In this document: one piece after another, positions 1-50,798 of the stretch
Layout of the letters: every line of letters begins with the position of its first letter
How positions within the stretch are numbered: position 1 is the first letter of the stretch
Virus record (IMG/VR): IMGVR_UViG_3300050821_005831
Coordinates: 1 to 50,798 of that record
Strand: one strand, 5' to 3'
Source of the DNA: a virus
DNA: 50,798 nucleotides
Program-made: the position numbers and the translations under genes
The notes under the pieces: model-generated
What the model saw: only the letters and a program-made list of their open reading frames with translations
What the model was told of the DNA's origin: nothing
Database searches by the model: none

Positions 1-1
1 G

Positions 2-118
2 TGCAAGGTCTTCGGTATCAACGTGGCCGGCATCTCCCTTCCCGATCTTCCGACTGCATTGACGGCCGGCCTTGCGTTGATCTTCGCAAGTGACTCAACC
101 ACACCGCCCGCCGCGTGA
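2..118 (+). CDS. C-terminal end of an unidentified protein (partial)
   Basis: An open frame enters from the left edge and ends at TGA 116-118. The 38 visible residues contain a hydrophobic, alanine- and leucine-rich stretch (about residues 14-29) and a short polar end rich in Thr and Pro. Its stop overlaps the GTG start of the next gene (GTGA), so the two are probably translationally coupled. Because the next genes look like a spanin pair, this could be the end of an endolysin or holin, but the visible part is too short to decide. Confidence 0.6.
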   Translation, partial: CKVFGINVAGISLPDLPTALTAGLALIFASDSTTPPAA

Positions 119-363
119 CAGCCGCAACCATCATAAGCATCATCTCTGGACTCCTTGCGTTAGTCAAGGCGTTGGTTGGCATTGCGCAAGAGCGCCAATG
201 GATCGACGCAGGAGTCGCAGAGGCCATGCAGAACGCTCTTGTGGAGCAGGACAATGCAATTGCTCGGGCTAAAGCGGCTCGCGACGCTACTCGTAATACT
301 AACGAGCGCGATCCTAACAGCATCGTGCGGGACGATGACGGGTTCAAACGGCCTGGCGATTAG
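115..363 (+). CDS. small membrane protein, probable inner-membrane spanin (Rz-like)
   Basis: An 82-residue protein starting at GTG 115 in a GTGA overlap. Residues 4-24 form one hydrophobic helix, and the rest is charged and predicted to be helical, rich in Ala, Arg and Glu. This is the i-spanin plan: an N-terminal anchor and a periplasmic coiled coil. A lipoprotein gene lies nested in another frame inside its 3' half, the classical Rz/Rz1 arrangement, which favours spanin over holin. Spanins fuse inner and outer membranes at the last step of lysis. A holin function cannot be excluded because no specific motif exists. Confidence 0.6.
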   Translation: MTAATIISIISGLLALVKALVGIAQERQWIDAGVAEAMQNALVEQDNAIARAKAARDATRNTNERDPNSIVRDDDGFKRPGD

Positions 364-487
364 CGTCGCCTGTCAATCGTTCGAACCTATCTACTGGTCT
401 GGAAAAGATACGCAGGCCACGGTCGCGGCGATCAAAGAACATAACTCCGTTGGGCGAGCGCTCTGCGGATGGACTGGATCTAAGTAA
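254..487 (+). CDS. outer-membrane spanin lipoprotein (Rz1-like), nested gene
   Basis: A 77-residue protein whose start ATG 254 lies inside the preceding gene in a different frame, preceded by GGAGCAGGA. It begins with a basic N-terminus and a hydrophobic segment ending in the lipobox LTASC, so signal peptidase II should cleave before Cys24 and the cysteine should be lipidated. The mature part contains the CQSF...W...IKEHN..LCGW pattern that I associate with phage Rz1-like proteins. It would be anchored in the outer membrane and pair with the protein of 115-363. A longer frame from 176 exists but would lose the signal peptide. Confidence 0.7.
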   Translation: MQLLGLKRLATLLVILTSAILTASCGTMTGSNGLAISVACQSFEPIYWSGKDTQATVAAIKEHNSVGRALCGWTGSK

Positions 488-499
488 GGAGAAAATGAA

Positions 500-697
500 A
501 TGACTATTCCTGCATTGGCTGTAACCAAGACCTTGAGCAAAAAGCAAATTGCACGGCTCGAGAAGCTTGGAGCCACTGTGACTTGGGGCACCGTCACTGC
601 CACCGAGGCTCAGATGTGGTTGGCGCGCATCATCGGCAAGACGCGTGTCCTGCTCGAAAAGCGCGGCAATATGGCGCTTAGCAAAAACTTCCCGTAA
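500..697 (+). CDS. small hypothetical protein
   Basis: A 65-residue basic protein. Its start is fixed by AAGGAG 8 nt upstream of ATG 500; an ATG at 495 is followed at once by a stop. The N-terminal half (LSKKQIARLEKLGATVTWG) looks helical. No family is recognised. It sits between the spanin pair and an XhlA-like membrane protein, so a role in or near lysis is possible but unproven. Confidence 0.6.
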   Translation: MTIPALAVTKTLSKKQIARLEKLGATVTWGTVTATEAQMWLARIIGKTRVLLEKRGNMALSKNFP

Positions 698-721
698 CGG
701 GTCGAGTGGTAGGAGGGGTCT

Positions 722-1057
722 ATGCCACCGAACAATGAAGAAATGACAGCACGGGAAATCAGTGGAGTACATAGCGACATAAAAGACTTGAAGCGTGGCC
801 AAGACGCTATGGCGAAGCAAGTTGGTGACGTATTGGTACAACTTGCAAGACAAGACGAACGGCAAGCCGAAACATCAAGGACGTTGGATCGGATTGTCAC
901 GGACTTAACTTCATCGTTTGTCACCTTGGTGCAGCATGGTGATATAACCAAGCGCGTGGCCTCGTTGGAAAGTTGGCTGACGTGGATTCTGCGTATCTCA
1001 ATCGGGGCTCTCATTGCAGGGAGTGTCCTCGCAATCAAACTTCAACACGGATTCTAA
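722..1057 (+). CDS. coiled-coil protein with C-terminal membrane anchor (XhlA-like)
   Basis: A 111-residue protein with a strong site AGGAGGGG before ATG 722. Residues 10-75 are a charged, heptad-like helical region. Residues 85-106 form a hydrophobic segment (WLTWILRISIGALIAGSVLA) followed by a short basic tail. Coiled coil plus C-terminal tail anchor is the plan of the XhlA/hemolysin-type phage proteins that assist holins. The family call is by architecture only. Confidence 0.6.
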   Translation: MPPNNEEMTAREISGVHSDIKDLKRGQDAMAKQVGDVLVQLARQDERQAETSRTLDRIVTDLTSSFVTLVQHGDITKRVASLESWLTWILRISIGALIAGSVLAIKLQHGF

Positions 1058-1058
1058 A

Positions 1059-1238
1059 ATGTCCGAGTCTAATGACCCTATGACAGATATTGTAATTCAG
1101 TTGCAGGAACTGAACTCCGCACTCAGTTCCTCGCTGAACACAATGCGTGATGCCCTTAGTATCTGCCTGAATTCCATCATGGTAGATATAGCGGCATTGA
1201 AGGAAAGTATGGATAGAGATAAGGAGACCCCTGATTAG
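1059..1238 (+). CDS. small acidic helical protein
   Basis: A 59-residue protein starting ATG 1059, two bases after the preceding stop; there is no clear ribosome binding site, so translation may be coupled. It is rich in Leu, Ser and Met with an amphipathic pattern (IVIQLQELNSALSSSLNTM) suggesting a coiled coil. No family is recognised. A longer frame from 1014 overlaps the previous gene and is less likely. Confidence 0.5.
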   Translation: MSESNDPMTDIVIQLQELNSALSSSLNTMRDALSICLNSIMVDIAALKESMDRDKETPD

Positions 1239-1271
1239 GTGCATCGCAGCACCGTAACCCCGGAGGGGGAA

Positions 1272-2222
1272 TTGGGTAAGAAGCCGATTTTGGATGACGA
1301 GACTTTCATCTCGGAGTTTGAGTCGTTAGGAGCAGCAGGAATAGCACGAAAGTATCAGTGCCTAGAAAGGGGTGTTAAGTCTCGCCGCCGCTCATTAGAA
1401 GCAAAGCTGCAAATTACGATTGCGTCTCCTTATGCGAATAGGATTAATTATCCAGGTCGCGTAAACGTCGAGTTGAAAAATGGAACCATACTTGTTGGTT
1501 CTGACTTTCACATTTGGCCTGAAGCAAATTCCGTTTGTCTTCGTGCTTTTAAAAAATTCATTGATGACATAAAGCCTGACGCGATCGTACTCAACGGAGA
1601 CGTCCTCGACTTTCCTAGGATCAGTCGCTACCCGCAAAATTGGGAAAAAGCTCCCGATCCTCAGGAAGAAATCGAGGCCTCGCAAGACCACCTCCACGAT
1701 ATGGTGGCACGAAGCAAACGCGGCTCGAAAAAGATATGGACCATTGGCAATCATGATCAACGGTTCGAGAATGCGATTGCAAACGCATTACCACAGTTTC
1801 GTGGTGTCAAAGGAGTTCATTTAAGCGACCATTTCGGTGTGTGGCAAAAAGCAATGTCATGCATGGTGAACTATGATAATGAGCCCGGCCGGACGATGAT
1901 TAAACATCGCATGGCTGGTGGCAAGCACGCGATCTATAATAACGTCAGAGAAGCAGGTTGCCATAGCATAACGGGACATCTGCATATGCAGAACGTTCGC
2001 GCCGTGTCTGATTACCGCAACTTCAATGTGTATGGCGTGGATACGGGTTGCGTTGCCGACAAGCACCACAATGCATTTGTCTACACAGAAGACCGAGCCC
2101 TCGATTGGAGAAGCGGCTTTGGTTTGTTGACGTATCACGATTGGATGCTCCTGCCTCCTGAATTGATCACAAAGCATGACGAGAACACAGTTGTATTTCG
2201 TGGACAGTTGATCACGGTATAG
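1272..2222 (+). CDS. calcineurin-like metallophosphoesterase
   Basis: The two-metal phosphoesterase motifs are all present in order: SDFH, NGDVLDF, GNHD and GHLH. The N-terminal 50 residues (ESLGAAGIARKY) look like a helix-turn-helix-like extension. Such phage enzymes hydrolyse phosphodiesters, possibly nucleic acids or cyclic nucleotides; the substrate cannot be told from sequence. I prefer TTG 1272 as start because GGAGG stands 5 nt upstream. GTG 1239, directly after the preceding stop, would add 11 residues but has a poorly spaced site. Confidence 0.85.
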   Translation: MGKKPILDDETFISEFESLGAAGIARKYQCLERGVKSRRRSLEAKLQITIASPYANRINYPGRVNVELKNGTILVGSDFHIWPEANSVCLRAFKKFIDDIKPDAIVLNGDVLDFPRISRYPQNWEKAPDPQEEIEASQDHLHDMVARSKRGSKKIWTIGNHDQRFENAIANALPQFRGVKGVHLSDHFGVWQKAMSCMVNYDNEPGRTMIKHRMAGGKHAIYNNVREAGCHSITGHLHMQNVRAVSDYRNFNVYGVDTGCVADKHHNAFVYTEDRALDWRSGFGLLTYHDWMLLPPELITKHDENTVVFRGQLITV

Positions 2223-2231
2223 GAGCTGGCC

Positions 2232-2588
2232 ATGCAAGACGTAAAAGAATGTTTGCGTGGTCTACCAAAGAAAATCAAAATCGGCCCGTATGATTGGGTT
2301 GTAGTGATCAAAGAAGGGCCGAATGCAAATTGCGGATCAGCCGTGTTTCAACACCTGGAACTACGTCTCTGGCCTGCGAACATAAAAAATCCCGCACTTG
2401 TCGTTGGTGTTGTCCTCCACGAATGTCTGCACGTTATTTATGACTTTCATGCGTTGGATAAGCTACCAAAACAAACGAGTAGGGATGACGTAGAAGAAAA
2501 AGTTATTACGGCCTTTGAAGGCGGCCTCGTTTCACTATTTCGTGACAACCCAAAAATGATGGTATGGATGAAGAAATGGCTGAAGTGA
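2232..2588 (+). CDS. HExxH zinc-peptidase-like protein
   Basis: A 118-residue protein with a hydrophobic segment leading into HECLHVIYDF, a zinc metallopeptidase (HExxH) motif. A downstream Glu in EEKVITAFEGGLV may be the third ligand. This layout occurs in small phage proteins related to the ImmA/IrrE and SprT-like gluzincins, but no substrate can be inferred. It follows the phosphoesterase by 9 nt with GGAG before ATG 2232 and overlaps the next gene. Confidence 0.65.
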   Translation: MQDVKECLRGLPKKIKIGPYDWVVVIKEGPNANCGSAVFQHLELRLWPANIKNPALVVGVVLHECLHVIYDFHALDKLPKQTSRDDVEEKVITAFEGGLVSLFRDNPKMMVWMKKWLK

Positions 2589-3115
2589 AACGCAAGGGCG
2601 ATTGGATGCAGACATATAGTGGCCGACAATTTTGGCCGCTAGATCCCCGTCCAGAAGACATTCACATTGAAGATATTGCCGCGGCGCTTTCTAAGATGTG
2701 CCGATACAGTGGGCACTGCCTGCAATTTTACAGTGTCGCAGAGCATTGCGTTCATGCGGCCAACGCAGCTCCACGCGGTATGGCTTTGACAGCCTTGCTG
2801 CATGATGCCAGCGAGGCCTATCTGTGCGACATAATCAGGCCCATCAAGTCTTCCCTCACCAACTATTTGGACATTGAAAGACGGCTCGAGGGCGTCATCG
2901 CTGCACGGTTCAACACGCATTTTCCAATGCCCGAAGAAGTGAGGAAGATTGATCAGGCTCTGCTGCATGTTGAGATGCTGCAGATCATGGCACCTCCTCC
3001 AGCTCCTTGGCACGCAATCACCGAACCTCCGTTAGACATTGAGTTGCAATGTTGGGAACCAAATTTTGCAAAAGCTATGTTCATGGACACGTTTTACTAT
3101 TATGGGGGCAAGTGA
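2576..3115 (+). CDS. HD-domain phosphohydrolase (YfbR-like 5'-nucleotidase)
   Basis: The protein carries an HD signature: SVAEHC (first His), ALLHDASEAYLCDI (the HD pair) and a downstream Asp in KIDQALL. The opening QTYSGRQFWPLDPRPEDI is typical of phage and bacterial YfbR-like proteins, which dephosphorylate deoxynucleoside monophosphates. A role in balancing dNTP pools fits the dNMP kinase just downstream. The start is uncertain among ATG 2564, 2576 and 2606. The first two overlap the preceding gene; the third has AAGGG upstream and keeps the whole domain. Confidence 0.8.
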   Translation: MAEVKRKGDWMQTYSGRQFWPLDPRPEDIHIEDIAAALSKMCRYSGHCLQFYSVAEHCVHAANAAPRGMALTALLHDASEAYLCDIIRPIKSSLTNYLDIERRLEGVIAARFNTHFPMPEEVRKIDQALLHVEMLQIMAPPPAPWHAITEPPLDIELQCWEPNFAKAMFMDTFYYYGGK

Positions 3116-3645
3116 TGAGATTAGGTGACACCAAACTTGTTGGCTTTGCAGGTCTGATCGGATCGGGCAAAACCACAGCTGCGCAATTCCTAGAGAAGGA
3201 ATTGCAATTCAAACGCGTTCGTTTTGCAGGACCTCTCAAGGCCATGATGGCTGCGTTGGGTCTATCGCAAATGGAGATCGATGATCCCCATATGAAGGAG
3301 CAACCCAGCGAGCTGTTATGTGGCAAGACTCCACGATGGGCTATGCAATCGATCGGCACCGAGTGGGGCCGGAACATGATTGGCGACGACCTATGGGTGA
3401 ACGCATGGAAACGCGCCTGTGAGGGATACCCATTTGTCGTCACTGACGACGTTCGCTTTCCAAACGAGGCCGAGGCGATCAGGGATGCGGGCGGAATGTT
3501 GATAAGGATCGTCAGACCTTCGTTACGTCCTGGTGGTGCGCACGCGAGCGAGGCACAAGGCTTCGCAGTCGATCATAACGTCATGAACGTTGGTTCGCTC
3601 ACAGATCTCCATACAAACGTCATGCAGCTTGTGCTCCGGTCCTAG
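3115..3645 (+). CDS. deoxynucleoside monophosphate kinase
   Basis: A 176-residue P-loop kinase. The Walker A motif GLIGSGKTT lies at residues 12-20, and the pattern KTPRWAMQSIGTEWGR and VTDDVRFPNEAEAI matches the phage dNMP kinase family (T4 gene 1 type), which makes dNDPs from dNMPs for phage DNA synthesis. The start ATG 3115 overlaps the upstream stop (TGATG) and has GGGG before it; a longer frame from 3049 would overlap the HD-domain gene. It ends the rightward operon before two terminators. Confidence 0.85.
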   Translation: MRLGDTKLVGFAGLIGSGKTTAAQFLEKELQFKRVRFAGPLKAMMAALGLSQMEIDDPHMKEQPSELLCGKTPRWAMQSIGTEWGRNMIGDDLWVNAWKRACEGYPFVVTDDVRFPNEAEAIRDAGGMLIRIVRPSLRPGGAHASEAQGFAVDHNVMNVGSLTDLHTNVMQLVLRS

Positions 3646-3693
3646 CCTTTCTTCCGGAGCCTAGAGGAGCCGGGAGATCCCCGGAGCATAAGT

Positions 3694-3726
3694 AGCCGGG
3701 GATTTATCGGGTCCCCGGCTGTTTCT
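3694..3726 (+). terminator. GC-rich hairpin terminator
   Basis: Arms AGCCGGGGA and TCCCCGGCT are perfectly paired and followed by GTTTCT. It lies just after the dNMP kinase gene, where rightward transcription should end. The T-tract is short, so it probably works together with the next hairpin. Confidence 0.65.
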
Positions 3727-3743
3727 ACGCCTCCTCAAACTTG

Positions 3744-3788
3744 GGCCACGTCTTCACCGTTTATTCGGTGGGCGTGGCCTCTTTTTTA
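3744..3788. terminator. bidirectional intrinsic terminator between convergent operons
   Basis: Arms GGCCACG and CGTGGCC with an inner CACCG/CGGTG pairing and a short loop, followed on the + strand by CTTTTTTATT. On the - strand an A-rich lead and several T residues follow, so it may stop transcription both ways. It lies between genes converging at 3645 and 3831. Confidence 0.8.
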
Positions 3789-3830
3789 TTGTGCTTGTGA
3801 ATACCAATCGCTTTTTCATTTTTCGATTCC

Positions 3831-4085
3831 TTAAAGCTCACCATAAGCTCCCTTGAACCTAGCCCAAACGTCTGCACTGATACGAACAAGTAAGGTGGCT
3901 ACCACACCATTGTCAAAGCACTCCTGATCTAGACAATGTTTGCGTAGATATTTCACCTTAGCATCGCCCGCCCAATAATCTCCTACTTGAACAATGAAGG
4001 ATCCATCCTCTTGTTTAAGCTCGAAGCTTTCGAAGGGGTTGGCCTTCTCCCGTTGGTTTTTAACAATATCAAGTAGGGTCATCAC
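3831..4085 (-). CDS. small hypothetical protein
   Basis: An 84-residue acidic protein, the last gene of the leftward operon before the terminators. It contains a Cys pair (KHCLDQECFDNG) but no full zinc motif. Its start overlaps the preceding gene. No family is recognised. Confidence 0.6.
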   Translation of the reverse strand: MMTLLDIVKNQREKANPFESFELKQEDGSFIVQVGDYWAGDAKVKYLRKHCLDQECFDNGVVATLLVRISADVWARFKGAYGEL

Positions 4086-4242
4086 CAGATTCCGCTAGAA
4101 CGAATTTGACGGGCTCGCGACCACAGTCGTCGCATTTGTCCCATACGTTGTTCTGACACCACATGCGATCAAACTGCGTTCTATCGCATTCGTCGCACCA
4201 AGGCTGCAACCAGATCTCTTTGTGTTCGGTGTATTCGCTCAT
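4069..4242 (-). CDS. small four-cysteine zinc-ribbon-like protein
   Basis: A 57-residue protein with WCDECDRTQFDRMWC followed by KCDDCG, two CxxC knuckles that could bind one zinc ion. The start ATG 4242 is chosen because it overlaps the stop of the GcrA-like gene (ATGA). Function unknown; such small zinc proteins are common among phage early genes. Confidence 0.6.
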   Translation of the reverse strand: MSEYTEHKEIWLQPWCDECDRTQFDRMWCQNNVWDKCDDCGREPVKFVLAESGDDPT

Positions 4243-4724
4243 TTTCGGTACCATGGTTGTTTGTCGTTGCGCACTCGAGCCTTTGGTGGCTTAAAGGCGA
4301 TCTTCGCATGGAATAAACAATACGATACTACGGTCTTTTTCTTTCCACAATAGCCTGTGACTATTCCTGCCTCCTCAGCCGTTGGCCATCGGCAATGATG
4401 CGATCGTAAATCATCGAGTGTAATATTGAGCGGCACTGGCATCTCCTCTGTAACGACAACAGGAGCTAGAGTAGGAGCGGGACCACGATTGATTTTAACC
4501 ACATCGGGCCTTGGTCCCCGCCTTGGTCGAAACCTTCTGCCATCATCTACCTTTTTTCCAACATTCCCAACTTTTTTCTTGGGTAGATGCATTCGTCGCG
4601 CCTTGCCAATTACCGAGTTGCGCGACGTTCCAAGCCTTGTTGCAATCACAGAACAGGAATGATCATCCCACATCTCCCTGACCACATTTGCTCTCTCTTC
4701 AGTCCATATAAAGTCCTTGACCAT
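4239..4724 (-). CDS. gcrA: GcrA-type cell-cycle regulator
   Basis: GcrA is the alphaproteobacterial transcription factor that works with sigma70 at promoters carrying CcrM-methylated GANTC sites. Here the N-terminal DNA-binding part is clear (WTEERANVVREMWDDHSCS, then NSVIGKARRMHLPKK), followed by a proline- and arginine-rich linker and the conserved C-terminal domain (LRSHHCRWPT, GYCGKKK, YCLFHAKIAF). Length is typical. I chose the start with GGGGG just upstream; a frame from 4826 would add 34 residues with a CxxC. It implies an alphaproteobacterial host and suggests the phage redirects the host cell-cycle programme. Confidence 0.85.
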   Translation of the reverse strand: MVKDFIWTEERANVVREMWDDHSCSVIATRLGTSRNSVIGKARRMHLPKKKVGNVGKKVDDGRRFRPRRGPRPDVVKINRGPAPTLAPVVVTEEMPVPLNITLDDLRSHHCRWPTAEEAGIVTGYCGKKKTVVSYCLFHAKIAFKPPKARVRNDKQPWYRK

Positions 4725-4847
4725 CATATCCCCCGCCCGCAGTGCCTCGGGCACGCAATTTAAACATGCGTTTCCCGGGTACTGCGCCGTGTTTTCCTTG
4801 GTGAAGTGCTCCTGCCCGCTATCCATGTACCTAAACCCCTTGGCTAC

Positions 4848-6659
4848 CTAGTTTAAAGTGGTTCCCTTTTCCTTGGTACGCACAACCCGAACCGTGGAAG
4901 AGAACAGTGATGACTCTATAACAGTTTGGTCTGCGAAATAGATGCATCTTCCCAATTGATGCGCTCTATGGTGTAGGAATTCGCATAGGTCGTCCACTCC
5001 TTCCGTTGACATATGCGACGATGGTTCATCCAGGATTTCCAATGTCGGTGTAATGCCAGCCCTCGATAGCAACACCTCTGATAACGATAGGGCTCCAGCA
5101 ATCTTCAAGCGTTGTTTTTCGCCACCCGACCAGCACTCCCATCTGACTGGCTCCTTGTTGTGTGGCGACTGAATGAACACCGATAAGCCACGTTTGATAG
5201 AACCTGATTTTGTTTCCTGTTCCGTTGCGTAATGTATCGACCATCCGACAAGCCCCAGTTGCTGCAATAGCGCGACCGATGCGATGTTGAGTTCCCCTAA
5301 CACGTCATCGATAAGATAAAGTTCGAGATCCTTAAATCCCTTGACCCAAAACTGGGTTCGCTTGATCTTGCGATTGAGAATGCGAACACGCTTTTCGTTG
5401 TCTTCGATAGCCCCTTCCAACTTACTCAATTGCTTACGGAGTTGCTGCAAATGTTCCCTGAAGGGATTTTCTTCTTCCTGCCCCCGCTTTATTATGTTCG
5501 TCAGATTCCCTTTAATGCTTTTGACTTCTGCGAGGATTGGAATTGTTTTGTCGAGGATGTCACGAGCAGTGTCGGCTTTTTCTTTGAACTTTCGAGCCGC
5601 TGCTATTTGGATGTTGATTTGGTCGGTGAGATCGTTGACTGCTATCTCGAAAGGTGTTACCAATTTCCAGTTGAGTGACGCAAGCCTCTTGCGAAATGCT
5701 TTTATATGGTCATCATTTTTTAATTTTTGTTTGCAGGTCGGGCAGACACCCTTCTTATCGGCGATTTCAATTTCTGCTTTTATCTGATTTTGTTCCTTGG
5801 TCGTGGCCCTGTTATCAGCTTCAACTTGCGCAAGATCGCGCTGGGCCGCACGTAGCAGAGCAGACAACGAATCCATCTCCGCAACAATGGGTTTCATTTC
5901 CATCATCGCGCCGTCATAGTCAAGATCGGCGTCATCATGACGACGTTGCAGCTCCGCAATCCTCGCCTCCGTTTCCTTCAGCTTCTTTTGCGCGTCTTCA
6001 ACGCGCGTTGCGTTCTCCGCATCCCATTGGTCGCGCTTCTCCGTGTTCTGGGCGATGAACAGCTCCAGCTGCTCTTTGCGTTCGCCCGATGAAACCAGCC
6101 ACCCCTCGGCCTTGTCCAGTTCCGATTGATATTCCTTCGCCCATCGTCCTGCCTCTATTGACCGCTGATCCCAACGATCAAGGGCCAGCACGTCATTAAA
6201 CAGCCGCATCTTTTCCGTTGGTGTCAGATCGAAGAACAGGGGCATTGATTGCCCAAGCAGCACCGTGTGGACGAACGTGTCGAAGTTCATTCCGATGTGC
6301 TTCTCGATTTCCTGCTGATCAACGACCTTCCCATTCCATGTCAATTTGTTGGGCTTGTGTCCTCGAAAGATTCGATGCTTTTTATCGTCAAGTGTGACGA
6401 TCAACTCCGTGGTCAATCCCCTGTCACTGCCCCATGGAATCAAATCAGGGCCACGTTTGCCGTCAGGGGTTTTACCGAAGAGGCAAAAGCACAAGGCATC
6501 GAACATCGATGATTTGCCAGCACCATTGGAGCCGAGACGCTTCTCAATGTTGTTCTTGCCGCAAACGAAATGAAGTCCACTGCCGCGATCGAAGTTGAAG
6601 TCAAGCCCGCGTATGGTTTTGAAATTGTAAACCTTGAGCTTGGTAAATCCTAATCGCAC
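4848..6659 (-). CDS. SbcC/Rad50-like recombination nuclease ATPase (gp46-like)
   Basis: A 603-residue SMC-type ATPase. Walker A is GSNGAGKSS at residues 43-51. Long coiled-coil arms flank the zinc hook CPTCKQ near residue 300. The ABC signature WSGGEKQRLKIAGAL and Walker B LEILDEPSS are near the C-terminus. With the SbcD-like phosphoesterase encoded just upstream it should form the Mre11/Rad50-type complex (T4 gp46/gp47), which processes DNA ends for recombination-dependent replication and helps degrade host DNA. A small HTH-like gene separates the two subunits. Confidence 0.92.
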   Translation of the reverse strand: MRLGFTKLKVYNFKTIRGLDFNFDRGSGLHFVCGKNNIEKRLGSNGAGKSSMFDALCFCLFGKTPDGKRGPDLIPWGSDRGLTTELIVTLDDKKHRIFRGHKPNKLTWNGKVVDQQEIEKHIGMNFDTFVHTVLLGQSMPLFFDLTPTEKMRLFNDVLALDRWDQRSIEAGRWAKEYQSELDKAEGWLVSSGERKEQLELFIAQNTEKRDQWDAENATRVEDAQKKLKETEARIAELQRRHDDADLDYDGAMMEMKPIVAEMDSLSALLRAAQRDLAQVEADNRATTKEQNQIKAEIEIADKKGVCPTCKQKLKNDDHIKAFRKRLASLNWKLVTPFEIAVNDLTDQINIQIAAARKFKEKADTARDILDKTIPILAEVKSIKGNLTNIIKRGQEEENPFREHLQQLRKQLSKLEGAIEDNEKRVRILNRKIKRTQFWVKGFKDLELYLIDDVLGELNIASVALLQQLGLVGWSIHYATEQETKSGSIKRGLSVFIQSPHNKEPVRWECWSGGEKQRLKIAGALSLSEVLLSRAGITPTLEILDEPSSHMSTEGVDDLCEFLHHRAHQLGRCIYFADQTVIESSLFSSTVRVVRTKEKGTTLN

Positions 6660-6910
6660 GTATCAGCCCCGGACCAATCCCGCATCACTGCAGGATCACT
6701 CTCTCCTGTGGGGTAGAGAGCCGCCAATGCCGGGGCTGATTCCTTATGAATTCGCATAGTCATCTTCACTCCTAAATCACTTGCCTTTCTTCGGATCGCC
6801 TCGGCGGTCCTGTTTAGTACGATGCAGGCAGACCTAGCGCCTCCGCGTGGATATACGCGCCGTAATAAATTGATCTCGTGTATCGTCCATTGCTCTCGCG
6901 ACGGCATCAC
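6650..6910 (-). CDS. small SANT/Myb-like or GcrA-like HTH protein
   Basis: An 86-residue basic protein. Residues 7-50 (WTIHEINLLRRVYP, then RTAEAIRRKASDLGV) match the SANT/Myb-like helix-turn-helix also found at the N-terminus of GcrA. It lacks the GcrA C-terminal domain. It lies between the SbcD-like and SbcC-like genes and overlaps both by a few bases. Probably DNA-binding; its target is unknown. Confidence 0.65.
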   Translation of the reverse strand: MMPSREQWTIHEINLLRRVYPRGGARSACIVLNRTAEAIRRKASDLGVKMTMRIHKESAPALAALYPTGESDPAVMRDWSGADTCD

Positions 6911-7860
6911 AGCAGCCCCTTACCAATATGCAAAGTCTTCTCGTCAATGTTTTTGACCTTTGCATACTCATACAGGATTTGCTCGTCATTTTTTGCGGCG
7001 TGGACTATTTTTTTATCCACAGGTTTTTCTGACGCGTCGGTGATCAAGGGGATTATGCTATCGAGATAGACGTGATTCTCAGTTGCCCATTGGCTGATCT
7101 CGTAACACTTCTCCTGCCACTTGGCGTATTCGCTCGCCTTTATAGGAACTTCAACCCGAACAATGTCACCAGCGCGACATTTGCAAAAATCAGGAGCACG
7201 AACAATTTTCTTTTGTGGCCCTCCAACGTGGACAGGAGATAGTCGGCTGTCATCAAGGATGAGCACACGACCAATGTAATCGTCACCAAAATCAACACTG
7301 TAGGGAGCGCCAACATATGTGAGATTCCTGAATTTTTGCGGACTGTGAACGTCCCCCGAAATGATTGGAATGTCTGGCAGCAGGTCCAACGATACGCCCT
7401 TGATCGGATGGCCAAACGATCCCACCGCTCCTTCGAACGGCATGTGAGTGAAGATACGTTTTACGTTATTGAAGTCTAGGCGCTTCCAGTCTATATGTGG
7501 CTGCCGCGTGAATGGCAGGAACAGATTTGTTTTTATTTTTGTCGGATTGGTGTAGAAGCGTAGCCCCGGAATATTTTTTAGGAATCGAAAGAAAGGCCAG
7601 CCTTCGAGAAGGAAATCGTGATTACCCATCAAAATCGTAACTGGTGCGATGTAATGGATTTGTGACAGCCCGTCAACAATTTCATTTACTAATTGTGCGC
7701 CATGCTCATCCTTTACCTCTGTAATGTCCCCTAAGATATATATCTCGTCTATCTTATATGTCTTAATCATGGAAGGAAGTCGTTTGTTAAGGAACTCTAA
7801 CCGGTACGCATCGCGAGGATTCGCGCCAAAATGCGTGTCTGCTGTTACCAATATCTTCAT
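6907..7860 (-). CDS. SbcD/Mre11-like nuclease (gp47-like metallophosphoesterase)
   Basis: The Mre11-type motifs are in order: ADTHFG near the start, ILGDITE, MGNHDF and GDVHSPQ. It is the nuclease partner of the SbcC-like ATPase. I place the start at ATG 7860, which begins [12 protein letters not shown] as usual for this family and overlaps the stop of the HNH gene (ATGA). The longer frame to 7944 reads into that gene and is rejected. The HNH gene seems to have displaced the native upstream region. Confidence 0.9.
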
Positions 7861-8396
7861 CTGCGCCGCCCACCTGGAGGCGCCTTCCATTCGTGCTGGG
7901 GTCGCCTGTTGTTGACCTGTTCTTTCTGCGTCGCCCATCGACAATTTTCAGGCGTATATCCTTCGTTGTTGTTTTTCCTTTCTATGGTCATACCGGGCGG
8001 CCTAGGTCCCATGTCGGCTAAGAAGTTTTCAAATTGCAACCATCTATCGCAAACTTTTATTCCCCTGCCCTTATAGTAGGTAGTAGCAATTTTACCGTTA
8101 CCATGACACCTGCCAATCATTGCACGCCATGATTTATAGGCGCCGCTTTCATGACCGCGCCTAGCATGACCGTGGGTCCTCGAACTTTTGCCTACACGGC
8201 GCCCGTTCTCACGACGTTGACATCCGCAACTAACTGTACCTTTTGATTGAAGGTCTCCTCCGGCGATATTTTTCTCGTTTCCACAATCGCAGCGACACAA
8301 CCAAACGACGTTGCCGCTTTTTGTTCTTCCATTTTGCTTTATAACCAATAACCTTCCGAACCTCTTGCCGGGATAGTCGGCGATCTTTCCACTCAT
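7857..8396 (-). CDS. free-standing HNH/AP2-type homing endonuclease
   Basis: A 179-residue basic protein with a CxC knuckle region near residues 34-58 ([16 protein letters not shown]), a central [13 protein letters not shown] segment and the C-terminal [16 protein letters not shown], a hallmark of phage AP2/HNH homing endonucleases. These nick or cut DNA and promote their own spread. It sits between a PD-(D/E)xK nuclease gene and the SbcD-like gene with four-base overlaps at both ends, so it was inserted without breaking the operon. Confidence 0.85.
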
Positions 8397-8914
8397 TTTA
8401 CAGCCGATAATTTTGCGCCAACCACGTCAGCAAGGAGTGAAATCCAAACCTCGGGTGCAATGATCAGGGGATTCTTCATTATGTCAGCCTCTGGTGTCGA
8501 AATGATAAGATCCTGCCAGCCATTTTGTCGCGCAATGATCACGGGAATAAGTCCGTGTTCTCTTGCTTCCTTCTTTGCTCGTCGCCAAAAGTCTGCAAGT
8601 GGGCCTGTGTTCCTGATCAGAAACTGGTCAAGCTTTAGTGTCTTTACGTGCTTGCATTCAAGATAGTAAACTTCGGTCAGTGCGTGGCCTTCAGGAGCAA
8701 CAGCCGTTATATCCCCTGCCTGACGCACATTGATCTTACCACGTCTGTTACTAACAGTTGCGCGGCCTCCCGACAGGGCGCTCCTCCAAAAGACATCAGT
8801 CCTCGCACCATTTGTAACCCACAGGCTCAATAGCTTACAAACAAATCTCTCGTAAGAGGATCCCTTGCTTTTCCCGCCGCCGCGTCGCATCGCTTGTCCG
8901 GCCTCCTCAGCCAT
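8393..8914 (-). CDS. PD-(D/E)xK superfamily nuclease
   Basis: A 173-residue protein with the nuclease pattern GDITAVAP (Asp) followed about 20 residues later by YYLECKHVK (the ExK element). An N-terminal basic region ([13 protein letters not shown]) carries the usual early Glu. It may be a Holliday-junction resolvase-like or RecB-type nuclease serving recombination, as its neighbours are RecA-like and SbcD-like genes. The start could be the internal ATG at 8890. The exact substrate is not known. Confidence 0.7.
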
Positions 8915-9875
8915 ATTTTTTGTTCTTCGGTAAAAACCCGTCTTCTATCTGATACCATTTTTGAATAACGAGGGCGCGAAGCTCTTGCAGGTTGTTGGAC
9001 GTGTCCTTTGCGCCGATCGATTCCAACCAATCAGTCATGGCGGCTTGATCATCTATGCCATAACCAAACTTGATCGGGAACTCGGCCTCGCGGAAGGGAA
9101 GTGATACTTTATTTTTCTTTAGCTGACCCTTGACTAATACTCCCGTGGTCCTCTTCACCTTGCCCTTGGTCTTAACCAATTTTTTCAGCTGGGACAACCA
9201 GAGGATTTGCGAGGCGTAGAAGTCAAGGGCTCGCCCACCGGTGCGTGTTTGTTTGTCGCCAAACATCACACCAATCTTATCGCGAACCTGGGACACAATG
9301 ATCAGTGTCAGGTTCTTCGTCTTAGCAAGGCGAACAAGGCGGCGAAACAGCTCCCCGATTTTCTTGGGCTTTGATCCACCATAGGATCCCTTGTCGATTG
9401 CACGTTCCATTTCTGCACGATCTGACAACGCGTCTAAAGAATCGCAGATGTACAGGATTGGATTCTTGCCTGCCCCTTTCAGGATTGCGGACAGATCCTC
9501 AAATAAGTCTTCGACCGTGTCGAGAGGTTCTTCTGAAAATTCCACGCGATCGATCGGCATACCAAGCGCCTCGGCATATTGGTTATCGAAGGCCGCTTCT
9601 GATTCTCGATAATAGATTTTACCTTTCGGATGCTTGATGGCGAAATTAGCGCAGGCTTCAATGCAGAGCAACGTTTTGCCTGAACTCTTATCGCCGACGA
9701 TATTGGCGTATCGTCCTTCAGCCCATCCCCCGCCCAGTGCGAGGTCTAACACTGTACAGCCCGAGCTGAAGAACTCGACGCCCTTTGGTTGGGAAGCAAA
9801 ATAATTCCCACCCTCGGAGACCTTTGGGGTGGCCGGATCGCCACCCCTGATCTTTCGTGCAACGCGTTCTTTCAC
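8907..9875 (-). CDS. RecA/UvsX-like recombinase
   Basis: A 322-residue RecA-fold ATPase. Walker A GDKSSGKT is at about residues 61-68, the catalytic Glu lies in RESEAAF, and Walker B is ILYICDSLDAL. The sensor segment LTLIIVSQVRDKIGVMFG and the GGRALDFYASQ motif are RecA-like. It should form filaments on single-stranded DNA coated by the SSB encoded just upstream and drive strand exchange. Its start overlaps the end of the SSB gene. Confidence 0.92.
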   Translation of the reverse strand: MKERVARKIRGGDPATPKVSEGGNYFASQPKGVEFFSSGCTVLDLALGGGWAEGRYANIVGDKSSGKTLLCIEACANFAIKHPKGKIYYRESEAAFDNQYAEALGMPIDRVEFSEEPLDTVEDLFEDLSAILKGAGKNPILYICDSLDALSDRAEMERAIDKGSYGGSKPKKIGELFRRLVRLAKTKNLTLIIVSQVRDKIGVMFGDKQTRTGGRALDFYASQILWLSQLKKLVKTKGKVKRTTGVLVKGQLKKNKVSLPFREAEFPIKFGYGIDDQAAMTDWLESIGAKDTSNNLQELRALVIQKWYQIEDGFLPKNKKYG

Positions 9876-11035
9876 CGACGCACCTTCTTCTTGATTTTTA
9901 CGCGCGACTTGGCCTTTGGAGCAGGCTCCTCTTCTTCGTCGTCCTCGTCCTCTTCTTCCTCAGGCTCGTCTTCGTCCTTGTCTTCGTCGTCAGTGTCAAA
10001 CGGCGCTTCTTCGTCGTCGTCACTCTCGTCTTCATCTTCTTCTTCGTCTTCCTCGTCTTCGTCGTCGGCTGCGGCCTTCCGCGATTTGGATTTAGCAGAT
10101 CCCCGAGCAGGTCGTCGCTCCTCTTCCTCGTCACTGCCGTCGTCGTCTTCGTCAGATTCTGTGTCCTCGGCATCGTCTTCTTCTTCCTCTTCTTCGTCTT
10201 CGTCTACGGGGCGCTTTTTCTTGCGCGAAATGTGCTTCTCTTCCTCCTCATCCTCCTCGTCCAAATCCTCGTCTTCTTCCTCGAGATCACCATCCTTTTG
10301 TTCCGTTGTGCCGTTGATGATTTTCTCGAGATAATCTTCTGCGTAGAACTTGAGGACAGATGGAATGGGATTCTCCTCAATGTAGTCCGTTATTGCATCG
10401 CGATCTGATTGCTTATCAGCAATCGGCGATGATTCCCGATCGATCGATGAGACGTACCGCGTCATGAGGCCCTGACCCGTACGCTTAATGATCACGTCGT
10501 ACCCCTCAGTTGGGTGATCGATCGCAAGGGCCTTACCAGTGCGGCTTGTGACCGTCTGGGAAAGGATGTCGCGATCCATGCTGCCTGATACGCTATAGAG
10601 CAGGGGATGCTTCTTATCCTCACCGTCACGATTGAGCACCCAAAAGAGAGTCTGCTCGCGAACATACAACTGCTTGGCATCGTCCTCCTCACCTGCACGC
10701 TTCGCATCTTCCGCAGCCTTGCAGATCGGACAGTGCTTCTTTTTCATTTTTGAAGGACACAGGTACGTGCTCTTGTCAGCGCCCACATAGCTGTGAACGA
10801 AGACCGTATAGCCGTAATGGTCCTGCTCTCCGTCCCATGTCGGCGGGAGAATGCGAATAATGTTCTCGCCCTGCTTTGGACGAAACGTGTCAAACCCGGG
10901 CTTATAAATGGAATCATATCGCCCTTGTGGTTTCTCAGCCCTGCGCTTCACATCCTCGAACTTGCGAGGCTTGTAAATAAAGCCCGATTTCTTGACCGGC
11001 TTTGCAAGCTTAGTTTTGCCTGCTTTATTAACCAT
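9872..11035 (-). CDS. single-stranded DNA-binding protein (gp32-like) with very long acidic tail
   Basis: The first 250 residues resemble large-phage gp32-type SSBs: IIRILPPTWDGEQDHYGY, then a zinc-binding segment with Cys and His (YLCPSKMKKKHCPICKAA) and VLNRDGE. The last 130 residues are almost all Asp, Glu and Ser with interspersed basic patches, and end in a basic tip (KAKSRVKIKKKVRR). Acidic SSB tails recruit replication partners, but this one is unusually long and repetitive. It lies directly upstream of the recombinase gene, as in T4-like modules. Confidence 0.88.
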   Translation of the reverse strand: MVNKAGKTKLAKPVKKSGFIYKPRKFEDVKRRAEKPQGRYDSIYKPGFDTFRPKQGENIIRILPPTWDGEQDHYGYTVFVHSYVGADKSTYLCPSKMKKKHCPICKAAEDAKRAGEEDDAKQLYVREQTLFWVLNRDGEDKKHPLLYSVSGSMDRDILSQTVTSRTGKALAIDHPTEGYDVIIKRTGQGLMTRYVSSIDRESSPIADKQSDRDAITDYIEENPIPSVLKFYAEDYLEKIINGTTEQKDGDLEEEDEDLDEEDEEEEKHISRKKKRPVDEDEEEEEEDDAEDTESDEDDDGSDEEEERRPARGSAKSKSRKAAADDEDEEDEEEDEDESDDDEEAPFDTDDEDKDEDEPEEEEDEDDEEEEPAPKAKSRVKIKKKVRR

Positions 11036-11171
11036 GAAAACTCTCCTTCCTCATTTCTCTGACTAGAATCCTGTGGTATGTGAACTTCAAACCGAAATAG
11101 CAGGCGAACACCACAACCGCCTCCACCCCTGTAAACATCAGTATACCAAGCATCGATAACGCTAAATTCAT
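11028..11171 (-). CDS. 47-residue membrane protein
   Basis: A small frame that overlaps its neighbours on both sides: ATGA with the upstream gene at 11171, and its TAA inside the first codons of the SSB gene. GGAGCTGACGAA precedes the ATG. It has one strong hydrophobic helix (about residues 3-29) and a basic tail. It probably sits in the inner membrane; function unknown. Tight overlaps and a good ribosome binding site support reality. Confidence 0.65.
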   Translation of the reverse strand: MNLALSMLGILMFTGVEAVVVFACYFGLKFTYHRILVREMRKESFHG

Positions 11172-11665
11172 TTCGTCAGCTCCTGCCGCTGCTTCTTCAA
11201 CTGCACCCGGGCATGATTTGCCTTGGCGTCGCGAATGTTTGTCGCCGTTCTGTTTGTCGGCGCTTCTCCATACATACTGTGGATGTGCAGGTCAACGAGA
11301 TGTGCCAATGCATATGATCGCTGGCTGTATGCATCCTTGAGCGCCGTCGCCAATCCGACTGCCGTGTTAAGCCTAAGAAGCAGTTGTGTTGCTGCCACAA
11401 CAACCTTCGACGCCTTGACCATTGCCTTGATTTCACCTTCCATCACGCGGCCTTCTCGCGTGGATAATTTGGTGCGCGCCAACGTGTCCTGCTCAGCCTC
11501 GACCTCAGCCAAGTTTTGTTTGGCTTCGTCACGTTGCGAAATGAGTGTCGCCAACTGTTTCGAGACTTCGTAATAGAGAACAGGCTGATGCCTGCAATCG
11601 CACTCGAGGTCGTCTTCGTCAATGTGCAGGGACTTCTCTAGCTCCTGCAGACTTGGCTGTCGCAT
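11168..11665 (-). CDS. coiled-coil protein of the recombination module
   Basis: A 165-residue protein beginning with PSLQELEKSLHIDEDDL, then LYYEVSKQLATL and a long charged helical region (residues 45-90) likely forming a coiled coil. I recognise this as a common conserved protein in phage replication modules next to SSB or clamp-loader genes, but know no proven function. Its position suggests a replication or recombination accessory role. Confidence 0.6.
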   Translation of the reverse strand: MRQPSLQELEKSLHIDEDDLECDCRHQPVLYYEVSKQLATLISQRDEAKQNLAEVEAEQDTLARTKLSTREGRVMEGEIKAMVKASKVVVAATQLLLRLNTAVGLATALKDAYSQRSYALAHLVDLHIHSMYGEAPTNRTATNIRDAKANHARVQLKKQRQELTK

Positions 11666-11697
11666 GATGGTGTAACCTTGTTGTGTTGATAACTAAA

Positions 11698-11928
11698 TCA
11701 TACTGCCTTTTTAGGCATCCACAAACCTTCAAAGGCTTCTTGGATTGTGGCGATTGCTGCGTCGCTCGGTTCTTCGCTCATACCCTCAAGCAGCATCTTG
11801 CAGCCCGTCAGCATTTTGTAGAAATCTTGAAAATCATCAATCTCTTGCAAAGTACGATTGGTAGCAATTTCTGCAGGCCAATAATGACCTCTGGCATCAT
11901 AAATGCGAACCTTCCAATACCATTTCAT
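11698..11928 (-). CDS. small hypothetical protein
   Basis: A 76-residue acidic protein starting MKWYWKVRIYDARGHYW at ATG 11928, which overlaps the stop of the upstream membrane-protein gene. A much longer frame reaching 12414 runs antiparallel in phase through the clamp-loader gene and is rejected. The N-terminus looks like a beta-rich fold followed by helices. No family recognised. Confidence 0.6.
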   Translation of the reverse strand: MKWYWKVRIYDARGHYWPAEIATNRTLQEIDDFQDFYKMLTGCKMLLEGMSEEPSDAAIATIQEAFEGLWMPKKAV

Positions 11929-12023
11929 AGTATGCCCACCAAGATCAAGAAAACGGAGAGCATCGCAGCAGCACCGATGCTGGCTATGAATAAGAAAATC
12001 GACAATTCCAAAGAAAGTCTCAT
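11925..12023 (-). CDS. 32-residue single-span membrane peptide
   Basis: Starts at ATG 12023, 2 nt after the clamp-loader stop, with GGGGG at ideal distance upstream, and ends in an ATGA overlap with the next gene. The sequence is one hydrophobic helix (LSIFLFIASIGAAAMLSVFL) with almost nothing else. Function unknown. The site and couplings make translation likely. Confidence 0.6.
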   Translation of the reverse strand: MRLSLELSIFLFIASIGAAAMLSVFLILVGIL

Positions 12024-12025
12024 GA

Positions 12026-12958
12026 TCAGTCCCCCGAGAAAATGGTTTGCCCAATTGATAGAAGTAAAGGTGCTTTCCCTTCCGATGGATTGTATGTGGT
12101 AGAGAACAATTGCAGGATGCGAAGGAAATGGCACGCGTCACGTTCTGTGGTTGACTTTTGAAGAGCCGCACCGATGTAATTGACGACCATAATTCGCACG
12201 CTTTCGGGATTGGTATCTTCGAGTTTGGCGTAAAGAGCCATTGCCTTCGACCACGATCCCTCACCCTTCGCGATGAATTGGCACAGCTGCAACATGGGAT
12301 CACTATCAATGGCCGATTGCAATATCTGCGCAGCCGATGCCTTGTTCTTGCAGATTTGACACAAGGCCAGGTTAACCAAGGCCTGTCTTGGTGACCCTCG
12401 AGCCTCCTTGACAATGAGGCCCAACACGCCTTCCGCCAACGTAATCTTTTCGCTGCTGCATACGGCCTCGATTAGATCGCGGATGTCGTCGCTGGCTACT
12501 TCCTGCAATACCAATGCCGTGCAACGCGTCTTGATCGTTTGCGGGACCTTGCCGACTTCCGTGGTGCAGAAGAACCAATAGACATCAGGCGGAGGCTCTT
12601 CAATGATCTTAAGAAGTGAATCCCACGCTTGGCGCGATAGCCTGTGGCATTCGTCAATGATGAGGGCGCGGGCCTTGTCCTTGCCGAAGGGCGCGAACCT
12701 GAGCAGGTCCTGCACGCTACGCATATCATCGATACCAGTGTGTGTGGCCGCGTCGATCTCGAGGATGTTCTTCGTCACACATCCAAGCTCTTTGCAGCAT
12801 ATGCGGGCTAACGTCGTTTTCCCTGTACCCGATGGTCCGCTGAACAGGAATGCTTGCGATGATTTGTCCTTGACGATCTTTGATAGGGCTTGGACTACGG
12901 CATCATGTCCAATTACCTCCTCGAACTCGTCTGGTCGGTATTCTACATGATAGCTCAT
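12026..12958 (-). CDS. clamp-loader ATPase (DnaX/gp44-like)
   Basis: A 310-residue AAA+ ATPase. It opens with YRPDEFEEVIGHD, then Walker A GPSGTGKTT at residues 41-49, Walker B LIIDECHRLS, sensor 1 FFCTTEVGKVPQTIKTRC (with the arginine finger SRC-like region) and sensor 2 GSPRQAL. It should load the phage sliding clamp of 16151-17188 onto primed DNA. Overlaps the dCMP deaminase gene by 4 bases. Confidence 0.92.
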   Translation of the reverse strand: MSYHVEYRPDEFEEVIGHDAVVQALSKIVKDKSSQAFLFSGPSGTGKTTLARICCKELGCVTKNILEIDAATHTGIDDMRSVQDLLRFAPFGKDKARALIIDECHRLSRQAWDSLLKIIEEPPPDVYWFFCTTEVGKVPQTIKTRCTALVLQEVASDDIRDLIEAVCSSEKITLAEGVLGLIVKEARGSPRQALVNLALCQICKNKASAAQILQSAIDSDPMLQLCQFIAKGEGSWSKAMALYAKLEDTNPESVRIMVVNYIGAALQKSTTERDACHFLRILQLFSTTYNPSEGKAPLLLSIGQTIFSGD

Positions 12959-13413
12959 TTTCCCAACCCTTGTATCGTGACATCCACTGCCGCTTCCTTA
13001 AAATAAGACATACTGCGATCAAGGATTTCGGCCCATCGTTCGCGAAGATGGACGGGAATTTCGGGAGCTACCACGCGAACAATTCCTGCCTGGATGACGT
13101 GCACCGCGCACCGATCACAACACAGGAATGGATAAAGGTACAGGCTAAACCCGCGAAGAGGTTCTCGTGCGTGCAATATCGCATTCATCTCAGCGTGGAT
13201 TATTTTGCTGTACTTTATACCGCGATTATCATACTCCTCTGGGGTATCGTCATGGTATCGCGCGAATCCGTTGAACCCGACCGACGCGATCGTTTTGTCT
13301 GGTCGGACGATGACGGCCCCGACCTTTGTGCTTGGGTCACGTGACCAGGTAGAGACTTCTTGGGCTAATTTGAGGAACCTTATGTCCCATTTCGGTCTAT
13401 CGGCGTATTTCAT
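12955..13413 (-). CDS. dCMP deaminase-like zinc deaminase
   Basis: Residues 23-32 (RDPSTKVGAVIV) and the zinc motifs HAEMNAIL and CCDRCAVHVIQAG mark a deoxycytidylate deaminase, which turns dCMP into dUMP for thymidylate supply. The usual Pro before the first zinc Cys is replaced (LCCDRC), a mild variation. It acts with the dNMP kinase and HD phosphatase elsewhere in the window. Four-base overlaps connect it to its neighbours. Confidence 0.88.
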   Translation of the reverse strand: MKYADRPKWDIRFLKLAQEVSTWSRDPSTKVGAVIVRPDKTIASVGFNGFARYHDDTPEEYDNRGIKYSKIIHAEMNAILHAREPLRGFSLYLYPFLCCDRCAVHVIQAGIVRVVAPEIPVHLRERWAEILDRSMSYFKEAAVDVTIQGLGK

Positions 13414-15899
13414 TTCTTATCCTTTGCGACCGCTGACCAGCCCGTGCCGTCAGACCATGAACCTTTGTTTGGATCTATTTTGTGAAGCACTGTCTTGTCG
13501 AAACTTCCCTTCCACGTGTCCGACGCAAACTCACCAATCGGTTTGATCAGCGCCCACTCACGACCAATGCCTGCTTCAACGGCAATTGGTACATTTATCC
13601 AATCGAAGACGACCTTGGTCATTTCGGTGACGACGATCTCCATATTTTTGTCCACGTCCTTCTTGTGCCAAATGAATGTCAGGTCATCGTGGATTTCCAT
13701 GTTCGTGGGAATGCCGAGTTTGGACAGCCTGATCATTGCATCCATCACAATGCGCGACTCATCGCCTTGGATTGGTGCGTTAATCAATTGGTTCGGATCG
13801 ATAGGTGCGCGACGCCTGAAGCCCGACAAGCCTGTGACGTAGCCATGCTCACGGTAGAACTCATGACATTCTTTATGCCATCTGTGAATGTCAGGGAACT
13901 CACCCCAAAATTCATCTTGTAATCGCTGCGCAATGGCCTCATCTACATTTAGTGTTCGAGCAATTGATGCTGGCCGTGCACCGAACAATGAGGGGAACAC
14001 AAACGCGTTCTTAGCCTCGCTTCTGTGTTCTTTTACGTCGCCCTTTTTCTTGCTGTACCACGTCGGGCATAGCTTTATCAAACGTTCCATCCACGTCGTA
14101 TGGACATCATATCTGTTCCAAAACGCCTTGACTAATGCTTTGTCCTTCGATTCCATCGCGACGTTGCGAGCCTGAATGCCAGCATAGTCAAACGCGACGA
14201 TCCAATGATCCTCATCGACCCTGATCTGTGATCGGGCTTCGATTCCCTTGCCTGCACGTTTGGGGAAGTTTTGAATATTGGGATGTTCGGAACTTGTGCG
14301 CCATGTCACGGTTGACGCGGCATTGATAATCGGATGTAGCTTGCCGTCTGGATACAACAGCTCAGATCCCGTTCTGCATGGCTTGACGTATGTGCCAAGC
14401 AGCTTGTTGGCCTTGCGCCATGCAATCGTGTTCCTCGCGATCGGGTGCTTGGTCTTTGCAATTGCCTTCTCGTCGGTCTTATCGACCCTCTTCCCCATTA
14501 TCTTGAACATCTTGCGAACGTCAAAGGGAGATGCTGGACGGTATGCGAAGCCGTTTTGCGAAATGAACTTCTTGCCCTCGGCGCTTTCGTTGATCTCTTT
14601 TTCAATGCGAACAAGTTCTTTTGTGAACTTCTTCTCGAGGGCTCGCGACACTGATTGATCGACTGGTACGCCCGCCATCTGGCCGTGAACGATTGCAGAA
14701 ATACGGTCCACTTGATGTCTGTAAACGTCCTCCAACCCTTCTTCTATCAAGCGATCCCTTTGCTGGAGATACAGCTTGCGATGATATTTTGCGTCAATCG
14801 CGTTGTAGACCAACACGTCATCCAACGGCGTGTTATCTAGGTTCAACGTGTCAACATTCGAAATCTTTTTGATGTTGAAACCAAAATATTGCAGGCATTG
14901 AAACTCAAGGGAAACAGTGCCCCGACGTTCATCAAGAATGTATGCCTGGCCAAGGGAATCTTCCCATTGCTGCCACAGGAGATCCTCGCCCCACTTGACG
15001 GCTGACCATTCCAATTCAAACGCAAGGTTGTGTGAAATTTTGCGGCACCTGCTGCTTCGAAGGAACTTGCGCCATGCTTTGTCGATTTGCGCCAGCTGTG
15101 GCTCGGTCCAAATCGCCTGCGAATGAAGATATGGAAAGGCAAACGTCCCACTACGTGTTGATACAGCTATCGTCAGCACCTTGGCGTCCTTGGCGTAAGG
15201 GCGTAGTGCATTCGTTTCGTAGTCGAAACCTGCGATATGTTCCTGTGACGCCTCGGCGAGCAGCTCTACGATGCGGTCAATATCGTGAATGCATTCTATG
15301 CCTTTCTTAATTTGTTCAATGGAATGGACTTGAGGATCATCTAACTGGCCTGCTAGCTCGAACGCGCGCTGCATGGTCATTGCAAAGCTGAACTCAGCCT
15401 CTGAGCCGTACTTGCCGGCGCTATGTCCCCACTTAAGGGTTTCAAGAACCTTCTTGTGATCCTGTACCGGAAAGAACCAACACTTGTGATTCTTTATCTC
15501 GACAGGGATATATCTGCCGGCCCACTGGTCAATACGAGGATTTTGCATGTCGAGCATCCATCGCAGGGGAGTGTTCCCGATACCAATGATGATGGCAGGC
15601 TTGCTCTTGGCAATGTCTTCCTCGACTGATGGGCGACAACATTCCATCTCGACGGCGTTTGGAGCGCGATCGCCAGGATGTGTCCTAACACAATAGTTCC
15701 AACGAACTCCCCACTCTTCATAAACGTAGTCGTGTATTAGCTCGACATCTGAAAAATGCATGCCCGCTCTATCGTCGGCAGCGCTAGGAGCCTCACCCAG
15801 TACGTAGACCAAAGGTTGTCTTACGCCCGATGGTTCCATTTTTGGAGTGCTGCATTTCGTTTTGTTTAATGGACAAATCGCGCATTGCTGACTGTGCAA
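13410..15899 (-). CDS. family A DNA polymerase fused to a uracil-DNA-glycosylase-like domain
   Basis: Three domains are seen. Residues 1-150 resemble family 4-type uracil-DNA glycosylases (CAICPLNKTKC, VLGEAPSAADDRAG, IIGIGNTPL). A 3'-5' exonuclease follows (GFDYETNAL). The polymerase has motif A AFDYAGIQARN, motif B RSEAKNAFVFPSLFGAR and motif C EIHDD. A fusion of UDG-like and polymerase domains is known from SPO1-type phages. The frame begins at TTG 15899 with no good site, but stays open to 15965, where AGGAGG stands 5 nt before an ATC codon; the real N-terminus may be there. Confidence 0.93.
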   Translation of the reverse strand: MHSQQCAICPLNKTKCSTPKMEPSGVRQPLVYVLGEAPSAADDRAGMHFSDVELIHDYVYEEWGVRWNYCVRTHPGDRAPNAVEMECCRPSVEEDIAKSKPAIIIGIGNTPLRWMLDMQNPRIDQWAGRYIPVEIKNHKCWFFPVQDHKKVLETLKWGHSAGKYGSEAEFSFAMTMQRAFELAGQLDDPQVHSIEQIKKGIECIHDIDRIVELLAEASQEHIAGFDYETNALRPYAKDAKVLTIAVSTRSGTFAFPYLHSQAIWTEPQLAQIDKAWRKFLRSSRCRKISHNLAFELEWSAVKWGEDLLWQQWEDSLGQAYILDERRGTVSLEFQCLQYFGFNIKKISNVDTLNLDNTPLDDVLVYNAIDAKYHRKLYLQQRDRLIEEGLEDVYRHQVDRISAIVHGQMAGVPVDQSVSRALEKKFTKELVRIEKEINESAEGKKFISQNGFAYRPASPFDVRKMFKIMGKRVDKTDEKAIAKTKHPIARNTIAWRKANKLLGTYVKPCRTGSELLYPDGKLHPIINAASTVTWRTSSEHPNIQNFPKRAGKGIEARSQIRVDEDHWIVAFDYAGIQARNVAMESKDKALVKAFWNRYDVHTTWMERLIKLCPTWYSKKKGDVKEHRSEAKNAFVFPSLFGARPASIARTLNVDEAIAQRLQDEFWGEFPDIHRWHKECHEFYREHGYVTGLSGFRRRAPIDPNQLINAPIQGDESRIVMDAMIRLSKLGIPTNMEIHDDLTFIWHKKDVDKNMEIVVTEMTKVVFDWINVPIAVEAGIGREWALIKPIGEFASDTWKGSFDKTVLHKIDPNKGSWSDGTGWSAVAKDKK

Positions 15900-15965
15900 C
15901 AGGTCTAACGAATATCCAGCCGCTGTATTGTCAGACGCCTTTGTACCAGCATAAAAGAAGCCGAT

Positions 15966-16150
15966 GACACCCTCCTATTGAAAAAAAAAAATGCCGGGCC
16001 TTGTGGGCTTCTGACTTCCCGGTTGTCGCGTTACTGACTGATCCCACTTCTAGTAAGTCCGTTTCACCACGCTTAGGACTTACATCACCATATTACTCTC
16101 CTAGTTGTACCCCGGGCTATCCTAGGTGTAAGATCGTGGAGGTGTGAACT
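15966..16150 (-). promoter_or_regulatory. structured leader between clamp and polymerase genes
   Basis: This 185-base gap lies after the clamp gene. On the - strand it holds AGGAGAG followed by a three-codon frame (ATG GTG ATG TAA), an inverted repeat TAAGTCC/GGACTTA, the terminator listed separately, and the AGGAGG of the polymerase gene. The arrangement looks like attenuation of polymerase expression. No known riboswitch motif was recognised. Confidence 0.4.
15980..16022 (-). terminator. probable terminator after the clamp gene
   Basis: On the - strand a hairpin with CCGGG/CCCGG arms and an inner GCC/GGC pairing is followed by C, A and then 11 T residues. The loop is large. The run of T is the longest in the window. 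It would end clamp transcription or attenuate polymerase expression. Confidence 0.6.
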
Positions 16151-17188
16151 TTATGCCTGCTTTGCTGCTGCTGCGATAAGATAAATGTGCGCACCATCTT
16201 TCATGATGATGCAGTCTTCCGTGACTGCCATGTTCTCGAATTTCTCAAGCCCTGCCTTGAGATGCTTTGGATCGATGTGCAATGATACGTCAGGATGCCC
16301 CTCCTTGATGCCGTATCGATCGCGCACCTCTCCCTTGTCGGGTGAGAAGGAATAGAGAACCATGTCGTTATTGCTAACCATGATCCGCGTGTTGCTCTTG
16401 CCTGTGACTGACTCCGTGATGATGATTGCCCGATCGACCATGTGCTTCAGCCCGTCATGGATTTTGAACAACTTGATCTTGTCGGGCATGGCGTGCTTCA
16501 GCATGTCTTGGTAGTCTAACGGGTGGCTGCTATCGACCAATCGGCCAAACAATTTGGTTTTCTCTACCGTGAGCAAGACGTGATCGGTATTGAAACAAAT
16601 AGTTACTTCCTTTTCACCCTTGCACAATCGTTGTACCTGTTCACAAAATTGCGCAGGCAGAATGACCCTGCTCTTGATCGGTGTCTTGACTATTGAGTGG
16701 CATATGGTGTGGTTGTTGGTGGAAAACATCAACGTCTGATCTTTTTGCGGGATCATCGTGATACCTAATTGATCAGGTATTGACGTGTCGATGCTCACCG
16801 ATTTCATGCAATTGCTCAGGCCGTCAAGGAAGCTCGCGGGAAGTTTGACCACATCCTTTGACGGTTTGGGCATTTCAAAAACTAATGTTTCGGGAATGGT
16901 CAATGGCAGTTTGAAACGACCGGCCCCCGCCTTGATATGAAGTTCGTCGTCTTTCGCCTCAAGAACAACATCTTTAGCTCCCGACGTGCGCAACAAGGCG
17001 ATGAGCGTCTTACCCGGCACAGCGCCCCGGAAATCAGTTTTGCATGGTGTCTCGAGGGCGATGCGATCATTGAACGCGAGAACGCGGTCACCATCGAACA
17101 TGAAGTGTGTCAAGATCTGGATCAGTGCATTGTCGGACAGGGCTGGACTGACCGTGTCGAGCGCTGCCAACAGTTCTTCGCGGTTCAT
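16151..17188 (-). CDS. DNA polymerase sliding clamp (beta-clamp-like)
   Basis: A 345-residue protein with the three-domain beta-clamp plan. It starts with REELLAALDTVSPALS, has the repeated strand pattern around GRFKLPLTIPE and the VKLPASFLDGL segment, and ends in the typical C-terminal clamp stretch (ITESVTGKSNTRIMVSNNDM, then DCIIMKDGAHIYLI). It should ring DNA and tether the phage polymerase; the clamp loader is encoded at 12026-12958. The closest comparison is bacterial DnaN rather than T4 gp45. Confidence 0.8.
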   Translation of the reverse strand: MNREELLAALDTVSPALSDNALIQILTHFMFDGDRVLAFNDRIALETPCKTDFRGAVPGKTLIALLRTSGAKDVVLEAKDDELHIKAGAGRFKLPLTIPETLVFEMPKPSKDVVKLPASFLDGLSNCMKSVSIDTSIPDQLGITMIPQKDQTLMFSTNNHTICHSIVKTPIKSRVILPAQFCEQVQRLCKGEKEVTICFNTDHVLLTVEKTKLFGRLVDSSHPLDYQDMLKHAMPDKIKLFKIHDGLKHMVDRAIIITESVTGKSNTRIMVSNNDMVLYSFSPDKGEVRDRYGIKEGHPDVSLHIDPKHLKAGLEKFENMAVTEDCIIMKDGAHIYLIAAAAKQA

Positions 17189-17461
17189 TTATTTGACCTC
17201 CTTTTGGTATTGATGCATCGCCTGGATGGCAACGCGCGCTTGCGTGAAATATGAGGCCACGCCTCCACGATAACCACGCCCTAATGGATCCGCTTTCCAC
17301 ATAGCAGTAGCAACGCGTGTTAGCAGTTCTGTGTCAGGGACATCCTTAATCAGGTTCCAATAAGCATCATAGAGCCTGACATATCCAGGACAACAGTCAC
17401 CACCATCGAGCATCATGCAATCGGGCAAACATTTGCCGGGATGAAAATCATCCTTCGCCAT
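17189..17461 (-). CDS. small cysteine-containing hypothetical protein
   Basis: A 90-residue protein with four N-terminal Cys residues (GKCLPDC, GGDCCPGY) that might bind a metal, followed by a helical C-terminal half. It lies between the DpdA and clamp genes, overlapping the DpdA 3' end. No family recognised; position hints at the DNA-modification group. Confidence 0.6.
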   Translation of the reverse strand: MAKDDFHPGKCLPDCMMLDGGDCCPGYVRLYDAYWNLIKDVPDTELLTRVATAMWKADPLGRGYRGGVASYFTQARVAIQAMHQYQKEVK

Positions 17462-18590
17462 ATTCTTTATTCAACCTCTCAAGGCGCTCGAGTTGTTTCA
17501 GGTGCCGGTGATTGCGATAGGTCTCGTTCCAATCAAGCTGGCGGGGTATACGTTTCACATACTGCTTGAGCAGCCCGTCCTTCACGTATTTTTCGAATTT
17601 TTCGGGTTTGATGTTGCGCGTCTCATAATACGACACAAGACGCGTCCACACGTTGTTGTCAGTCAGCATTTGCGACCATTCGGTATTCATCATCGCGGTC
17701 GCAAACATGACCTTGAGCTGTTGTGGAGGGAGCGGCTTACCCGCCATCGATTTTATTTTGGTAACGAAGCCGCCACCCGCTTCTGTGAAACGAACATCCT
17801 TGAGGTGTTCGGCCAATCGCATGAAATAAATCAGGACTGCTTTCCTGCGAAAGGATGTACTGTACCGTATTTGGCCAATCGAACAGCCAACCTCATCACG
17901 CAAGAATTTTGCAACACCTTCAAACTGAATATCGGGTAGGCCTTCCAATTGCAGTTTTTGCTGACTGCTTGATTTCTGCTCGTTCCCCGTTACAGGAATG
18001 CGTACTGGAGGCCGCATGTAATCAGGCTTACCGTTCGCACCATATGACGGCACGATGATGATACCGAAGCCTGGCGTGAGCAGCCAGGTCGTGGAGTCAA
18101 CTGTCGTGAATGGATATCGTGTCAGGTACGCGGTCCGCGTGATGCCCATGCCGTGCGTCTTGATCAGGGGTCTACCTTTCGCGTCCGTGATCACAGAGAA
18201 GACCGTATCGAGCCACTTCAGTCTTTCACCATCAGCTCCAGCAAGATCCTTGCCCGCGGATACGGCGATATATTTTTCTCCGTCCTGCAACATGCGTTCG
18301 AGCCAAATAATGGGCTCACCTTGGTGAAAGACAGGGATCGGGCTCAATCCGTTCTCTTTCATGATTTGCAAATTTTGGTATGAGATCTTGGACGACTCCT
18401 CGACCTCTGCTCGTGTGTTCTTGCGGCCTATCTCTCCGGGAATTTTGTCCATCGAGATGTAGGAATGCAGGAGATGCTTGTAGTCCTTGACGTAGGCCAT
18501 ATAGTCGTTGATGGAAATTTCTTCCTTGCGGTTCCAGGCTGAAAAGATCCCTGAGTCAAGCATCAATTCAACTTTGAGTTTTTTGGTCAT
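17448..18590 (-). CDS. dpdA: DpdA-type deazaguanine DNA transglycosylase
   Basis: DpdA is the TGT-like enzyme that exchanges guanine in DNA for a 7-deazaguanine base. The 380-residue protein shows the family pattern: LDSGIFSAW with the putative nucleophilic or base-contact Asp, ISMDKIPG, a TIM-barrel strand IPVFHQGEP, ISVSAGKD-like VSAGKDLAG, HGMGITRTAYLTRYPF and VDSTTWL. FolE is encoded just upstream and QueC, QueD and QueE elsewhere in the window, which supply its preQ0 substrate. The call rests on motif recognition and on this context. Confidence 0.85.
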   Translation of the reverse strand: MTKKLKVELMLDSGIFSAWNRKEEISINDYMAYVKDYKHLLHSYISMDKIPGEIGRKNTRAEVEESSKISYQNLQIMKENGLSPIPVFHQGEPIIWLERMLQDGEKYIAVSAGKDLAGADGERLKWLDTVFSVITDAKGRPLIKTHGMGITRTAYLTRYPFTTVDSTTWLLTPGFGIIIVPSYGANGKPDYMRPPVRIPVTGNEQKSSSQQKLQLEGLPDIQFEGVAKFLRDEVGCSIGQIRYSTSFRRKAVLIYFMRLAEHLKDVRFTEAGGGFVTKIKSMAGKPLPPQQLKVMFATAMMNTEWSQMLTDNNVWTRLVSYYETRNIKPEKFEKYVKDGLLKQYVKRIPRQLDWNETYRNHRHLKQLERLERLNKEYGEG

Positions 18591-18844
18591 GACTCTGTGC
18601 GCTTCTCGTGCCAGCGTTTTTGATTGCGACGGCGAAGATCAGCCATACTCCACTCTACTGCCGTCCTCACGCCCTCTGACGTAAGGAACGCGTATCCATG
18701 CTCGTGCCATGCAAGCCCTGCCTGACACAACTCACCACGTCCCATTTTCGATGCGACGTTGCCATCCCAGGTAGGTCCGTTGGTGTAGAGTTGCCCAAGG
18801 ACATCAATTGCGGCAGGCGATAGTTCTAACGGTTTTTTGATCAT
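18587..18844 (-). CDS. small hypothetical protein between folE and dpdA
   Basis: An 85-residue basic protein. Residues 8-60 ([18 protein letters not shown], then [19 protein letters not shown] and [12 protein letters not shown]) look like a winged-helix fold ending in a strand pair. It overlaps both neighbours by four bases, so it is co-expressed with the deazaguanine genes. Possibly a small DNA-binding partner; unproven. Confidence 0.6.
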
Positions 18845-20178
18845 TGTGATGCCGATCTGACAAAGGACATAAATTCGTTGCGCGCGTCTGGATTACGGAA
18901 CAACGATCCGATCAATTTTGACGTGGTCGTGACGGAATTGGGTTTGCGAATACCCCTGCTCTCGATGCAGAGATGCCGCGCCTGAACTACCACGCCAACG
19001 CCTTGCGGTTTTAGATTGTCCCAAATGCACTCGGCGATCTGTGTCGTCAATCGTTCCTGTACTGACAGCCGATGCGCGAACACGTCAACAAGCCGCAACA
19101 TCTTGGACAGACCAATGATGCGTCCTTTAGGAATGTACCCAATGTGGACCACGCCAAAAAACGGCGCCAGATGGTGCTCGCAGTTGTGAACAGCCATGCC
19201 ATTGGCAAAGAAAGTCTTCGTTTCAGGAACATCCATGCACCATACATCTTCGCGCCACGATACATTTTCAACACCAAATACAACATGATTTGCCTGCGTC
19301 TTCCACCATTCCGTTGCGCTTGCGGAGCGTTTTGACCTAACATCGGCTCGACCACTTGCAATTGCGGCAGCGTGTTTACGCTTATTGAACATTGCAGTGC
19401 CGCGCGTGTTTGCTTCTCTCAACCTATCATGCACCCTGTTATGTTCAGACGTGGACAACCGTTCCAGGTTACCTGGATCGTTGTTCCACGTCACTTCGTC
19501 AATGTGATGAATAGGAGCCCTCTTTAGTAGCTCCCCTTTCACTGCATAATAGACGAACCGCTGTTCGGGAATTGGAAAGCCTTGAGGCGTCTTAATGGAA
19601 GGTCCGTTATTACGTCTATCATGTTTTCGACCAACCAAATTTACATAACCATCGTGGCGTGCAGCACGATACATTGACACGATACGATCTTGTTTCCTTA
19701 GGTCCGCAGCCTTAACCCAACCTCTATTGAACGTGAGGAACTTATGGTCGGGAGTGCAAAGCACTGTGTCGTGATCACAGTAAACGCGAACGAGCTTTGC
19801 ATTACGTCTTGTTATCCTAGGATTCTTGCACTGCTGTAAGCCAATCTGATATGTGTCAGGATTAACGGTGTACACCCAATCGCCATCCTTCAGATGTTGA
19901 ATTGGTATGCGGCCGCGTGGTGTTTCGATGAATGTTGATCCGACAACGCAATGGCTGTAAAAGGGGATGCCACTCTGAAACACCATTTGATCATATTGCT
20001 CGGCTCCATCTTTGAACGTTTTAAACAGGTCTTTGGGATCCTGCTCGTACCCCTCGCACCAAAACGCGAACGCCTTCGCAACGCGAGTAGGCGTGTCTTG
20101 CAGCCCTCCCCTTGTAGTATCCTCTCCGATCGCCTCAAGGATACCGAAGGCGTGTGCCGCTAATTTTACCGTGTCCAT
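18841..20178 (-). CDS. folE: GTP cyclohydrolase I interrupted by an intein
   Basis: FolE makes 7,8-dihydroneopterin triphosphate, the first step to preQ0. The frame is 445 residues, but removal of residues 77-332 leaves a normal 189-residue enzyme joined as [14 protein letters not shown], the zinc and active-site motif. Further FolE motifs are [26 protein letters not shown] and HLCIESRG. The intein has Cys1, TPDH, HNH and terminal HN motifs and Cys as +1 residue, so splicing should work. Until spliced the enzyme lacks its zinc site, making splicing a possible control point. Confidence 0.93.
19183..19950 (-). mobile_element. FolE intein with HNH homing endonuclease
   Basis: A 256-residue intein. 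It starts [13 protein letters not shown] (block A), has CTPDHKF (block B, TxxH), an HNH nuclease core ([16 protein letters not shown] and EHNRVHDR), and ends [16 protein letters not shown] (blocks F and G) before Cys. All residues needed for class 1 splicing are visible: Cys1, block B His, penultimate His, terminal Asn and Cys+1. The insertion is exactly before the zinc-binding cysteine of FolE, the most conserved codon, as usual for homing elements. Confidence 0.92.
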
Positions 20179-20189
20179 GATTGCCCCTG

Positions 20190-20225
20190 AGAAAAAGAAG
20201 GGGTTGGACCGTGTGATCCAACCCC
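20190..20225 (-). terminator. intrinsic terminator upstream of folE
   Basis: On the - strand GGGGTTGGA and TCCAACCCC form a perfect 9-bp stem with an 8-base loop, followed by TTCTTTTTC. It ends the transcript of the 20239-20985 gene, so folE and dpdA should have their own promoter or depend on antitermination. Confidence 0.85.
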
Positions 20226-20238
20226 AGCCCCTGCCTTT

Positions 20239-20985
20239 TTAGCTACCGAACTTAATGCTGTGGTGCAGCACTCCTGCGTCGGCCATGACCCTCATCGTGT
20301 GGCGCATACCCGATCGGATAGACGTCACAGCCACCTTCGTCGGCTTCAGCCCCTTCTTACCAAGCCGATCGATCAAGTCTTCCGTGCTGATGTTTGGGTC
20401 TTTCAACATCATCAACTTGATCTGCGTCTGTGCACCAGTCCCGCCATTGCCGCGGGGTGAAGTGCCTGCTTTTTTCGCGGGCTTTGCAGCCTTCTCTTTC
20501 TTTGCGGCTACCGCCTTTTTGGCGGGAGCTGCTTTTGCTGTGGCCTTTTTAGGCTTCTTCGTTGTCGTCCCACTATCAGTGCTTGCTTCCACGTCGTCAT
20601 TCTCCTCTGTTTGTGCTTCTACCTCCTCGGCACCTGACAGAGCACCATCGTCGGATTCGGTTTCGTCATCGTCGTCCTCATCCTCAGGCTCGTCTTTGCC
20701 AGAGTCCTCGGCGTTATCATCCAGGCTTTCGTCCGCACCATTTTTCGCTTTCGCGGCTGGCTTGGCATCGGGATCTGGAATCTCTTCGTCGTCGTTGCCG
20801 GCGGTGGTCGCATCATTGACCCAATTTTGAATAACCTCCGGCAACGCTTCCCACACGTCTGACTCGAGTTCGTGGGCCGCTTCATACAAACGTGTAAGAA
20901 ACGTACCACGCGCTTCGTCGTCCTGTTGGTTGTCAATCTTCGTTGCCTTCAACAGCGTCTTGATGATGTTGACGTGCTTAACCAT
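20239..20985 (-). CDS. protein with acidic linker, Lys/Ala-rich tract and conserved ends
   Basis: A 248-residue protein in three parts. Residues 1-60 are helical. Residues 61-135 are very acidic (Asp, Glu, Ser). Residues 137-180 are Lys-, Ala- and Pro-rich, like histone H1-type tails (KKATAKAAPAKKAVAAKKEK). The C-terminal 60 residues (IKLMMLKDPNISTEDLIDRL, then IRSGMRHTMRVM) look like a small helical DNA-binding domain. It may be a nucleoid-associated or chromatin-like phage protein. No family name is secure. Confidence 0.65.
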   Translation of the reverse strand: MVKHVNIIKTLLKATKIDNQQDDEARGTFLTRLYEAAHELESDVWEALPEVIQNWVNDATTAGNDDEEIPDPDAKPAAKAKNGADESLDDNAEDSGKDEPEDEDDDDETESDDGALSGAEEVEAQTEENDDVEASTDSGTTTKKPKKATAKAAPAKKAVAAKKEKAAKPAKKAGTSPRGNGGTGAQTQIKLMMLKDPNISTEDLIDRLGKKGLKPTKVAVTSIRSGMRHTMRVMADAGVLHHSIKFGS

Positions 20986-21022
20986 AATATTCAGCCCCTC
21001 GTTGGATTACAATTCACATATG

Positions 21023-21703
21023 TTAATTTTCGTATACCGTTGGATCGGTCACATCTGCTTGAAGGAATGCTTGCTTGCGTGCTTTGCACGTCGGGCAAGT
21101 TCCACAATGGTGTTCCCCACCTGCGTAGCATGACCAGGTATTTACCCAATCAACACCAGCATGTTCACCACGACTAATGATTTCATCTTTGCGCATCCAC
21201 ATCAGCGGTGCGTGCAAACGCAGCCGATAATATGAACCGATGAAGATTGCATTCCCCATTGCCCCGATCCACTCTGGTGTGCAATCGGGATAAGCCCAAT
21301 TTTTCGCGTCCTCGGCATGAGCACCGAAGAATAGTGCGTGTTCTTCGACTATGTCGTCAGGGAGATTACCTGATGCATATGAAGCGAGAGCCGCAAGCAT
21401 CAGCCCATTGCGGAATGGAACGTATGTCGGGGATACACCCTTGATTTCATCATAGGAAACATTTGGTATTTGCGCGTTCGTATCCGTCAACATCGTCTTG
21501 GGGACGATGCCAGAGATCGGCAATATCGTGTGTTTGAGATTGAACTTTGCGCAGGTCTTCTTCGCGTATTCGATCTCTTTCTTGTGTCGCTGCCCGTAGT
21601 CGATGCTGATCGCCTCGACATGAGCGAATTGCTCCATTGCTATATAGAGTGCCGTGGTGCTATCCACTCCTCCACTGAGCAAGGCAAAGGCTTTGCTAGT
21701 CAT
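21023..21703 (-). CDS. queC: 7-cyano-7-deazaguanine (preQ0) synthase QueC
   Basis: QueC turns 7-carboxy-7-deazaguanine into preQ0 using ATP and ammonia. The protein has the PP-loop LLSGGVDSTT at residues 8-17, the strand ISIDYGQRHKKE, VPFRNG, FFGAHAED and the C-terminal zinc motif CYAGGEHHCGTCPTCKAR, with length (226) near the family norm. It supplies preQ0 to DpdA and to the ArcS-like protein encoded nearby. A terminator separates it from queD. Confidence 0.95.
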   Translation of the reverse strand: MTSKAFALLSGGVDSTTALYIAMEQFAHVEAISIDYGQRHKKEIEYAKKTCAKFNLKHTILPISGIVPKTMLTDTNAQIPNVSYDEIKGVSPTYVPFRNGLMLAALASYASGNLPDDIVEEHALFFGAHAEDAKNWAYPDCTPEWIGAMGNAIFIGSYYRLRLHAPLMWMRKDEIISRGEHAGVDWVNTWSCYAGGEHHCGTCPTCKARKQAFLQADVTDPTVYEN

Positions 21704-21719
21704 TAGCGCTCCGTTTAGG

Positions 21720-21754
21720 AAAAATGATGGAGGGGTATTATCACCCCTCCATCA
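21720..21754 (-). terminator. intrinsic terminator between queD and queC
   Basis: On the - strand GATGGAGGGG and CCCCTCCATC form a perfect 10-bp stem with an 8-base loop, followed by ATTTTTCC. It would partly or fully separate queD transcription from queC. Confidence 0.85.
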
Positions 21755-21768
21755 AGTCATACTACGCG

Positions 21769-22158
21769 TCAAGGGAGTGTGACGGTAGCAAAGCAATTTT
21801 TTGTCTCGTACACCACAACTTGGGTACAAAAAATATTAGCAAATTCCGAACGTAATCCAAGGTTGATAGCAGCTAGAAACCATCCAGCAATAAATTCTGC
21901 TGTTGGATTGTCCAATCCAGCAATATCATTCAGTGTGCGATGATCAACGGTCTCAACGATTGGATCAACAATGTCGTCCAAATCCCAAAAATCGATAACA
22001 AAGCCGTCATTCGCCACATCGCCCAAAGGACCTAGCTTGACGGTCACTTCAATCTCATAATTGTGACCGTGGACACGTTTGCATTTATGCCCCTCTGGCA
22101 CCTTCGGCAGAAAATGTGCAGCCTCGAAAGCATATCGTTTGGTAATTGTCGTCGGCAT
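21769..22158 (-). CDS. queD: 6-carboxytetrahydropterin synthase QueD
   Basis: QueD converts dihydroneopterin triphosphate to 6-carboxytetrahydropterin, the second step to preQ0. Zinc ligands AAHFL and HGHNY, the catalytic Cys in HKCKRVHGH, the DHRTLND motif, NPTAEFIA and the Glu in VVVYETKNC are all present at the expected distances in a 129-residue protein. It ends a leftward gene group with the sigma-like and ArcS-like genes. Confidence 0.95.
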   Translation of the reverse strand: MPTTITKRYAFEAAHFLPKVPEGHKCKRVHGHNYEIEVTVKLGPLGDVANDGFVIDFWDLDDIVDPIVETVDHRTLNDIAGLDNPTAEFIAGWFLAAINLGLRSEFANIFCTQVVVYETKNCFATVTLP

Positions 22159-22665
22159 TTACGCGACCCCTTTGATTGACTCTTTTACGAGCTCTGGCAT
22201 ATTGATCATACTGGGATCGGCGCCAACAATTCTACACCATCGTTTATTTGTTGTCTCACGCCCCTTTTTCGAAACGGTATAGGGCTTGCTGATATGCTTT
22301 CGACCACGTTCCGTTTGTAGCTGACGCAAGAAAGCTCTGACCTCCCGCGGTAGCGACGCCTGTATCAGGGACACATCCTCGAGATTGTTGCCGAGCAGCA
22401 CTCCCATGAAGTCATCGATGGGCACTTCTGGATAACGCATCTTGGCCTTCGCAAGATCGTGGACGTGGTTAATAAACGAGACTTTGAAAAGGGACATCAT
22501 ATGCGCCCTTGACGTGATAGCCTCGCGGTAGCGATCGGCGATGCGATAATATGTGAGATAGCCGTCTTGAATGAGATCGGCCATTTCGTACCATGATGAC
22601 ACGCGCCAGAAGTTTTTCCGGGCGTAGTTTATCATCCACCCACGGGCGGGTTCGTCCATTTCCAT
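22159..22665 (-). CDS. sigma-factor-like protein
   Basis: A 168-residue protein. Residues 8-45 (WMINYARKNFWRV, WYEMADLIQDGYLTYY) resemble sigma70 region 2, which binds the -10 element and the polymerase clamp. A C-terminal region 4 is not evident. Similar proteins in large phages are annotated as sigma-like late regulators. It lies directly next to queD, with only the stop and start adjoining. Specificity for phage promoters is an inference. Confidence 0.6.
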   Translation of the reverse strand: MEMDEPARGWMINYARKNFWRVSSWYEMADLIQDGYLTYYRIADRYREAITSRAHMMSLFKVSFINHVHDLAKAKMRYPEVPIDDFMGVLLGNNLEDVSLIQASLPREVRAFLRQLQTERGRKHISKPYTVSKKGRETTNKRWCRIVGADPSMINMPELVKESIKGVA

Positions 22666-22678
22666 GTGATGCTCCTAT

Positions 22679-23521
22679 TTAAATCGAAAGGGCAGTTTCA
22701 AGCGCACGCAACTTGGTAGGATCTAGAAGGTTCTCGTAGTCGTCATACGCTTTCACAGGAAGGACGAAACTCACGGTCTCCAGAGGTTGTTGTGAAAGGT
22801 AAAGGCCGTTCATGATTGCTTGTGAGTAGAAATCACAATAAACAACGACCCTGCTATGATGATGGCTGTAGAAGTAGTGGGAAACGACGTTCATCAAACG
22901 CCACTCATTCGGGATGCCACTGTCATACCAAGGCATGACAGGCCACAAGTCCTGTGGCACTAACCCAACAACGCCCGTTGCGTTCATGAGGTAGTAATCA
23001 TCAGGTAGCATCTCTAGGCACTTCTGATGCAATGGCGACGGATATGGTTTATCCGCCGCGCATGGCACGAGTAGCACCTTCTTTTTCGTTGGCTTGTATC
23101 GTTTAAGATGTTTGTAGAATTCAAGCACCTCTGGTCGATGGAACGACCCGTTATTGGTGACGACGAATTCTTTTGTGGTGGGATATTTCCTGACGCGACC
23201 TAGGGGCCATTGCATGTCGCATTTCCATAATGCGTCAACACATTCTGGCCGAAACCCGCACAGTACTTCTACTGATGTACGGTCGAAGAAAAACCAAGGA
23301 ATGTCGGGAACAAGTGAACAGTGATCGAAAAAGTTTTGTGTGGAATCAATTTCGCAATTCAAATGGTAGAATATTGGGACCCACGATTTTGGACTGTTGA
23401 TAACCTTGACGACAATTTCCGAAGGCGTGTGGGCTACCTCCTTAAAAATATCCATGTATTGCTGATAGCGGTCCTCGTATCGCTGCGCCGCCGGCAGCGT
23501 TGTCAGATCAACAATTTTCAT
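22679..23521 (-). CDS. archaeosine-synthase (ArcS)-like deazaguanine-modifying protein
   Basis: A 280-residue protein whose C-terminal half carries PCAADKPYPSPLH, matching the ArcS signature PC-x3-KPY...S-x2-H except that one residue is missing before the Ser. It then has the GVVGLVPQDLW...MPWYDSG context usual for that domain. ArcS converts preQ0 to archaeosine (G+) in archaeal tRNA. Next to queD and queC and with dpdA in the same genome, it most likely modifies preQ0 bases in phage DNA. The start is ATG 23521, preceded by GGGG; the frame from 23545 has no site. Confidence 0.7.
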   Translation of the reverse strand: MKIVDLTTLPAAQRYEDRYQQYMDIFKEVAHTPSEIVVKVINSPKSWVPIFYHLNCEIDSTQNFFDHCSLVPDIPWFFFDRTSVEVLCGFRPECVDALWKCDMQWPLGRVRKYPTTKEFVVTNNGSFHRPEVLEFYKHLKRYKPTKKKVLLVPCAADKPYPSPLHQKCLEMLPDDYYLMNATGVVGLVPQDLWPVMPWYDSGIPNEWRLMNVVSHYFYSHHHSRVVVYCDFYSQAIMNGLYLSQQPLETVSFVLPVKAYDDYENLLDPTKLRALETALSI

Positions 23522-23545
23522 AGTGCCCCAGCCCCTAAAGTTCAA

Positions 23546-23776
23546 GAAGGATTAAAATTACAGCACGCCCCACACGTACTTTAACTCAACACAATTGTTC
23601 TTGTAGGAAGTAAGTGGGCGTTGAGTGAAACGGGACGCCCGGCTCCGGATGACATTCTGGAGAGAACCCCTACTTTGGAGGTGTGTTCGACCAAATCACT
23701 CTGTCCAACCGAACACGCCATGAACATACATTATTCATAATTGCACACAACAGCTATTTTTGGACGGATGTTTATC
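23546..23776. other. gene-free structured intergenic region
   Basis: No gene is seen in these 231 bases. Three inverted repeats stand close together: GGGCGT/ACGCCC (23616-23640), CTCCGGA/TTCTGGAG (23643-23662, one G-T pair) and GTGTTCG/CGAACAC extended by GG/CC (23680-23719). It may be a leader, riboswitch-like or terminator region between the primase and ArcS-like genes. I do not recognise a known family. Confidence 0.5.
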
Positions 23777-24703
23777 TCACGGAACATTTACACACCGAAG
23801 CAATTGGTCAAGCGTCTTCAGGTCGCCTGGATCTTTGAAACCATCGAGTTGACCAAACGTCACGCGGTGTTGTGGCAGCGAACGCAATACCATCATGGCA
23901 TTCGCTAAAGTACCGCGATCCAGTAGGATAACGCATCGCTTGAACCGCGGTAGGATGTCGTTGAGGTAGCTTATTTGCGATTGTGATGGTGACGAAGTGA
24001 AGAAGCATGTTGCGGTGATGCCCTCGCGGTTACCAAGGTATCGGACCTTGGCTGCGTCAAAAGGCCCCTCCACAAGGACGAGCGTCTGTGCCTTTGTTGT
24101 GTTCAAGTTGTCCTGCCACAAAAGGTAATCAGTTATTTTTCCTTCGGCCTTGTATCGCAGGGATTGGTTTTTGGATATTGTTCTTGCGGTCCATCCCATC
24201 AACTGCTTGTTGACGACAACAGGGAATATAATCCTTCCCGCAAAGTCGCCTTGTGTTGCGTAATAGAGCCTAAACGGGAGATCCCCTTTGAAACCCCTGT
24301 TCTCTAGGTAACTGAGATAAGGCCACGATGATGGCAAACGATCGTCAAACTGTTTGAACTCAAGCGGTAGATGGTTATAGGCCTTGCGTTCGATCGTTTG
24401 CGGCTGGAACAATTTGGTGACTTCCGCGTGCAGATCATCGACGGGCCTAAAGGATGCAGTGCCCGTCAATTGCGCTGCACGTTCTAACGAACAATTCAAC
24501 AGGGCTGCAACCAATCGCGTCGGACTCTTGCCGCGATGGTTCGCAGTACGCCAGCACCGCCATCCCTTGCCCTCGAGCGATATGGACATGTGGCGGCCCT
24601 GATCAGATCCCCCGCAGAATGGACATCTGATCTCCACATTTCCACGCGTGCCCGGGGCGTATTCGACGTGGTTGGAATCGAGGAAATGCTGCCAACTAAA
24701 CAA
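23777..24703 (-). CDS. DNA primase (CHC2 zinc finger plus Toprim)
   Basis: A 308-residue primase. The zinc-binding part is IRCPFCGGSDQGRHMSI with Cys-Trp-His partners (WRCWRTANHRGK). The Toprim part has LVLVEGPFDAAK (catalytic Glu) and VILLDRGTLANA. It makes RNA primers at the fork and would work with the DnaB-like helicase of 39180-40634. No helicase domain is fused, unlike T7 gp4. Confidence 0.85.
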   Translation of the reverse strand: MFSWQHFLDSNHVEYAPGTRGNVEIRCPFCGGSDQGRHMSISLEGKGWRCWRTANHRGKSPTRLVAALLNCSLERAAQLTGTASFRPVDDLHAEVTKLFQPQTIERKAYNHLPLEFKQFDDRLPSSWPYLSYLENRGFKGDLPFRLYYATQGDFAGRIIFPVVVNKQLMGWTARTISKNQSLRYKAEGKITDYLLWQDNLNTTKAQTLVLVEGPFDAAKVRYLGNREGITATCFFTSSPSQSQISYLNDILPRFKRCVILLDRGTLANAMMVLRSLPQHRVTFGQLDGFKDPGDLKTLDQLLRCVNVP

Positions 24704-25037
24704 GCGCGTAGTGTCCGTTTGGAGTCCTTGTGACCTTTCCCTCTTTAATTAGTTTTGAGCAGGCTGCATGACATGAGTTTGGAGAGAACCCACGCGCTAC
24801 GAATGTTGTCGTTAGTATATCTTGGGCGCACGCTCCGTGCTTAAGTGCCGAAAGGACCAACTGCGCACCCGTTATTCCCTTGTTCTTTTTGCCATTAGCG
24901 TATTTCGAGGGCTTGACCCTGACCTCTTCCTGCAGAGGGGTCACGTTGACGACAAGACCGTCATCCTTGAGCAAGTCAAAGATTGTCGTGACGAGATTGG
25001 CAGGCACCTTGAGTTCCATTCGGTAATAGTTCCCCAT
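24696..25037 (-). CDS. small protein with winged-helix-like C-terminus
   Basis: A 113-residue protein. The N-terminal 45 residues look like alternating strands and helices (YYRMELKVPANLVTTIFDLL); the C-terminal half (AQDILTTTFVARGFSPNSC, KLIKEGKVTRTPNGHY) fits a winged helix. The same architecture is seen in 27708-28040, so the two may be paralogues. Possibly a small regulator. It overlaps the primase start by 8 bases. Confidence 0.65.
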   Translation of the reverse strand: MGNYYRMELKVPANLVTTIFDLLKDDGLVVNVTPLQEEVRVKPSKYANGKKNKGITGAQLVLSALKHGACAQDILTTTFVARGFSPNSCHAACSKLIKEGKVTRTPNGHYALV

Positions 25038-25084
25038 GATCGTTCTCCGTTTTCGGGTTTCACGGATAAATCATACGGGGAAAT

Positions 25085-25219
25085 TTATGGACGAAAAAAG
25101 GGGCGGCGCCTTTTTTGGACGCCACCCCTACGCATCGCAAGAAGCCAAACCAAATATACGATCGCAACCCACACCGCGACATTGAACACCAGCCCATCGA
25201 TTACGGGCCAGTTTTTCAT
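25085..25219 (-). CDS. 44-residue single-span membrane protein
   Basis: Starts ATG 25219 in an ATGA overlap with the upstream gene. Residues 8-29 are a hydrophobic helix (VFNVAVWVAIVYLVWLLAM), followed by a basic tail (RRGGVQKRRRPFFRP). The tail is encoded by a terminator hairpin, an unusual double use of the same bases. Function unknown. Confidence 0.6.
   Translation of the reverse strand: MKNWPVIDGLVFNVAVWVAIVYLVWLLAMRRGGVQKRRRPFFRP
25093..25129 (-). terminator. intrinsic terminator overlapping a gene end
   Basis: On the - strand a stem of GGGGTGGCG with CGCCGCCCC (one G-T pair) is followed by TTTTTTCG. It lies inside the last codons of the 25085-25219 gene. Confidence 0.75.
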
Positions 25220-25389
25220 TTTGTGCCTTTACCGTTGCGGCGGTCCCACATAAATTGCTCGCGCATCATCTGCTCAAAATAATCTCTATGGTGTGCAGCC
25301 TCGTCCTCCTGAGTCTCATGGTGATAGTCATTAAGAATATCGATCATCTCACGGATCGATCTCAGTCGCCCGTCTTTAGCGCTTGTCAT
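25216..25389 (-). CDS. small acidic helical protein
   Basis: A 57-residue protein starting MTSAKDGRLRSIREMID with GGGAG 8 bases upstream, preferred over the longer frame from 25434. Rich in Asp, Glu, His and Met; likely all-helical (YFEQMMREQFMWDRR). No family recognised. It is followed by a coupled membrane-protein gene. Confidence 0.6.
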   Translation of the reverse strand: MTSAKDGRLRSIREMIDILNDYHHETQEDEAAHHRDYFEQMMREQFMWDRRNGKGTK

Positions 25390-25474
25390 CAGGCACTCCC
25401 GCTTTTTGGATTGCCCCCGAGGAATCCTTATCATGGCATCCCAATGGGACCCTGTTCAATTTTGCACACCGAGA

Positions 25475-25507
25475 CAAAAAAAGGGCCGCGCCTTTCGGCA
25501 CGACCCC
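25475..25507 (-). terminator. intrinsic terminator at the end of the ribozyme-array operon
   Basis: On the - strand GGG..CGTGCC, tetraloop GAAA, then GGCGCGGCCC pair and are followed by seven T residues and GT. It is the first strong terminator downstream of the 26-36 kb accessory genes, so the long leftward transcript probably ends here. Confidence 0.85.
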
Positions 25508-25522
25508 TAAGTTCGCCTGCTA

Positions 25523-25585
25523 TTATAAGAAGCCGAATTGGGCGCCGCTCGGCAAACACGGCTGGAACTCATGGACAGTACTCAT
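25523..25585 (-). CDS. possible 20-residue peptide
   Basis: A tiny frame coupled by an ATGA overlap to the preceding gene, ending at TAA 25523. Its end CLPSGAQFGFL is encoded by a 33-base sequence repeated at 32521-32553 (29 of 33 identical), where a similar string CLPSSAHIGL is encoded. It could be a real peptide or only an RNA hairpin element. Low confidence. Confidence 0.3.
   Translation of the reverse strand: MSTVHEFQPCLPSGAQFGFL
25530..25562. repeat. 33-base hairpin repeat, copy A
   Basis: A stretch with inverted ends GCCGA and TCGGC, 29 of 33 bases identical to 32521-32553. Both copies lie after the last gene of a transcription unit on the - strand. Purpose unknown. Confidence 0.6.
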
Positions 25586-25941
25586 CCCTGAACCTGTCCA
25601 ACTGCCCTAGCTGCAAGATACCGCCTCGCAAAATCATTCCACTTGCGAGGAGGCAGCATGACGAAACGCCCCGACTTCGCGACGGCATACAACATGTGCT
25701 GACCCGACACCTTGTGAAGGGCCTTCATTGCCGCGGGGAAATTCGGGTACTCAATACGTTGTTTCGTCTTGATGTTGATAGACGCAAAGTTCCCTTCTTT
25801 GATCGCTGCATCAAAAACATTCAGCTCCCACTCTTCGCGATCGACCAAAAAATCATGTTCTTTGGTCTGCTCGTCTTTGATAAGGTGAAATCGTTTTGCT
25901 CGTTTCTTCCCACCTCTGGGGCCGTGGCCATGTAAACTCAT
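25582..25941 (-). CDS. basic hypothetical protein
   Basis: A 119-residue protein with a very basic start (GHGPRGGKKRAKR), preceded by GGAGG before ATG 25941. The body (EWELNVFDAAIKEGNFASI, PNFPAAMKALHKVSGQHML) looks like a small alpha/beta domain. No family is recognised. It belongs to the transcript after ribozyme 1. Confidence 0.6.
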   Translation of the reverse strand: MSLHGHGPRGGKKRAKRFHLIKDEQTKEHDFLVDREEWELNVFDAAIKEGNFASINIKTKQRIEYPNFPAAMKALHKVSGQHMLYAVAKSGRFVMLPPRKWNDFARRYLAARAVGQVQG

Positions 25942-25944
25942 GAC

Positions 25945-26073
25945 CTATTCCTCCGTAGCCCAAAGGGGACGTCCAACGGATGGGGCGCAACCAACGAACC
26001 AATCATTTCGTTTTGCGTCCCACCACCACCAGAAGCCGTTTTCGAAAAAAGGTTTCTTTACAAGCTTTGGCAT
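25945..26073 (-). CDS. 42-residue tryptophan-rich protein
   Basis: Starts MPKLVKKPFFENGF at ATG 26073 with GGGAGG 6 bases upstream. Contains WWWWDAKRNDWFVG, a run of four Trp unusual for any protein. A longer frame from 26139 reads back into the preceding gene and is rejected. Function unknown; it ends one base region before the next gene. Confidence 0.65.
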   Translation of the reverse strand: MPKLVKKPFFENGFWWWWDAKRNDWFVGCAPSVGRPLWATEE

Positions 26074-26083
26074 GTTCGCCTCC

Positions 26084-26623
26084 CTATCGCAGCCACACGC
26101 ATTCGTAGTCGTCGCTGACTTCATAGAAAACAAAATCAAGGCTGCCGTAAATTTTACCGGTCACCTTGTGACGCCCGATTGACCAAATTGGTTTGTCGAG
26201 CACCATGTCCCTGTAATCAACGTCAGAGTCCTCGCCCTGGAATATCGCAGTCAGGTCGTAGAGCTGTGTCTCATTGACGCGATATTCCGAAACGTCAATG
26301 GTCGTTCCCTTCTCATTAACCACAACCTTCGGCATATCGGCCTCTTCTTCTTCAACGATCTTGTCGAAATCCTCATCGGTCAGTCCCGTCATCAGCATCT
26401 CACGCTGTGACGCCGATAACTTTGGAAGGGCATCCTGAATTAGGCTTCGTCCTGTCAGCCATTCACGATAGGCGGGGTACTCGGATGCTGTCAACACAAC
26501 ACGTGCTGGCTTTGCATTCTCGTTAACCCACGCCGGTGGCGTAGTCATTATTTCCCAATTGCCGTCCGCCATCAGGCGTTCGGTACGCTTGGGTCCCATT
26601 CCCATTATATCAATTAGTGGCAT
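26084..26623 (-). CDS. acidic protein behind ribozyme 1
   Basis: A 179-residue acidic protein. Residues 65-100 (ALPKLSASQREMLMTGLTDE, DFDKIVEEEE) match a short conserved motif that I know from many phage proteins of unknown function (LPxLxxxEREFLMTGxxxEEW type). The first gene after hammerhead 1; its AGGAGAGAG site lies between the ribozyme and ATG 26623. Confidence 0.65.
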   Translation of the reverse strand: MPLIDIMGMGPKRTERLMADGNWEIMTTPPAWVNENAKPARVVLTASEYPAYREWLTGRSLIQDALPKLSASQREMLMTGLTDEDFDKIVEEEEADMPKVVVNEKGTTIDVSEYRVNETQLYDLTAIFQGEDSDVDYRDMVLDKPIWSIGRHKVTGKIYGSLDFVFYEVSDDYECVWLR

Positions 26624-26640
26624 TGCTCTCTCCTAGGTTT

Positions 26641-26700
26641 GTCGTCATCAGTGCATGTGGTACCACCATCATGCAGACGGGCACGTGTGCCCGTTTCGAC
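26641..26700 (-). ncRNA. hammerhead ribozyme 1 (type II)
   Basis: Core GAAA and CUGAUGA; stem III CGGGCAC/GTGCCCG; stem I TGCATG/CATGCA with an inner TGG/CCA; stem II GTC/GAC. Predicted cut between 26676 and 26675 after GUC. The stop of the upstream gene (TAG 26702-26700) touches its 5' edge. The 26084-26623 gene follows. Confidence 0.88.
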
Positions 26701-26948
26701 TATTGATCTTTTGTGCCCGTATCGAACTCGCGACACAATTTTTTGTACCTCGCAAGGTTCTTTTTGCAATAGGCCTGACTTGCTTTTTCAAGCTCATCCT
26801 CGGAGGGATTTTTTTCTCTTTTCTTTATGAGCTTCATTAGATCTTCGACCTTTGACTCAAGGGCCTCTAGTATGAGCTCCCGATCAGAAGGATTGGCGTT
26901 TAGGAGGTACTCATGTAGGCCTTTTGCTTCGTAGTAAACGTCAGGCAT
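26700..26948 (-). CDS. small charged helical protein
   Basis: An 82-residue protein, nearly all charged helix (RELILEALESKVEDLMKLIK), with no family recognised. Its start overlaps the end of the preceding gene and its TAG stop coincides with the 5' edge of ribozyme 1, so the 5' cleavage product keeps the full reading frame. Confidence 0.6.
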   Translation of the reverse strand: MPDVYYEAKGLHEYLLNANPSDRELILEALESKVEDLMKLIKKREKNPSEDELEKASQAYCKKNLARYKKLCREFDTGTKDQ

Positions 26949-27177
26949 CGCCTTTACCCTCCGCTATACCGCAACGAAACATGCTCAGGGATGCGCGAGC
27001 AATCATACTCGTTGCCTGAGTAATGATTGGATCGTTTTGATCTCGCGCGTTCTTATCAAGGAGATCGCTTAGCGCAATTAAGAACACCCGAATTTCCTCG
27101 AGTGACCATGGCAGATGATTTTTGCGGCGATGCATTGACGCAGCTCGCATGTCGGCCAAATTGGTATCTGTTATCAT
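26941..27177 (-). CDS. small hypothetical protein behind ribozyme 2
   Basis: A 78-residue protein starting MITDTNLADMRAAS at ATG 27177, 8 bases after AGGAG. The longer frame from 27222 would translate the ribozyme core and is rejected. Central segment WSLEEIRVFLIALSDLLDKN is helical. It overlaps the next gene (26700-26948). No family recognised. Confidence 0.6.
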   Translation of the reverse strand: MITDTNLADMRAASMHRRKNHLPWSLEEIRVFLIALSDLLDKNARDQNDPIITQATSMIARASLSMFRCGIAEGKGDA

Positions 27178-27195
27178 GTCTCTCTCCTTTTGGTT

Positions 27196-27256
27196 TGTCG
27201 TCATCAGTGCGTTGATAACCACTCAACGCAGACGGTCCCTTAGGACCGTTTCGACA
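27196..27256 (-). ncRNA. hammerhead ribozyme 2 (type II)
   Basis: The clearest copy. Stem II TGTC/GACA; GAAA; stem III ACGGTCC-TAAG-GGACCGT; GUC; stem I TGCGTTGA/TCAACGCA, 8 perfect pairs; CUGAUGA followed by one extra C. Predicted cut between 27231 and 27230. AGGAGAGAGAC and ATG 27177 follow. Confidence 0.92.
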
Positions 27257-27388
27257 TTTAAATGACAGCTTGCAGGGGTTTCACGGTGTCTCTATGCGTC
27301 ACCGGTGTTGGGTACCGAACCCCGCCTTGTTGCGTTAGCTAGCCCGTTGCTGTCGCGGTTGCCTCGAAAGACCCCACCACCGGAACTC
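27257..27388 (-). other. intergenic region with long-range pairing
   Basis: No gene. On the - strand CCGGTG (27383-27378) can pair with CACCGG (27307-27302), enclosing an 82-base segment with a GGG/CCC arm. It has tRNA-like size, but no T-loop consensus or 5-bp T-stem, so it is not called a tRNA. It is the only unit boundary in the array where more than 100 bases separate gene and ribozyme. Confidence 0.4.
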
Positions 27389-27706
27389 TTATGCTTTTAT
27401 TTTCTTGAGTGTGTTGTTTGCCGAACCTTTAACCAATCGAAGGTTGCGGCCGCCCAGCTTGAGGCATTTAGTCAAAGCCTCGACGCCTTCAGGTCCTATT
27501 CCACGTGCTGCAGCCATCACGGTACAAAATTGCGGGCGACGCGTTTTGCCCTCAAACCAATTGTGTAATGTGTTTGCTGATAGCCCGACCGATGTCTTAG
27601 CAATTTTTGAATTGCTAATTCCAACGCGTGCTTTCGCTTCGCGAAGGTAATCGATCACCGGATCCTTGTCGCGGAACATATAGGTCGTATAAAGTTTGGC
27701 TTTCAT
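27389..27706 (-). CDS. XRE/Cro-like helix-turn-helix protein
   Basis: A 105-residue basic protein. Residues 25-60 (ARVGISNSKIAKTSVGLSAN, TLHNWFEGKTRRP) fit the Cro/CI-type HTH, with the usual WxxGxxxxP after the recognition helix. Probably a DNA-binding regulator, possibly of the array itself, since a palindromic operator lies at its head. Last gene of the unit after ribozyme 3. Confidence 0.7.
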   Translation of the reverse strand: MKAKLYTTYMFRDKDPVIDYLREAKARVGISNSKIAKTSVGLSANTLHNWFEGKTRRPQFCTVMAAARGIGPEGVEALTKCLKLGGRNLRLVKGSANNTLKKIKA

Positions 27707-27707
27707 T

Positions 27708-28040
27708 TTAGCTGCCCTTTGTTGCGTAGTGCTTGACGCCTTTAACTTTGACCATTCGAAGTGCGCCTTGCTCGACGGCCCGGTTCAATGAGTTATAAAT
27801 TGAACCATCTTTGACGCCCGCCGCCCGCAATTTATCTTTAAAGTGGCCGAGGGGCATCAATTGCTTTGCACCAAGCCCTGCCGCGAGTTCCCATGCGGGC
27901 TTGTCACCCGCGCGGATCTTCGTTGCCGTACCTGCTACAATTTTGAAATTTAGGTCTTCAACCTTGTAGGGCTGCAAGACCTCGAGAATGTCGCCGACGT
28001 GTTTCTTGTCGACCACAAACGATATAAACCATTTAGCCAT
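27708..28040 (-). CDS. small protein with winged-helix-like C-terminus
   Basis: A 110-residue protein starting at ATG 28040 (overlap with the upstream stop); the frame to 28100 is rejected. N-terminus MAKWFISFVVDKKHVGDILE resembles a ferredoxin-like half; the C-terminus (DKLRAAGVKDGSIYNSLNRA, VEQGALRMVKVKGVKHY) resembles a winged helix. Same plan as 24696-25037. Possibly a regulator. Confidence 0.65.
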   Translation of the reverse strand: MAKWFISFVVDKKHVGDILEVLQPYKVEDLNFKIVAGTATKIRAGDKPAWELAAGLGAKQLMPLGHFKDKLRAAGVKDGSIYNSLNRAVEQGALRMVKVKGVKHYATKGS

Positions 28041-28180
28041 CAGAGCACCCGTGCAAACAGGTATAAGGCTGCAACGATTACGGCAGCATAAAAACCACAT
28101 AGGGTCAATATTCTACGCCGTGCTAAACGACTTCGCTCAGACTTTCTGAGTTCGTCAAATCGATCATCTATCATACTCAT
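28040..28180 (-). CDS. 46-residue membrane protein
   Basis: Not long enough for routine gene calling but well supported: ATG 28180 follows the ribozyme 3 site GGAGAGAGCT, and the stop overlaps the next start (TGATG). A basic first half (RKSERSRLARRRI) is followed by a single hydrophobic helix (LTLCGFYAAVIVAALYLF). Predicted inner-membrane protein with the N-terminus inside. Confidence 0.7.
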   Translation of the reverse strand: MSMIDDRFDELRKSERSRLARRRILTLCGFYAAVIVAALYLFARVL

Positions 28181-28198
28181 AGCTCTCTCCTTTGGTTT

Positions 28199-28256
28199 GT
28201 CATCGTCAGTGCGTGTGGTACCACCATCACGCAGACGGCCCTTAGGCCGTTTCGAC
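28199..28256 (-). ncRNA. hammerhead ribozyme 3 (type II)
   Basis: Stem II GTC/GAC; GAAA; stem III ACGGCC-TAAG-GGCCGT; GUC; stem I TGCGTG/CACGCA with an A bulge and TGG/CCA; CUGACGA, a change at the one core position that is free to vary. Cut between 28234 and 28233. The upstream gene ends inside its stem III loop. Confidence 0.9.
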
Positions 28257-28955
28257 TCTCATGTCATGAATCTGCACACGCCTAGCGATCTCTTCGATCG
28301 GTGGCAGTGTGCCTGACCCTCTAATAATCCGACCGTCGTCCATCTTGAACGGCTCTGGATTTTGATAACCAATATCGTCGCCAAACACGGCTGCCGACAA
28401 GGCTTTGTAATACTCACCTAAGATGTGGAAATTCATGATGGTAATGGTCGGATCTGACCATTCAATCCATTGCGTCATATCGGGCAGTATCGCGTATCGC
28501 GTGATGGCATCAACGGGGACGATACCAAAATAGCAACAATTGCCCATGCCCTTCAGGCTTGTCTTCCACAACATATCGGGACCAGTAAAATTTGATTCCA
28601 ATCGATCGCGGAACCATTTTGTTGAGCCCCACTTTTCTTTTTTGTTCAATGTGTGGACGTGCGCCCAATCGGGACTCTGACGTGTCGCCTGCTCGAGGAA
28701 GTCTTCGTCAGGTGACAGCTTGAACGGATTGAGCTTGTGTGGATTGATCTCGAGGATCAATCCAGGCTCATCCTTTTTCGCGTTGACGGAGCACCACGCA
28801 TAGTACAGCGAATAGGCTTGCGTCAGGTAAACGGCTTTCGGGTTCGACTCGATCGTATGATCCCAATTGCCTTTCTTGCTAGTACCACGCGGCTTAATTC
28901 CATCGCGCAAGATGCGGTCAAGGAATCGTGAGCTTGTGCCGTGATATATTTTCAT
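28242..28955 (-). CDS. ADP-ribosyltransferase-fold protein
   Basis: A 237-residue protein. The start KIYHGTSSRFLDRILRDGIK and the segment KAVYLTQAYSLYYAW, followed by GLILEINPHKL, follow the H-Y pattern of the ART/KptA-like fold. Phage ARTs often modify host RNA polymerase or ribosomal proteins. A clear catalytic Glu is not assigned, so activity is open. Its TAA stop lies in the stem III loop of ribozyme 3, so the last five codons form part of the ribozyme. Confidence 0.6.
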   Translation of the reverse strand: MKIYHGTSSRFLDRILRDGIKPRGTSKKGNWDHTIESNPKAVYLTQAYSLYYAWCSVNAKKDEPGLILEINPHKLNPFKLSPDEDFLEQATRQSPDWAHVHTLNKKEKWGSTKWFRDRLESNFTGPDMLWKTSLKGMGNCCYFGIVPVDAITRYAILPDMTQWIEWSDPTITIMNFHILGEYYKALSAAVFGDDIGYQNPEPFKMDDGRIIRGSGTLPPIEEIARRVQIHDMRVETA

Positions 28956-28972
28956 GTCTCTCTCCTTGGTTT

Positions 28973-29031
28973 GTCATCATCAGTACCACGATAACCAATC
29001 GTGATAGACGGGGCCTTAGCCCCGTTTCGAC
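28973..29031 (-). ncRNA. hammerhead ribozyme 4 (type II)
   Basis: Stem II GTC/GAC; GAAA; stem III ACGGGGC-TAAG-GCCCCGT; GUC; stem I TATCACGA/TCGTGGTA with one G-T pair; CUGAUGA. Cut between 29007 and 29006. GGAGAGAGAC and ATG 28955 follow. Confidence 0.9.
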
Positions 29032-29237
29032 TATTTTTTTCCGAACCTAAGTTCATTGGAAATTTCGTTGATAACGTCGTCCAACACATCAATGGAATCA
29101 GCACAAAGTTTTCGAACGCAACAGGCATTCTTAAATGATACGATTGACTGCTCCAACAATCCTGCTTCTCGAAGCCGTGCGCCTTCCGTAATGAACAGGT
29201 TGATGAGGTCAAAACTAATTCTTTTAGCATCAACCAT
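29031..29237 (-). CDS. small helical protein
   Basis: A 68-residue protein starting MVDAKRISFDLINLF at ATG 29237, overlapping the previous stop (TGATG). Two Cys residues in NACCVRKLC. It ends with TAG at the very edge of ribozyme 4. No family recognised. Confidence 0.6.
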   Translation of the reverse strand: MVDAKRISFDLINLFITEGARLREAGLLEQSIVSFKNACCVRKLCADSIDVLDDVINEISNELRFGKK

Positions 29238-29506
29238 CACGCATCTCCATCCGCAAAGCAATGAATGCAATAGCAACGACCTTCACCATGGTAGCTCGTA
29301 TCGTCGCCACCATACTCGGTGCCCGTATAGGTCCACTCGTGTTCGCATTCTTCTTCTTCTTCATCAAAATCAATAATATTGCCTTCGCAGTACTGGCATT
29401 CGGCGTCGAAACAGCTGTTGAGTTTGCTGCAGTCCTCACACTTCCAATCAGTGTGCGGCAGATCAACTTCTTCAGGCTGTACACACTCGCCATTATAACG
29501 TGCCAT
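29237..29506 (-). CDS. cysteine-rich zinc-ribbon-like protein
   Basis: An 89-residue very acidic protein with several CxxC knuckles: WKCEDCSKLNSC, ECQYCEG and CYCIHC. The first pair resembles RanBP2-type or rubredoxin-like zinc knuckles. It follows ribozyme 5 with GGAGAGAGAC before ATG 29506. Possibly an acidic protein- or RNA-binding adaptor; function unknown. Confidence 0.65.
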   Translation of the reverse strand: MARYNGECVQPEEVDLPHTDWKCEDCSKLNSCFDAECQYCEGNIIDFDEEEEECEHEWTYTGTEYGGDDTSYHGEGRCYCIHCFADGDA

Positions 29507-29527
29507 GTCTCTCTCCTATGTTGGCTT

Positions 29528-29586
29528 GTCATCATCAGTGCGCCGATAGCCAATCGACACAGACGGGCACGTGTGCCCGTTTCGAC
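29528..29586 (-). ncRNA. hammerhead ribozyme 5 (type II)
   Basis: Stem II GTC/GAC; GAAA; stem III CGGGCAC/GTGCCCG; GUC; stem I TGTGTCGA/TCGGCGCA with two G-T pairs replacing Watson-Crick pairs of other copies; CUGAUGA. Cut between 29562 and 29561. Confidence 0.9.
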
Positions 29587-29816
29587 TATTTGGGTGTGGT
29601 TAACAACGTGTCGCTAATAACTTTGTACACACCTCTGCGGAGATGCGCGTGTGCAACACGTTGCTCCGTTGCAGTTTGGGTAATCCGATTGTATAGCACA
29701 AGATAGGATTTATCCTGAGTAAGCGCGATTATTTGTGAGATGTCGATCTCATCTTTGTCATGTGAATTATACAAGGCGTGCCAAACCGAGTCTACGAATG
29801 TTGAGCCGATCATCAT
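29586..29816 (-). CDS. small hypothetical protein
   Basis: A 76-residue protein starting MMIGSTFVDSVWHALYN at ATG 29816 (ATG 29813 also possible); a TTG at 29822 would add two residues. It ends LLTTPK-stop with TAG touching ribozyme 5. Predicted mixed alpha/beta, no family recognised. It follows the 29819-29998 gene directly. Confidence 0.6.
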   Translation of the reverse strand: MMIGSTFVDSVWHALYNSHDKDEIDISQIIALTQDKSYLVLYNRITQTATEQRVAHAHLRRGVYKVISDTLLTTPK

Positions 29817-29818
29817 GG

Positions 29819-29998
29819 TCAATCCCCGTCAATCGGTTCATCAGCCCAGTAATATGGATCAGTCAGGACGTCGGCCCTGTACCCTTTCATTTTTTCTTTG
29901 TGGCATTTGGGACAGGTGTAGCAAAGAAAAATTGCCCGTGCATCCCATTGCGCTTCCCGCTCGTCACGTGAACATACGTGGTATTTGAGCTCGCTCAT
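29819..29998 (-). CDS. 59-residue zinc-knuckle protein
   Basis: Starts MSELKYHVCSRDEREAQW at ATG 29998, in an ATGA overlap with the upstream gene. Cys residues at CYTCPKCHKEK give a CxxCxxC/H pattern for one metal. Acidic end (DPYYWADEPIDGD). Similar one-zinc-knuckle peptides are frequent among phage early genes. Confidence 0.65.
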   Translation of the reverse strand: MSELKYHVCSRDEREAQWDARAIFLCYTCPKCHKEKMKGYRADVLTDPYYWADEPIDGD

Positions 29999-30216
29999 TG
30001 CCTTAACTCCCTTACTCGCCTATCGAACTCACGTTCGGACGTGTCGTCAAATACGAGGGCGCAGTGCGCTAAGCGACCATGTTCATCGTACCGCGCAGAG
30101 TGGGGAATGTCTTCGGTCCTAATGCGGTGGCAAACGCCTTCTTGATACATCGCGTCTGCAACCACGCCTTCGATCTGCCCGAAGATGGAGCATATTCTAG
30201 TTAAGCTTCTTTTCAT
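29995..30216 (-). CDS. small hypothetical protein behind ribozyme 6
   Basis: A 73-residue protein starting MKRSLTRICSIFGQIEGV at ATG 30216 after GGAGAGAGAC. The longer frame to 30345 translates through the ribozyme and is rejected. Mixed charge, no family. First of three coupled genes. Confidence 0.6.
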   Translation of the reverse strand: MKRSLTRICSIFGQIEGVVADAMYQEGVCHRIRTEDIPHSARYDEHGRLAHCALVFDDTSEREFDRRVRELRQ

Positions 30217-30234
30217 GTCTCTCTCCTTTGGTTT

Positions 30235-30294
30235 GTCATCATCAGTGATGCAGGAACCACCATGCATCAGACGCGCCCTTAGGCGCGTTTCGAC
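30235..30294 (-). ncRNA. hammerhead ribozyme 6 (type II)
   Basis: Stem II GTC/GAC; GAAA; stem III ACGCGCC-TAAG-GGCGCGT; GUC; stem I TGATGCA/TGCATCA, 7 perfect pairs; CUGAUGA. Cut between 30270 and 30269. The upstream gene stops inside the stem III loop. Confidence 0.9.
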
Positions 30295-30860
30295 TTTTTC
30301 TTTGCAGGCGCTTCTACCTTGTAGAGGTAGCTGTTGGATATGCAAATGTTGCGATCTACATAACCATTGCGCTTCTTCTCGTATCGCACCTCACTCTGAT
30401 AGGGCCCTGCTTTCACGATACGCCCCAGCGTATCAGGGATAACCGTGTCCATGACCCAATCCCCATCCTCGAATTGCGGCGGGGGATCTTTTTTCGTATG
30501 TGCAGGCATGACGCAAAAACGACCATCTTGTTCAAAGATGTGGAACGCGTCAGGACGCATTCCAGCTCGTTTGCATATGTTCGCTCTGTGTCGTTCCGCA
30601 TCTTCGCGTGTTTCGTGTTCGAAGTACGGGGAGTGTGGACGACGTGTCGCGGTCTCAGTTTCAGATTTGGCAGGCTTGGCAGTTTTCACCGCCTTGCCTT
30701 CGAATTCCTTGAGCCATCGTTCGAGTTTCCCTTTCGGGATTCCCAACTCCTTGCCCAAGGCTCCCGCTGCCTCAGTACCCGATTCCATAAACGTTCGTTT
30801 GCAACGATCCTTGGGGAACTCTTGCCCCTTGACACGTTTCGGTGGTGAAGGCTTTTTCAC
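30279..30860 (-). CDS. basic protein with HTH-like N-terminus
   Basis: A 193-residue basic protein. Residues 25-52 (TEAAGALGKELGIPKGKLER, WLKEFEG) fit a transposase- or terminase-like HTH; residues 105-185 contain an SH3-like barrel candidate (FEDGDWVMDTVIPDTLGRIV). It overlaps the DUF932-type gene start region by 4 bases and its TAA lies within ribozyme 6. Confidence 0.6.
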   Translation of the reverse strand: MKKPSPPKRVKGQEFPKDRCKRTFMESGTEAAGALGKELGIPKGKLERWLKEFEGKAVKTAKPAKSETETATRRPHSPYFEHETREDAERHRANICKRAGMRPDAFHIFEQDGRFCVMPAHTKKDPPPQFEDGDWVMDTVIPDTLGRIVKAGPYQSEVRYEKKRNGYVDRNICISNSYLYKVEAPAKKKSKRA

Positions 30861-31897
30861 TTCGCAAGCTCCACTGCCATGTCAAAGGCTCGCCGCTTCA
30901 GGTTGGCGTTTTGACCAAACCACGCGGTCCTCAATGCGGCGTCACGCTGCCGACCCAACTCGTGGTCGATAACGTATGTCACCGCATTGACAGCGCCCCA
31001 CAACGTTCCTTTCGCTGAGGGCAGTTGATTACCGGGCGAAAATTCGAGGGCGTTGCGGAAGGCCGACAACACTCGCGGCTCCGTTGGTTCCTCGTTATTC
31101 TTCTTCGCTTCGGCCGCAGCCTTCTTTGGATCGTACTGCATCACGTCGCAGAAGAATTGCTCGACCTGCTTCTCGTTGACCTTCGCCTTCGATAACAGTG
31201 TCGCTTCTTCCTTGAGTTGATTGAAATTGTCGACCGCAAGCTTGAGTGCCGTTTCTGCAACCTTCTTCGTTGCATCATTGAACTCGATAGAATGAGGCAT
31301 ACGAAACGTGCCTTCACCTTTTGCGCTGAGCTTGCGTGTCAGTGTGTTCCAGCACCATGTCCTTGATGCTAGATTTTGGAACACCATCGCACGCCCCTGC
31401 TGATGCGGTTGCATCAACAAGAGATAGCCAACAACTTCATCGTCCTTACCCAGCGAAAACGCTTTGTTGATCTTAGCCAAAGCCCAAATGAATTTGCCTT
31501 GACCAAGCGAGCCCATATGCTCCATTGCCATGTGACCCGACACGACAAACTTCTTGAAGAAGCCCACCGAGTCGTGATTTTGCACAGGCTTCCAATTGAC
31601 GCCCGTGACTGTCAGCATGTGGTCGTCGGTGTCACGAACAAGCGCTCGCTTGTCCTTGATCACCTTGCTGTGCTTGTCCTTGTCGAGGTAGAAAATATCT
31701 CGCTTCGAAACAGTCCAATCAATGTGTGCCGCCTTCAACATTTGTTCGGGCGACATATTATTGTTGACCTGCACACCAAGCCCACCAGACCACGGCGGTG
31801 CTCCCGCATGTGCCATTGTTTCAATGGTACGATTTGGAAGGCTCCGCCTGTTGGCACGAGGCTCACGCTCCGCTACTGCTGGATTTGTTGTCATCAT
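30857..31897 (-). CDS. DUF932-type phage/plasmid protein
   Basis: A 346-residue protein with the pattern of the DUF932 family: LVRDTDDHMLTVTGVNWKPV, FVVSGHMAMEHMGSLGQGK, YLLLMQPHQQGRAMVFQ and RTWCWNTL. Members occur widely in phages and plasmids; their biochemical role is not established. Start ATG 31897 or the following ATG 31894, both after the ribozyme 7 ribosome binding site. Confidence 0.8.
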   Translation of the reverse strand: MMTTNPAVAEREPRANRRSLPNRTIETMAHAGAPPWSGGLGVQVNNNMSPEQMLKAAHIDWTVSKRDIFYLDKDKHSKVIKDKRALVRDTDDHMLTVTGVNWKPVQNHDSVGFFKKFVVSGHMAMEHMGSLGQGKFIWALAKINKAFSLGKDDEVVGYLLLMQPHQQGRAMVFQNLASRTWCWNTLTRKLSAKGEGTFRMPHSIEFNDATKKVAETALKLAVDNFNQLKEEATLLSKAKVNEKQVEQFFCDVMQYDPKKAAAEAKKNNEEPTEPRVLSAFRNALEFSPGNQLPSAKGTLWGAVNAVTYVIDHELGRQRDAALRTAWFGQNANLKRRAFDMAVELAK

Positions 31898-31913
31898 CTC
31901 TCTCCTATTGGTT

Positions 31914-31976
31914 TGCCATCATCAGTACGTTGGTAACCACACAACGCAGACGGCGCTTGATAGCGCCGTTTCGGCA
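31914..31976 (-). ncRNA. hammerhead ribozyme 7 (type II), with covarying stem II
   Basis: Stem II is TGCC/GGCA, where other copies have TGTC/GACA: both strands changed together. GAAA; stem III ACGGCGC/GCGCCGT with loop TATCAA; GUC; stem I TGCGTTG/CAACGTA with one G-T pair; CUGAUGA. Cut between 31949 and 31948. Confidence 0.92.
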
Positions 31977-32135
31977 TTATTTCTGCAGCATTTTTACGTG
32001 GCAATAATCGCACACGATCTTACCGTTGATGCGATTCTCGTTACCGCGCCTGCCTTGGCGACAACAGCCCGGCATTTCGCATTTGTCAGGCAATAGTTGC
32101 CAGACGACGAAAATCAAATGATCAATTAGTCGCAT
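31977..32135 (-). CDS. 52-residue zinc-knuckle protein
   Basis: Starts MRLIDHLIFVVWQLLPDK at ATG 32135 with GGAG 7 bases before. Contains CEMPGCCRQG and VCDYCHVK, enough Cys and His for one zinc ion (HNH-like treble-clef half or ribbon). The stop is directly before ribozyme 7. Function unknown. Confidence 0.65.
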   Translation of the reverse strand: MRLIDHLIFVVWQLLPDKCEMPGCCRQGRRGNENRINGKIVCDYCHVKMLQK

Positions 32136-32146
32136 GATCTGCTCCA

Positions 32147-32443
32147 TCACTCAAACAATCGTTCTGTGCCAACGGACCAACCGAAGGACAGCCATCGATC
32201 GATCGACGGCTCCTTATATGAACATACTTGAACAGAACGAGTTCTTGGAACACCGTCGGCGTGTCTGTCATAAACCAACTTCAAGGCATCGGTTGTTGTT
32301 GCAGGCCAACAGGAGTCATGCCGAAGCATGTCCAAGGGGAACTCGCCGGGGCCAGTGACGTAGTACGCGTAGAACTTTCGTGGACGATCGCTCACATCAT
32401 ATAGATGCTCAGCTCTAAAACGATCCTTTGTCCGTGTCATCAT
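32147..32443 (-). CDS. hypothetical protein behind ribozyme 8
   Basis: A 98-residue protein starting at ATG 32443 (or 32440) after GGAGAGAGAC. Mixed strands and helices (KFYAYYVTGPGEF, LKLVYDRHADGVPRTRSV). No family recognised. It shares the unit with the small zinc-knuckle gene. Confidence 0.6.
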   Translation of the reverse strand: MMTRTKDRFRAEHLYDVSDRPRKFYAYYVTGPGEFPLDMLRHDSCWPATTTDALKLVYDRHADGVPRTRSVQVCSYKEPSIDRWLSFGWSVGTERLFE

Positions 32444-32459
32444 GTCTCTCTCCTTTGGT

Positions 32460-32522
32460 TTGTCATCATCAGTACGAAGGGAACCACCCTTCGCAGACGC
32501 CCTCGAGAGGGCGTTTCGACAA
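32460..32522 (-). ncRNA. hammerhead ribozyme 8 (type II)
   Basis: Stem II TTGTC/GACAA, 5 pairs; GAAA; stem III ACGCCCTC/GAGGGCGT, sequence quite unlike other copies but fully paired; GUC; stem I TGCGAAGG/CCTTCGTA with one G-T pair; CUGAUGA. Cut between 32496 and 32495. Confidence 0.92.
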
Positions 32523-32553
32523 GCCGATGTGGGCGCTGCTCGGCAAACACAGC
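32521..32553. repeat. 33-base hairpin repeat, copy B
   Basis: Nearly the same sequence as 25530-25562 (29 of 33 identical), with inverted ends GCCGA/TCGGC. It lies just before ribozyme 8 on the transcript, and another short hairpin (GGAGGT/ACCTCC) precedes it. Confidence 0.6.
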
Positions 32554-32590
32554 ATTGCTAGGAGGTTCGATCTACCTCCACAGCCCAAAC

Positions 32591-32845
32591 TTAATCTTCG
32601 TGCTCTTCTTCTTCGTATACCGTCATGTCTTCGGCGTTTCCCGTCAAAGCTCCATCGGCATCCTTGACGCCAAACTCATCGGCAATGCGAATACACAACT
32701 CGATCAGTTTTTGACGTTTGGTAAACTCGCTATCGTAACTATCCCCGCCAGGTCTACCAGTGCTCAGCTTGTCGAGCATGTGCTCATAACAATCGCGCAG
32801 ATCAGCATAGGTGTTGTGGAATCGGCAGTAGGACATATTCGTCAT
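32591..32845 (-). CDS. small acidic phage protein (MSYCRFHNT type)
   Basis: An 84-residue protein with the start SYCRFHNTYADLRDCYEHM, a motif I recognise from many phage and prophage small proteins of unknown role. Acidic C-terminus. It follows ribozyme 9 and its site GGAGAGAG before ATG 32845. Confidence 0.7.
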   Translation of the reverse strand: MTNMSYCRFHNTYADLRDCYEHMLDKLSTGRPGGDSYDSEFTKRQKLIELCIRIADEFGVKDADGALTGNAEDMTVYEEEEHED

Positions 32846-32865
32846 GATCTCTCTCCTTTTGATTT

Positions 32866-32923
32866 GTCATCATCAGTACGCAGGTCATCATCCCGCGTAG
32901 ACGGTCCCTTAGGACCGTTCGAC
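32866..32923 (-). ncRNA. hammerhead ribozyme 9, core deletion
   Basis: All three helices are kept (stem II GTC/GAC, stem III CGGTCC-TAAG-GGACCG, stem I TACGCGGG/CCTGCGTA), but the core reads GAA instead of GAAA: one of three A residues is missing. Activity is probably reduced or lost. Expected cut site between 32900 and 32899. Confidence 0.8.
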
Positions 32924-33421
32924 TTAGCCTTCGTTATATCGCGCATCATCCCAAGTTCCGTCTTGCTCGGGCACATGTTCTGCCTCTTGACGCATCCACT
33001 TGTCACGCGCCGCGTCCATTTTTTCAATTGTGGACTTGGACAACGGCTTGCCTTCCCAACGGTGGTAGCTGACGGGTATGTCAATTAGCTCCAATTCCAG
33101 CAACGCTTCCCATTTGCGTTTGATTGAAAACACCGCGTGGTTGTTGGGAATGACGCGATAGCATTCCTGTTCTGCTTCCCAAATGTCGGCGACTTCTTGA
33201 CCTTCGTTGTCAATAATGTCCCGAACACGTTCCTGGTATTGCTTTTGCGTCAAACACTCGAACCATTCACCATCCCGCCAAACGATGAAACGGTAACGCA
33301 TCTCATCAATGGCCTGACGATCCAACACGACTGCAAAGGATTCCACGTCTGTGTTCATATATGGATCGCGAAGCGTGAAGCGTTCGAACTCTTTATAGTA
33401 GTCCAATCGCAATTTCCTCAT
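32924..33421 (-). CDS. acidic hypothetical protein behind ribozyme 10
   Basis: A 165-residue protein starting MRKLRLDYYKEFERF at ATG 33421; the frame to 33496 runs through the ribozyme and is rejected. Rich in Glu, Arg, Trp and Tyr (VWRDGEWFECLTQKQYQERV). No family recognised. TAA stop one base from ribozyme 9. Confidence 0.6.
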   Translation of the reverse strand: MRKLRLDYYKEFERFTLRDPYMNTDVESFAVVLDRQAIDEMRYRFIVWRDGEWFECLTQKQYQERVRDIIDNEGQEVADIWEAEQECYRVIPNNHAVFSIKRKWEALLELELIDIPVSYHRWEGKPLSKSTIEKMDAARDKWMRQEAEHVPEQDGTWDDARYNEG

Positions 33422-33437
33422 GTCTCTCTCCTTTGGT

Positions 33438-33507
33438 TTGTCATCATCAGTACCACGATAACCAATCGTGATAGACGCTGCGCATTTCGCGCGCAACGTT
33501 TCGACAA
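33438..33507 (-). ncRNA. hammerhead ribozyme 10 (type II)
   Basis: Stem II TTGTC/GACAA; GAAA; stem III ACGTTGCGC/GCGCAGCGT, 9 pairs with one T-G; GUC; stem I TATCACGA/TCGTGGTA as in ribozyme 4; CUGAUGA. Cut between 33474 and 33473. Confidence 0.9.
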
Positions 33508-33774
33508 TTATTTTTCTTCCGCGATCAGCTTGTCTACTGCTTCCTTCGCATCACAAAACGCGGCTTGTGATGTTGCATAAGGCCCATACCCAGGACCTTC
33601 TGCAATGCTAATGTACCATCCTTTCGGATTTGGATGGCCCATTGGTTTAACCCACTCATTATCTTTGTGGTAGTCTAACCACGCACCTCTTTCAGCCCAA
33701 AATATTTTGAAATCGCCATGATCACCTTCATGGGACTTCGCATATGGGTCCGCTGTGTCGTCGCGCATTGTCAT
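33508..33774 (-). CDS. small hypothetical protein
   Basis: An 88-residue protein with many aromatic and glycine residues (FKIFWAERGAWLDYH, GWYISIAEGPGYGPYAT) and a helical end (DAKEAVDKLIAEEK). It is coupled to the upstream gene by an overlap at 33771-33774. No family recognised. Confidence 0.6.
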   Translation of the reverse strand: MTMRDDTADPYAKSHEGDHGDFKIFWAERGAWLDYHKDNEWVKPMGHPNPKGWYISIAEGPGYGPYATSQAAFCDAKEAVDKLIAEEK

Positions 33775-33995
33775 TTTAGCTTCTCCACTTTGACCAAATA
33801 GCCGTCGCCCTGTCCTACGTCCCCAAGCACAATTTGCAGTCCGTGAGGCCGGATCAATTTGTCGATCTCTTCCATGATCTCTTCAGGAGTTGAATGCAAC
33901 ATATCGATGTAAGCACCACCCCTTATTTTCTTCGGCAGGTCGTGGTCATTGCCCAAGGGATCGTAGCCTTGAAGATCAACTTCGATAATTTTCAT
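33771..33995 (-). CDS. small hypothetical protein behind ribozyme 11
   Basis: A 74-residue protein starting MKIIEVDLQGYDPLGND at ATG 33995 after GGAGAGAGAT; the frame to 34046 would translate the ribozyme. Likely alpha/beta (TPEEIMEEIDKLIRPHGLQI, VLGDVGQGDGYLVKVEK). No family recognised. Confidence 0.6.
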   Translation of the reverse strand: MKIIEVDLQGYDPLGNDHDLPKKIRGGAYIDMLHSTPEEIMEEIDKLIRPHGLQIVLGDVGQGDGYLVKVEKLK

Positions 33996-34014
33996 ATCTC
34001 TCTCCTTTTGGTTT

Positions 34015-34074
34015 GTCGTCATCAGTGCATGTGGAACCACCATCATGCAGACGGTCCCTTAGGACCGTTTCGAC
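34015..34074 (-). ncRNA. hammerhead ribozyme 11 (type II)
   Basis: Stem II GTC/GAC; GAAA; stem III ACGGTCC-TAAG-GGACCGT; GUC; stem I TGCATG/CATGCA with TGG/CC inside; CUGAUGA followed by extra C. Cut between 34050 and 34049. The upstream gene stops in the stem III loop. Confidence 0.9.
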
Positions 34075-34241
34075 TTTTGCTTTTTTATGCGAGCTCGTTC
34101 TTTTGCAACGCGGCTTTTGTGCAAAAACAAAAACCCACCATCATCTGCCACCAATCGATGCGTGAACCCACGCTTGTACTCGGGATTGATTGCAGGATTT
34201 CGCTCAATGCGGTCATATTTCACAAGGCGTTCCTGTTTCAT
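34059..34241 (-). CDS. 60-residue basic protein
   Basis: Strongly basic, starting MKQERLVKYDRIERNPAI and ending with a Lys/Arg-rich tail whose last codons and TAA stop lie inside ribozyme 11 (stem II, GAAA and stem III loop). Possibly nucleic-acid binding. Overlaps the upstream gene by four bases. Confidence 0.6.
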   Translation of the reverse strand: MKQERLVKYDRIERNPAINPEYKRGFTHRLVADDGGFLFLHKSRVAKERARIKKQKSKRS

Positions 34242-34984
34242 CGCAATGCCTTGTGCTGTGATCGTCCGCCAACCTGTTGGTCGAGGCCGATTCTATTGCC
34301 CGCGGCATAACCATCAGACGCACCCTTGCTGTGCAGGTGCGTTGATAGACTGGTTCTTTTCATTCGCATCCCGCCGACGTTCTTCTCAATGTATTTGGTC
34401 AACGCGTTTTGTGACCGATCATACATTGACGCAAGGGCCGGCAGGTTTGATCCAGTCGTTTCCGATTTGATCTCACCACGCTTCGCCGCTTCAATGCGTT
34501 CCATGATACGCTGGCACAACCTTTTGGTGCAGGCACCACGAAACGCAACGCGATATGGGGACTGTTCCTTGATGGGCAATCCCTTCGCGCCTTCGCGCGC
34601 AAGACGATCGATCGCTTCCAGCAGGTACATAAACATCATCTTTGCAACTTCGATGTTATGCTTCTTGCCAACAAACGAATGAATGTTCTTACTGCCTCGC
34701 GTTGAGCTGTAGAAGTACTCGCAAAAATATAATTTTGCGACCTGCACTGCGAGGGGGCGGCGCCAAGGATTGGACGACGTGATAATTGAATTGTCCACGC
34801 CGATGTCCTTCGTCTCGTCGTCCGCGAGATTGTCAATGTCCAACATTGACAGGTTGTGCTCGACCAACAACGCCTGCGCCTTCTCAGCCGCGGCAGCAGC
34901 CTCATTTTCGTTTGCGTTGTTGCCAGCGAGTGCCAAGAGCTTGCGTACTCGTTCGAGCAATTTGGCTCTTTCACTGTCATTCAT
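34238..34984 (-). CDS. DUF2786-type protein
   Basis: A 248-residue protein with the DUF2786 start (LLERVRKLLALAGNNANENE, AAAAAEKAQALLVEHNLSM), followed by a larger domain including VAKLYFCEYFYS and FVGKKHNIEVAKMMFMYL. This pair of domains is common in phages and prophages; its function is not established. It follows ribozyme 12. Confidence 0.8.
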   Translation of the reverse strand: MNDSERAKLLERVRKLLALAGNNANENEAAAAAEKAQALLVEHNLSMLDIDNLADDETKDIGVDNSIITSSNPWRRPLAVQVAKLYFCEYFYSSTRGSKNIHSFVGKKHNIEVAKMMFMYLLEAIDRLAREGAKGLPIKEQSPYRVAFRGACTKRLCQRIMERIEAAKRGEIKSETTGSNLPALASMYDRSQNALTKYIEKNVGGMRMKRTSLSTHLHSKGASDGYAAGNRIGLDQQVGGRSQHKALR

Positions 34985-35003
34985 GATCTCTCTCCTTATG
35001 GTC

Positions 35004-35063
35004 TGTCATCATCAGTTGCAGGGGACCAATCCTGCAAGACGCCCTTGGTAGGGCGTTTCGACA
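35004..35063 (-). ncRNA. hammerhead ribozyme 12 (type II)
   Basis: Stem II TGTC/GACA; GAAA; stem III ACGCCC/GGGCGT with loop TACCAA; GUC; stem I TTGCAGG/CCTGCAA, a sequence found in no other copy but perfectly paired; CUGAUGA. Cut between 35038 and 35037. Confidence 0.9.
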
Positions 35064-35270
35064 TTAGCCAAACAACAAATCGCTTGTCTGATCTTCGAAT
35101 TCCTTCGGCACTTCCAGCCCGTAATGCCCAACATACGGCGAGTACCCGCGACGGACTGGCTTGATGCCGTTCGACTCGAGCAGCTCTTTCGCTTCTTTGA
35201 ATGAAAAACGACCGCCTTCGTTCGCCTTCTCAACGCTGAACTGTGCCATCTCAATATATTTGCGTGTCAT
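35064..35270 (-). CDS. small hypothetical protein behind ribozyme 13
   Basis: A 68-residue protein starting MTRKYIEMAQFSVEKANE at ATG 35270, with GGAGAGAG upstream; the frame to 35363 runs through the ribozyme. Central segment SFKEAKELLESNGIKPV is helical. No family recognised. Confidence 0.6.
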   Translation of the reverse strand: MTRKYIEMAQFSVEKANEGGRFSFKEAKELLESNGIKPVRRGYSPYVGHYGLEVPKEFEDQTSDLLFG

Positions 35271-35289
35271 TTTCTCTCTCCATTTTGGT

Positions 35290-35358
35290 TTGTCATCATC
35301 AGTACCACGGGGACCACCGCGTGGTAGACGTTGCGCATTCGCGCGCAACGTTTCGACA
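35290..35358 (-). ncRNA. hammerhead ribozyme 13 (type II)
   Basis: Stem II TTGTC/GACAA; GAAA; stem III ACGTTGCGC/GCGCAACGT, 9 perfect pairs; GUC; stem I TACCACG/CGTGGTA; CUGAUGA. Cut between 35327 and 35326. Confidence 0.92.
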
Positions 35359-35359
35359 A

Positions 35360-35686
35360 TCAACGTTTGTATGATCGAAAATAAAATTCTTTTTCAACGA
35401 CAAGTTTGTGGTTGTCGTTTACGAAACCAAAGGCACTGCCAAGTTCGTTGGGCTTGCGGTTGCGTTCGATTTGGTGCAACGTTTTGGTTTGTTTGATGCC
35501 TTCCATTTCGTCATCGTATGTCGCACGAATATGGTCTATCCACATACCCCAGCAATGCCGTTCGGCGTTGCAGGCGTCATCGTAGATTGCGATGACATTG
35601 GTTTTGTCATCAATGATTTGTTTGATGACAAAAACGATTTTATGACCACGAGGCTCCATATTGTCAGGCACGATCAATTTTTTCAT
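35360..35686 (-). CDS. hypothetical protein behind ribozyme 14
   Basis: A 108-residue protein starting MKKLIVPDNMEPRGHKIV at ATG 35686. The upstream ATG of the longer frame is itself part of the ribosome binding site (ATGGAGAG). Alternating strands and helices (IVFVIKQIIDDKTNVIAIYD). No family recognised. Confidence 0.6.
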   Translation of the reverse strand: MKKLIVPDNMEPRGHKIVFVIKQIIDDKTNVIAIYDDACNAERHCWGMWIDHIRATYDDEMEGIKQTKTLHQIERNRKPNELGSAFGFVNDNHKLVVEKEFYFRSYKR

Positions 35687-35704
35687 CAGACTCTCCATTT
35701 TGGC

Positions 35705-35773
35705 TTGTCATCATCAGCACGTTGAGAGCCACTCAACGTAGACATTGCGCATTGGCGCGCAACGTTTCGACAA
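35705..35773 (-). ncRNA. hammerhead ribozyme 14 (type II)
   Basis: Stem II TTGTC/GACAA; GAAA; stem III ACGTTGCGC/GCGCAATGT with one G-T; triplet GUC; stem I TACGTTGA/TCAACGTG with a T-G closing pair; CUGAUGA. Cut between 35741 and 35740. Confidence 0.9.
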
Positions 35774-35774
35774 T

Positions 35775-36212
35775 TCAAGGCAAACGTTCGTCGTCGTTTG
35801 CATATTCGGTCGTATTGGGAACTTCCATTGGGTGTATCACAATCGATACAGCGCCAGGCATATCGCCATCAACGAAAAAACCATTTTCGTCGCGCGGCAA
35901 CAAATCAGCGGACCAGGCTTGTTCGTTGCGATACCCTTCATCATCGTGCCACGATTTTAGAACGTGGACGGGAACGTTGAGATCGATTTGATCATTCGGC
36001 CACCATTTTGAATTGGTGAGCAAGTCGAGCAAATCGCGTGCAGTCATGGGTGCTTTCGATGTAGTGGCCCCTAATCGTGACGGGCCTGCATCCAAAAGCG
36101 TTGCAATCGTTCGTGTGATGGTGTTAACGAGTTCATCGTTATCCAGTGCGTTGGCATCAACGGCACCAAGCATGTTGATCACATGAGATCGAATTGCAGG
36201 TATGTTTGACAT
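35775..36212 (-). CDS. acidic hypothetical protein behind ribozyme 15
   Basis: A 145-residue acidic protein starting MSNIPAIRSHVINML at ATG 36212, after GGAGAG; the frame to 36284 crosses the ribozyme. The C-terminal half contains MTARDLLDLLTNSKW and DLNVPVHVLKSWHDD, FFVDGDMPGAVSIVIHP, a pattern I associate with small phage proteins of unknown function. Confidence 0.6.
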   Translation of the reverse strand: MSNIPAIRSHVINMLGAVDANALDNDELVNTITRTIATLLDAGPSRLGATTSKAPMTARDLLDLLTNSKWWPNDQIDLNVPVHVLKSWHDDEGYRNEQAWSADLLPRDENGFFVDGDMPGAVSIVIHPMEVPNTTEYANDDERLP

Positions 36213-36232
36213 TTCAGACTCTCCATTTTGGC

Positions 36233-36301
36233 TTGTCATCATCAGTGCGTGAGAAGCCATCATCACGCAGACGTCGCGCAACATGCGCGACGTTTCGACA
36301 A
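36233..36301 (-). ncRNA. hammerhead ribozyme 15 (type II)
   Basis: Stem II TTGTC/GACAA; GAAA; stem III ACGTCGCGC/GCGCGACGT, 9 perfect pairs with loop ATGTT; GUC; stem I TGCGTGA/TCACGCA; CUGAUGA. Cut between 36270 and 36269. Confidence 0.92.
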
Positions 36302-36303
36302 AA

Positions 36304-36528
36304 TCAATCAGCTTCGCAAGGTTGGGCCATAGTACCGAGCTCCCAGCCTTCGGCCCTTTCGATTATTTCAAAATCAAAGGGGCCTTTATAGCCAGCCCCT
36401 ATCAAGTACCTTCGAAAAATTTTCGAGGCACCATTCACAGTGCAAGCCAAGCCGAGTTCATCGTCATATAGAAAAACAGGCTTGTAGCCTCGGCCCAGTT
36501 GAAATTTTCGCATTGATGGGCTTTTCAT
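36304..36528 (-). CDS. first gene of the ribozyme array
   Basis: A 74-residue protein starting MKSPSMRKFQLGRGYKPV at ATG 36528 with GGAGAGCACGAA upstream; the frame from 36558 begins before that site. Contains VFLYDDELGLACTVNGAS. No family recognised. It is the only array gene separated from its ribozyme by a promoter and operator. Confidence 0.6.
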   Translation of the reverse strand: MKSPSMRKFQLGRGYKPVFLYDDELGLACTVNGASKIFRRYLIGAGYKGPFDFEIIERAEGWELGTMAQPCEAD

Positions 36529-36558
36529 TTCGTGCTCTCCATTTTTTAGGCATACCAC

Positions 36559-36599
36559 CCTTGTACCAAATTATACAAGGGTGGCGCCCGAGCTGTCAT
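36559..36599 (-). promoter_or_regulatory. promoter with palindromic operator at the head of the array
   Basis: On the - strand ATGACA (36599-36594) and TATAAT (36575-36570) are separated by 18 bases, a good sigma70-type promoter. An inverted repeat CCACCCTTGTA/TACAAGGGTGG surrounds the -10, as expected for a repressor site. The -35 overlaps the 3' part of ribozyme 16. Confidence 0.65.
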
Positions 36600-36663
36600 C
36601 ATCAGATTGCGGTTGCTCAAATCGCAATGAGGGCGCACGCATTCACTGCGTGGCCCTTTCGAT
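36595..36663 (-). ncRNA. hammerhead ribozyme 16, divergent copy
   Basis: GAAA; stem III AGGGC/GCCCT extended by CACGC/GCGTG with one bulge; triplet CUC; stem I ATTGCG/CGCAAT; CUGAUGA. Stem II is weak (only two pairs, ATC against GAC). Predicted cut between 36629 and 36628. It has no gene-proximal ribosome binding site directly behind it. Confidence 0.7.
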
Positions 36664-36682
36664 TTAATTAGGAGAGGAGAGA

Positions 36683-37063
36683 ATGTTTTTGATGCGAGCA
36701 TTCGTCGCGCAAATTGCAAATGTTGTGAAGCGTTGCGTAGCACGCGTATGTGATACGGGAATCACGTTTTGCAAACAATTGTTGGCGCGAAGTGTGCGTC
36801 AACGTGGTGCGCAATTAGACTTGGCTTTAATCGATCACGGCAACGATGTATTGACCATCGTTGTAGGTGCAATGCATCAACGAACGGCGTTAGCATTGAA
36901 CACGTTAAAAACGTCGCGCAAATTTTGTTGGTTTTATTTTGTCGCAATGATTGTGCGTGAAGCACATTGCGCGAGTGATCGAAACGCATGGCATGCAAAA
37001 CGGGGTTCAGTTGCGCATTGGCCGGCCACGAGGGGCATACAACGTTCGATGTTATGTAAATGA
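36683..37063 (+). CDS. 126-residue basic protein on the opposite strand
   Basis: A rightward gene with the strong site GGAGAGGAGAGA before ATG 36683. The protein is basic, Cys-, Ala- and Val-rich (QIANVVKRCVARVCDTG). The frame is isolated among leftward genes and lies antisense to any leader entering the array from the right. Base composition shows many short GCGCAA and TTGCG words, unlike its neighbours. No family recognised; it may be real or a fortuitous frame. Confidence 0.45.
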   Translation: MFLMRAFVAQIANVVKRCVARVCDTGITFCKQLLARSVRQRGAQLDLALIDHGNDVLTIVVGAMHQRTALALNTLKTSRKFCWFYFVAMIVREAHCASDRNAWHAKRGSVAHWPATRGIQRSMLCK

Positions 37064-37351
37064 ACATAACGGGGGCTGAACGTCGCGCAATGCGGGTGAA
37101 CATAATTTTCGGCGCGTTTCACAACGTGGCCGAAACACCGTTTTCGCATGAGGGGCACTACCGACTGTATGTGAGTTCCAAGTCACGCAGTTTCGGTCGA
37201 TCCCTGACACAATAATATCATAATGGTATAGGAACGCAAGCCTTCTTTTTACCATGCCAATACAATGGTATAGTTGGGACCTACTGTAAATAGAGGGCTT
37301 TTGCTATATAGAGGAAACATATCAACAGTACAGAATTTTCCCTAGACTTTG
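37064..37351. promoter_or_regulatory. control region with operator and leftward promoter
   Basis: No gene is convincing here. It contains an inverted repeat TACCAT-9 bases-ATGGTA (37250-37270), a second half-site ATGGTA at 37224-37229, and on the - strand TTGACA (37355-37350), 17 bases, TGTACT (37332-37327), a plausible sigma70 promoter directed into the array. AT-rich stretches surround these sites. Confidence 0.5.
37250..37270. promoter_or_regulatory. palindromic operator-like site, second copy
   Basis: TACCAT and ATGGTA arms 9 bases apart, matching the site at 43113-43132. Another ATGGTA half-site lies about 40 bases to the left within AATGGTATAG, a 10-base direct repeat shared with this site. 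Confidence 0.5.
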
Positions 37352-38887
37352 TCAAGTTGCAATGCCTTCAACGATCGTTTTCAACAGGTCCTCGCCTGAC
37401 GCGTGAAACTCGAGAATCTGTTCGTCAACAGTGCCTTTGCAAATCATATCGATCAGGAACACGCTCTTATATTTCGAATGTTGTCGCTCGACACGTCGCT
37501 CTGCCTGCTTGCGCATGATTGCCGAAACGGGAGACTCGTAAAAGATTCCATACTGCGCAACCTGAAGGTTCAGTCCCATCACCATGCTGTTCTGCAATAT
37601 GCAGACGCGGATGTTGTCGTCATCGTCAAACACGCTCAACGCTTTCGCAGGATCTTTCGTGCGACCATCGACCGCGACGAACGCAATGCCAGCCTTCTTA
37701 AGCTCGGCAGCAATTCGATCGATTGAGTATGTGTACTCGACATAGACGACGGACTTGCTGGTTGGTGCGATGCTCTCGAGATCGGCCATCAACATATCCA
37801 GCTTGGGATTGTTGGCGAACGCGTATTGAGCCCGCGTCCCCGTATCATCGTCCTTGTAGCCGAGGAACCCGGATGAGATCTGCCGCATTCTCAGGAACGT
37901 GTTTTTGCATTCCTGATAATTACCACGCGCAGCTATCAACGCATCCCGAGCCTTTTGGTAATATGCGTTAGCATCCTCTGGAAGATCGATGACGCGTGGT
38001 ATTCGATTAACGGCGGGGAGGTCGGCTTGGTTGGCTTTATATCGGATGGAACGATTTTGTAGAAATGTATGTAATAGTTTCTTTTTGCGTTGATTGAACG
38101 TGTGGTCATAACCGCCCCATTGATTTTGGACTGAGTTAAAGAACGCTGCACGGAATAAACCGAGAGTTTCGCCCAACGTCGTGCCATTGTCAATCAGATA
38201 CATTTGGCTCCAGATGTCACTCGGATCAGTCCCGAATGGTGTCCCGGTGAGTCCGAACACGATGGGGACCCTCTTCGCAAGTTGCCTACAAATTCGGTAC
38301 GGTAACGCGCGGGGATTCTTAACCGCGGTGCTCTCGTCCATGATCAGCCCATCGAAACGACCAATGATGCGCTTGACCAGCTTCCTATCGGGCTTGAGTT
38401 TGTTTTTACCCTTGCGATTTTGCACCTTGACGCAGAGCATTCGAACGAAGCCAGCATAGGTATCAACGAACAGCAGCGATTGCTTCTCTAGCTGCTGCCA
38501 TTTGTGTTTTGACGATCCTTCCAGGACTTCAATCGTCGTCTTGGGTGAATGCTTCTCGACCTGTTTCGCCCATGCATGTTTGTTCGCGCGACGTGGAACG
38601 AGCACCAACACGGATTCGACGGTGCCGGCCTTGCGGAAATATCGCGCGAGTGCGATCGACAAGAATGTCTTGCCGACACCCGTGTCTGCGAGGAACAGGA
38701 ACTTTTGGTATTGAGCGCCTAGGAGAAAACAGACCTTTTGTGCTCGCTGCAGCTTGAACCATATCGGAGGCTTCACAGAAAGGCGTCGCATCGCCTGATC
38801 TAATTCGGCGCGCTTCTTCCGCTTCCATATCGAGTTATCAATGCGTGGACGCGCAAGGTACTTGCTGATGGCCTGCTTCGTGATCAT
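37352..38887 (-). CDS. SNF2/superfamily 2 helicase
   Basis: A 511-residue SF2 ATPase. Motif I is FLADTGVGKTF near residue 70, motif II DGLIMDESTAVKNP, motif III GLTGTPFG, and the second RecA domain has VYVEYTYSIDRIAAELKKAG, a motif V-like QNSMVMGLNLQVA and motif VI QAERRVERQHS. It may translocate on DNA and remodel recombination or replication forks, like T4 UvsW. Overlaps the upstream gene by four bases. Confidence 0.9.
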   Translation of the reverse strand: MITKQAISKYLARPRIDNSIWKRKKRAELDQAMRRLSVKPPIWFKLQRAQKVCFLLGAQYQKFLFLADTGVGKTFLSIALARYFRKAGTVESVLVLVPRRANKHAWAKQVEKHSPKTTIEVLEGSSKHKWQQLEKQSLLFVDTYAGFVRMLCVKVQNRKGKNKLKPDRKLVKRIIGRFDGLIMDESTAVKNPRALPYRICRQLAKRVPIVFGLTGTPFGTDPSDIWSQMYLIDNGTTLGETLGLFRAAFFNSVQNQWGGYDHTFNQRKKKLLHTFLQNRSIRYKANQADLPAVNRIPRVIDLPEDANAYYQKARDALIAARGNYQECKNTFLRMRQISSGFLGYKDDDTGTRAQYAFANNPKLDMLMADLESIAPTSKSVVYVEYTYSIDRIAAELKKAGIAFVAVDGRTKDPAKALSVFDDDDNIRVCILQNSMVMGLNLQVAQYGIFYESPVSAIMRKQAERRVERQHSKYKSVFLIDMICKGTVDEQILEFHASGEDLLKTIVEGIAT

Positions 38888-39183
38888 TTACCGCTTAGCA
38901 CTTTCAGGATCACAGGCCTGTTGCAGAGCTTCAGCCAGCTCTTGATATGATGAATTAAAATCTTAGGATCCACATCCTCGAACTCAGGCTCCGGAGCCAG
39001 ATCGTCGGCTATTTCTTCCACGGTCGCGCCGTAAAGGTATCCTCCGCGTTCAAACCATCCCCATATCTGAGCATCGATAAGACTGTCAAAGACGTCCATC
39101 CTCACTTGCTCATCCTTTAATTCTTCAATCTGCTTTTCCAACCAGGCGATATATTTCGCATCGGTCATAGACATCATTTTCAA
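38884..39183 (-). CDS. small acidic protein between two helicases
   Basis: A 99-residue acidic protein. The first 35 residues (KYIAWLEKQIEELKDEQVRM) form a helical segment; the rest includes WGWFERGGYLYGATVEEIAD. Several Met residues near the start make the exact N-terminus uncertain. Four-base overlaps on both sides. No family recognised; possibly a helicase partner. Confidence 0.6.
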   Translation of the reverse strand: MKMMSMTDAKYIAWLEKQIEELKDEQVRMDVFDSLIDAQIWGWFERGGYLYGATVEEIADDLAPEPEFEDVDPKILIHHIKSWLKLCNRPVILKVLSGK

Positions 39184-40634
39184 TCTCCGTCATCGTCCTC
39201 ATCCTCGTTGGAAATAACCTCGTCTTCATCAGGAGCAACCTCCTTCAGGCGATCCCAATATTTGTCGTCCAGGAACATCGACTGCAACGCGAATTGACCA
39301 GTCTCATATTTTTGCGTTAACAGCACACCAAACTTATCCTGCTCGTCGCGCGCCTTTGATACATACAAGCGAGCCAATCCCAATTTACGCTCGGGATCTG
39401 TCGCTGAGTATGTGAGAATCATGTCCGACGTTTGCACAATCGACCAGTCTTCGGAGATGTGAGTCGTTTGCACTGTTGCAGCCTTTGCTCCTTCGCGCGA
39501 TATCTGATGAGTGAACACGCCTGCCATATTGCGTTCGATCATGATGCCACGGATTTCTTCAAACGCCCTGCCTAGCGATATGCGGTAGTTCTTCGGATCG
39601 TGGTTCATCAGATAGGGAGCGTCAATGATCACGAGATCGGGAATGAATTTTTCGACAAGTTCTAGATTGTCGAGATAGGCGCGTAATGCATTCATGGTCA
39701 ATGAGCGTGTCGGGAACCGTTTGATGATTAAGTTCTCAAGCTTACTGCCAAGCAATTCAAAATGCGCCTCAAGCTCCATGCGAATATCGGGACTGTCCAT
39801 CGAGAATGGAACGGCATAGTTCTCCTTCTCGATGGCTTGCAGCTTGCCCAATGAATTGATTTTGAGCCGGGGTAGCTCTACGCTTTCGACCTCGCGCCGT
39901 GTGATCGCCAACAACGATTGGTAGTATCGTTGCATGACCTGCTCTTCACTCATCTCAAGCGAGATGTGCAGGACCTTCTTGCGTTGCAGCACCGCAACCT
40001 TGCCGATATGGATCACACCCCATGATTTACCATAACCTGATGGTGCAAGGATCATAAACGTCGCACCACGCATCGGCACGATCCTGCGATCATCTAGCGG
40101 CGGAATGCCGAGCTTGAATTCCCCTTCCAATTTTTCCATGTATTGCAGCACCCGATCGATCTCTGTCAATCGAAGGCCCGGATTGAAGTCGAACTCGCGC
40201 GTGGTCGTGATTTTGTATAGCAGCTCTTCAACGTCTCTTATGCCAAGCTCTTTCTGTGACGATAGAGTTTCTGCCGCCTGCATGATCGTTCCTTCCATCT
40301 TTTTCAGACGGAGGAAGTTACGGCAGGAATCGACAATGTACCGTGTGTTGATGCCTTTCGCGGAATCTGACATGGCAAAGAGGATCTGTCGAAAGTTGCG
40401 GGCCTTGCGGTTGGAGTCGTCGCTGATGATATCCGTGACAAGGTCCGCAGTGTGATCCTTCGGTGCGATGCCATACTCTTTCCAATATACCAAAGCGCGC
40501 TCTGCGATGACGCGATAATCCCCGCCGAACATCGCGGGATCGATCAGGTTGGCGACAATTCGACCATGCTCGTCGTTATGGCATAGCAATGTGATCAATG
40601 ATTCTTGCAGTGCGTTGTTGAAATGCTCAGCCAT
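39180..40634 (-). CDS. replicative DNA helicase (DnaB/gp41-like)
   Basis: A 484-residue RecA-type hexameric helicase. The N-terminal helical domain is followed by Walker A ILAPSGYGKSW near residue 200, LHISLEMSEEQVMQRYY (the typical DnaB SLEMS segment), Walker B LVIIDAPYLM and the sensor segment GVFTHQISREG. A very acidic tail ends the protein. It should unwind the phage replication fork with the primase of 23777-24703. Confidence 0.92.
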   Translation of the reverse strand: MAEHFNNALQESLITLLCHNDEHGRIVANLIDPAMFGGDYRVIAERALVYWKEYGIAPKDHTADLVTDIISDDSNRKARNFRQILFAMSDSAKGINTRYIVDSCRNFLRLKKMEGTIMQAAETLSSQKELGIRDVEELLYKITTTREFDFNPGLRLTEIDRVLQYMEKLEGEFKLGIPPLDDRRIVPMRGATFMILAPSGYGKSWGVIHIGKVAVLQRKKVLHISLEMSEEQVMQRYYQSLLAITRREVESVELPRLKINSLGKLQAIEKENYAVPFSMDSPDIRMELEAHFELLGSKLENLIIKRFPTRSLTMNALRAYLDNLELVEKFIPDLVIIDAPYLMNHDPKNYRISLGRAFEEIRGIMIERNMAGVFTHQISREGAKAATVQTTHISEDWSIVQTSDMILTYSATDPERKLGLARLYVSKARDEQDKFGVLLTQKYETGQFALQSMFLDDKYWDRLKEVAPDEDEVISNEDEDDDGD

Positions 40635-40995
40635 CTATTTCCTCAACCTTCACCTTTGCGGCACGCGCCTTCTTGACCATATCGGCAGTTCCCTTACCAC
40701 CGGGGAATGCGAGCACAAGGTCTGGCTTGCCTTCTTCCAACATTTGCGCATTGCGTTTTGGCCCCGCAGATAGACCATACGATTTCCAATCTGCCCTAAA
40801 GCCCATGAATGAAAATCCTGGTAGATAATTTTGGGCCCACCTGCGGGCAAGGGTATCAGCTCCGCGCGCTCCTCCCGAAATTAGAACGAAGCAGTTCTGC
40901 TCCTCATGGGATAGGCTGTAATAAAGATCGCCTAGCACCTCAGACACTTTTTTATAGTCGTGGTAATCACGACCACCGCAAACGAGGACTCTCAT
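40627..40995 (-). CDS. SLOG-domain protein (DUF2493/YspA-like)
   Basis: A 122-residue Rossmann-like protein: RVLVCGGRDYHDYKKV, ISGGARGADTLARRWA, ADWKSYGLSAGPKRNAQML and DLVLAFPGGKGTADMV match the YspA-type SLOG family, which is predicted to bind nucleotides or nucleotide-derived signals. It lies at the 3' side of several small genes and upstream of the helicase. Role in the phage unknown. Confidence 0.85.
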   Translation of the reverse strand: MRVLVCGGRDYHDYKKVSEVLGDLYYSLSHEEQNCFVLISGGARGADTLARRWAQNYLPGFSFMGFRADWKSYGLSAGPKRNAQMLEEGKPDLVLAFPGGKGTADMVKKARAAKVKVEEIDG

Positions 40996-41162
40996 TCGGC
41001 CTCTTCCTCGGCAATGAATTTCAGATATTTTTCACCCGCTGGTGTGAGATACAACCTACCTCCGACGAATACACCAAATCCCGACAACACGGTTGCGATG
41101 ATAGGACTGGAGTCAGCGAGCAATTCGAACACCACTTGTTGCAAGGCCTGGATTGCAATCAT
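40992..41162 (-). CDS. 56-residue membrane-associated protein
   Basis: Missed by length filters but supported by ATGA overlaps on both sides. Residues 17-38 (SSPIIATVLSGFGVFVGGRL) are moderately hydrophobic, followed by YLTPAGEKYLKFIAEEEAE, a motif like the wing of a small HTH. Function unknown. Confidence 0.6.
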   Translation of the reverse strand: MIAIQALQQVVFELLADSSPIIATVLSGFGVFVGGRLYLTPAGEKYLKFIAEEEAE

Positions 41163-41449
41163 TGCGTTGGACCGTAGTCGATGAAATCACCCAACCTGCC
41201 GCTTTCGATAATCTCGGTAAGCAACAACTCAACCCGATCATATATGTCTGCAATAGCCATGTCGAAGCTTTCGGGTTTTACAAAGCATACCAACACGCCC
41301 GAGACAAACAGGCTCAAAAAATCGATCATGTCATCCCCGCCGATTTTATATTTGTTGGCTATGGGGCGAACATGATCATTCCACAGGTCTTGCGCAAGCT
41401 TGCCCAACAGCTCGTCCTTCTTCTCATCGCTCAATGTAATTGTCATCAT
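41159..41449 (-). CDS. small helical protein
   Basis: A 96-residue acidic helical protein (ITLSDEKKDELLGKLAQDLW) with a hydrophobic middle (MIDFLSLFVSGVLVCFV). Start ATG 41449, preceded by GAGGA. Overlaps neighbours on both sides. No family recognised. Confidence 0.6.
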   Translation of the reverse strand: MMTITLSDEKKDELLGKLAQDLWNDHVRPIANKYKIGGDDMIDFLSLFVSGVLVCFVKPESFDMAIADIYDRVELLLTEIIESGRLGDFIDYGPTQ

Positions 41450-41574
41450 CTATCCTCCTCGTATGCCGTGCCCGGTACTATCCAATGACACAGTGACGGC
41501 CATTTCTGACTTCCGTAGATCACGAGATCGCCATCCTCTGGATCATCCAAAATTGTGCGGAAAAAATAGCTCAT
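41446..41574 (-). CDS. 42-residue hypothetical protein
   Basis: Starts MSYFFRTILDDPEDGDLV at ATG 41574, with GGGAG 5 bases upstream and an ATGA overlap with the queE stop. The longer frame to 41658 reads into queE and is rejected. Acidic, probably a small beta fold (VIYGSQKWPSLCHWIV). Confidence 0.6.
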   Translation of the reverse strand: MSYFFRTILDDPEDGDLVIYGSQKWPSLCHWIVPGTAYEEDR

Positions 41575-42272
41575 GGCACTCCCGCTATCTTGTGTGTCTG
41601 GATCGATAATATGTAACCATACTTCATTGCAATGTAAACGGCTGCATTGATGTTCCATCTGTTCGCTGCATCGTCCTGCTCATCACAGGGCTGGACGTAA
41701 ATAGGAACATCCTTGCCGCGATAGATCTTCGTTCCTACGCCTGCGGTCTGCGTCGATTTGACGGGCAGGCCGTCATCGTCACTCGTCTCTCCTGCCCGGA
41801 TGATGTACTTAAAGGCGCTGATCAATGGAACGATGTCTCGATTGAGCCCCGGTGTCTTAGGTGAGCATATGATCTTATTGCTCATGCTGGGAAACAATTC
41901 CACAAGTTCTGGATAGAATGTCGTGCCTGCCGTCTCTACCGATACGCGAAAGCCAGCCTTGTTGCACAGCTCGACAAGCGGGTTGATGTTCTGCAGCAAC
42001 GGCTCGCCTCCCGTGATGACAACGAGGTCCATCTTTGGATAAGGCTTTGCTTCCTTGACGATCGCGTCCATGACGTATTGAAAGCCCATCACCTCGCCCG
42101 TCTCGAATTCCGTATCGCAGAAGTAGCAACGCAGATTGCATTTGGATAATCGAACGAAGATGGCAGGCACTCCCGCGTCAGGCCCCTCGCCTTGAATGGT
42201 CGCGAAGATAGAATTGACCATCAACGAGAGTGACGATCGGAATGGACTGCTAACCGCGTTTTTACCGAACAT
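41571..42272 (-). CDS. queE: 7-carboxy-7-deazaguanine synthase QueE
   Basis: A radical SAM enzyme that makes the deazapurine ring, the third step to preQ0. It opens with MFGKNAV as many QueE proteins do, then FATIQGEGPDAGVPAIFVRL, the cluster motif CNLRCYFCDTEF (Cx3Cx2C), VVITGGEPLLQ and VSVETAGT. Length 233 is normal. It is encoded far from queC, queD and folE, in the helicase operon. Confidence 0.95.
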   Translation of the reverse strand: MFGKNAVSSPFRSSLSLMVNSIFATIQGEGPDAGVPAIFVRLSKCNLRCYFCDTEFETGEVMGFQYVMDAIVKEAKPYPKMDLVVITGGEPLLQNINPLVELCNKAGFRVSVETAGTTFYPELVELFPSMSNKIICSPKTPGLNRDIVPLISAFKYIIRAGETSDDDGLPVKSTQTAGVGTKIYRGKDVPIYVQPCDEQDDAANRWNINAAVYIAMKYGYILSIQTHKIAGVP

Positions 42273-42275
42273 TTC

Positions 42276-42467
42276 TTATTGTTCCCTAAATGCCGTAATG
42301 AACGTTTCTCCGCACGACCAACATTTGATTGTGGGCTTGGCTATCAGCGTCATAAGGTCATCACACATAAACCAATTGGAAGTCACACAGTGTGGACATC
42401 GCATTCGTGCTGTAACAGGACAGTCAGGACCTGCTTCTATTTGGTCTTTGTAACCTTGGTGTATCAT
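42276..42467 (-). CDS. 63-residue zinc-ribbon protein
   Basis: Two CxxC pairs, RCPHCVTSNWF and KCWSCGETF, separated by about 22 residues, form a classical zinc ribbon. It directly precedes queE in the operon. Could be an RNA or DNA adaptor; function unknown. Confidence 0.7.
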   Translation of the reverse strand: MIHQGYKDQIEAGPDCPVTARMRCPHCVTSNWFMCDDLMTLIAKPTIKCWSCGETFITAFREQ

Positions 42468-42506
42468 CTGCCCGCTCCTTGCTCGAATAATTCGTCAACA
42501 TCCTAA

Positions 42507-42989
42507 TCATACGACAACGAGCGATCCCGCGATAACTTTTAAAAGCCCATACCGCGCATAATTTGGAAACGCGCGATTGATTGCCGCAGGAATGCGGTGG
42601 ATGCAGCGTATAGCACTGCCGGGCGTAATCGTGACACCAATTTGTTGAAGATCATTAACCATCAGAGTTGTCCCCACCTTTAGCACCGCATAACGTTCTT
42701 GCTTCGTCAGTCCGTCACAAAACTTGATCAAGACAGACATCTTCATCGTGAATTCCGAACCCTTCGCAGCATTGCGCAAGACCTGATATGGAGCTGGACA
42801 GCCAATGGCCTCGAGCGCATCATGAAGAATACGAAGCATCATTTCCTTTTCAGGATTGATGGGAGGCTCATTGATCGATGCAATGTGGCTGTGTCCTAAT
42901 TGCCTCAAAGCAGTTATGGCACGAAGCAGATCGTCTAGTTCATGTGGATTGAGACTTGTGAGAGCTTTCTTGATTTCAGATAAGGTCAT
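42507..42989 (-). CDS. helical hypothetical protein, first gene of the operon
   Basis: A 160-residue protein starting MTLSEIKKALTSLNPHEL. It is helical, with KMSVLIKFCDGLTKQERYAV and the C-terminal half rich in Ala, Ile and Arg. No family recognised. It begins the leftward operon after the gene-free control region, so it is likely an early gene. Confidence 0.65.
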   Translation of the reverse strand: MTLSEIKKALTSLNPHELDDLLRAITALRQLGHSHIASINEPPINPEKEMMLRILHDALEAIGCPAPYQVLRNAAKGSEFTMKMSVLIKFCDGLTKQERYAVLKVGTTLMVNDLQQIGVTITPGSAIRCIHRIPAAINRAFPNYARYGLLKVIAGSLVVV

Positions 42990-43582
42990 TTTTTCAATAC
43001 CCGATTTGCCTTGAAACTCAATTGTAACCTAAGACTGAAGGGTCTCCCTTAAATTGTAATTTTTTATTTGCCACTCGGTTTATCCGAGGCACGGTGAAAC
43101 ACCCGTAGGGTCTACCATAAAATATAATGGTACCCCTAGGAGTTCCAACCGTGTCGTTTGTTTGCCACTTCGGAAACCACGAAGCACGTTTGTATGTCGT
43201 CCAAACATGACACATTGCTGATCATGCTCCGCCTCGGGTGACGACAACTCAACCAACCCTTCCCCCTAATAAGGCTCGCCAGTGGGGGCTTCTTCGCTAT
43301 CATCGGACCCTGCCGTTGGTCCCTGCGATCCGATGACCTTACAGAAGGATGTCTCACGACACGCTTCGAAAACACATACGCGGATTTATTCGACGTCTGT
43401 GGAAAAATATTTTGTTTGCGCCTGCGAAAGGGATCGCGTACGCTAGTGTTCAATTTGGGGATGCAGGAACGCATCCTTCAGTGGGACGGGGAATTCAGAA
43501 CATTGTGGTTCTCTGGTAAGCGCACGTTGCGCTAACTCCGCGGTATGATCAATCATTGGTAACATAGGAAGAGAGGGACGGG
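42990..43582. promoter_or_regulatory. 593-base divergent control region without genes
   Basis: No convincing gene. It contains the operator-like repeat TACCAT-8 bases-ATGGTA (43113-43132) overlapping a possible leftward promoter (TTGGAA, 16 bases, TATATT on the - strand), a hairpin TGCC..TCGG/CCGA..GGCA (about 43068-43092), an inverted repeat CATCGGA/TCCGATG (43301-43335), and near its right end GTATGATCAA (43543-43552) with AACATAGG, a box repeated at 45516-45533. It probably carries the early divergent promoters. Confidence 0.6.
43113..43132. promoter_or_regulatory. palindromic operator-like site
   Basis: TACCAT and ATGGTA arms 8 bases apart. The same arms with 9 bases between them occur at 37250-37270. 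Both lie in control regions beside leftward promoters, so a shared phage repressor is likely. Confidence 0.5.
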
Positions 43583-44065
43583 ATGAAATATCATCGAGAG
43601 TTTACGCTATCGTCGTGCCATTTCAATGGTGCGGACATCTACAAGACGTGGAACGAGATCAAGCAGCCTCATCGAGAAGACCCTGATGCGCTTAAGAATG
43701 CATTCAGGACCGTGCTCACGGGTATTCACGGTCACAACTTTAAGATTGTCGTTGACGTTGAGAATGATTTTGATCCGCGCGACGACTATCTCGTGGACGA
43801 TATTGAGATAGAGAGTGTCGTTATGCAATGGCACAATACGAACCTGTCACTGCATCCCGATTTTGAAAACAAGAAATTGCGGGCAACAACGGAGAACATG
43901 GCACACCTGCTTGTTCGCAAACTTGCACACCAGCTGACAAAACATGAGAACCTAGCAGCGCCTGGTTCAATGGTTTGTGTTGTCGTCCATGAAACGGCAG
44001 ACATCTATGCCGAGGCGGCGATTGGTCTTGAGTACTATGTCCATCAAAATGGATACGCAACGTGA
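43583..44065 (+). CDS. QueD/PTPS-like protein lacking the catalytic cysteine
   Basis: A 160-residue protein of the 6-pyruvoyltetrahydropterin synthase fold. The zinc ligands are kept (SSCHFN and IHGHNFK), as are the ATTENMAHLL segment and the Glu in VVVHETADIY. The Cys that normally stands four residues before HGH is missing (TVLTGIHGH), and the DHxxLN motif is altered to HNTNLSLHPDF. It may have another pterin or deazapurine function or be a partner of the normal QueD of 21769-22158. GAGAGGGACGGG precedes ATG 43583. Confidence 0.7.
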   Translation: MKYHREFTLSSCHFNGADIYKTWNEIKQPHREDPDALKNAFRTVLTGIHGHNFKIVVDVENDFDPRDDYLVDDIEIESVVMQWHNTNLSLHPDFENKKLRATTENMAHLLVRKLAHQLTKHENLAAPGSMVCVVVHETADIYAEAAIGLEYYVHQNGYAT

Positions 44066-44238
44066 CGGCAAGCAAGACAACAATGGATGATGTGGTGGTC
44101 GTGCTACTGAAGCACGTCCGCCGAGAGAAGGCGATCGCTATTTTCCGGGAACTCCATGAGGTTCCGGGGAATGCGAGTTTTCGAAAGACTGTGGAAGAGA
44201 TATATTCGCGACTCTGTGAAGGTGAATTTGAAATCTAA
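44062..44238 (+). CDS. 58-residue helical protein
   Basis: A GTG start in a GTGA overlap with the QueD-like gene. Helical, basic and acidic residues alternate (VLLKHVRREKAIAIFREL, FRKTVEEIYSRLCEGE). Supported only by coupling and by the clean open frame up to TAA 44236-44238. No family recognised. Confidence 0.5.
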   Translation: MTASKTTMDDVVVVLLKHVRREKAIAIFRELHEVPGNASFRKTVEEIYSRLCEGEFEI

Positions 44239-44251
44239 AGGAGGAGTTCAA

Positions 44252-44719
44252 ATGAAGCAACAGGATCTATCAGAACTAGAGAAGGGCATTGCGCGAGAAA
44301 TTCAGCAGGTGATCTCAGATGAGGGTCGTGCTGCGCCTGGCGCTAGGGTCATGAGGGATATGGTGCGACATGAACCAGCCCTCGTAACCATTCCACAACA
44401 GCTACACCATCACGAACACAAAAAGGGTGCGCTGGATGTAGGCATGTTGTCGGCCGAGGCCGTGACCCAAGAGTTTGAAACGGTGGCACAGGAAGTTGAG
44501 AGCCTTGGTAGGGACTTGAGCGATGTTGCTCAGCGTTGCGTCGAAATGGTGACGGGAATCCATGCCTTGATCGAAGAGGTCAGGAGCACGGCCCAACATT
44601 GCAGGGCAGAGGGCACGAAGTTGTCCAAGCAGGTCGAAGCCTGCACCAAGGCTGCTGACGATGTCCGCGAACAACTGAAAGGCGCACGGAGGAAGCTTGG
44701 TATCACGAATGGCATCTGA
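44252..44719 (+). CDS. long coiled-coil protein
   Basis: A 155-residue protein with AGGAGGAG before ATG 44252; the frame from 44156 begins inside the preceding gene. Residues 65-145 form a continuous heptad-like helix (TVAQEVESLGRDLSDVAQRC, ALIEEVRSTAQHC), resembling methyl-accepting or tape-like coiled coils. No membrane segment. Function unknown. Confidence 0.65.
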   Translation: MKQQDLSELEKGIAREIQQVISDEGRAAPGARVMRDMVRHEPALVTIPQQLHHHEHKKGALDVGMLSAEAVTQEFETVAQEVESLGRDLSDVAQRCVEMVTGIHALIEEVRSTAQHCRAEGTKLSKQVEACTKAADDVREQLKGARRKLGITNGI

Positions 44720-44741
44720 TTGCGAAGCAGGAGAATACAAA

Positions 44742-44909
44742 ATGGAAAGGATACACTCCTTTGAAGAAGCCCAATTGATTGCACGATTGAAAGAACAGGA
44801 TGGAATATTTTTTCTGTGTTTTGCCAATCTTGTTGCGTCTGTCATTCAAATCGTTATTGCACTGATCGCGCTGTTTTACGAAATGGGAGGATTTCATCAT
44901 GGGTATTAG
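44742..44909 (+). CDS. 55-residue membrane protein
   Basis: Starts MERIHSFEEAQLIARLK at ATG 44742 with GGAG upstream. Residues 22-45 form a hydrophobic helix (FFLCFANLVASVIQIVIALI). Part of a run of five tiny membrane proteins up to 45342. Function unknown. Confidence 0.65.
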   Translation: MERIHSFEEAQLIARLKEQDGIFFLCFANLVASVIQIVIALIALFYEMGGFHHGY

Positions 44910-44911
44910 AA

Positions 44912-44986
44912 ATGGTATATAACGCCGTGCCGTGGCTTATCGTCGCGGCACCAATGGTGGTCGCCATTCTCATGTATATAGTGTGA
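44912..44986 (+). CDS. 24-residue membrane peptide
   Basis: MVYNAVPWLIVAAPMVVAIL is almost entirely one hydrophobic helix. It starts two bases after the preceding stop. No strong ribosome binding site of its own. Short, so moderate confidence. Confidence 0.45.
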   Translation: MVYNAVPWLIVAAPMVVAILMYIV

Positions 44987-44998
44987 TAGGAGGCAGGA

Positions 44999-45133
44999 TT
45001 GTTCGACTATCTTGTGGACTTGCTCGAGCTGCTGGGAATTGACACGTTCGAAGAGTACGCAGCGATGTGTGTTGTGACCACGTTCAATTCCCTGCGCTTG
45101 GGGCTTTATCTGGGAAGGTTCACTGTGAGATGA
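44999..45133 (+). CDS. 44-residue protein with TTG start
   Basis: AGGAGGCAGGA stands right before TTG 44999. The protein (FDYLVDLLELLGIDTFEEYA) is amphipathic and ends in a basic segment. A TTG start next to a perfect site is unusual but credible. Function unknown. Confidence 0.5.
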   Translation: MFDYLVDLLELLGIDTFEEYAAMCVVTTFNSLRLGLYLGRFTVR

Positions 45134-45145
45134 TGGAGGGGTCTC

Positions 45146-45235
45146 ATGAGGGAATTGGTGTTGTGGATACAAGTTACAGCCATAGCGTCAGCTATATTCA
45201 TCGTCATGATGCTGATCGGGTTCTACTTCATATAG
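45146..45235 (+). CDS. 29-residue membrane peptide
   Basis: GGAGGGGTCTC precedes ATG 45146. MRELVLWIQVTAIASAIFIV is followed by more hydrophobic residues: a single membrane span. A longer overlapping frame from 45067 lacks a site and looks artificial in its first two thirds. Confidence 0.5.
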   Translation: MRELVLWIQVTAIASAIFIVMMLIGFYFI

Positions 45236-45261
45236 AACGGGCTGCGTATTGGTTCGTTTTG

Positions 45262-45342
45262 ATGCTTGCTGCTTCCGCGTTCTATGTGTCGGCTGCAAGC
45301 TTTGGTACAATGGTAGGAATCATTTTAAGAATTGTCGTGTAA
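45262..45342 (+). CDS. possible 26-residue membrane peptide
   Basis: MLAASAFYVSAASFGTMVGI and further hydrophobic residues suggest a membrane span. No good ribosome binding site; it may be translated by coupling from the preceding peptide or start upstream. Low confidence. Confidence 0.3.
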   Translation: MLAASAFYVSAASFGTMVGIILRIVV

Positions 45343-45348
45343 TCCTCT

Positions 45349-45506
45349 CGCACGATGATAGTGCGGACGGGATCGATAAGGACCACCCCTGCTCCTTTGA
45401 TCCCGTCCAATCTTTGCGGATGGACATCCCCGCTCGAATAATTTCTTATGAACCTCGTTTCCTAAAAATCGCAAGAGCGGACGAGGGCGGTTTATGCCCT
45501 TTTCTC
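45349..45506 (+). terminator. gene-free stretch with hairpins and a short terminator
   Basis: Contains CGCAC/GTGCG (45349-45365), a perfect 10-bp pair GGACGGGATC/GATCCCGTCC (45365-45408), and AGGGC/GCCCT followed by TTTTCTC (45484-45506), the most terminator-like element. It ends the small membrane-protein group. Confidence 0.5.
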
Positions 45507-45540
45507 ATTCGGGCAGTATGATCAAAACATAGGTGCTCAG

Positions 45541-45744
45541 ATGACAGCGATGATTTTTGCGGACCTAATCGAAATTGACATCTGCGAGCATGACGATGGT
45601 AAAGGCGTCATTAGCTTGACGTTGGTAAGAGGGGATGGGGAAGCATTTGGTCATATTCACCTCGAGAACGAACACGCGCTGATGCTGTATCGTGCACTGG
45701 GTGAAAAGATCATGTTCCTGTCTAGTGGGAGTAAATCGAGTTAA
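45541..45744 (+). CDS. small acidic protein
   Basis: A 67-residue protein (FADLIEIDICEHDDGKGVIS, HIHLENEHALMLYRALGEKI) likely forming a small beta-sandwich plus helix. Located just after the GTATGATCAA box, so probably the first gene of a transcript. Its TAA stop abuts a tandem hairpin. No family recognised. Confidence 0.6.
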   Translation: MTAMIFADLIEIDICEHDDGKGVISLTLVRGDGEAFGHIHLENEHALMLYRALGEKIMFLSSGSKSS

Positions 45745-45832
45745 GTCTTCGCGTGGGCGTCCCCATCGCCGAGTTAACGCGCGAAGACTGGGAGCCGAGA
45801 TTCGTTCGCTGCCCGCTGACATCTCGGCTCCC
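45744..45832 (+). other. two abutting long hairpins (structured RNA candidate)
   Basis: AGTCTTCGCG/CGCGAAGACT (45744-45789, 10 perfect pairs) is followed without gap by GGGAGCCGAGA/TCTCGGCTCCC (45790-45832, 11 perfect pairs). No T-tract follows, so not a simple terminator. It could be a leader, processing site or antitermination element; a NusG-like protein is encoded 235 bases downstream. Confidence 0.6.
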
Positions 45833-45845
45833 ACCAATTCGGGGG

Positions 45846-46067
45846 ATGGTTGTGGCGACACGCTACGAGATAGAGACGACAGTCACGTCCGTTCGCAATG
45901 AAAGCCGCATCAGGCGTGGTTGGAAGAATGCCGATGGCACATCAGAATACGAGTATGATCCAGAGCGGTGGATTGTAAGCACTGGGTCGGGTCTGACGTT
46001 CGCGTGTGAAAATCAACCCGGCTTCGATGCGGGATGTCCCGTCAAGCTCATCGTGGACGTTGGCTGA
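45846..46067 (+). CDS. small hypothetical protein
   Basis: A 73-residue protein starting MVVATRYEIETTVTSVRN at ATG 45846. GGGGG stands directly before it. A frame from 45753 would read through both hairpins and is less likely. Beta-rich (WIVSTGSGLTFACENQPGF). Its stop overlaps the NusG-like start (TGATG). Confidence 0.55.
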   Translation: MVVATRYEIETTVTSVRNESRIRRGWKNADGTSEYEYDPERWIVSTGSGLTFACENQPGFDAGCPVKLIVDVG

Positions 46068-46558
46068 TGTCCAATTGGTTGGTCGCACAAACAGCGCAAC
46101 GTTTTGGCCAACTGGCTCCCGTCGATTTGGGAGAGCGTGGTTTCAACGTATACCAACCAATGTTCACGAAAGAAACGATTAACAAGGGCCGCAGGGTAAC
46201 GACACAGCGACCACTCCTTGGTTCCTATCTTCTGATCGAATTAGATTTTGATTTCAGCGAACATTATTATAGTATCATCAGCACACGCGGTATAGCACGT
46301 GTGTTGATGCGAGAACAGAAGCCCCTATGTGCTCGACAAACAGAGGTCGATCGTTTACGCATGATTTCGGATACAGTGATGGTCAGGCAGGAATACGAAA
46401 AAGGACAAACTGTCATCATCAATTACAAATCATTCGCTAATCTCAAGGGCACGTATGTTGAGTCGCGAGATCTGGTCGATATTGTTTTGATAGAACTGCT
46501 TGGTCAATTGGTCCCTGTAAACATACCAAAAGGAAATTTGGAAGCCGTCAATGAATGA
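46067..46558 (+). CDS. NusG/RfaH-like transcription factor
   Basis: A 163-residue protein with the NGN domain pattern: NWLVAQTAQRFGQLAPVDL, YQPMFTKETINKG and PLLGSYLLIELDFDF (the usual LFPGYLFV-type strand), then RVLMREQKPL, and a C-terminal KOW-like part (KGQTVIINYKSFANLKGTY). Such proteins bind RNA polymerase and reduce pausing or termination. Start ATG 46067 overlaps the preceding stop. It may be the antiterminator for the late genes to the right. Confidence 0.8.
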   Translation: MSNWLVAQTAQRFGQLAPVDLGERGFNVYQPMFTKETINKGRRVTTQRPLLGSYLLIELDFDFSEHYYSIISTRGIARVLMREQKPLCARQTEVDRLRMISDTVMVRQEYEKGQTVIINYKSFANLKGTYVESRDLVDIVLIELLGQLVPVNIPKGNLEAVNE

Positions 46559-47081
46559 TGATCTGATTAGGATAAAGCGGCTGTTCCCCAGCATTCGTTG
46601 GAATCACTGCCTGCTGATCAATAAGTTTAGAACATCAGAAGGTATGGGTGTGTTATCAGCTGCAGATTTGATTGCAGTCCTTCCTCCTAATGCAACTCGC
46701 CGCATTCTTGAGCGCAATCTGAGGGTGGTGCGACAGCGTTTTAAACAGGCTGGTATTGAATTGCAGAACATCTATCGGATTGGATGGTCGATAAAAGCCG
46801 AAGATAGGCAATTGATAACTGAATGGATGCAGGCTGAGAGGCGCGCACCAAAGAGACCAATACAGCTAGAAGGCGACACGCAGATCAGGTTGATGGTTCG
46901 GCAAGCGGCGTGGGAATATTTCAAGTCCGGCGCTCGCAAACGAAAAGTGTCATTAGGCGAGTTGATGAACAAGCTATTCCAATGCATCGCGGACGACAAG
47001 ATGATTGAAGCGATTTTGGATGATGCGGCTGAAGTAGCAAAAGCAAATGATGTGGTGGTTCAACTTCCTCGGGCGTCTTAG
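46551..47081 (+). CDS. basic protein, possible DNA-binding
   Basis: A 176-residue protein. Residues 30-75 (GVLSAADLIAVLPPNATR, LRVVRQRFKQAGIELQNIY) may include an HTH; GWSIKAEDRQLI follows like the wing of a response-regulator-type winged helix. The C-terminal half is helical. It follows the NusG-like gene with an 8-base overlap, so a transcriptional role is plausible. Confidence 0.6.
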   Translation: MNDDLIRIKRLFPSIRWNHCLLINKFRTSEGMGVLSAADLIAVLPPNATRRILERNLRVVRQRFKQAGIELQNIYRIGWSIKAEDRQLITEWMQAERRAPKRPIQLEGDTQIRLMVRQAAWEYFKSGARKRKVSLGELMNKLFQCIADDKMIEAILDDAAEVAKANDVVVQLPRAS

Positions 47082-47095
47082 TCGGAGAAAAAGAG

Positions 47096-47362
47096 ATGGC
47101 GCCGTTTCGTAATGGTCAAAAGGTTGTTTGCATCAACGAAGGTCCAGACTGGATGTTTCGGGACACGCAGATCAAGAAGGGTCGGGTTTATACCGTCAAG
47201 GATAATCTAAAGGTTCTTGGCATCGATGGCATCACGCTTTACGAAGTGGAATGCAAGACTGCGCCTGGTTGGACCAAATCATGGTTTAAGCCAGCGTGTA
47301 ATAAAAAAACAGACATTCGCGTTTTCACTCGTATGTTGAAAAAGAGACCGGAGAAAGCGTGA
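47096..47362 (+). CDS. small SH3-like (KOW-like) protein
   Basis: An 88-residue basic protein, with GGAG before ATG 47096. RNGQKVVCINEG and QIKKGRVYTVKDN, ITLYEVECKTAPGWTKSWFK match a small SH3-like fold known in phage proteins of unknown function. The stop overlaps the next start. Confidence 0.6.
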   Translation: MAPFRNGQKVVCINEGPDWMFRDTQIKKGRVYTVKDNLKVLGIDGITLYEVECKTAPGWTKSWFKPACNKKTDIRVFTRMLKKRPEKA

Positions 47363-47463
47363 AGCCAGATCTCAGCCGATATGGATTCGAAACAGTTCTA
47401 GGGTTTTGGTTGGCGCAAATGGGACGCTTTCGGCATTGGAACCGAAGAAGGAAACGGGCATGA
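47359..47463 (+). CDS. 34-residue basic peptide
   Basis: GTG start overlapping the previous stop (GTGA) and an end overlapping the next ATG (ATGA). Basic, with a Trp-rich middle and RHWNRRRKRA end. Supported only by coupling. Confidence 0.4.
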   Translation: MKPDLSRYGFETVLGFWLAQMGRFRHWNRRRKRA

Positions 47464-47663
47464 CTAGATTGAGCGAATTCAAATCAGACCTGGTTGACAT
47501 TACGTGCAAGCTAATCCATCAGACTGAGCGCGCCATCTTGATCAACGATGGGACGAAAGAAGTTTGGATAGCCAAGACGCATGTCGAAGTGACACCGATC
47601 AAGGATCGATTAGTCGAAGTGACGATGCCCGAATGGTTGGCGCATCGAGAAGGTCTGATATGA
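47460..47663 (+). CDS. small hypothetical protein
   Basis: A 67-residue protein starting MTRLSEFKSDLVDITCKL at ATG 47460. AILINDGTKEVWIAKTHVEV is a strand-rich motif I have seen in small phage proteins. The frame from 47406 is an extension into the preceding peptide. No function known. Confidence 0.6.
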   Translation: MTRLSEFKSDLVDITCKLIHQTERAILINDGTKEVWIAKTHVEVTPIKDRLVEVTMPEWLAHREGLI

Positions 47664-47839
47664 TCAAAGCTGAGGACATGCTGATCATCAAAAAGGACAA
47701 TGAGCCTGACATGCGGTATATCCGCTGCGTTCTTGATGGCTATCTTGAATGCGCAGCAAAAGCGCCGATCGCGTGTTGGTGCAATCAGATGCCAAGGCAG
47801 GTTTATCTAGACGCATTGAAGGCGAAATATGGCGAATGA
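47660..47839 (+). CDS. 59-residue hypothetical protein
   Basis: Starts MIKAEDMLIIKKDNEPDM at ATG 47660, overlapping the preceding stop (ATGA). Three Cys (RCVLDGYLECAAKAPIACWC region). No family recognised. Overlaps the next gene. Confidence 0.55.
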   Translation: MIKAEDMLIIKKDNEPDMRYIRCVLDGYLECAAKAPIACWCNQMPRQVYLDALKAKYGE

Positions 47840-48167
47840 TCTCGAGCAGCTCATCCTGCAATATGTAGAGGACCTACGTGTCAACCGCTGTGGCGGTGAT
47901 AGCTACGATTGGCATTTGATGCGATCGATCGCCGACTATTTGGAAATTTTGGTCATGCGATCAAAGCCAAAAGGTCCTGGGCCAAAATTGCAATGTTTGC
48001 GTTGTGGTACTGTTGACGCGTTTAGATTAGCAACAGAAGATAACAAACCAAGCTTTGATGGAACGAGTTATGGCGACGCCTTCCAACCTGATGAACCCCT
48101 CACTACAGAAGACGTGCAAGAATTGCGGGAAGAGCTTTGGACCCACCCAATACAAAAAGGGTCGTGA
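47829..48167 (+). CDS. hypothetical protein with one zinc knuckle
   Basis: A 112-residue protein. The start resembles a helical bundle (ANDLEQLILQYVEDLRVN) with GGDSYDWHLMRSIADYLEIL; one CLRCG knuckle near residue 55, then an acidic end. The last 100 bases overlap the next gene in another frame, an unusually long overlap. Confidence 0.6.
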   Translation: MANDLEQLILQYVEDLRVNRCGGDSYDWHLMRSIADYLEILVMRSKPKGPGPKLQCLRCGTVDAFRLATEDNKPSFDGTSYGDAFQPDEPLTTEDVQELREELWTHPIQKGS

Positions 48168-48303
48168 GACTCCCAGCAACTTCGCGCGTCGCAAGGTTTG
48201 CTGTGTTCAGTGTGGCTATCAAAGCATGGGTCAAATGGTGCGTGAACATCATGCTAAGAACAGAAAGTACGCAGAGCTCCTCAAAGACTTCCGATTGTCA
48301 TGA
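48070..48303 (+). CDS. zinc-finger protein overlapping its neighbour
   Basis: Starts ATG 48070 (others at 48055 and 48091 possible). TCKNCGKSFGPTQYKKG and KVCCVQCGYQSMGQMV give four Cys for a zinc finger like those of phage endonuclease-like proteins. Basic. Overlaps the previous gene by about 100 bases; the zinc pattern argues that it is real. Confidence 0.6.
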   Translation: MATPSNLMNPSLQKTCKNCGKSFGPTQYKKGRETPSNFARRKVCCVQCGYQSMGQMVREHHAKNRKYAELLKDFRLS

Positions 48304-48436
48304 CAGCATCATCTATTTGGAAGTCACACCGAATGATGTTGCGACAATGGAACAGTTTATGAGGGATAACGGTTATAGCATATGGGAAAGGCTTGATGGT
48401 ACAGAGATTGGTAGAGCCTTTAGGTTGTTCAGATGA
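48251..48436 (+). CDS. small hypothetical protein, start uncertain
   Basis: The end of the frame (IIYLEVTPNDVATMEQFMRD, NGYSIWERLDGTEIGRAF) looks like a real small alpha/beta protein. The start is unclear: ATG 48251 overlaps the zinc-finger gene, and no ribosome binding site is evident. The stop overlaps the next ATG. Confidence 0.45.
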   Translation: MLRTESTQSSSKTSDCHDSIIYLEVTPNDVATMEQFMRDNGYSIWERLDGTEIGRAFRLFR

Positions 48437-48564
48437 CTGACCTGCTAAAGGGCAAAGGGCGTAGAACAGCAGTTCCATTTGCATGGCCTGTGTTCATGGC
48501 TGGTATGGCGATTGGAGCAGTCCTGCAATTTGGCTTACCGATGATCTTAGATCAGCTGTTCTAA
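48433..48564 (+). CDS. 43-residue membrane protein
   Basis: ATGA overlap at 48433. A basic start (LLKGKGRRTAVP) is followed by a hydrophobic helix (WPVFMAGMAIGAVLQFGLPM). Predicted single span. Function unknown. Confidence 0.55.
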   Translation: MTDLLKGKGRRTAVPFAWPVFMAGMAIGAVLQFGLPMILDQLF

Positions 48565-48644
48565 TGAATAAGCTAGCGGTGCTGAATGCTTCGTCAGGCT
48601 TAAATGTGAGCAAGCAAGCTAACCTCACAGCCGCTATTCCATAA
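48564..48644 (+). CDS. possible 26-residue peptide
   Basis: A TAATG overlap with the membrane-protein gene starts this short frame (NKLAVLNASSGLNVSKQANL). It could equally be an untranslated leader of the terminase gene. Low confidence. Confidence 0.25.
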   Translation: MNKLAVLNASSGLNVSKQANLTAAIP

Positions 48645-48666
48645 TAAATAAGACGGTCCTATAAAA

Positions 48667-49218
48667 ATGGTTGAGAGAGTCGCAAAGAAAAAGAAGGCTG
48701 GAAGGCCGACGTTATACAAACCGCAGTACAGCCAGGAAGTGGAAAGGTTGTGCAAGCTGGGCGTGGTCGATAAGGATATCGCCCTGTTCTTCAATGTCAG
48801 CATTGACGCGGTACAAGCATGGGCCAGGAAGTACCCTGAGTTCTATACGGCCATGGCTAGGGGAAAGCTGATGGCCGACACGAATGTAGCCGCTGCCCTG
48901 TATAAGAATGCAGAGGGGTATTATTACGAGGAAGAGTATCCGGTCAAGCTGAGCAAAATAACGCGTGACATGGAAGGCAACGAAGTCACCCAGCAGTATG
49001 TTAAGATCATCACCTTGAAGAAATACGCGAAGGCCGACACCACAGCTCAGATATTCTTCCTGAAGAACCGCAGGCCAGATCAATGGCGGGAGAAGAAATA
49101 CACGGAAGACGAGACACCCGCAGAGAAAAAGGTTTTCAGGGGAATCATTGATTTGAAGAAGGAAGGCTTTGTGGAACTGGAAGGCGAGTACACGGTGATC
49201 GGCAAAGATACGAAATGA
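48667..49218 (+). CDS. terminase small subunit
   Basis: A 183-residue protein with the N-terminal HTH of phage small terminases: KAGRPTLYKPQYSQEVERLC, LGVVDKDIALFFNVSIDAV and WARKYPEFYTAMARGK. The conserved middle contains ADTNVAAALYKNAEGYYYEE and DTTAQIFFLKNRRPDQWREK. It binds the packaging site and recruits the large subunit; the large subunit should lie to the right of the window. No clear ribosome binding site precedes ATG 48667. Confidence 0.88.
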   Translation: MVERVAKKKKAGRPTLYKPQYSQEVERLCKLGVVDKDIALFFNVSIDAVQAWARKYPEFYTAMARGKLMADTNVAAALYKNAEGYYYEEEYPVKLSKITRDMEGNEVTQQYVKIITLKKYAKADTTAQIFFLKNRRPDQWREKKYTEDETPAEKKVFRGIIDLKKEGFVELEGEYTVIGKDTK

Positions 49219-49301
49219 TCAGCCTTTTGGTGTATTTGATTTTATTGGCTTTGGTAACGTTGGCTATAGTTGTCGTTGCCACATTCTTGGGGATTATATG
49301 A
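49215..49301 (+). CDS. 28-residue membrane peptide
   Basis: An ATGA overlap with the terminase stop. MISLLVYLILLALVTLAIVV and following residues are one hydrophobic helix without charged residues. Translational coupling supports it. Confidence 0.5.
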   Translation: MISLLVYLILLALVTLAIVVVATFLGII

Positions 49302-49302
49302 A

Positions 49303-49488
49303 ATGAAGATAACGGGTTATGTGGTCGTGTGTGGTTCTAGCTTGTTCGGCCCATTCAGTGCGATCGAAGAGGCCGGACGCGCATTGGCTCAGGTATCAAA
49401 GGGTAATAGTGGCACCACGATTTCTATCAGGGCCTTGGAAGAGATTGTGCTGCCGACCATCTTGCAAGTAGCAGGGGAAATCAAATGA
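49303..49488 (+). CDS. small hypothetical protein
   Basis: A 61-residue protein starting MKITGYVVVCGSSLFGPF at ATG 49303, directly after the previous stop. Alpha/beta pattern with EEAGRALAQVSKGNSGTTIS. No family recognised. Stop overlaps the next ATG. Confidence 0.55.
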   Translation: MKITGYVVVCGSSLFGPFSAIEEAGRALAQVSKGNSGTTISIRALEEIVLPTILQVAGEIK

Positions 49489-49583
49489 GCATTTCACACT
49501 GGGGGATTTTCCCGGGTTATATTCACCCATTGAACCGCCTTGAGATTTGGATTCCCTATGATTGGGACGAGTGGACAAGATGA
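49485..49583 (+). CDS. MSISHWG peptide, copy 1 (32 residues)
   Basis: First of two tandem paralogues. It starts MSISHWGIFPGYIHPLNR and ends with IWIPYDWDEW. Both share MSISHWG..PGY..P.N and IW.PY..D.W. Linked by ATGA overlaps to the genes on both sides. Function unknown. Confidence 0.6.
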   Translation: MSISHWGIFPGYIHPLNRLEIWIPYDWDEWTR

Positions 49584-49711
49584 GCATTTCGCACTGGGGA
49601 CTAATCCCCGGCTATTTCTTCCCTGAGAATGGTAAGACGTGGGGTATGCGCGAGCCTCTCATCTGGGTTCCATACAGCTTTGACGATTGGTGTAAGTGGC
49701 AGGGAATATGA
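49580..49711 (+). CDS. MSISHWG peptide, copy 2 (43 residues)
   Basis: Second tandem paralogue: MSISHWGLIPGYFFPENG, then 11 extra residues and LIWVPYSFDDWCKWQ. The first 20 bases after the start differ at one position from copy 1, so the duplication is fairly recent or the motif is constrained. Confidence 0.6.
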   Translation: MSISHWGLIPGYFFPENGKTWGMREPLIWVPYSFDDWCKWQGI

Positions 49712-50028
49712 TCAACGTCCGCGACAACGAATTACTGATGAGATGTTCCTGCTGGTCGTCGTCGCACATCGCGTGGTTAATTCACGAACCAACCGAGGAG
49801 CGCGGGAACAATCTGAAAGGCATCGATGACGATTGGTATTTGTCAGTCACGTTGGACAACTTTAGCTTTTGGAAACGCGTTAGACTGGCTTTCAGATACA
49901 TCTTTACGCCATTGTCGATCCAATATGGCATGACGGCTGAATTGGTATTGAAGAACGAGGATATCAAAAGGCTGTATGGTTTCATATCAAGGCGATTGGA
50001 TCCACGGCCGGAGCACCCGTTCGCATGA
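49708..50028 (+). CDS. hypothetical protein (phage beta-sandwich-like)
   Basis: A 106-residue protein starting MINVRDNELLMRCSCWSS at ATG 49708. It contains WYLSVTLDNFSFWKRVRLAF, RYIFTPLSIQYGMTAELVL and EDIKRLYGFI, a pattern I recall from small phage proteins located near terminase genes. Function unknown. Confidence 0.65.
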   Translation: MINVRDNELLMRCSCWSSSHIAWLIHEPTEERGNNLKGIDDDWYLSVTLDNFSFWKRVRLAFRYIFTPLSIQYGMTAELVLKNEDIKRLYGFISRRLDPRPEHPFA

Positions 50029-50186
50029 GCAACGAGGATTATTTCAAAACGTTCGACCAGCGGATTGAGTTCCTTCGCATCCACGAAAAGTTGGACGAAT
50101 TGGTCATAGCCGTCACGAAGATCAAAAAGCGCATAGACGACATGGAACGTGCGGCTAGATTTCGAACACGAGTTGGACCTTTGTGA
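50025..50186 (+). CDS. 53-residue helical protein
   Basis: An ATGA overlap at 50025. A charged helix (IEFLRIHEKLDELVIAVTKI) suggests a short coiled coil; basic end. Not long enough for usual gene calling but supported by overlaps. Confidence 0.55.
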   Translation: MSNEDYFKTFDQRIEFLRIHEKLDELVIAVTKIKKRIDDMERAARFRTRVGPL

Positions 50187-50188
50187 TC

Positions 50189-50449
50189 ATGGCAAAATGT
50201 ATTCAAGTGCTAGGGACTGTCCTTCGAATGAGCGATGATGACGCATTCCAGTTCGTTGAGCGGGATCGTGTTGGTGAGTATATTGCGAAGAAGCAATGGC
50301 GTGATGGTAAGCCTGCGTATGCAAAGCTGGTCAATGGTGAGATAACGAAGGTAGAGACGTTGGCACGTTGTCTACAGCATGCGCGTGCGAAAGGCGATGA
50401 AGGACCAAAGAAGCGCAATCGTGCACCAACATGGCGGGCGGTGAAATGA
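50189..50449 (+). CDS. small basic protein
   Basis: An 86-residue protein starting MAKCIQVLGTVLRMSDDD at ATG 50189. Its middle (DRVGEYIAKKQWRDGKPAYA) looks like a winged or SH3-like fold, and the end is strongly basic. No family recognised. Stop overlaps the next ATG. Confidence 0.6.
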   Translation: MAKCIQVLGTVLRMSDDDAFQFVERDRVGEYIAKKQWRDGKPAYAKLVNGEITKVETLARCLQHARAKGDEGPKKRNRAPTWRAVK

Positions 50450-50700
50450 CACCAGAGAAGATGCGCGAAGCCGAGCGGAAAGAGCAGGCTCGCCAGTTCA
50501 AAATACTAGGTACGCAAGTCATATCATTTTTGGCTCAGATGGATGTTCTGATGCTTCAGCCAGAAAGCAAGGATCGCGGGGCTGCGATAGCTGTTCTGTG
50601 TAACGCCCTCGAATTGGCTAATGATTCCGCGATGAGGTTCGGCCTTGGCCTTCAGCGAAAGGGCGTGAAGCTAACCAAAGCGACGAGCGACCATGACTGA
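50446..50700 (+). CDS. small helical protein
   Basis: An 84-residue protein starting MTPEKMREAERKEQARQF at ATG 50446, an ATGA overlap. All-helical (VISFLAQMDVLMLQPESKD, LCNALELANDSAMRFGLGL). No family recognised. Confidence 0.6.
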   Translation: MTPEKMREAERKEQARQFKILGTQVISFLAQMDVLMLQPESKDRGAAIAVLCNALELANDSAMRFGLGLQRKGVKLTKATSDHD

Positions 50701-50798
50701 TAGCGAGATCCTTGCTGCCGAGTGTCGAGCGCTCATCAAGAGCATCGACGACCTACTGCATGACGATGATACAGAGGCGGCACACGTTGATCTGCATG
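50693..50798 (+). CDS. N-terminal part of a small protein (partial)
   Basis: Begins MTDSEILAAECRALIKSID at ATG 50693, overlapping the previous stop region, and runs off the right edge. Acidic and helical so far. Nothing more can be said. Confidence 0.45.
   Translation, partial: MTDSEILAAECRALIKSIDDLLHDDDTEAAHVDLH

What the first reader, a model, noticed from the sequence alone, without database searches (positions are those of the whole stretch)
26641..36663. Array of 16 hammerhead ribozymes between phage genes
Sixteen elements of about 58-70 bases, all on the coding strand, each lie directly upstream of a ribosome binding site and start codon and directly downstream of the previous stop codon. 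Each can be folded as a type II (stem II open) hammerhead: 5' stem II strand, GAAA, hairpin III, UH cleavage site (GUC in 15 copies, CUC in copy 16), hairpin I, CUGANGA, 3' stem II strand. Single hammerheads are known in phages and bacteria; a dense array that divides a whole accessory operon into 1-3-gene messages is, to my knowledge, not a described system.
Basis: partly seen in the sequence, partly recalled or inferred. Interest (0 to 1): 0.96.

Follow-up and report, generated by a model that had tools for sequence, protein, structure and literature searches.

The report
Sixteen self-cutting RNAs between phage genes
A phage operon carries a predicted self-cutting RNA (hammerhead ribozyme) at almost every gene boundary that is not already overlapping, so its one long message would chop itself into short messages with hairpin-capped ends; small clusters of this kind were reported in 2011, but this is a far larger and unusually regular example with relatives in other phages.

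Summary
Rfam's Hammerhead_II model finds 12 copies above its cut-off and 15 at E<1e-3, all on the coding (-) strand. A model built without copy 16 finds that copy at 22 bits. Paired stems and a loop I-tail pseudoknot covary strongly.

The array is part of a recurrent architecture. Related phage contigs carry 12, 10, 8 and 5 copies, and more distant contigs carry 4-7. Across five arrays the upstream stop codon sits in stem II or loop III, always before the cut. The pseudoknot ends about 2 nt before the Shine-Dalgarno, and the start lies 21-31 nt after the core. Junctions without a ribozyme are mostly overlapping (median gap -1 nt).

Best reading: co-transcriptional self-cleavage cuts one transcript into translationally coupled units with hairpin ends. 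No cleavage was measured.

The parts
36588..36666 (-). HHR copy 16 (first in transcript order), CUC, elongated stem III; predicted cut after 36629
   Evidence: Leave-out model R2 22.3 bits; loop I GAGC / tail GCUC pseudoknot; no Rfam hit at E<1e-3
36228..36302 (-). HHR copy 15, GUC, cut after 36270
   Evidence: RF02276 37.6 bits; pseudoknot UGGCU/AGCCA
35700..35774 (-). HHR copy 14, GUC, cut after 35741
   Evidence: RF02276 34.9 bits, E 4.8e-7; pseudoknot UGGCU/AGCCA
35285..35360 (-). HHR copy 13, GUC, cut after 35327
   Evidence: RF02276 45.7 bits
34998..35065 (-). HHR copy 12, GUC, cut after 35038
   Evidence: RF02276 50.2 bits; pseudoknot UGGUC/GACCA
34008..34077 (-). HHR copy 11, GUC, cut after 34050; upstream stop codon UAA lies in loop III
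   Evidence: RF02276 44.8 bits
33433..33508 (-). HHR copy 10, GUC, cut after 33474
   Evidence: RF02276 36.0 bits, E 2.4e-7
32859..32926 (-). HHR copy 9, core defect (GAAC, one A of GAAA missing); probably inactive or an assembly error; nominal cut after 32900
   Evidence: RF02276 41.1 bits; sequence
32455..32523 (-). HHR copy 8, GUC, cut after 32496; about 67 nt after the previous gene
   Evidence: RF02276 49 bits
31908..31978 (-). HHR copy 7, GUC, cut after 31949; stem II changed on both sides (GCC/GGC); directly 5' of the DUF932 gene
   Evidence: RF02276 48.3 bits
30228..30297 (-). HHR copy 6, GUC, cut after 30270; upstream stop codon UAA lies in loop III
   Evidence: RF02276 45.8 bits
29521..29589 (-). 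HHR copy 5, GUC, cut after 29562
   Evidence: RF02276 36.6 bits, E 1.7e-7; pseudoknot UGGCU/AGCCA
28966..29034 (-). HHR copy 4, GUC, cut after 29007
   Evidence: RF02276 45.5 bits
28192..28259 (-). HHR copy 3, GUC, core CUGACGA, cut after 28234; upstream stop codon in loop III
   Evidence: RF02276 39.9 bits
27190..27258 (-). HHR copy 2, GUC, cut after 27231; about 130 nt after the previous gene
   Evidence: RF02276 50.4 bits
26634..26703 (-). HHR copy 1 (last in transcript order), GUC, cut after 26676; weak 3-bp pseudoknot
   Evidence: RF02276 37.5 bits
37352..38887 (-). SNF2-type helicase directly upstream of the array; orthologues hold the same place in the L016, L017 and L018 arrays
   Evidence: Pfam SNF2-rel_dom
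30857..31897 (-). DUF932 protein (phrog_1221); has an HHR directly 5' in all five related arrays
   Evidence: Pfam PF06067
36570..36599 (-). Best promoter-like site (ATGACA-18-TATAAT, 11/12), its -35 inside the copy 16 tail and its -10 inside a palindrome; possible operon promoter/operator
   Evidence: Consensus scan only; promoter-like sites overall are not above shuffles

Best explanation
The 16 elements are type II hammerhead ribozymes (15 with intact core, one probably dead) placed at nearly every gene junction of an accessory operon that is not already overlapping. As RNA polymerase passes, each folds, helped by a pseudoknot between loop I and the tail just before the Shine-Dalgarno, and cuts the transcript after GUC. 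The operon RNA becomes a series of units of one to a few translationally coupled genes. Each upstream unit keeps its stop codon and ends in the stem III hairpin with a 2',3'-cyclic phosphate. Each downstream unit begins with a 5'-OH on the first base of the stem I hairpin. These capped ends should resist exonucleases and 5'-monophosphate-dependent decay, so units can have separate lifetimes and translation rates from one promoter. Shown here: identity, covariation, placement, conservation across related phages. Inferred from established hammerhead biochemistry: cleavage and end chemistry. Inferred only: that independent stability or expression is the selected benefit.
For: Identity: RF02276 hits. 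Covariation: 93.5% of cells paired with 73 two-sided changes against 20 in shuffles, and at most 42.7% paired when partners are slid; 55 copies give 238 two-sided changes against 66. Pseudoknot: 60 intact copies average 5.0 Watson-Crick pairs against 3.4 with shuffled tails, maximum 3.8 in 500. GUC in 59 of 60. Placement over five arrays: the upstream stop codon lies before the cut in all 45 copies where one was found, in 6 of them inside loop III; start codons lie 21-31 nt after the core in all 49 scored. Junctions without an HHR: median gap -1 nt, 28 of 38 at most 10 nt; with an HHR: median 80 nt, about the length of the element. Intrinsic terminators in the region are not above chance. Recurrence: 12, 10, 8 and 5 copies in related contigs. 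Prior experiments: tandem phage hammerheads cleave in vitro and in E. coli, and the pseudoknot drives fast cleavage. Hairpin ends: median -11.4 kcal/mol for stem III and -9.8 for stem I.
Against: No cleavage, 5'-OH end or transcript was measured. Copy 9 has a broken core and copy 1 only a 3-bp pseudoknot. Tight spacing is normal for phage genomes. The nearest isolate found, Edwardsiella phage vB_EpM_ZHS, has the helicase and DUF932 but no hammerhead in the 35 kb searched, and several helicase relatives lack arrays or have one decayed copy, so the arrays are dispensable. Some orthologues have an HHR in one phage and not in another.
Confidence: 0.7

Rival explanations
1. The ribozymes mainly control translation of the gene just downstream. 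The pseudoknot tail abuts the Shine-Dalgarno, so ribosome loading and ribozyme folding exclude each other; cleavage resets the 5' UTR rather than serving message separation.
For: Gap from pseudoknot to Shine-Dalgarno is a median of about 2 nt. The HHR tends to stay with the downstream orthologue while the upstream gene changes: 34 of 42 orthologue pairs concordant against 20.9 expected, p=0.0005; DUF932 5 of 5. In-line probing in the literature shows the pseudoknot forms without the rest of the ribozyme.
Against: Ancestry makes orthologue pairs non-independent; without L016 the pair test gives p=0.007 and the group test p=0.06. No conserved pairing that hides the start codon was seen: the GACAUG that can pair with the 5' stem II strand is present in only some copies. 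Processing would give the same placement.
Confidence: 0.3
2. The repeats are recombination sites: shared hammerhead sequence lets phages swap gene cassettes, and catalysis is secondary.
For: Gene order differs between arrays while HHR-gene links persist. Stems I and III are shared between copies independently: among the intact window copies 2 pairs share stem III, 1 shares stem I, none both.
Against: Recombination needs near-identical DNA, yet stems diverge with compensatory changes that preserve structure. All copies are in one orientation between stop codon and Shine-Dalgarno.
Confidence: 0.12
3. Units between two cuts re-ligate (self-ligation or host RtcB) into circular messages.
For: Each unit carries a 5' stem I half and a 3' stem III half whose stem II strands match in 43 of 45 neighbouring pairs; the expected end chemistry suits RtcB.
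Against: The informative stem II double changes (window copy 7 and L017:6705, GCC/GGC) compensate within one copy, not across neighbours. No RtcB in seven of these phage records (records incomplete). Perreault et al. looked for circular products and found none.
Confidence: 0.06
4. The elements are hairpin repeats that resemble hammerheads but do not cleave.
For: Copy 9 has a damaged core; there are no activity data.
Against: Core bases are kept in 15 of 16 while stems vary freely, and the tertiary pseudoknot covaries.
Confidence: 0.03

Closest known systems
Type II hammerhead ribozyme, Rfam RF02276
   Same: Core, stem order, GUC site, open stem II, pseudoknot of loop I with the 3' tail
   Different: Stem II here is GUC/GAC with a one-base bulge next to the core in nearly all copies; the tail pseudoknot ends at the Shine-Dalgarno
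Clustered hammerheads flanking genes in prophages (Perreault et al. 2011, PMC3088659)
   Same: Several hammerheads around single genes or short gene blocks, with mRNA processing proposed; A. tumefaciens, Azorhizobium and C. scindens arrangements shown to cleave
   Different: 16 copies over 10 kb, nearly every non-overlapping junction occupied, same locus in related phages, fixed geometry to stop codon and Shine-Dalgarno. The size of the largest cluster in that paper's figure could not be read here
Theta ribozymes in gut phages (PMC10879173)
   Same: Self-cleaving ribozymes encoded by Caudoviricetes phages
   Different: HDV-like fold placed at tRNA 3' ends, not at protein-gene junctions

Membership tests
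Type II hammerhead (RF02276) | Score against the curated covariance model | tested here: met
   12 of 16 above gathering, 15 at E<1e-3; copy 16 only by leave-out model
Type II hammerhead (RF02276) | Complete catalytic core (CUGANGA, GAAA, A15.1-U16.1, H17) | tested here: met
   15 of 16 intact; copy 9 fails, GAAC
Type II hammerhead (RF02276) | Stems I and III closed by loops, stem II open, with compensatory changes | tested here: met
Type II hammerhead (RF02276) | Pseudoknot between loop I and the tail 3' of stem II | tested here: met
   Mean 5.0 bp against 3.4 shuffled, several pair types
Type II hammerhead (RF02276) | Self-cleavage 3' of H17 giving cyclic phosphate and 5'-OH | not testable with these tools
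   Needs in vitro transcription
Clustered phage hammerheads (Perreault 2011) | Several hammerheads flanking genes or gene blocks in a phage genome | tested here: met
   16 in 10 kb of an IMG/VR virus record; phage replication genes around it
Clustered phage hammerheads (Perreault 2011) | Cutting of the polycistronic RNA at the copies | not testable with these tools
   No transcript data

The most novel reading that the evidence does not exclude
A lineage of phages builds its accessory operon from ribozyme-gene cassettes. One compact RNA element supplies the stop codon region for the gene before, the cut, hairpin caps for both new ends, and a pseudoknot that abuts the next ribosome site, so ribosomes and ribozyme compete at each junction. 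Cassettes move with their downstream gene, giving an RNA-only way to make exchangeable, independently expressed messages from one promoter.
Probability: 0.35. Interest if true: 0.8.

Novelty: new variant of a known kind. Interest (0 to 1): 0.66.

Why it matters
The role of hammerheads in phages has been open since at least 2011. An operon with sixteen copies in fixed geometry, plus related phages that have the same genes with and without a ribozyme in front, turns that question into direct comparisons: end mapping, half-life and translation of the same gene with active, inactive or absent ribozyme. If processing is confirmed, it is a protein-free way to split a bacterial polycistronic message, and the stop-ribozyme-Shine-Dalgarno cassette would be a compact part for expression design.

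Tried and rejected
Exact 25-base tail pattern in viral contigs: no hits. Megablast of the region against known phages: none. Relatives found by the DUF932 protein were mostly contigs without hammerheads. Other Rfam ribozyme classes in the window and relatives: none at gathering. Alphaproteobacterial genomes: 1 of 385 with a hit, but only 13 candidates per genome were scored, so this is weak evidence of rarity. Bacterial genome scan gave single copies or pairs, e.g. Paenibacillus. RtcB in seven of these records: none. Start-codon hiding by the 5' stem II strand appears in some predicted folds but the pairing bases are not conserved. Intrinsic terminators and promoters: counts not above shuffles; one strong promoter-like site in the copy 16 tail. 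Paper searches found no arrays larger than those of Perreault 2011; only open-licence papers were searchable.
Full report
What is there. The window is an IMG/VR virus record of 50,798 bases with phage replication genes (DNA polymerase, SNF2-type and DnaB-like helicases, RecA, sliding clamp, SbcC). Between 26634 and 36666, on the - strand, which is the coding strand, lie sixteen hammerhead-like elements. Rfam RF02276 (type II hammerhead) reports twelve at or above its curated score and fifteen at E<1e-3. An unfiltered search with a model of the copies themselves gives exactly sixteen, then a drop from 45.9 to 14.8 bits. Copy 16, which Rfam does not report, still scores 22.3 bits with a model built without it.

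Structure. On an alignment of the 16 copies the four helices (stems I, II, III and the pseudoknot) pair in 93.5% of cells, with 73 two-sided changes against a mean of 20 in shuffles. Sliding the partners drops pairing to 27-43%. Over 55 copies from ten contigs the three stems show 238 two-sided changes against 66. In 60 intact copies loop I and the tail downstream of stem II pair over 5.0 bases on average, against 3.4 with tails exchanged; the pair types vary (UGGUU/AACCA, UGGCU/AGCCA, UGGUC/GACCA, UGAGC/GCUCA, UUGAUC/GAUCAA). Perreault et al. showed that this pseudoknot drives fast cleavage. Fifteen window copies have a complete core; copy 9 has lost one A of GAAA.

Placement. In five arrays (51 copies) an upstream stop codon was found near 45. 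It ends mostly 2-7 nt before G12, that is at or in the 5' strand of stem II. In six copies it is the UAA of loop III. In all 45 it precedes the cut, so cutting leaves no stop-less reading frame. Start codons lie 21-31 nt after the core in all 49 copies scored. The pseudoknot's 3' strand ends a median of about 2 nt before the Shine-Dalgarno. Gene junctions without a ribozyme have a median gap of -1 nt (28 of 38 at most 10 nt), those with one 80 nt. So the operon alternates between overlapping, probably translationally coupled, junctions and junctions filled by a ribozyme. These counts rest on simple gene calls made here.

Relatives. A pattern scan of viral contigs and model searches of the whole records found 12, 10 and 8 copies in three contigs that share the upstream helicase and the DUF932 gene. 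A fourth contig with DUF932 has 5. More distant contigs have 7 (L184), 6 (L166) and 4 (L174); L049 holds a divergent form in four copies over two searches. Sixteen is the largest array found here, which does not exclude larger ones elsewhere. The nearest isolate found, Edwardsiella phage vB_EpM_ZHS, has none in the 35 kb searched.

Evolution. Orthologous genes tend to keep their ribozyme state although gene order differs: 34 of 42 pairs agree against 20.9 expected (p=0.0005; without L016 p=0.007, group test p=0.06). DUF932 has a hammerhead directly 5' in five of five arrays, with no orthologous upstream neighbours. Stems I and III are shared between copies independently, which suggests recombination within the elements. 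The first copy in each of the four largest related arrays has a longer stem III (79-95 nt elements).

How it most likely works. Cleavage 3' of C17 would release an upstream message ending in a stem III hairpin with a cyclic phosphate, and a downstream message starting with a 5'-OH on stem I (end chemistry from established hammerhead biochemistry; hairpin energies). Both ends should slow decay. Because the pseudoknot abuts the Shine-Dalgarno, ribosome loading and ribozyme folding probably compete; this step is inference. Splitting of the message is the common consequence. Whether the benefit is stability, separate expression or cassette exchange is not decided here.

What is known. Perreault et al. 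[quoted passage not shown] coli. The kind is therefore known. The size, the near-complete occupation of non-overlapping junctions, the fixed geometry and the conservation within a phage group are the new parts. The array genes are mostly of unknown function.

Noticed in passing
window 18841-20178 (-): GTP cyclohydrolase I gene interrupted by an intein with an HNH endonuclease (Pfam Intein_splicing, HNH_3), beside a queuine tRNA-ribosyltransferase-like gene: possible 7-deazaguanine DNA modification pathway.
   Followed up: partly
window 36540-36600 (-): Near-consensus promoter (ATGACA-18-TATAAT) whose -35 lies in the copy 16 tail and whose -10 lies inside a palindrome CCACCCTTGTA...TACAAGGGTGG; possible operator or 5' UTR hairpin.
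   Followed up: partly
L016, L017, L018, L045 upstream of the first hammerhead: The stretch between the helicase and the first hammerhead shares short motifs by eye (CTTTATAATAG, AAGGGGACCGAC, GATCCAT), perhaps a shared promoter or leader RNA.
   Followed up: no
L016:6197-6291, L017:1809-1901, L018:2307-2394, window 36588-36666: The first hammerhead of each array has an extended stem III; three of the four loops carry GTAATG.
   Followed up: no
L039:11964-12042 and L045:8565-8643: Helicase relatives with a single, core-damaged hammerhead at the leader position (CUGAAAGA; CCGAUGA), suggesting decay of arrays.
   Followed up: partly
L049:15756-17625 (-): Divergent array with stem II AGUC/GACU without the bulge and long stem III hairpins.
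   Followed up: partly
window 27389-27706 (-): Weak transcriptional-repressor match (phrog_5301) within the array, with relatives in L018 and L063.
   Followed up: no

Follow-up and report, generated by a model that had tools for sequence, protein, structure and literature searches.

The small genes of the virus record analysed here (the window, 50,798 bases, the whole record) are interspersed with 16 repeats on the minus strand, between positions 26,633 and 36,665. Judged by their sequence, all 16 repeats are type II hammerhead ribozymes, and it is very probable that they cleave themselves and thereby split a long transcript into 16 units. The ribozyme family is already known; what is new is the number of copies, the regularity with which they are placed, in relatives as in other phages, and the largely separate behavior of stems I and III as modules.

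Type II hammerhead ribozymes in one gene block

A previous sequence-only reading of this DNA had counted 16 copies, and sequence inspection gave the same number (Table 1). The Rfam covariance model RF02276 was found to detect 15 of them with a best E-value of 1.7e-7, 12 above its 37-bit cut-off and three (copies 5, 10 and 14) below it at 34.9–36.6 bits. Copy 16 was not found with RF02276 and was matched only by R1, a covariance model built from the window's own copies, copy 16 included. RF00163 showed no match in the window, and none in any control genome either. A three-part pattern occurs 13 times in the window, against 0.01 expected by chance. Stems I and III are closed by loops and stem II is open, with at least 2 bp in 16 of 16 copies, which is the type II layout, and the cleavage triplet fits NUH in every copy (GUC in 15, CUC in one). 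RNA fold prediction on four stretches, with a program that ignores pseudoknots, returned the hammerhead stems for copies 2 and 7 but not for copies 9 and 16 (region folded for the latter, 36540–36668). All copies are oriented as the genes. Self-cleavage of the copies is inferred.

The core bases had been described as hardly varying. CUGANGA and GAAA are intact in 15 of the 16 copies; variation is seen in copy 9 (GAA), in copy 3 (CUGACGA), in the CUC site of copy 16, and in the one extra base found between CUGAUGA/CUGACGA and stem II in 16 of 16 window copies and, by our reading, in 65 of 68 copies overall. The extra base was not treated as a defining trait of the family. The frequency of this extra base outside the window is biased, the other records having been collected with a pattern that requires it. 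A pattern without the extra base was found in at least 120 stretches of viral contigs, so that hammerheads with and without it are both common. Copy 9, with one core A missing, is probably impaired, dead or dying, or else carries a sequencing error.

For copy 7, the range previously reported, 31914–31976, is right and covers most of the element. Its stem II was confirmed as GCC before GAAA and GGC after CUGAUGA, with facing ends 55 bases apart; 14 of the other 15 copies have GUC/GAC, as had been stated for the standard copies, and copy 16 has AUC/GAC. The cut position in copy 7 is presumably 3' of GUC, following the established hammerhead rule.

Intrinsic terminators, sought as a G+C-rich hairpin with a T run after it on the coding strand, were considered for the same region and rejected: 16 terminator-like sites were counted versus 15.1 in shuffles, and the only two that overlap ribozymes (copies 4 and 6) lie antisense to the genes, on the plus strand.

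Table 1. Ribozyme copies, parts of copy 7 and the gene block, in window coordinates
Feature	Position	Strand	Remarks
Gene block, 26 small genes	26084..36528	-	own gene calls
Copy 1	26633..26702	-	RF02276 37.5 bits; R1 75.5 bits; pseudoknot only 3 bp; precedes gene 26084-26623
Copy 2	27189..27257	-	RF02276 50.4 bits; folds as hammerhead stems, z -4.26
Copy 3	28191..28258	-	RF02276 39.9 bits; core CUGACGA; upstream stop ends 17 nt inside
Copy 4	28965..29033	-	RF02276 45.5 bits
Copy 5	29520..29588	-	RF02276 36.6 bits, just below cut-off; R1 79.5 bits; pseudoknot UUGGCU/AGCCAA
Copy 6	30227..30296	-	RF02276 45.8 bits; upstream stop ends 18 nt inside
Copy 7	31907..31977	-	RF02276 48.3 bits; R1 79.0 bits; folds as hammerhead stems, z -3.0
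Copy 7, stem II 5' strand GCC	31973..31975	-	counted from sequence
Copy 7, stem III hairpin, 7 bp	31951..31968	-	
Copy 7, predicted cleavage site GUC^U	31948..31951	-	cut between 31949 and 31948; hammerhead rule on sequence
Copy 7, stem I hairpin	31926..31948	-	
Copy 7, pseudoknot, loop I strand UGGUU	31935..31939	-	covariation over copies
Copy 7, additional core U after CUGAUGA, before stem II	31918..31918	-	
Copy 7, stem II 3' strand GGC	31915..31917	-	counted from sequence
Copy 7, pseudoknot, tail strand AACCA	31909..31913	-	covariation over copies
Copy 8	32454..32522	-	RF02276 49.0 bits
Copy 9	32858..32925	-	RF02276 41.1 bits; core GAA, not GAAA; pseudoknot UGAU/AUCA kept; predicted fold without stem II
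Copy 10	33432..33507	-	RF02276 36.0 bits, just below cut-off; R1 79.5 bits
Copy 11	34007..34076	-	RF02276 44.8 bits; upstream stop ends 18 nt inside
Copy 12	34997..35064	-	RF02276 50.2 bits; pseudoknot UGGUC/GACCA
Copy 13	35284..35359	-	RF02276 45.7 bits
Copy 14	35699..35773	-	RF02276 34.9 bits; R1 75.3 bits; pseudoknot UGGCU/AGCCA
Copy 15	36227..36301	-	RF02276 37.6 bits; pseudoknot UGGCUU/AAGCCA
Copy 16	36587..36665	-	divergent copy heading the array; CUC as cleavage triplet; stem III longer; pseudoknot UUUGAGC/GCUCGGG; R1 48.2 bits

Covariation of the stems

Stem I was found in 14 distinct arm pairs (7+7 nt) and stem III in 12 (6+6 nt), exceeding the at least eight and at least nine sequences noted in the sequence-only reading, whose four stem I examples are all present. 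Its description of these arms as all paired or using G-U was slightly overstated: in the four-helix structure, 92.4% of the 397 base-pair cells of the 16 copies (plain MAFFT alignment) are standard, compared with 70.9% after shuffling and 25–43% when the helices were slid. Change on both sides was observed at 18 of the 25 model pairs.

The same reading had regarded the three helices as proven, which is too strong, and had proposed aligning the copies for an R-scape-type covariation test. In such a test with a tree-based null, stems I and III covary significantly, and stem II, which changes in a single event in the window, does not. The null was our own R-scape-like version (Fitch reconstruction, G-test with APC), which gives approximate E-values, and a gap in one row of the 16-copy alignment was corrected by hand beforehand. 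Six of 3403 column pairs reached E<0.05, five of them in the model (three in stem I, two in stem III) and the sixth (columns 19–31) outside the model and within the stem III region. The stem II change gave E=39.9 over all pairs and 0.29 over the 25 model pairs.

A larger set was obtained from 81 R1 matches, other records included, of which 13 duplicates from the overlapping loci L001, L004 and L010 were removed to leave 68 copies from 20 records. In this alignment the model placed the copies according to their stems, which biases stem counts in that direction; the pseudoknot described below is not part of the model. The 68 rows include two weak matches with no clear extra base; L028:3714 has no GAAA. 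Significance was reached by nine of 2278 pairs, eight of which are model pairs of stems I and III. The middle pair of stem II is U-A in 64 copies, C-G in three and G-C in one, with none broken (four double changes); its E-value is 3 over all pairs and would be about 0.0013 had this one pair been named beforehand (3/2278), so the stem II covariation over the 68 copies is suggestive only.

In stems I and III of the 68 copies, G-U pairs read on the minus strand outnumber A-C 49 to 7; over all helices the counts are 59 versus 17, and in the window 12 versus 3. This excess suggests the minus-strand RNA as the relevant form. Thus, the earlier proposal of selection on RNA structure is well supported by the covariation of stems I and III, the G-U excess and the known ribozyme fold. 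Identical stems were observed to recur among copies, meaning that many changes are swaps of whole hairpins rather than point-by-point compensation, and covariation of hairpins could by itself stem from copying of palindromes at the DNA level.

A pseudoknot between loop I and the tail

A fourth helix, absent from the sequence-only reading, pairs loop I with the tail just 5' of the Shine-Dalgarno sequence. It reads UGGUU/AACCA in seven copies (2, 4, 6, 7, 8, 10 and 11), UGGU/ACCA in copies 3 and 13, and UGGCU/AGCCA in copies 5, 14 and 15, and comprises at least 4 bp in all copies except copy 1. The ninth significant pair over the 68 copies (columns 40–64) joins loop I and the tail and lies outside the covariance model. 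Each copy's own loop I and tail pair at four or more of five positions in 58 of the 68 copies, versus a mean of 38.2 and a maximum of 46 with permuted tails, and at all five positions in 42 copies, versus a mean of 14.8 and a maximum of 24. The pseudoknot and stem II pair bases outside any one hairpin, whereas whole hairpins get swapped; the pseudoknot is therefore the most telling helix and the best argument for the ribozyme fold. A pseudoknot of loop I with the tail is described for the majority of type II members in the text of PMC3088659.

Gene junctions of the block

By our own gene calls, every non-overlapping gene junction of the block contains a ribozyme. Of the 26 genes, 16 have a ribozyme ahead of the start; in the remaining 10, the start is -8 to +1 nt from the preceding stop codon, with -4 in seven cases. 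For genes without a ribozyme, the search for a start began 14 nt ahead of the preceding stop and the earliest start codon was used, a rule that favors overlaps; four of these 10 genes start with GTG or TTG, and longer or later starts exist at 28040/27708 and 29586. Three plus-strand ORFs (32134–32358, 32405–33088 and 33137–33580) and an overlapping ORF (28952–29230) were left out of the block.

The usual order at a junction is stop codon, ribozyme, Shine-Dalgarno sequence and ATG. The end of the upstream stop lies within -3 to +2 nt of the ribozyme edge at 10 of 15 junctions and 17–18 nt inside the ribozyme at three; at the remaining two it precedes the ribozyme by 68 and 131 nt. The ATG follows the ribozyme by 9–14 nt in 15 of 16 copies and by 58 nt in copy 16. 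With the block counted from 26,084 to 36,665, ribozymes make up 1,076 of the 1,502 noncoding bases. Such compact placement could be mere genome economy.

Among 10 array proteins searched in Pfam, eight matched no family, and of 10 searched in PHROGs six were unmatched and four matched families of unknown function. Promoter-like sites are no more frequent in the region than expected by chance (15 versus 14.2). The best one in the scanned range 25900–39300 is ATGACA-18-TATAAT at 36570–36599, with 11 of 12 matches; it overlaps the 3' end of copy 16, and its -10 element shares bases with an 11-bp inverted repeat that could be an operator. The noncoding spacers 32523–32590 and 27258–27388 looked tRNA-like by eye (T-arm-like) and were rejected, with ARAGORN reporting no tRNA and folding z-scores of -1.3 to 1.2 versus shuffles.

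Ribozyme arrays in related and other phages

Three virus records encode a protein with 44–45% amino-acid identity to the DNA polymerase of the window phage over nearly its full length. In these relatives, R1 detects 12, 10 and 8 copies within the stretches retrieved, and RF02276 detects 11, 10 and 7 over the whole records. In the four phages together, 42 of 46 ribozymes lie 5–18 nt before the chosen start; in the other four the chosen start is more than 18 nt away, with an earlier ATG visible in three (L025:3808, L026:3310 and L027:6161-6227). The first ribozyme of the relatives' arrays (L025:3808-3895, L026:3310-3402 and L027:7696-7790) has a longer stem III region with GTAATG.

A DUF932 gene follows a ribozyme in the window phage and in all three relatives. 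Among the best 80 of 219 loci with DUF932 homologues, five have an R1 match (L128–L132, the first five listed): L128, L130 and L131 correspond to the three relatives described above, five copies occur in L132, and the single match in L129 (34.7 bits) is doubtful, with no RF02276 match at E≤0.1. L024, the only DUF932 relative from an initial protein search, gave no RF02276 match at the cut-off.

Other phage records contain up to eight copies. Three of these, with 8, 7 and 7 copies, show no homologue of the window polymerase; they are possibly fragments. Nine loci were picked by hand for multiple hits, with the core fixed by pattern; they come from eight records, one of them the DUF932 relative L132, and give 35 rows and 33 unique ribozymes, five from L132. 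At these loci, an upstream stop was found within -6 to +8 nt at 28 of the 33 unique ribozymes, compared with 156 of 3000 random positions, and a start within 30 nt at 26 of 33. Of the 65 records examined completely or partly with two different models (the window plus 19, 33 and 12, the 33 loci being drawn from the 80 listed of 116 stretches and the 12 from the 80 listed of at least 120), the window, at 16 copies, has the most.

Edwardsiella phage ZHS, the nearest named phage by DNA polymerase (33.7% identity), gave no R1 match; its locus (L208) has a similar order of replication genes and few small genes where the ribozyme block would lie. When copies 2 and 7 were compared with named phages by short blastn, only partial matches with E-values of 0.5 or worse were returned, and 3 kb around one of these, in Pseudomonas phage Peetri, contain neither an Rfam hammerhead nor an R1 match. 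Phage PaP3, named in the literature for a variant hammerhead, served as a positive control and showed no Rfam hammerhead at E≤0.05 and no R1 match, indicating that the Rfam and R1 searches miss divergent hammerheads.

Exchange of stems between copies

Within each genome, stems I and III largely reassort as independent modules. In the window, pairwise identities of stem I and of stem III are uncorrelated (r=0.03): copies 4 and 10 share an identical stem I but not stem III, and copies 2, 9 and 11 share an identical stem III but not stem I. In the relatives the correlation is weak (r 0.13–0.30), and, contrary to pure reassortment, L025 has two pairs of copies identical in both stems. At the DUF932 junction, L026 and L027 share 89% identity in the protein but just 56% and 64% in the stem arms, which suggests faster turnover of the stems than of the genes. 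Stem I showed no clear signal of traveling with the downstream gene between these two genomes, with identities of 0.38–0.75 at six matched junctions versus an all-pair mean of 0.50. Over the 46 copies of the four genomes, copies are nearer to those of their own genome than to those of relatives, the within-minus-between difference being 0.09 for stem III (0 of 1000 permutations) and 0.038 for stem I (11 of 1000).

Other genes of the record

Pfam searches with 40 window proteins recognized replication and nucleotide-modification genes and no virion gene, which indicates that the record is probably a fragment of a larger phage. Genes resembling those of 7-deazaguanine synthesis (GTP cyclohydrolase I, QueC, two QueD-like PTPS and a radical SAM protein) lie at 18841–22158 and 41571–44065, and their presence suggests modified DNA bases; an intein bearing an HNH endonuclease domain splits the GTP cyclohydrolase I gene (18841–20178). 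A GcrA-like cell-cycle regulator (4239–4826) suggests an alphaproteobacterial host. This gene and a NusG-like transcription factor gene (46067–46558) were searched for in the same four relatives, and each was found in three; for the NusG-like gene, the fourth is a 34-kb record.

Proposed mechanism and alternative explanations

The 26-gene block is probably transcribed as one or a few long transcripts, whose production the NusG-like protein could, as a guess, assist. In the minus-strand RNA, stems I and III would form hairpins, stem II would close the junction, and the loop I–tail pseudoknot would hold the active fold. Located between stems III and I, the cut would fall 3' of GUC, or of CUC in copy 16, and would take place as each ribozyme emerges, giving 16 units of one to three genes each; 15 would be bounded by ribozymes on both sides, and the last would be open at its 3' end. 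Hammerhead cleavage leaves a 5'-OH and a 2',3'-cyclic phosphate. Each unit would begin with the 5'-OH and the stem I hairpin, followed in the units of copies 1–15 by the Shine-Dalgarno sequence and the ATG 9–14 nt on, and the 15 bounded units would end in the stem III hairpin with the cyclic phosphate. The likely benefit would be separate, protected mRNAs with uniform 5' leaders, with a presumed gain in stability or translation. Three tandem arrays self-cleave in vitro, that of A. tumefaciens also in E. coli, and message processing was already proposed for smaller prophage clusters (Perreault 2011), according to the text of PMC3088659.

An extension of this mechanism, with translation gating the ribozymes and the ribozymes acting as exchangeable joints, is considered rather doubtful. 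Thirteen of 15 junctions have the upstream stop at the ribozyme edge or 17–18 nt inside it, where a ribosome ending translation would cover the 5' strands; since the pseudoknot strand lies just before the Shine-Dalgarno sequence, an initiating ribosome would cover the 3' strands. Cutting would then report translation of the neighboring genes, and stems III and I reassort as if recombination at the conserved core joined any upstream to any downstream gene.

Three other readings differ in what the repeats are for. That they act as DNA-level hairpins in recombination, replication or protein binding, or are kept by templated palindrome correction, with an incidental RNA fold, is scarcely credible. 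A DNA process would be expected to swap whole hairpins, as observed for stems I and III, and covariation within hairpins fits DNA and RNA equally; however, the pseudoknot covariation links bases outside any hairpin, the stem II double change spans 55 nt, G-U exceeds A-C by 49 to 7 in stems I and III, all 16 copies share the gene orientation, and the conserved core is that of a ribozyme. It is also quite improbable that the copies are ribozyme-like 5' leaders that no longer cut and act on translation or mRNA stability. The pseudoknot strand a few bases from the Shine-Dalgarno sequence, the damaged core of copy 9 and the extra core base in every copy would suit such leaders, which would nevertheless not need the GAAA and CUGANGA intact in 15 of 16 copies or the NUH triplet kept in all 16.

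Selfish or neutral repeats spreading among gene junctions, useless to the phage, would account for the likeness of copies within a genome (none of 1000 permutations for stem III, 11 for stem I), for the two copy pairs of L025 identical in both stems and for the match in only five of the best 80 of the 219 DUF932-homologue loci. In related as well as other phages, most junctions show a tight fit to stop codon and Shine-Dalgarno sequence, and core and pseudoknot are retained despite stem turnover; both points argue against such spread, and this reading is highly improbable. The processing of a long transcript by self-cleavage is the reading preferred here.

Comparison with known systems

The extra A of the chrysanthemum chlorotic mottle viroid hammerhead reportedly sits between A9 and stem II. 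The phage copies share an extra core nucleotide with this plus-strand ribozyme, which differs in belonging to a viroid and in that its extra nucleotide is an A, as a passage of PMC3705267 describes. The series of natural variants (14 stem I types, several pseudoknot types and the extra core base) can serve structure-function studies and the design of insulated multi-gene constructs. In RiboJ-type insulators, engineered from a plant satellite RNA ribozyme, a hammerhead upstream of the ribosome binding site leaves the trimmed 5' leader with a uniform, hairpin-first end. The phage copies would work alike; the insulators are engineered and no relative of them. The start-associated sequences of Cluster K mycobacteriophages are said to be a conserved element just before many small genes, short and Shine-Dalgarno-like, with no ribozyme core. 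They are named as a comparable phage gene-start element on the strength of part of PMC3203893. Theta ribozymes of gut phages are also phage self-cleaving RNAs and differ in their HDV-like fold and in tRNA-based recoding, going by part of PMC10879173.

What do hammerheads do in prokaryotes? This is described as an open question, with a persistent link to phages and hammerheads flanking small ORFs, in part of PMC6155905. The array reported here and the like arrays in relatives and other phages make mRNA processing the leading answer. A phage array of such size was not found in titles and the beginnings of abstracts, mostly outside subscription journals and without supplements. Compared with the published type II hammerheads (RF02276 and the text of PMC3088659), the window copies have the same core, stem topology, pseudoknot and phage or prophage setting, and the published clusters likewise flank single genes or short gene blocks. 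Relative to the clusters in that text, such as a triple one (figures and supplements lie outside the comparison), the window differs in having 16 copies in one block, a ribozyme wedged between stop codon and Shine-Dalgarno sequence at most junctions, and an extra core base in all 16.
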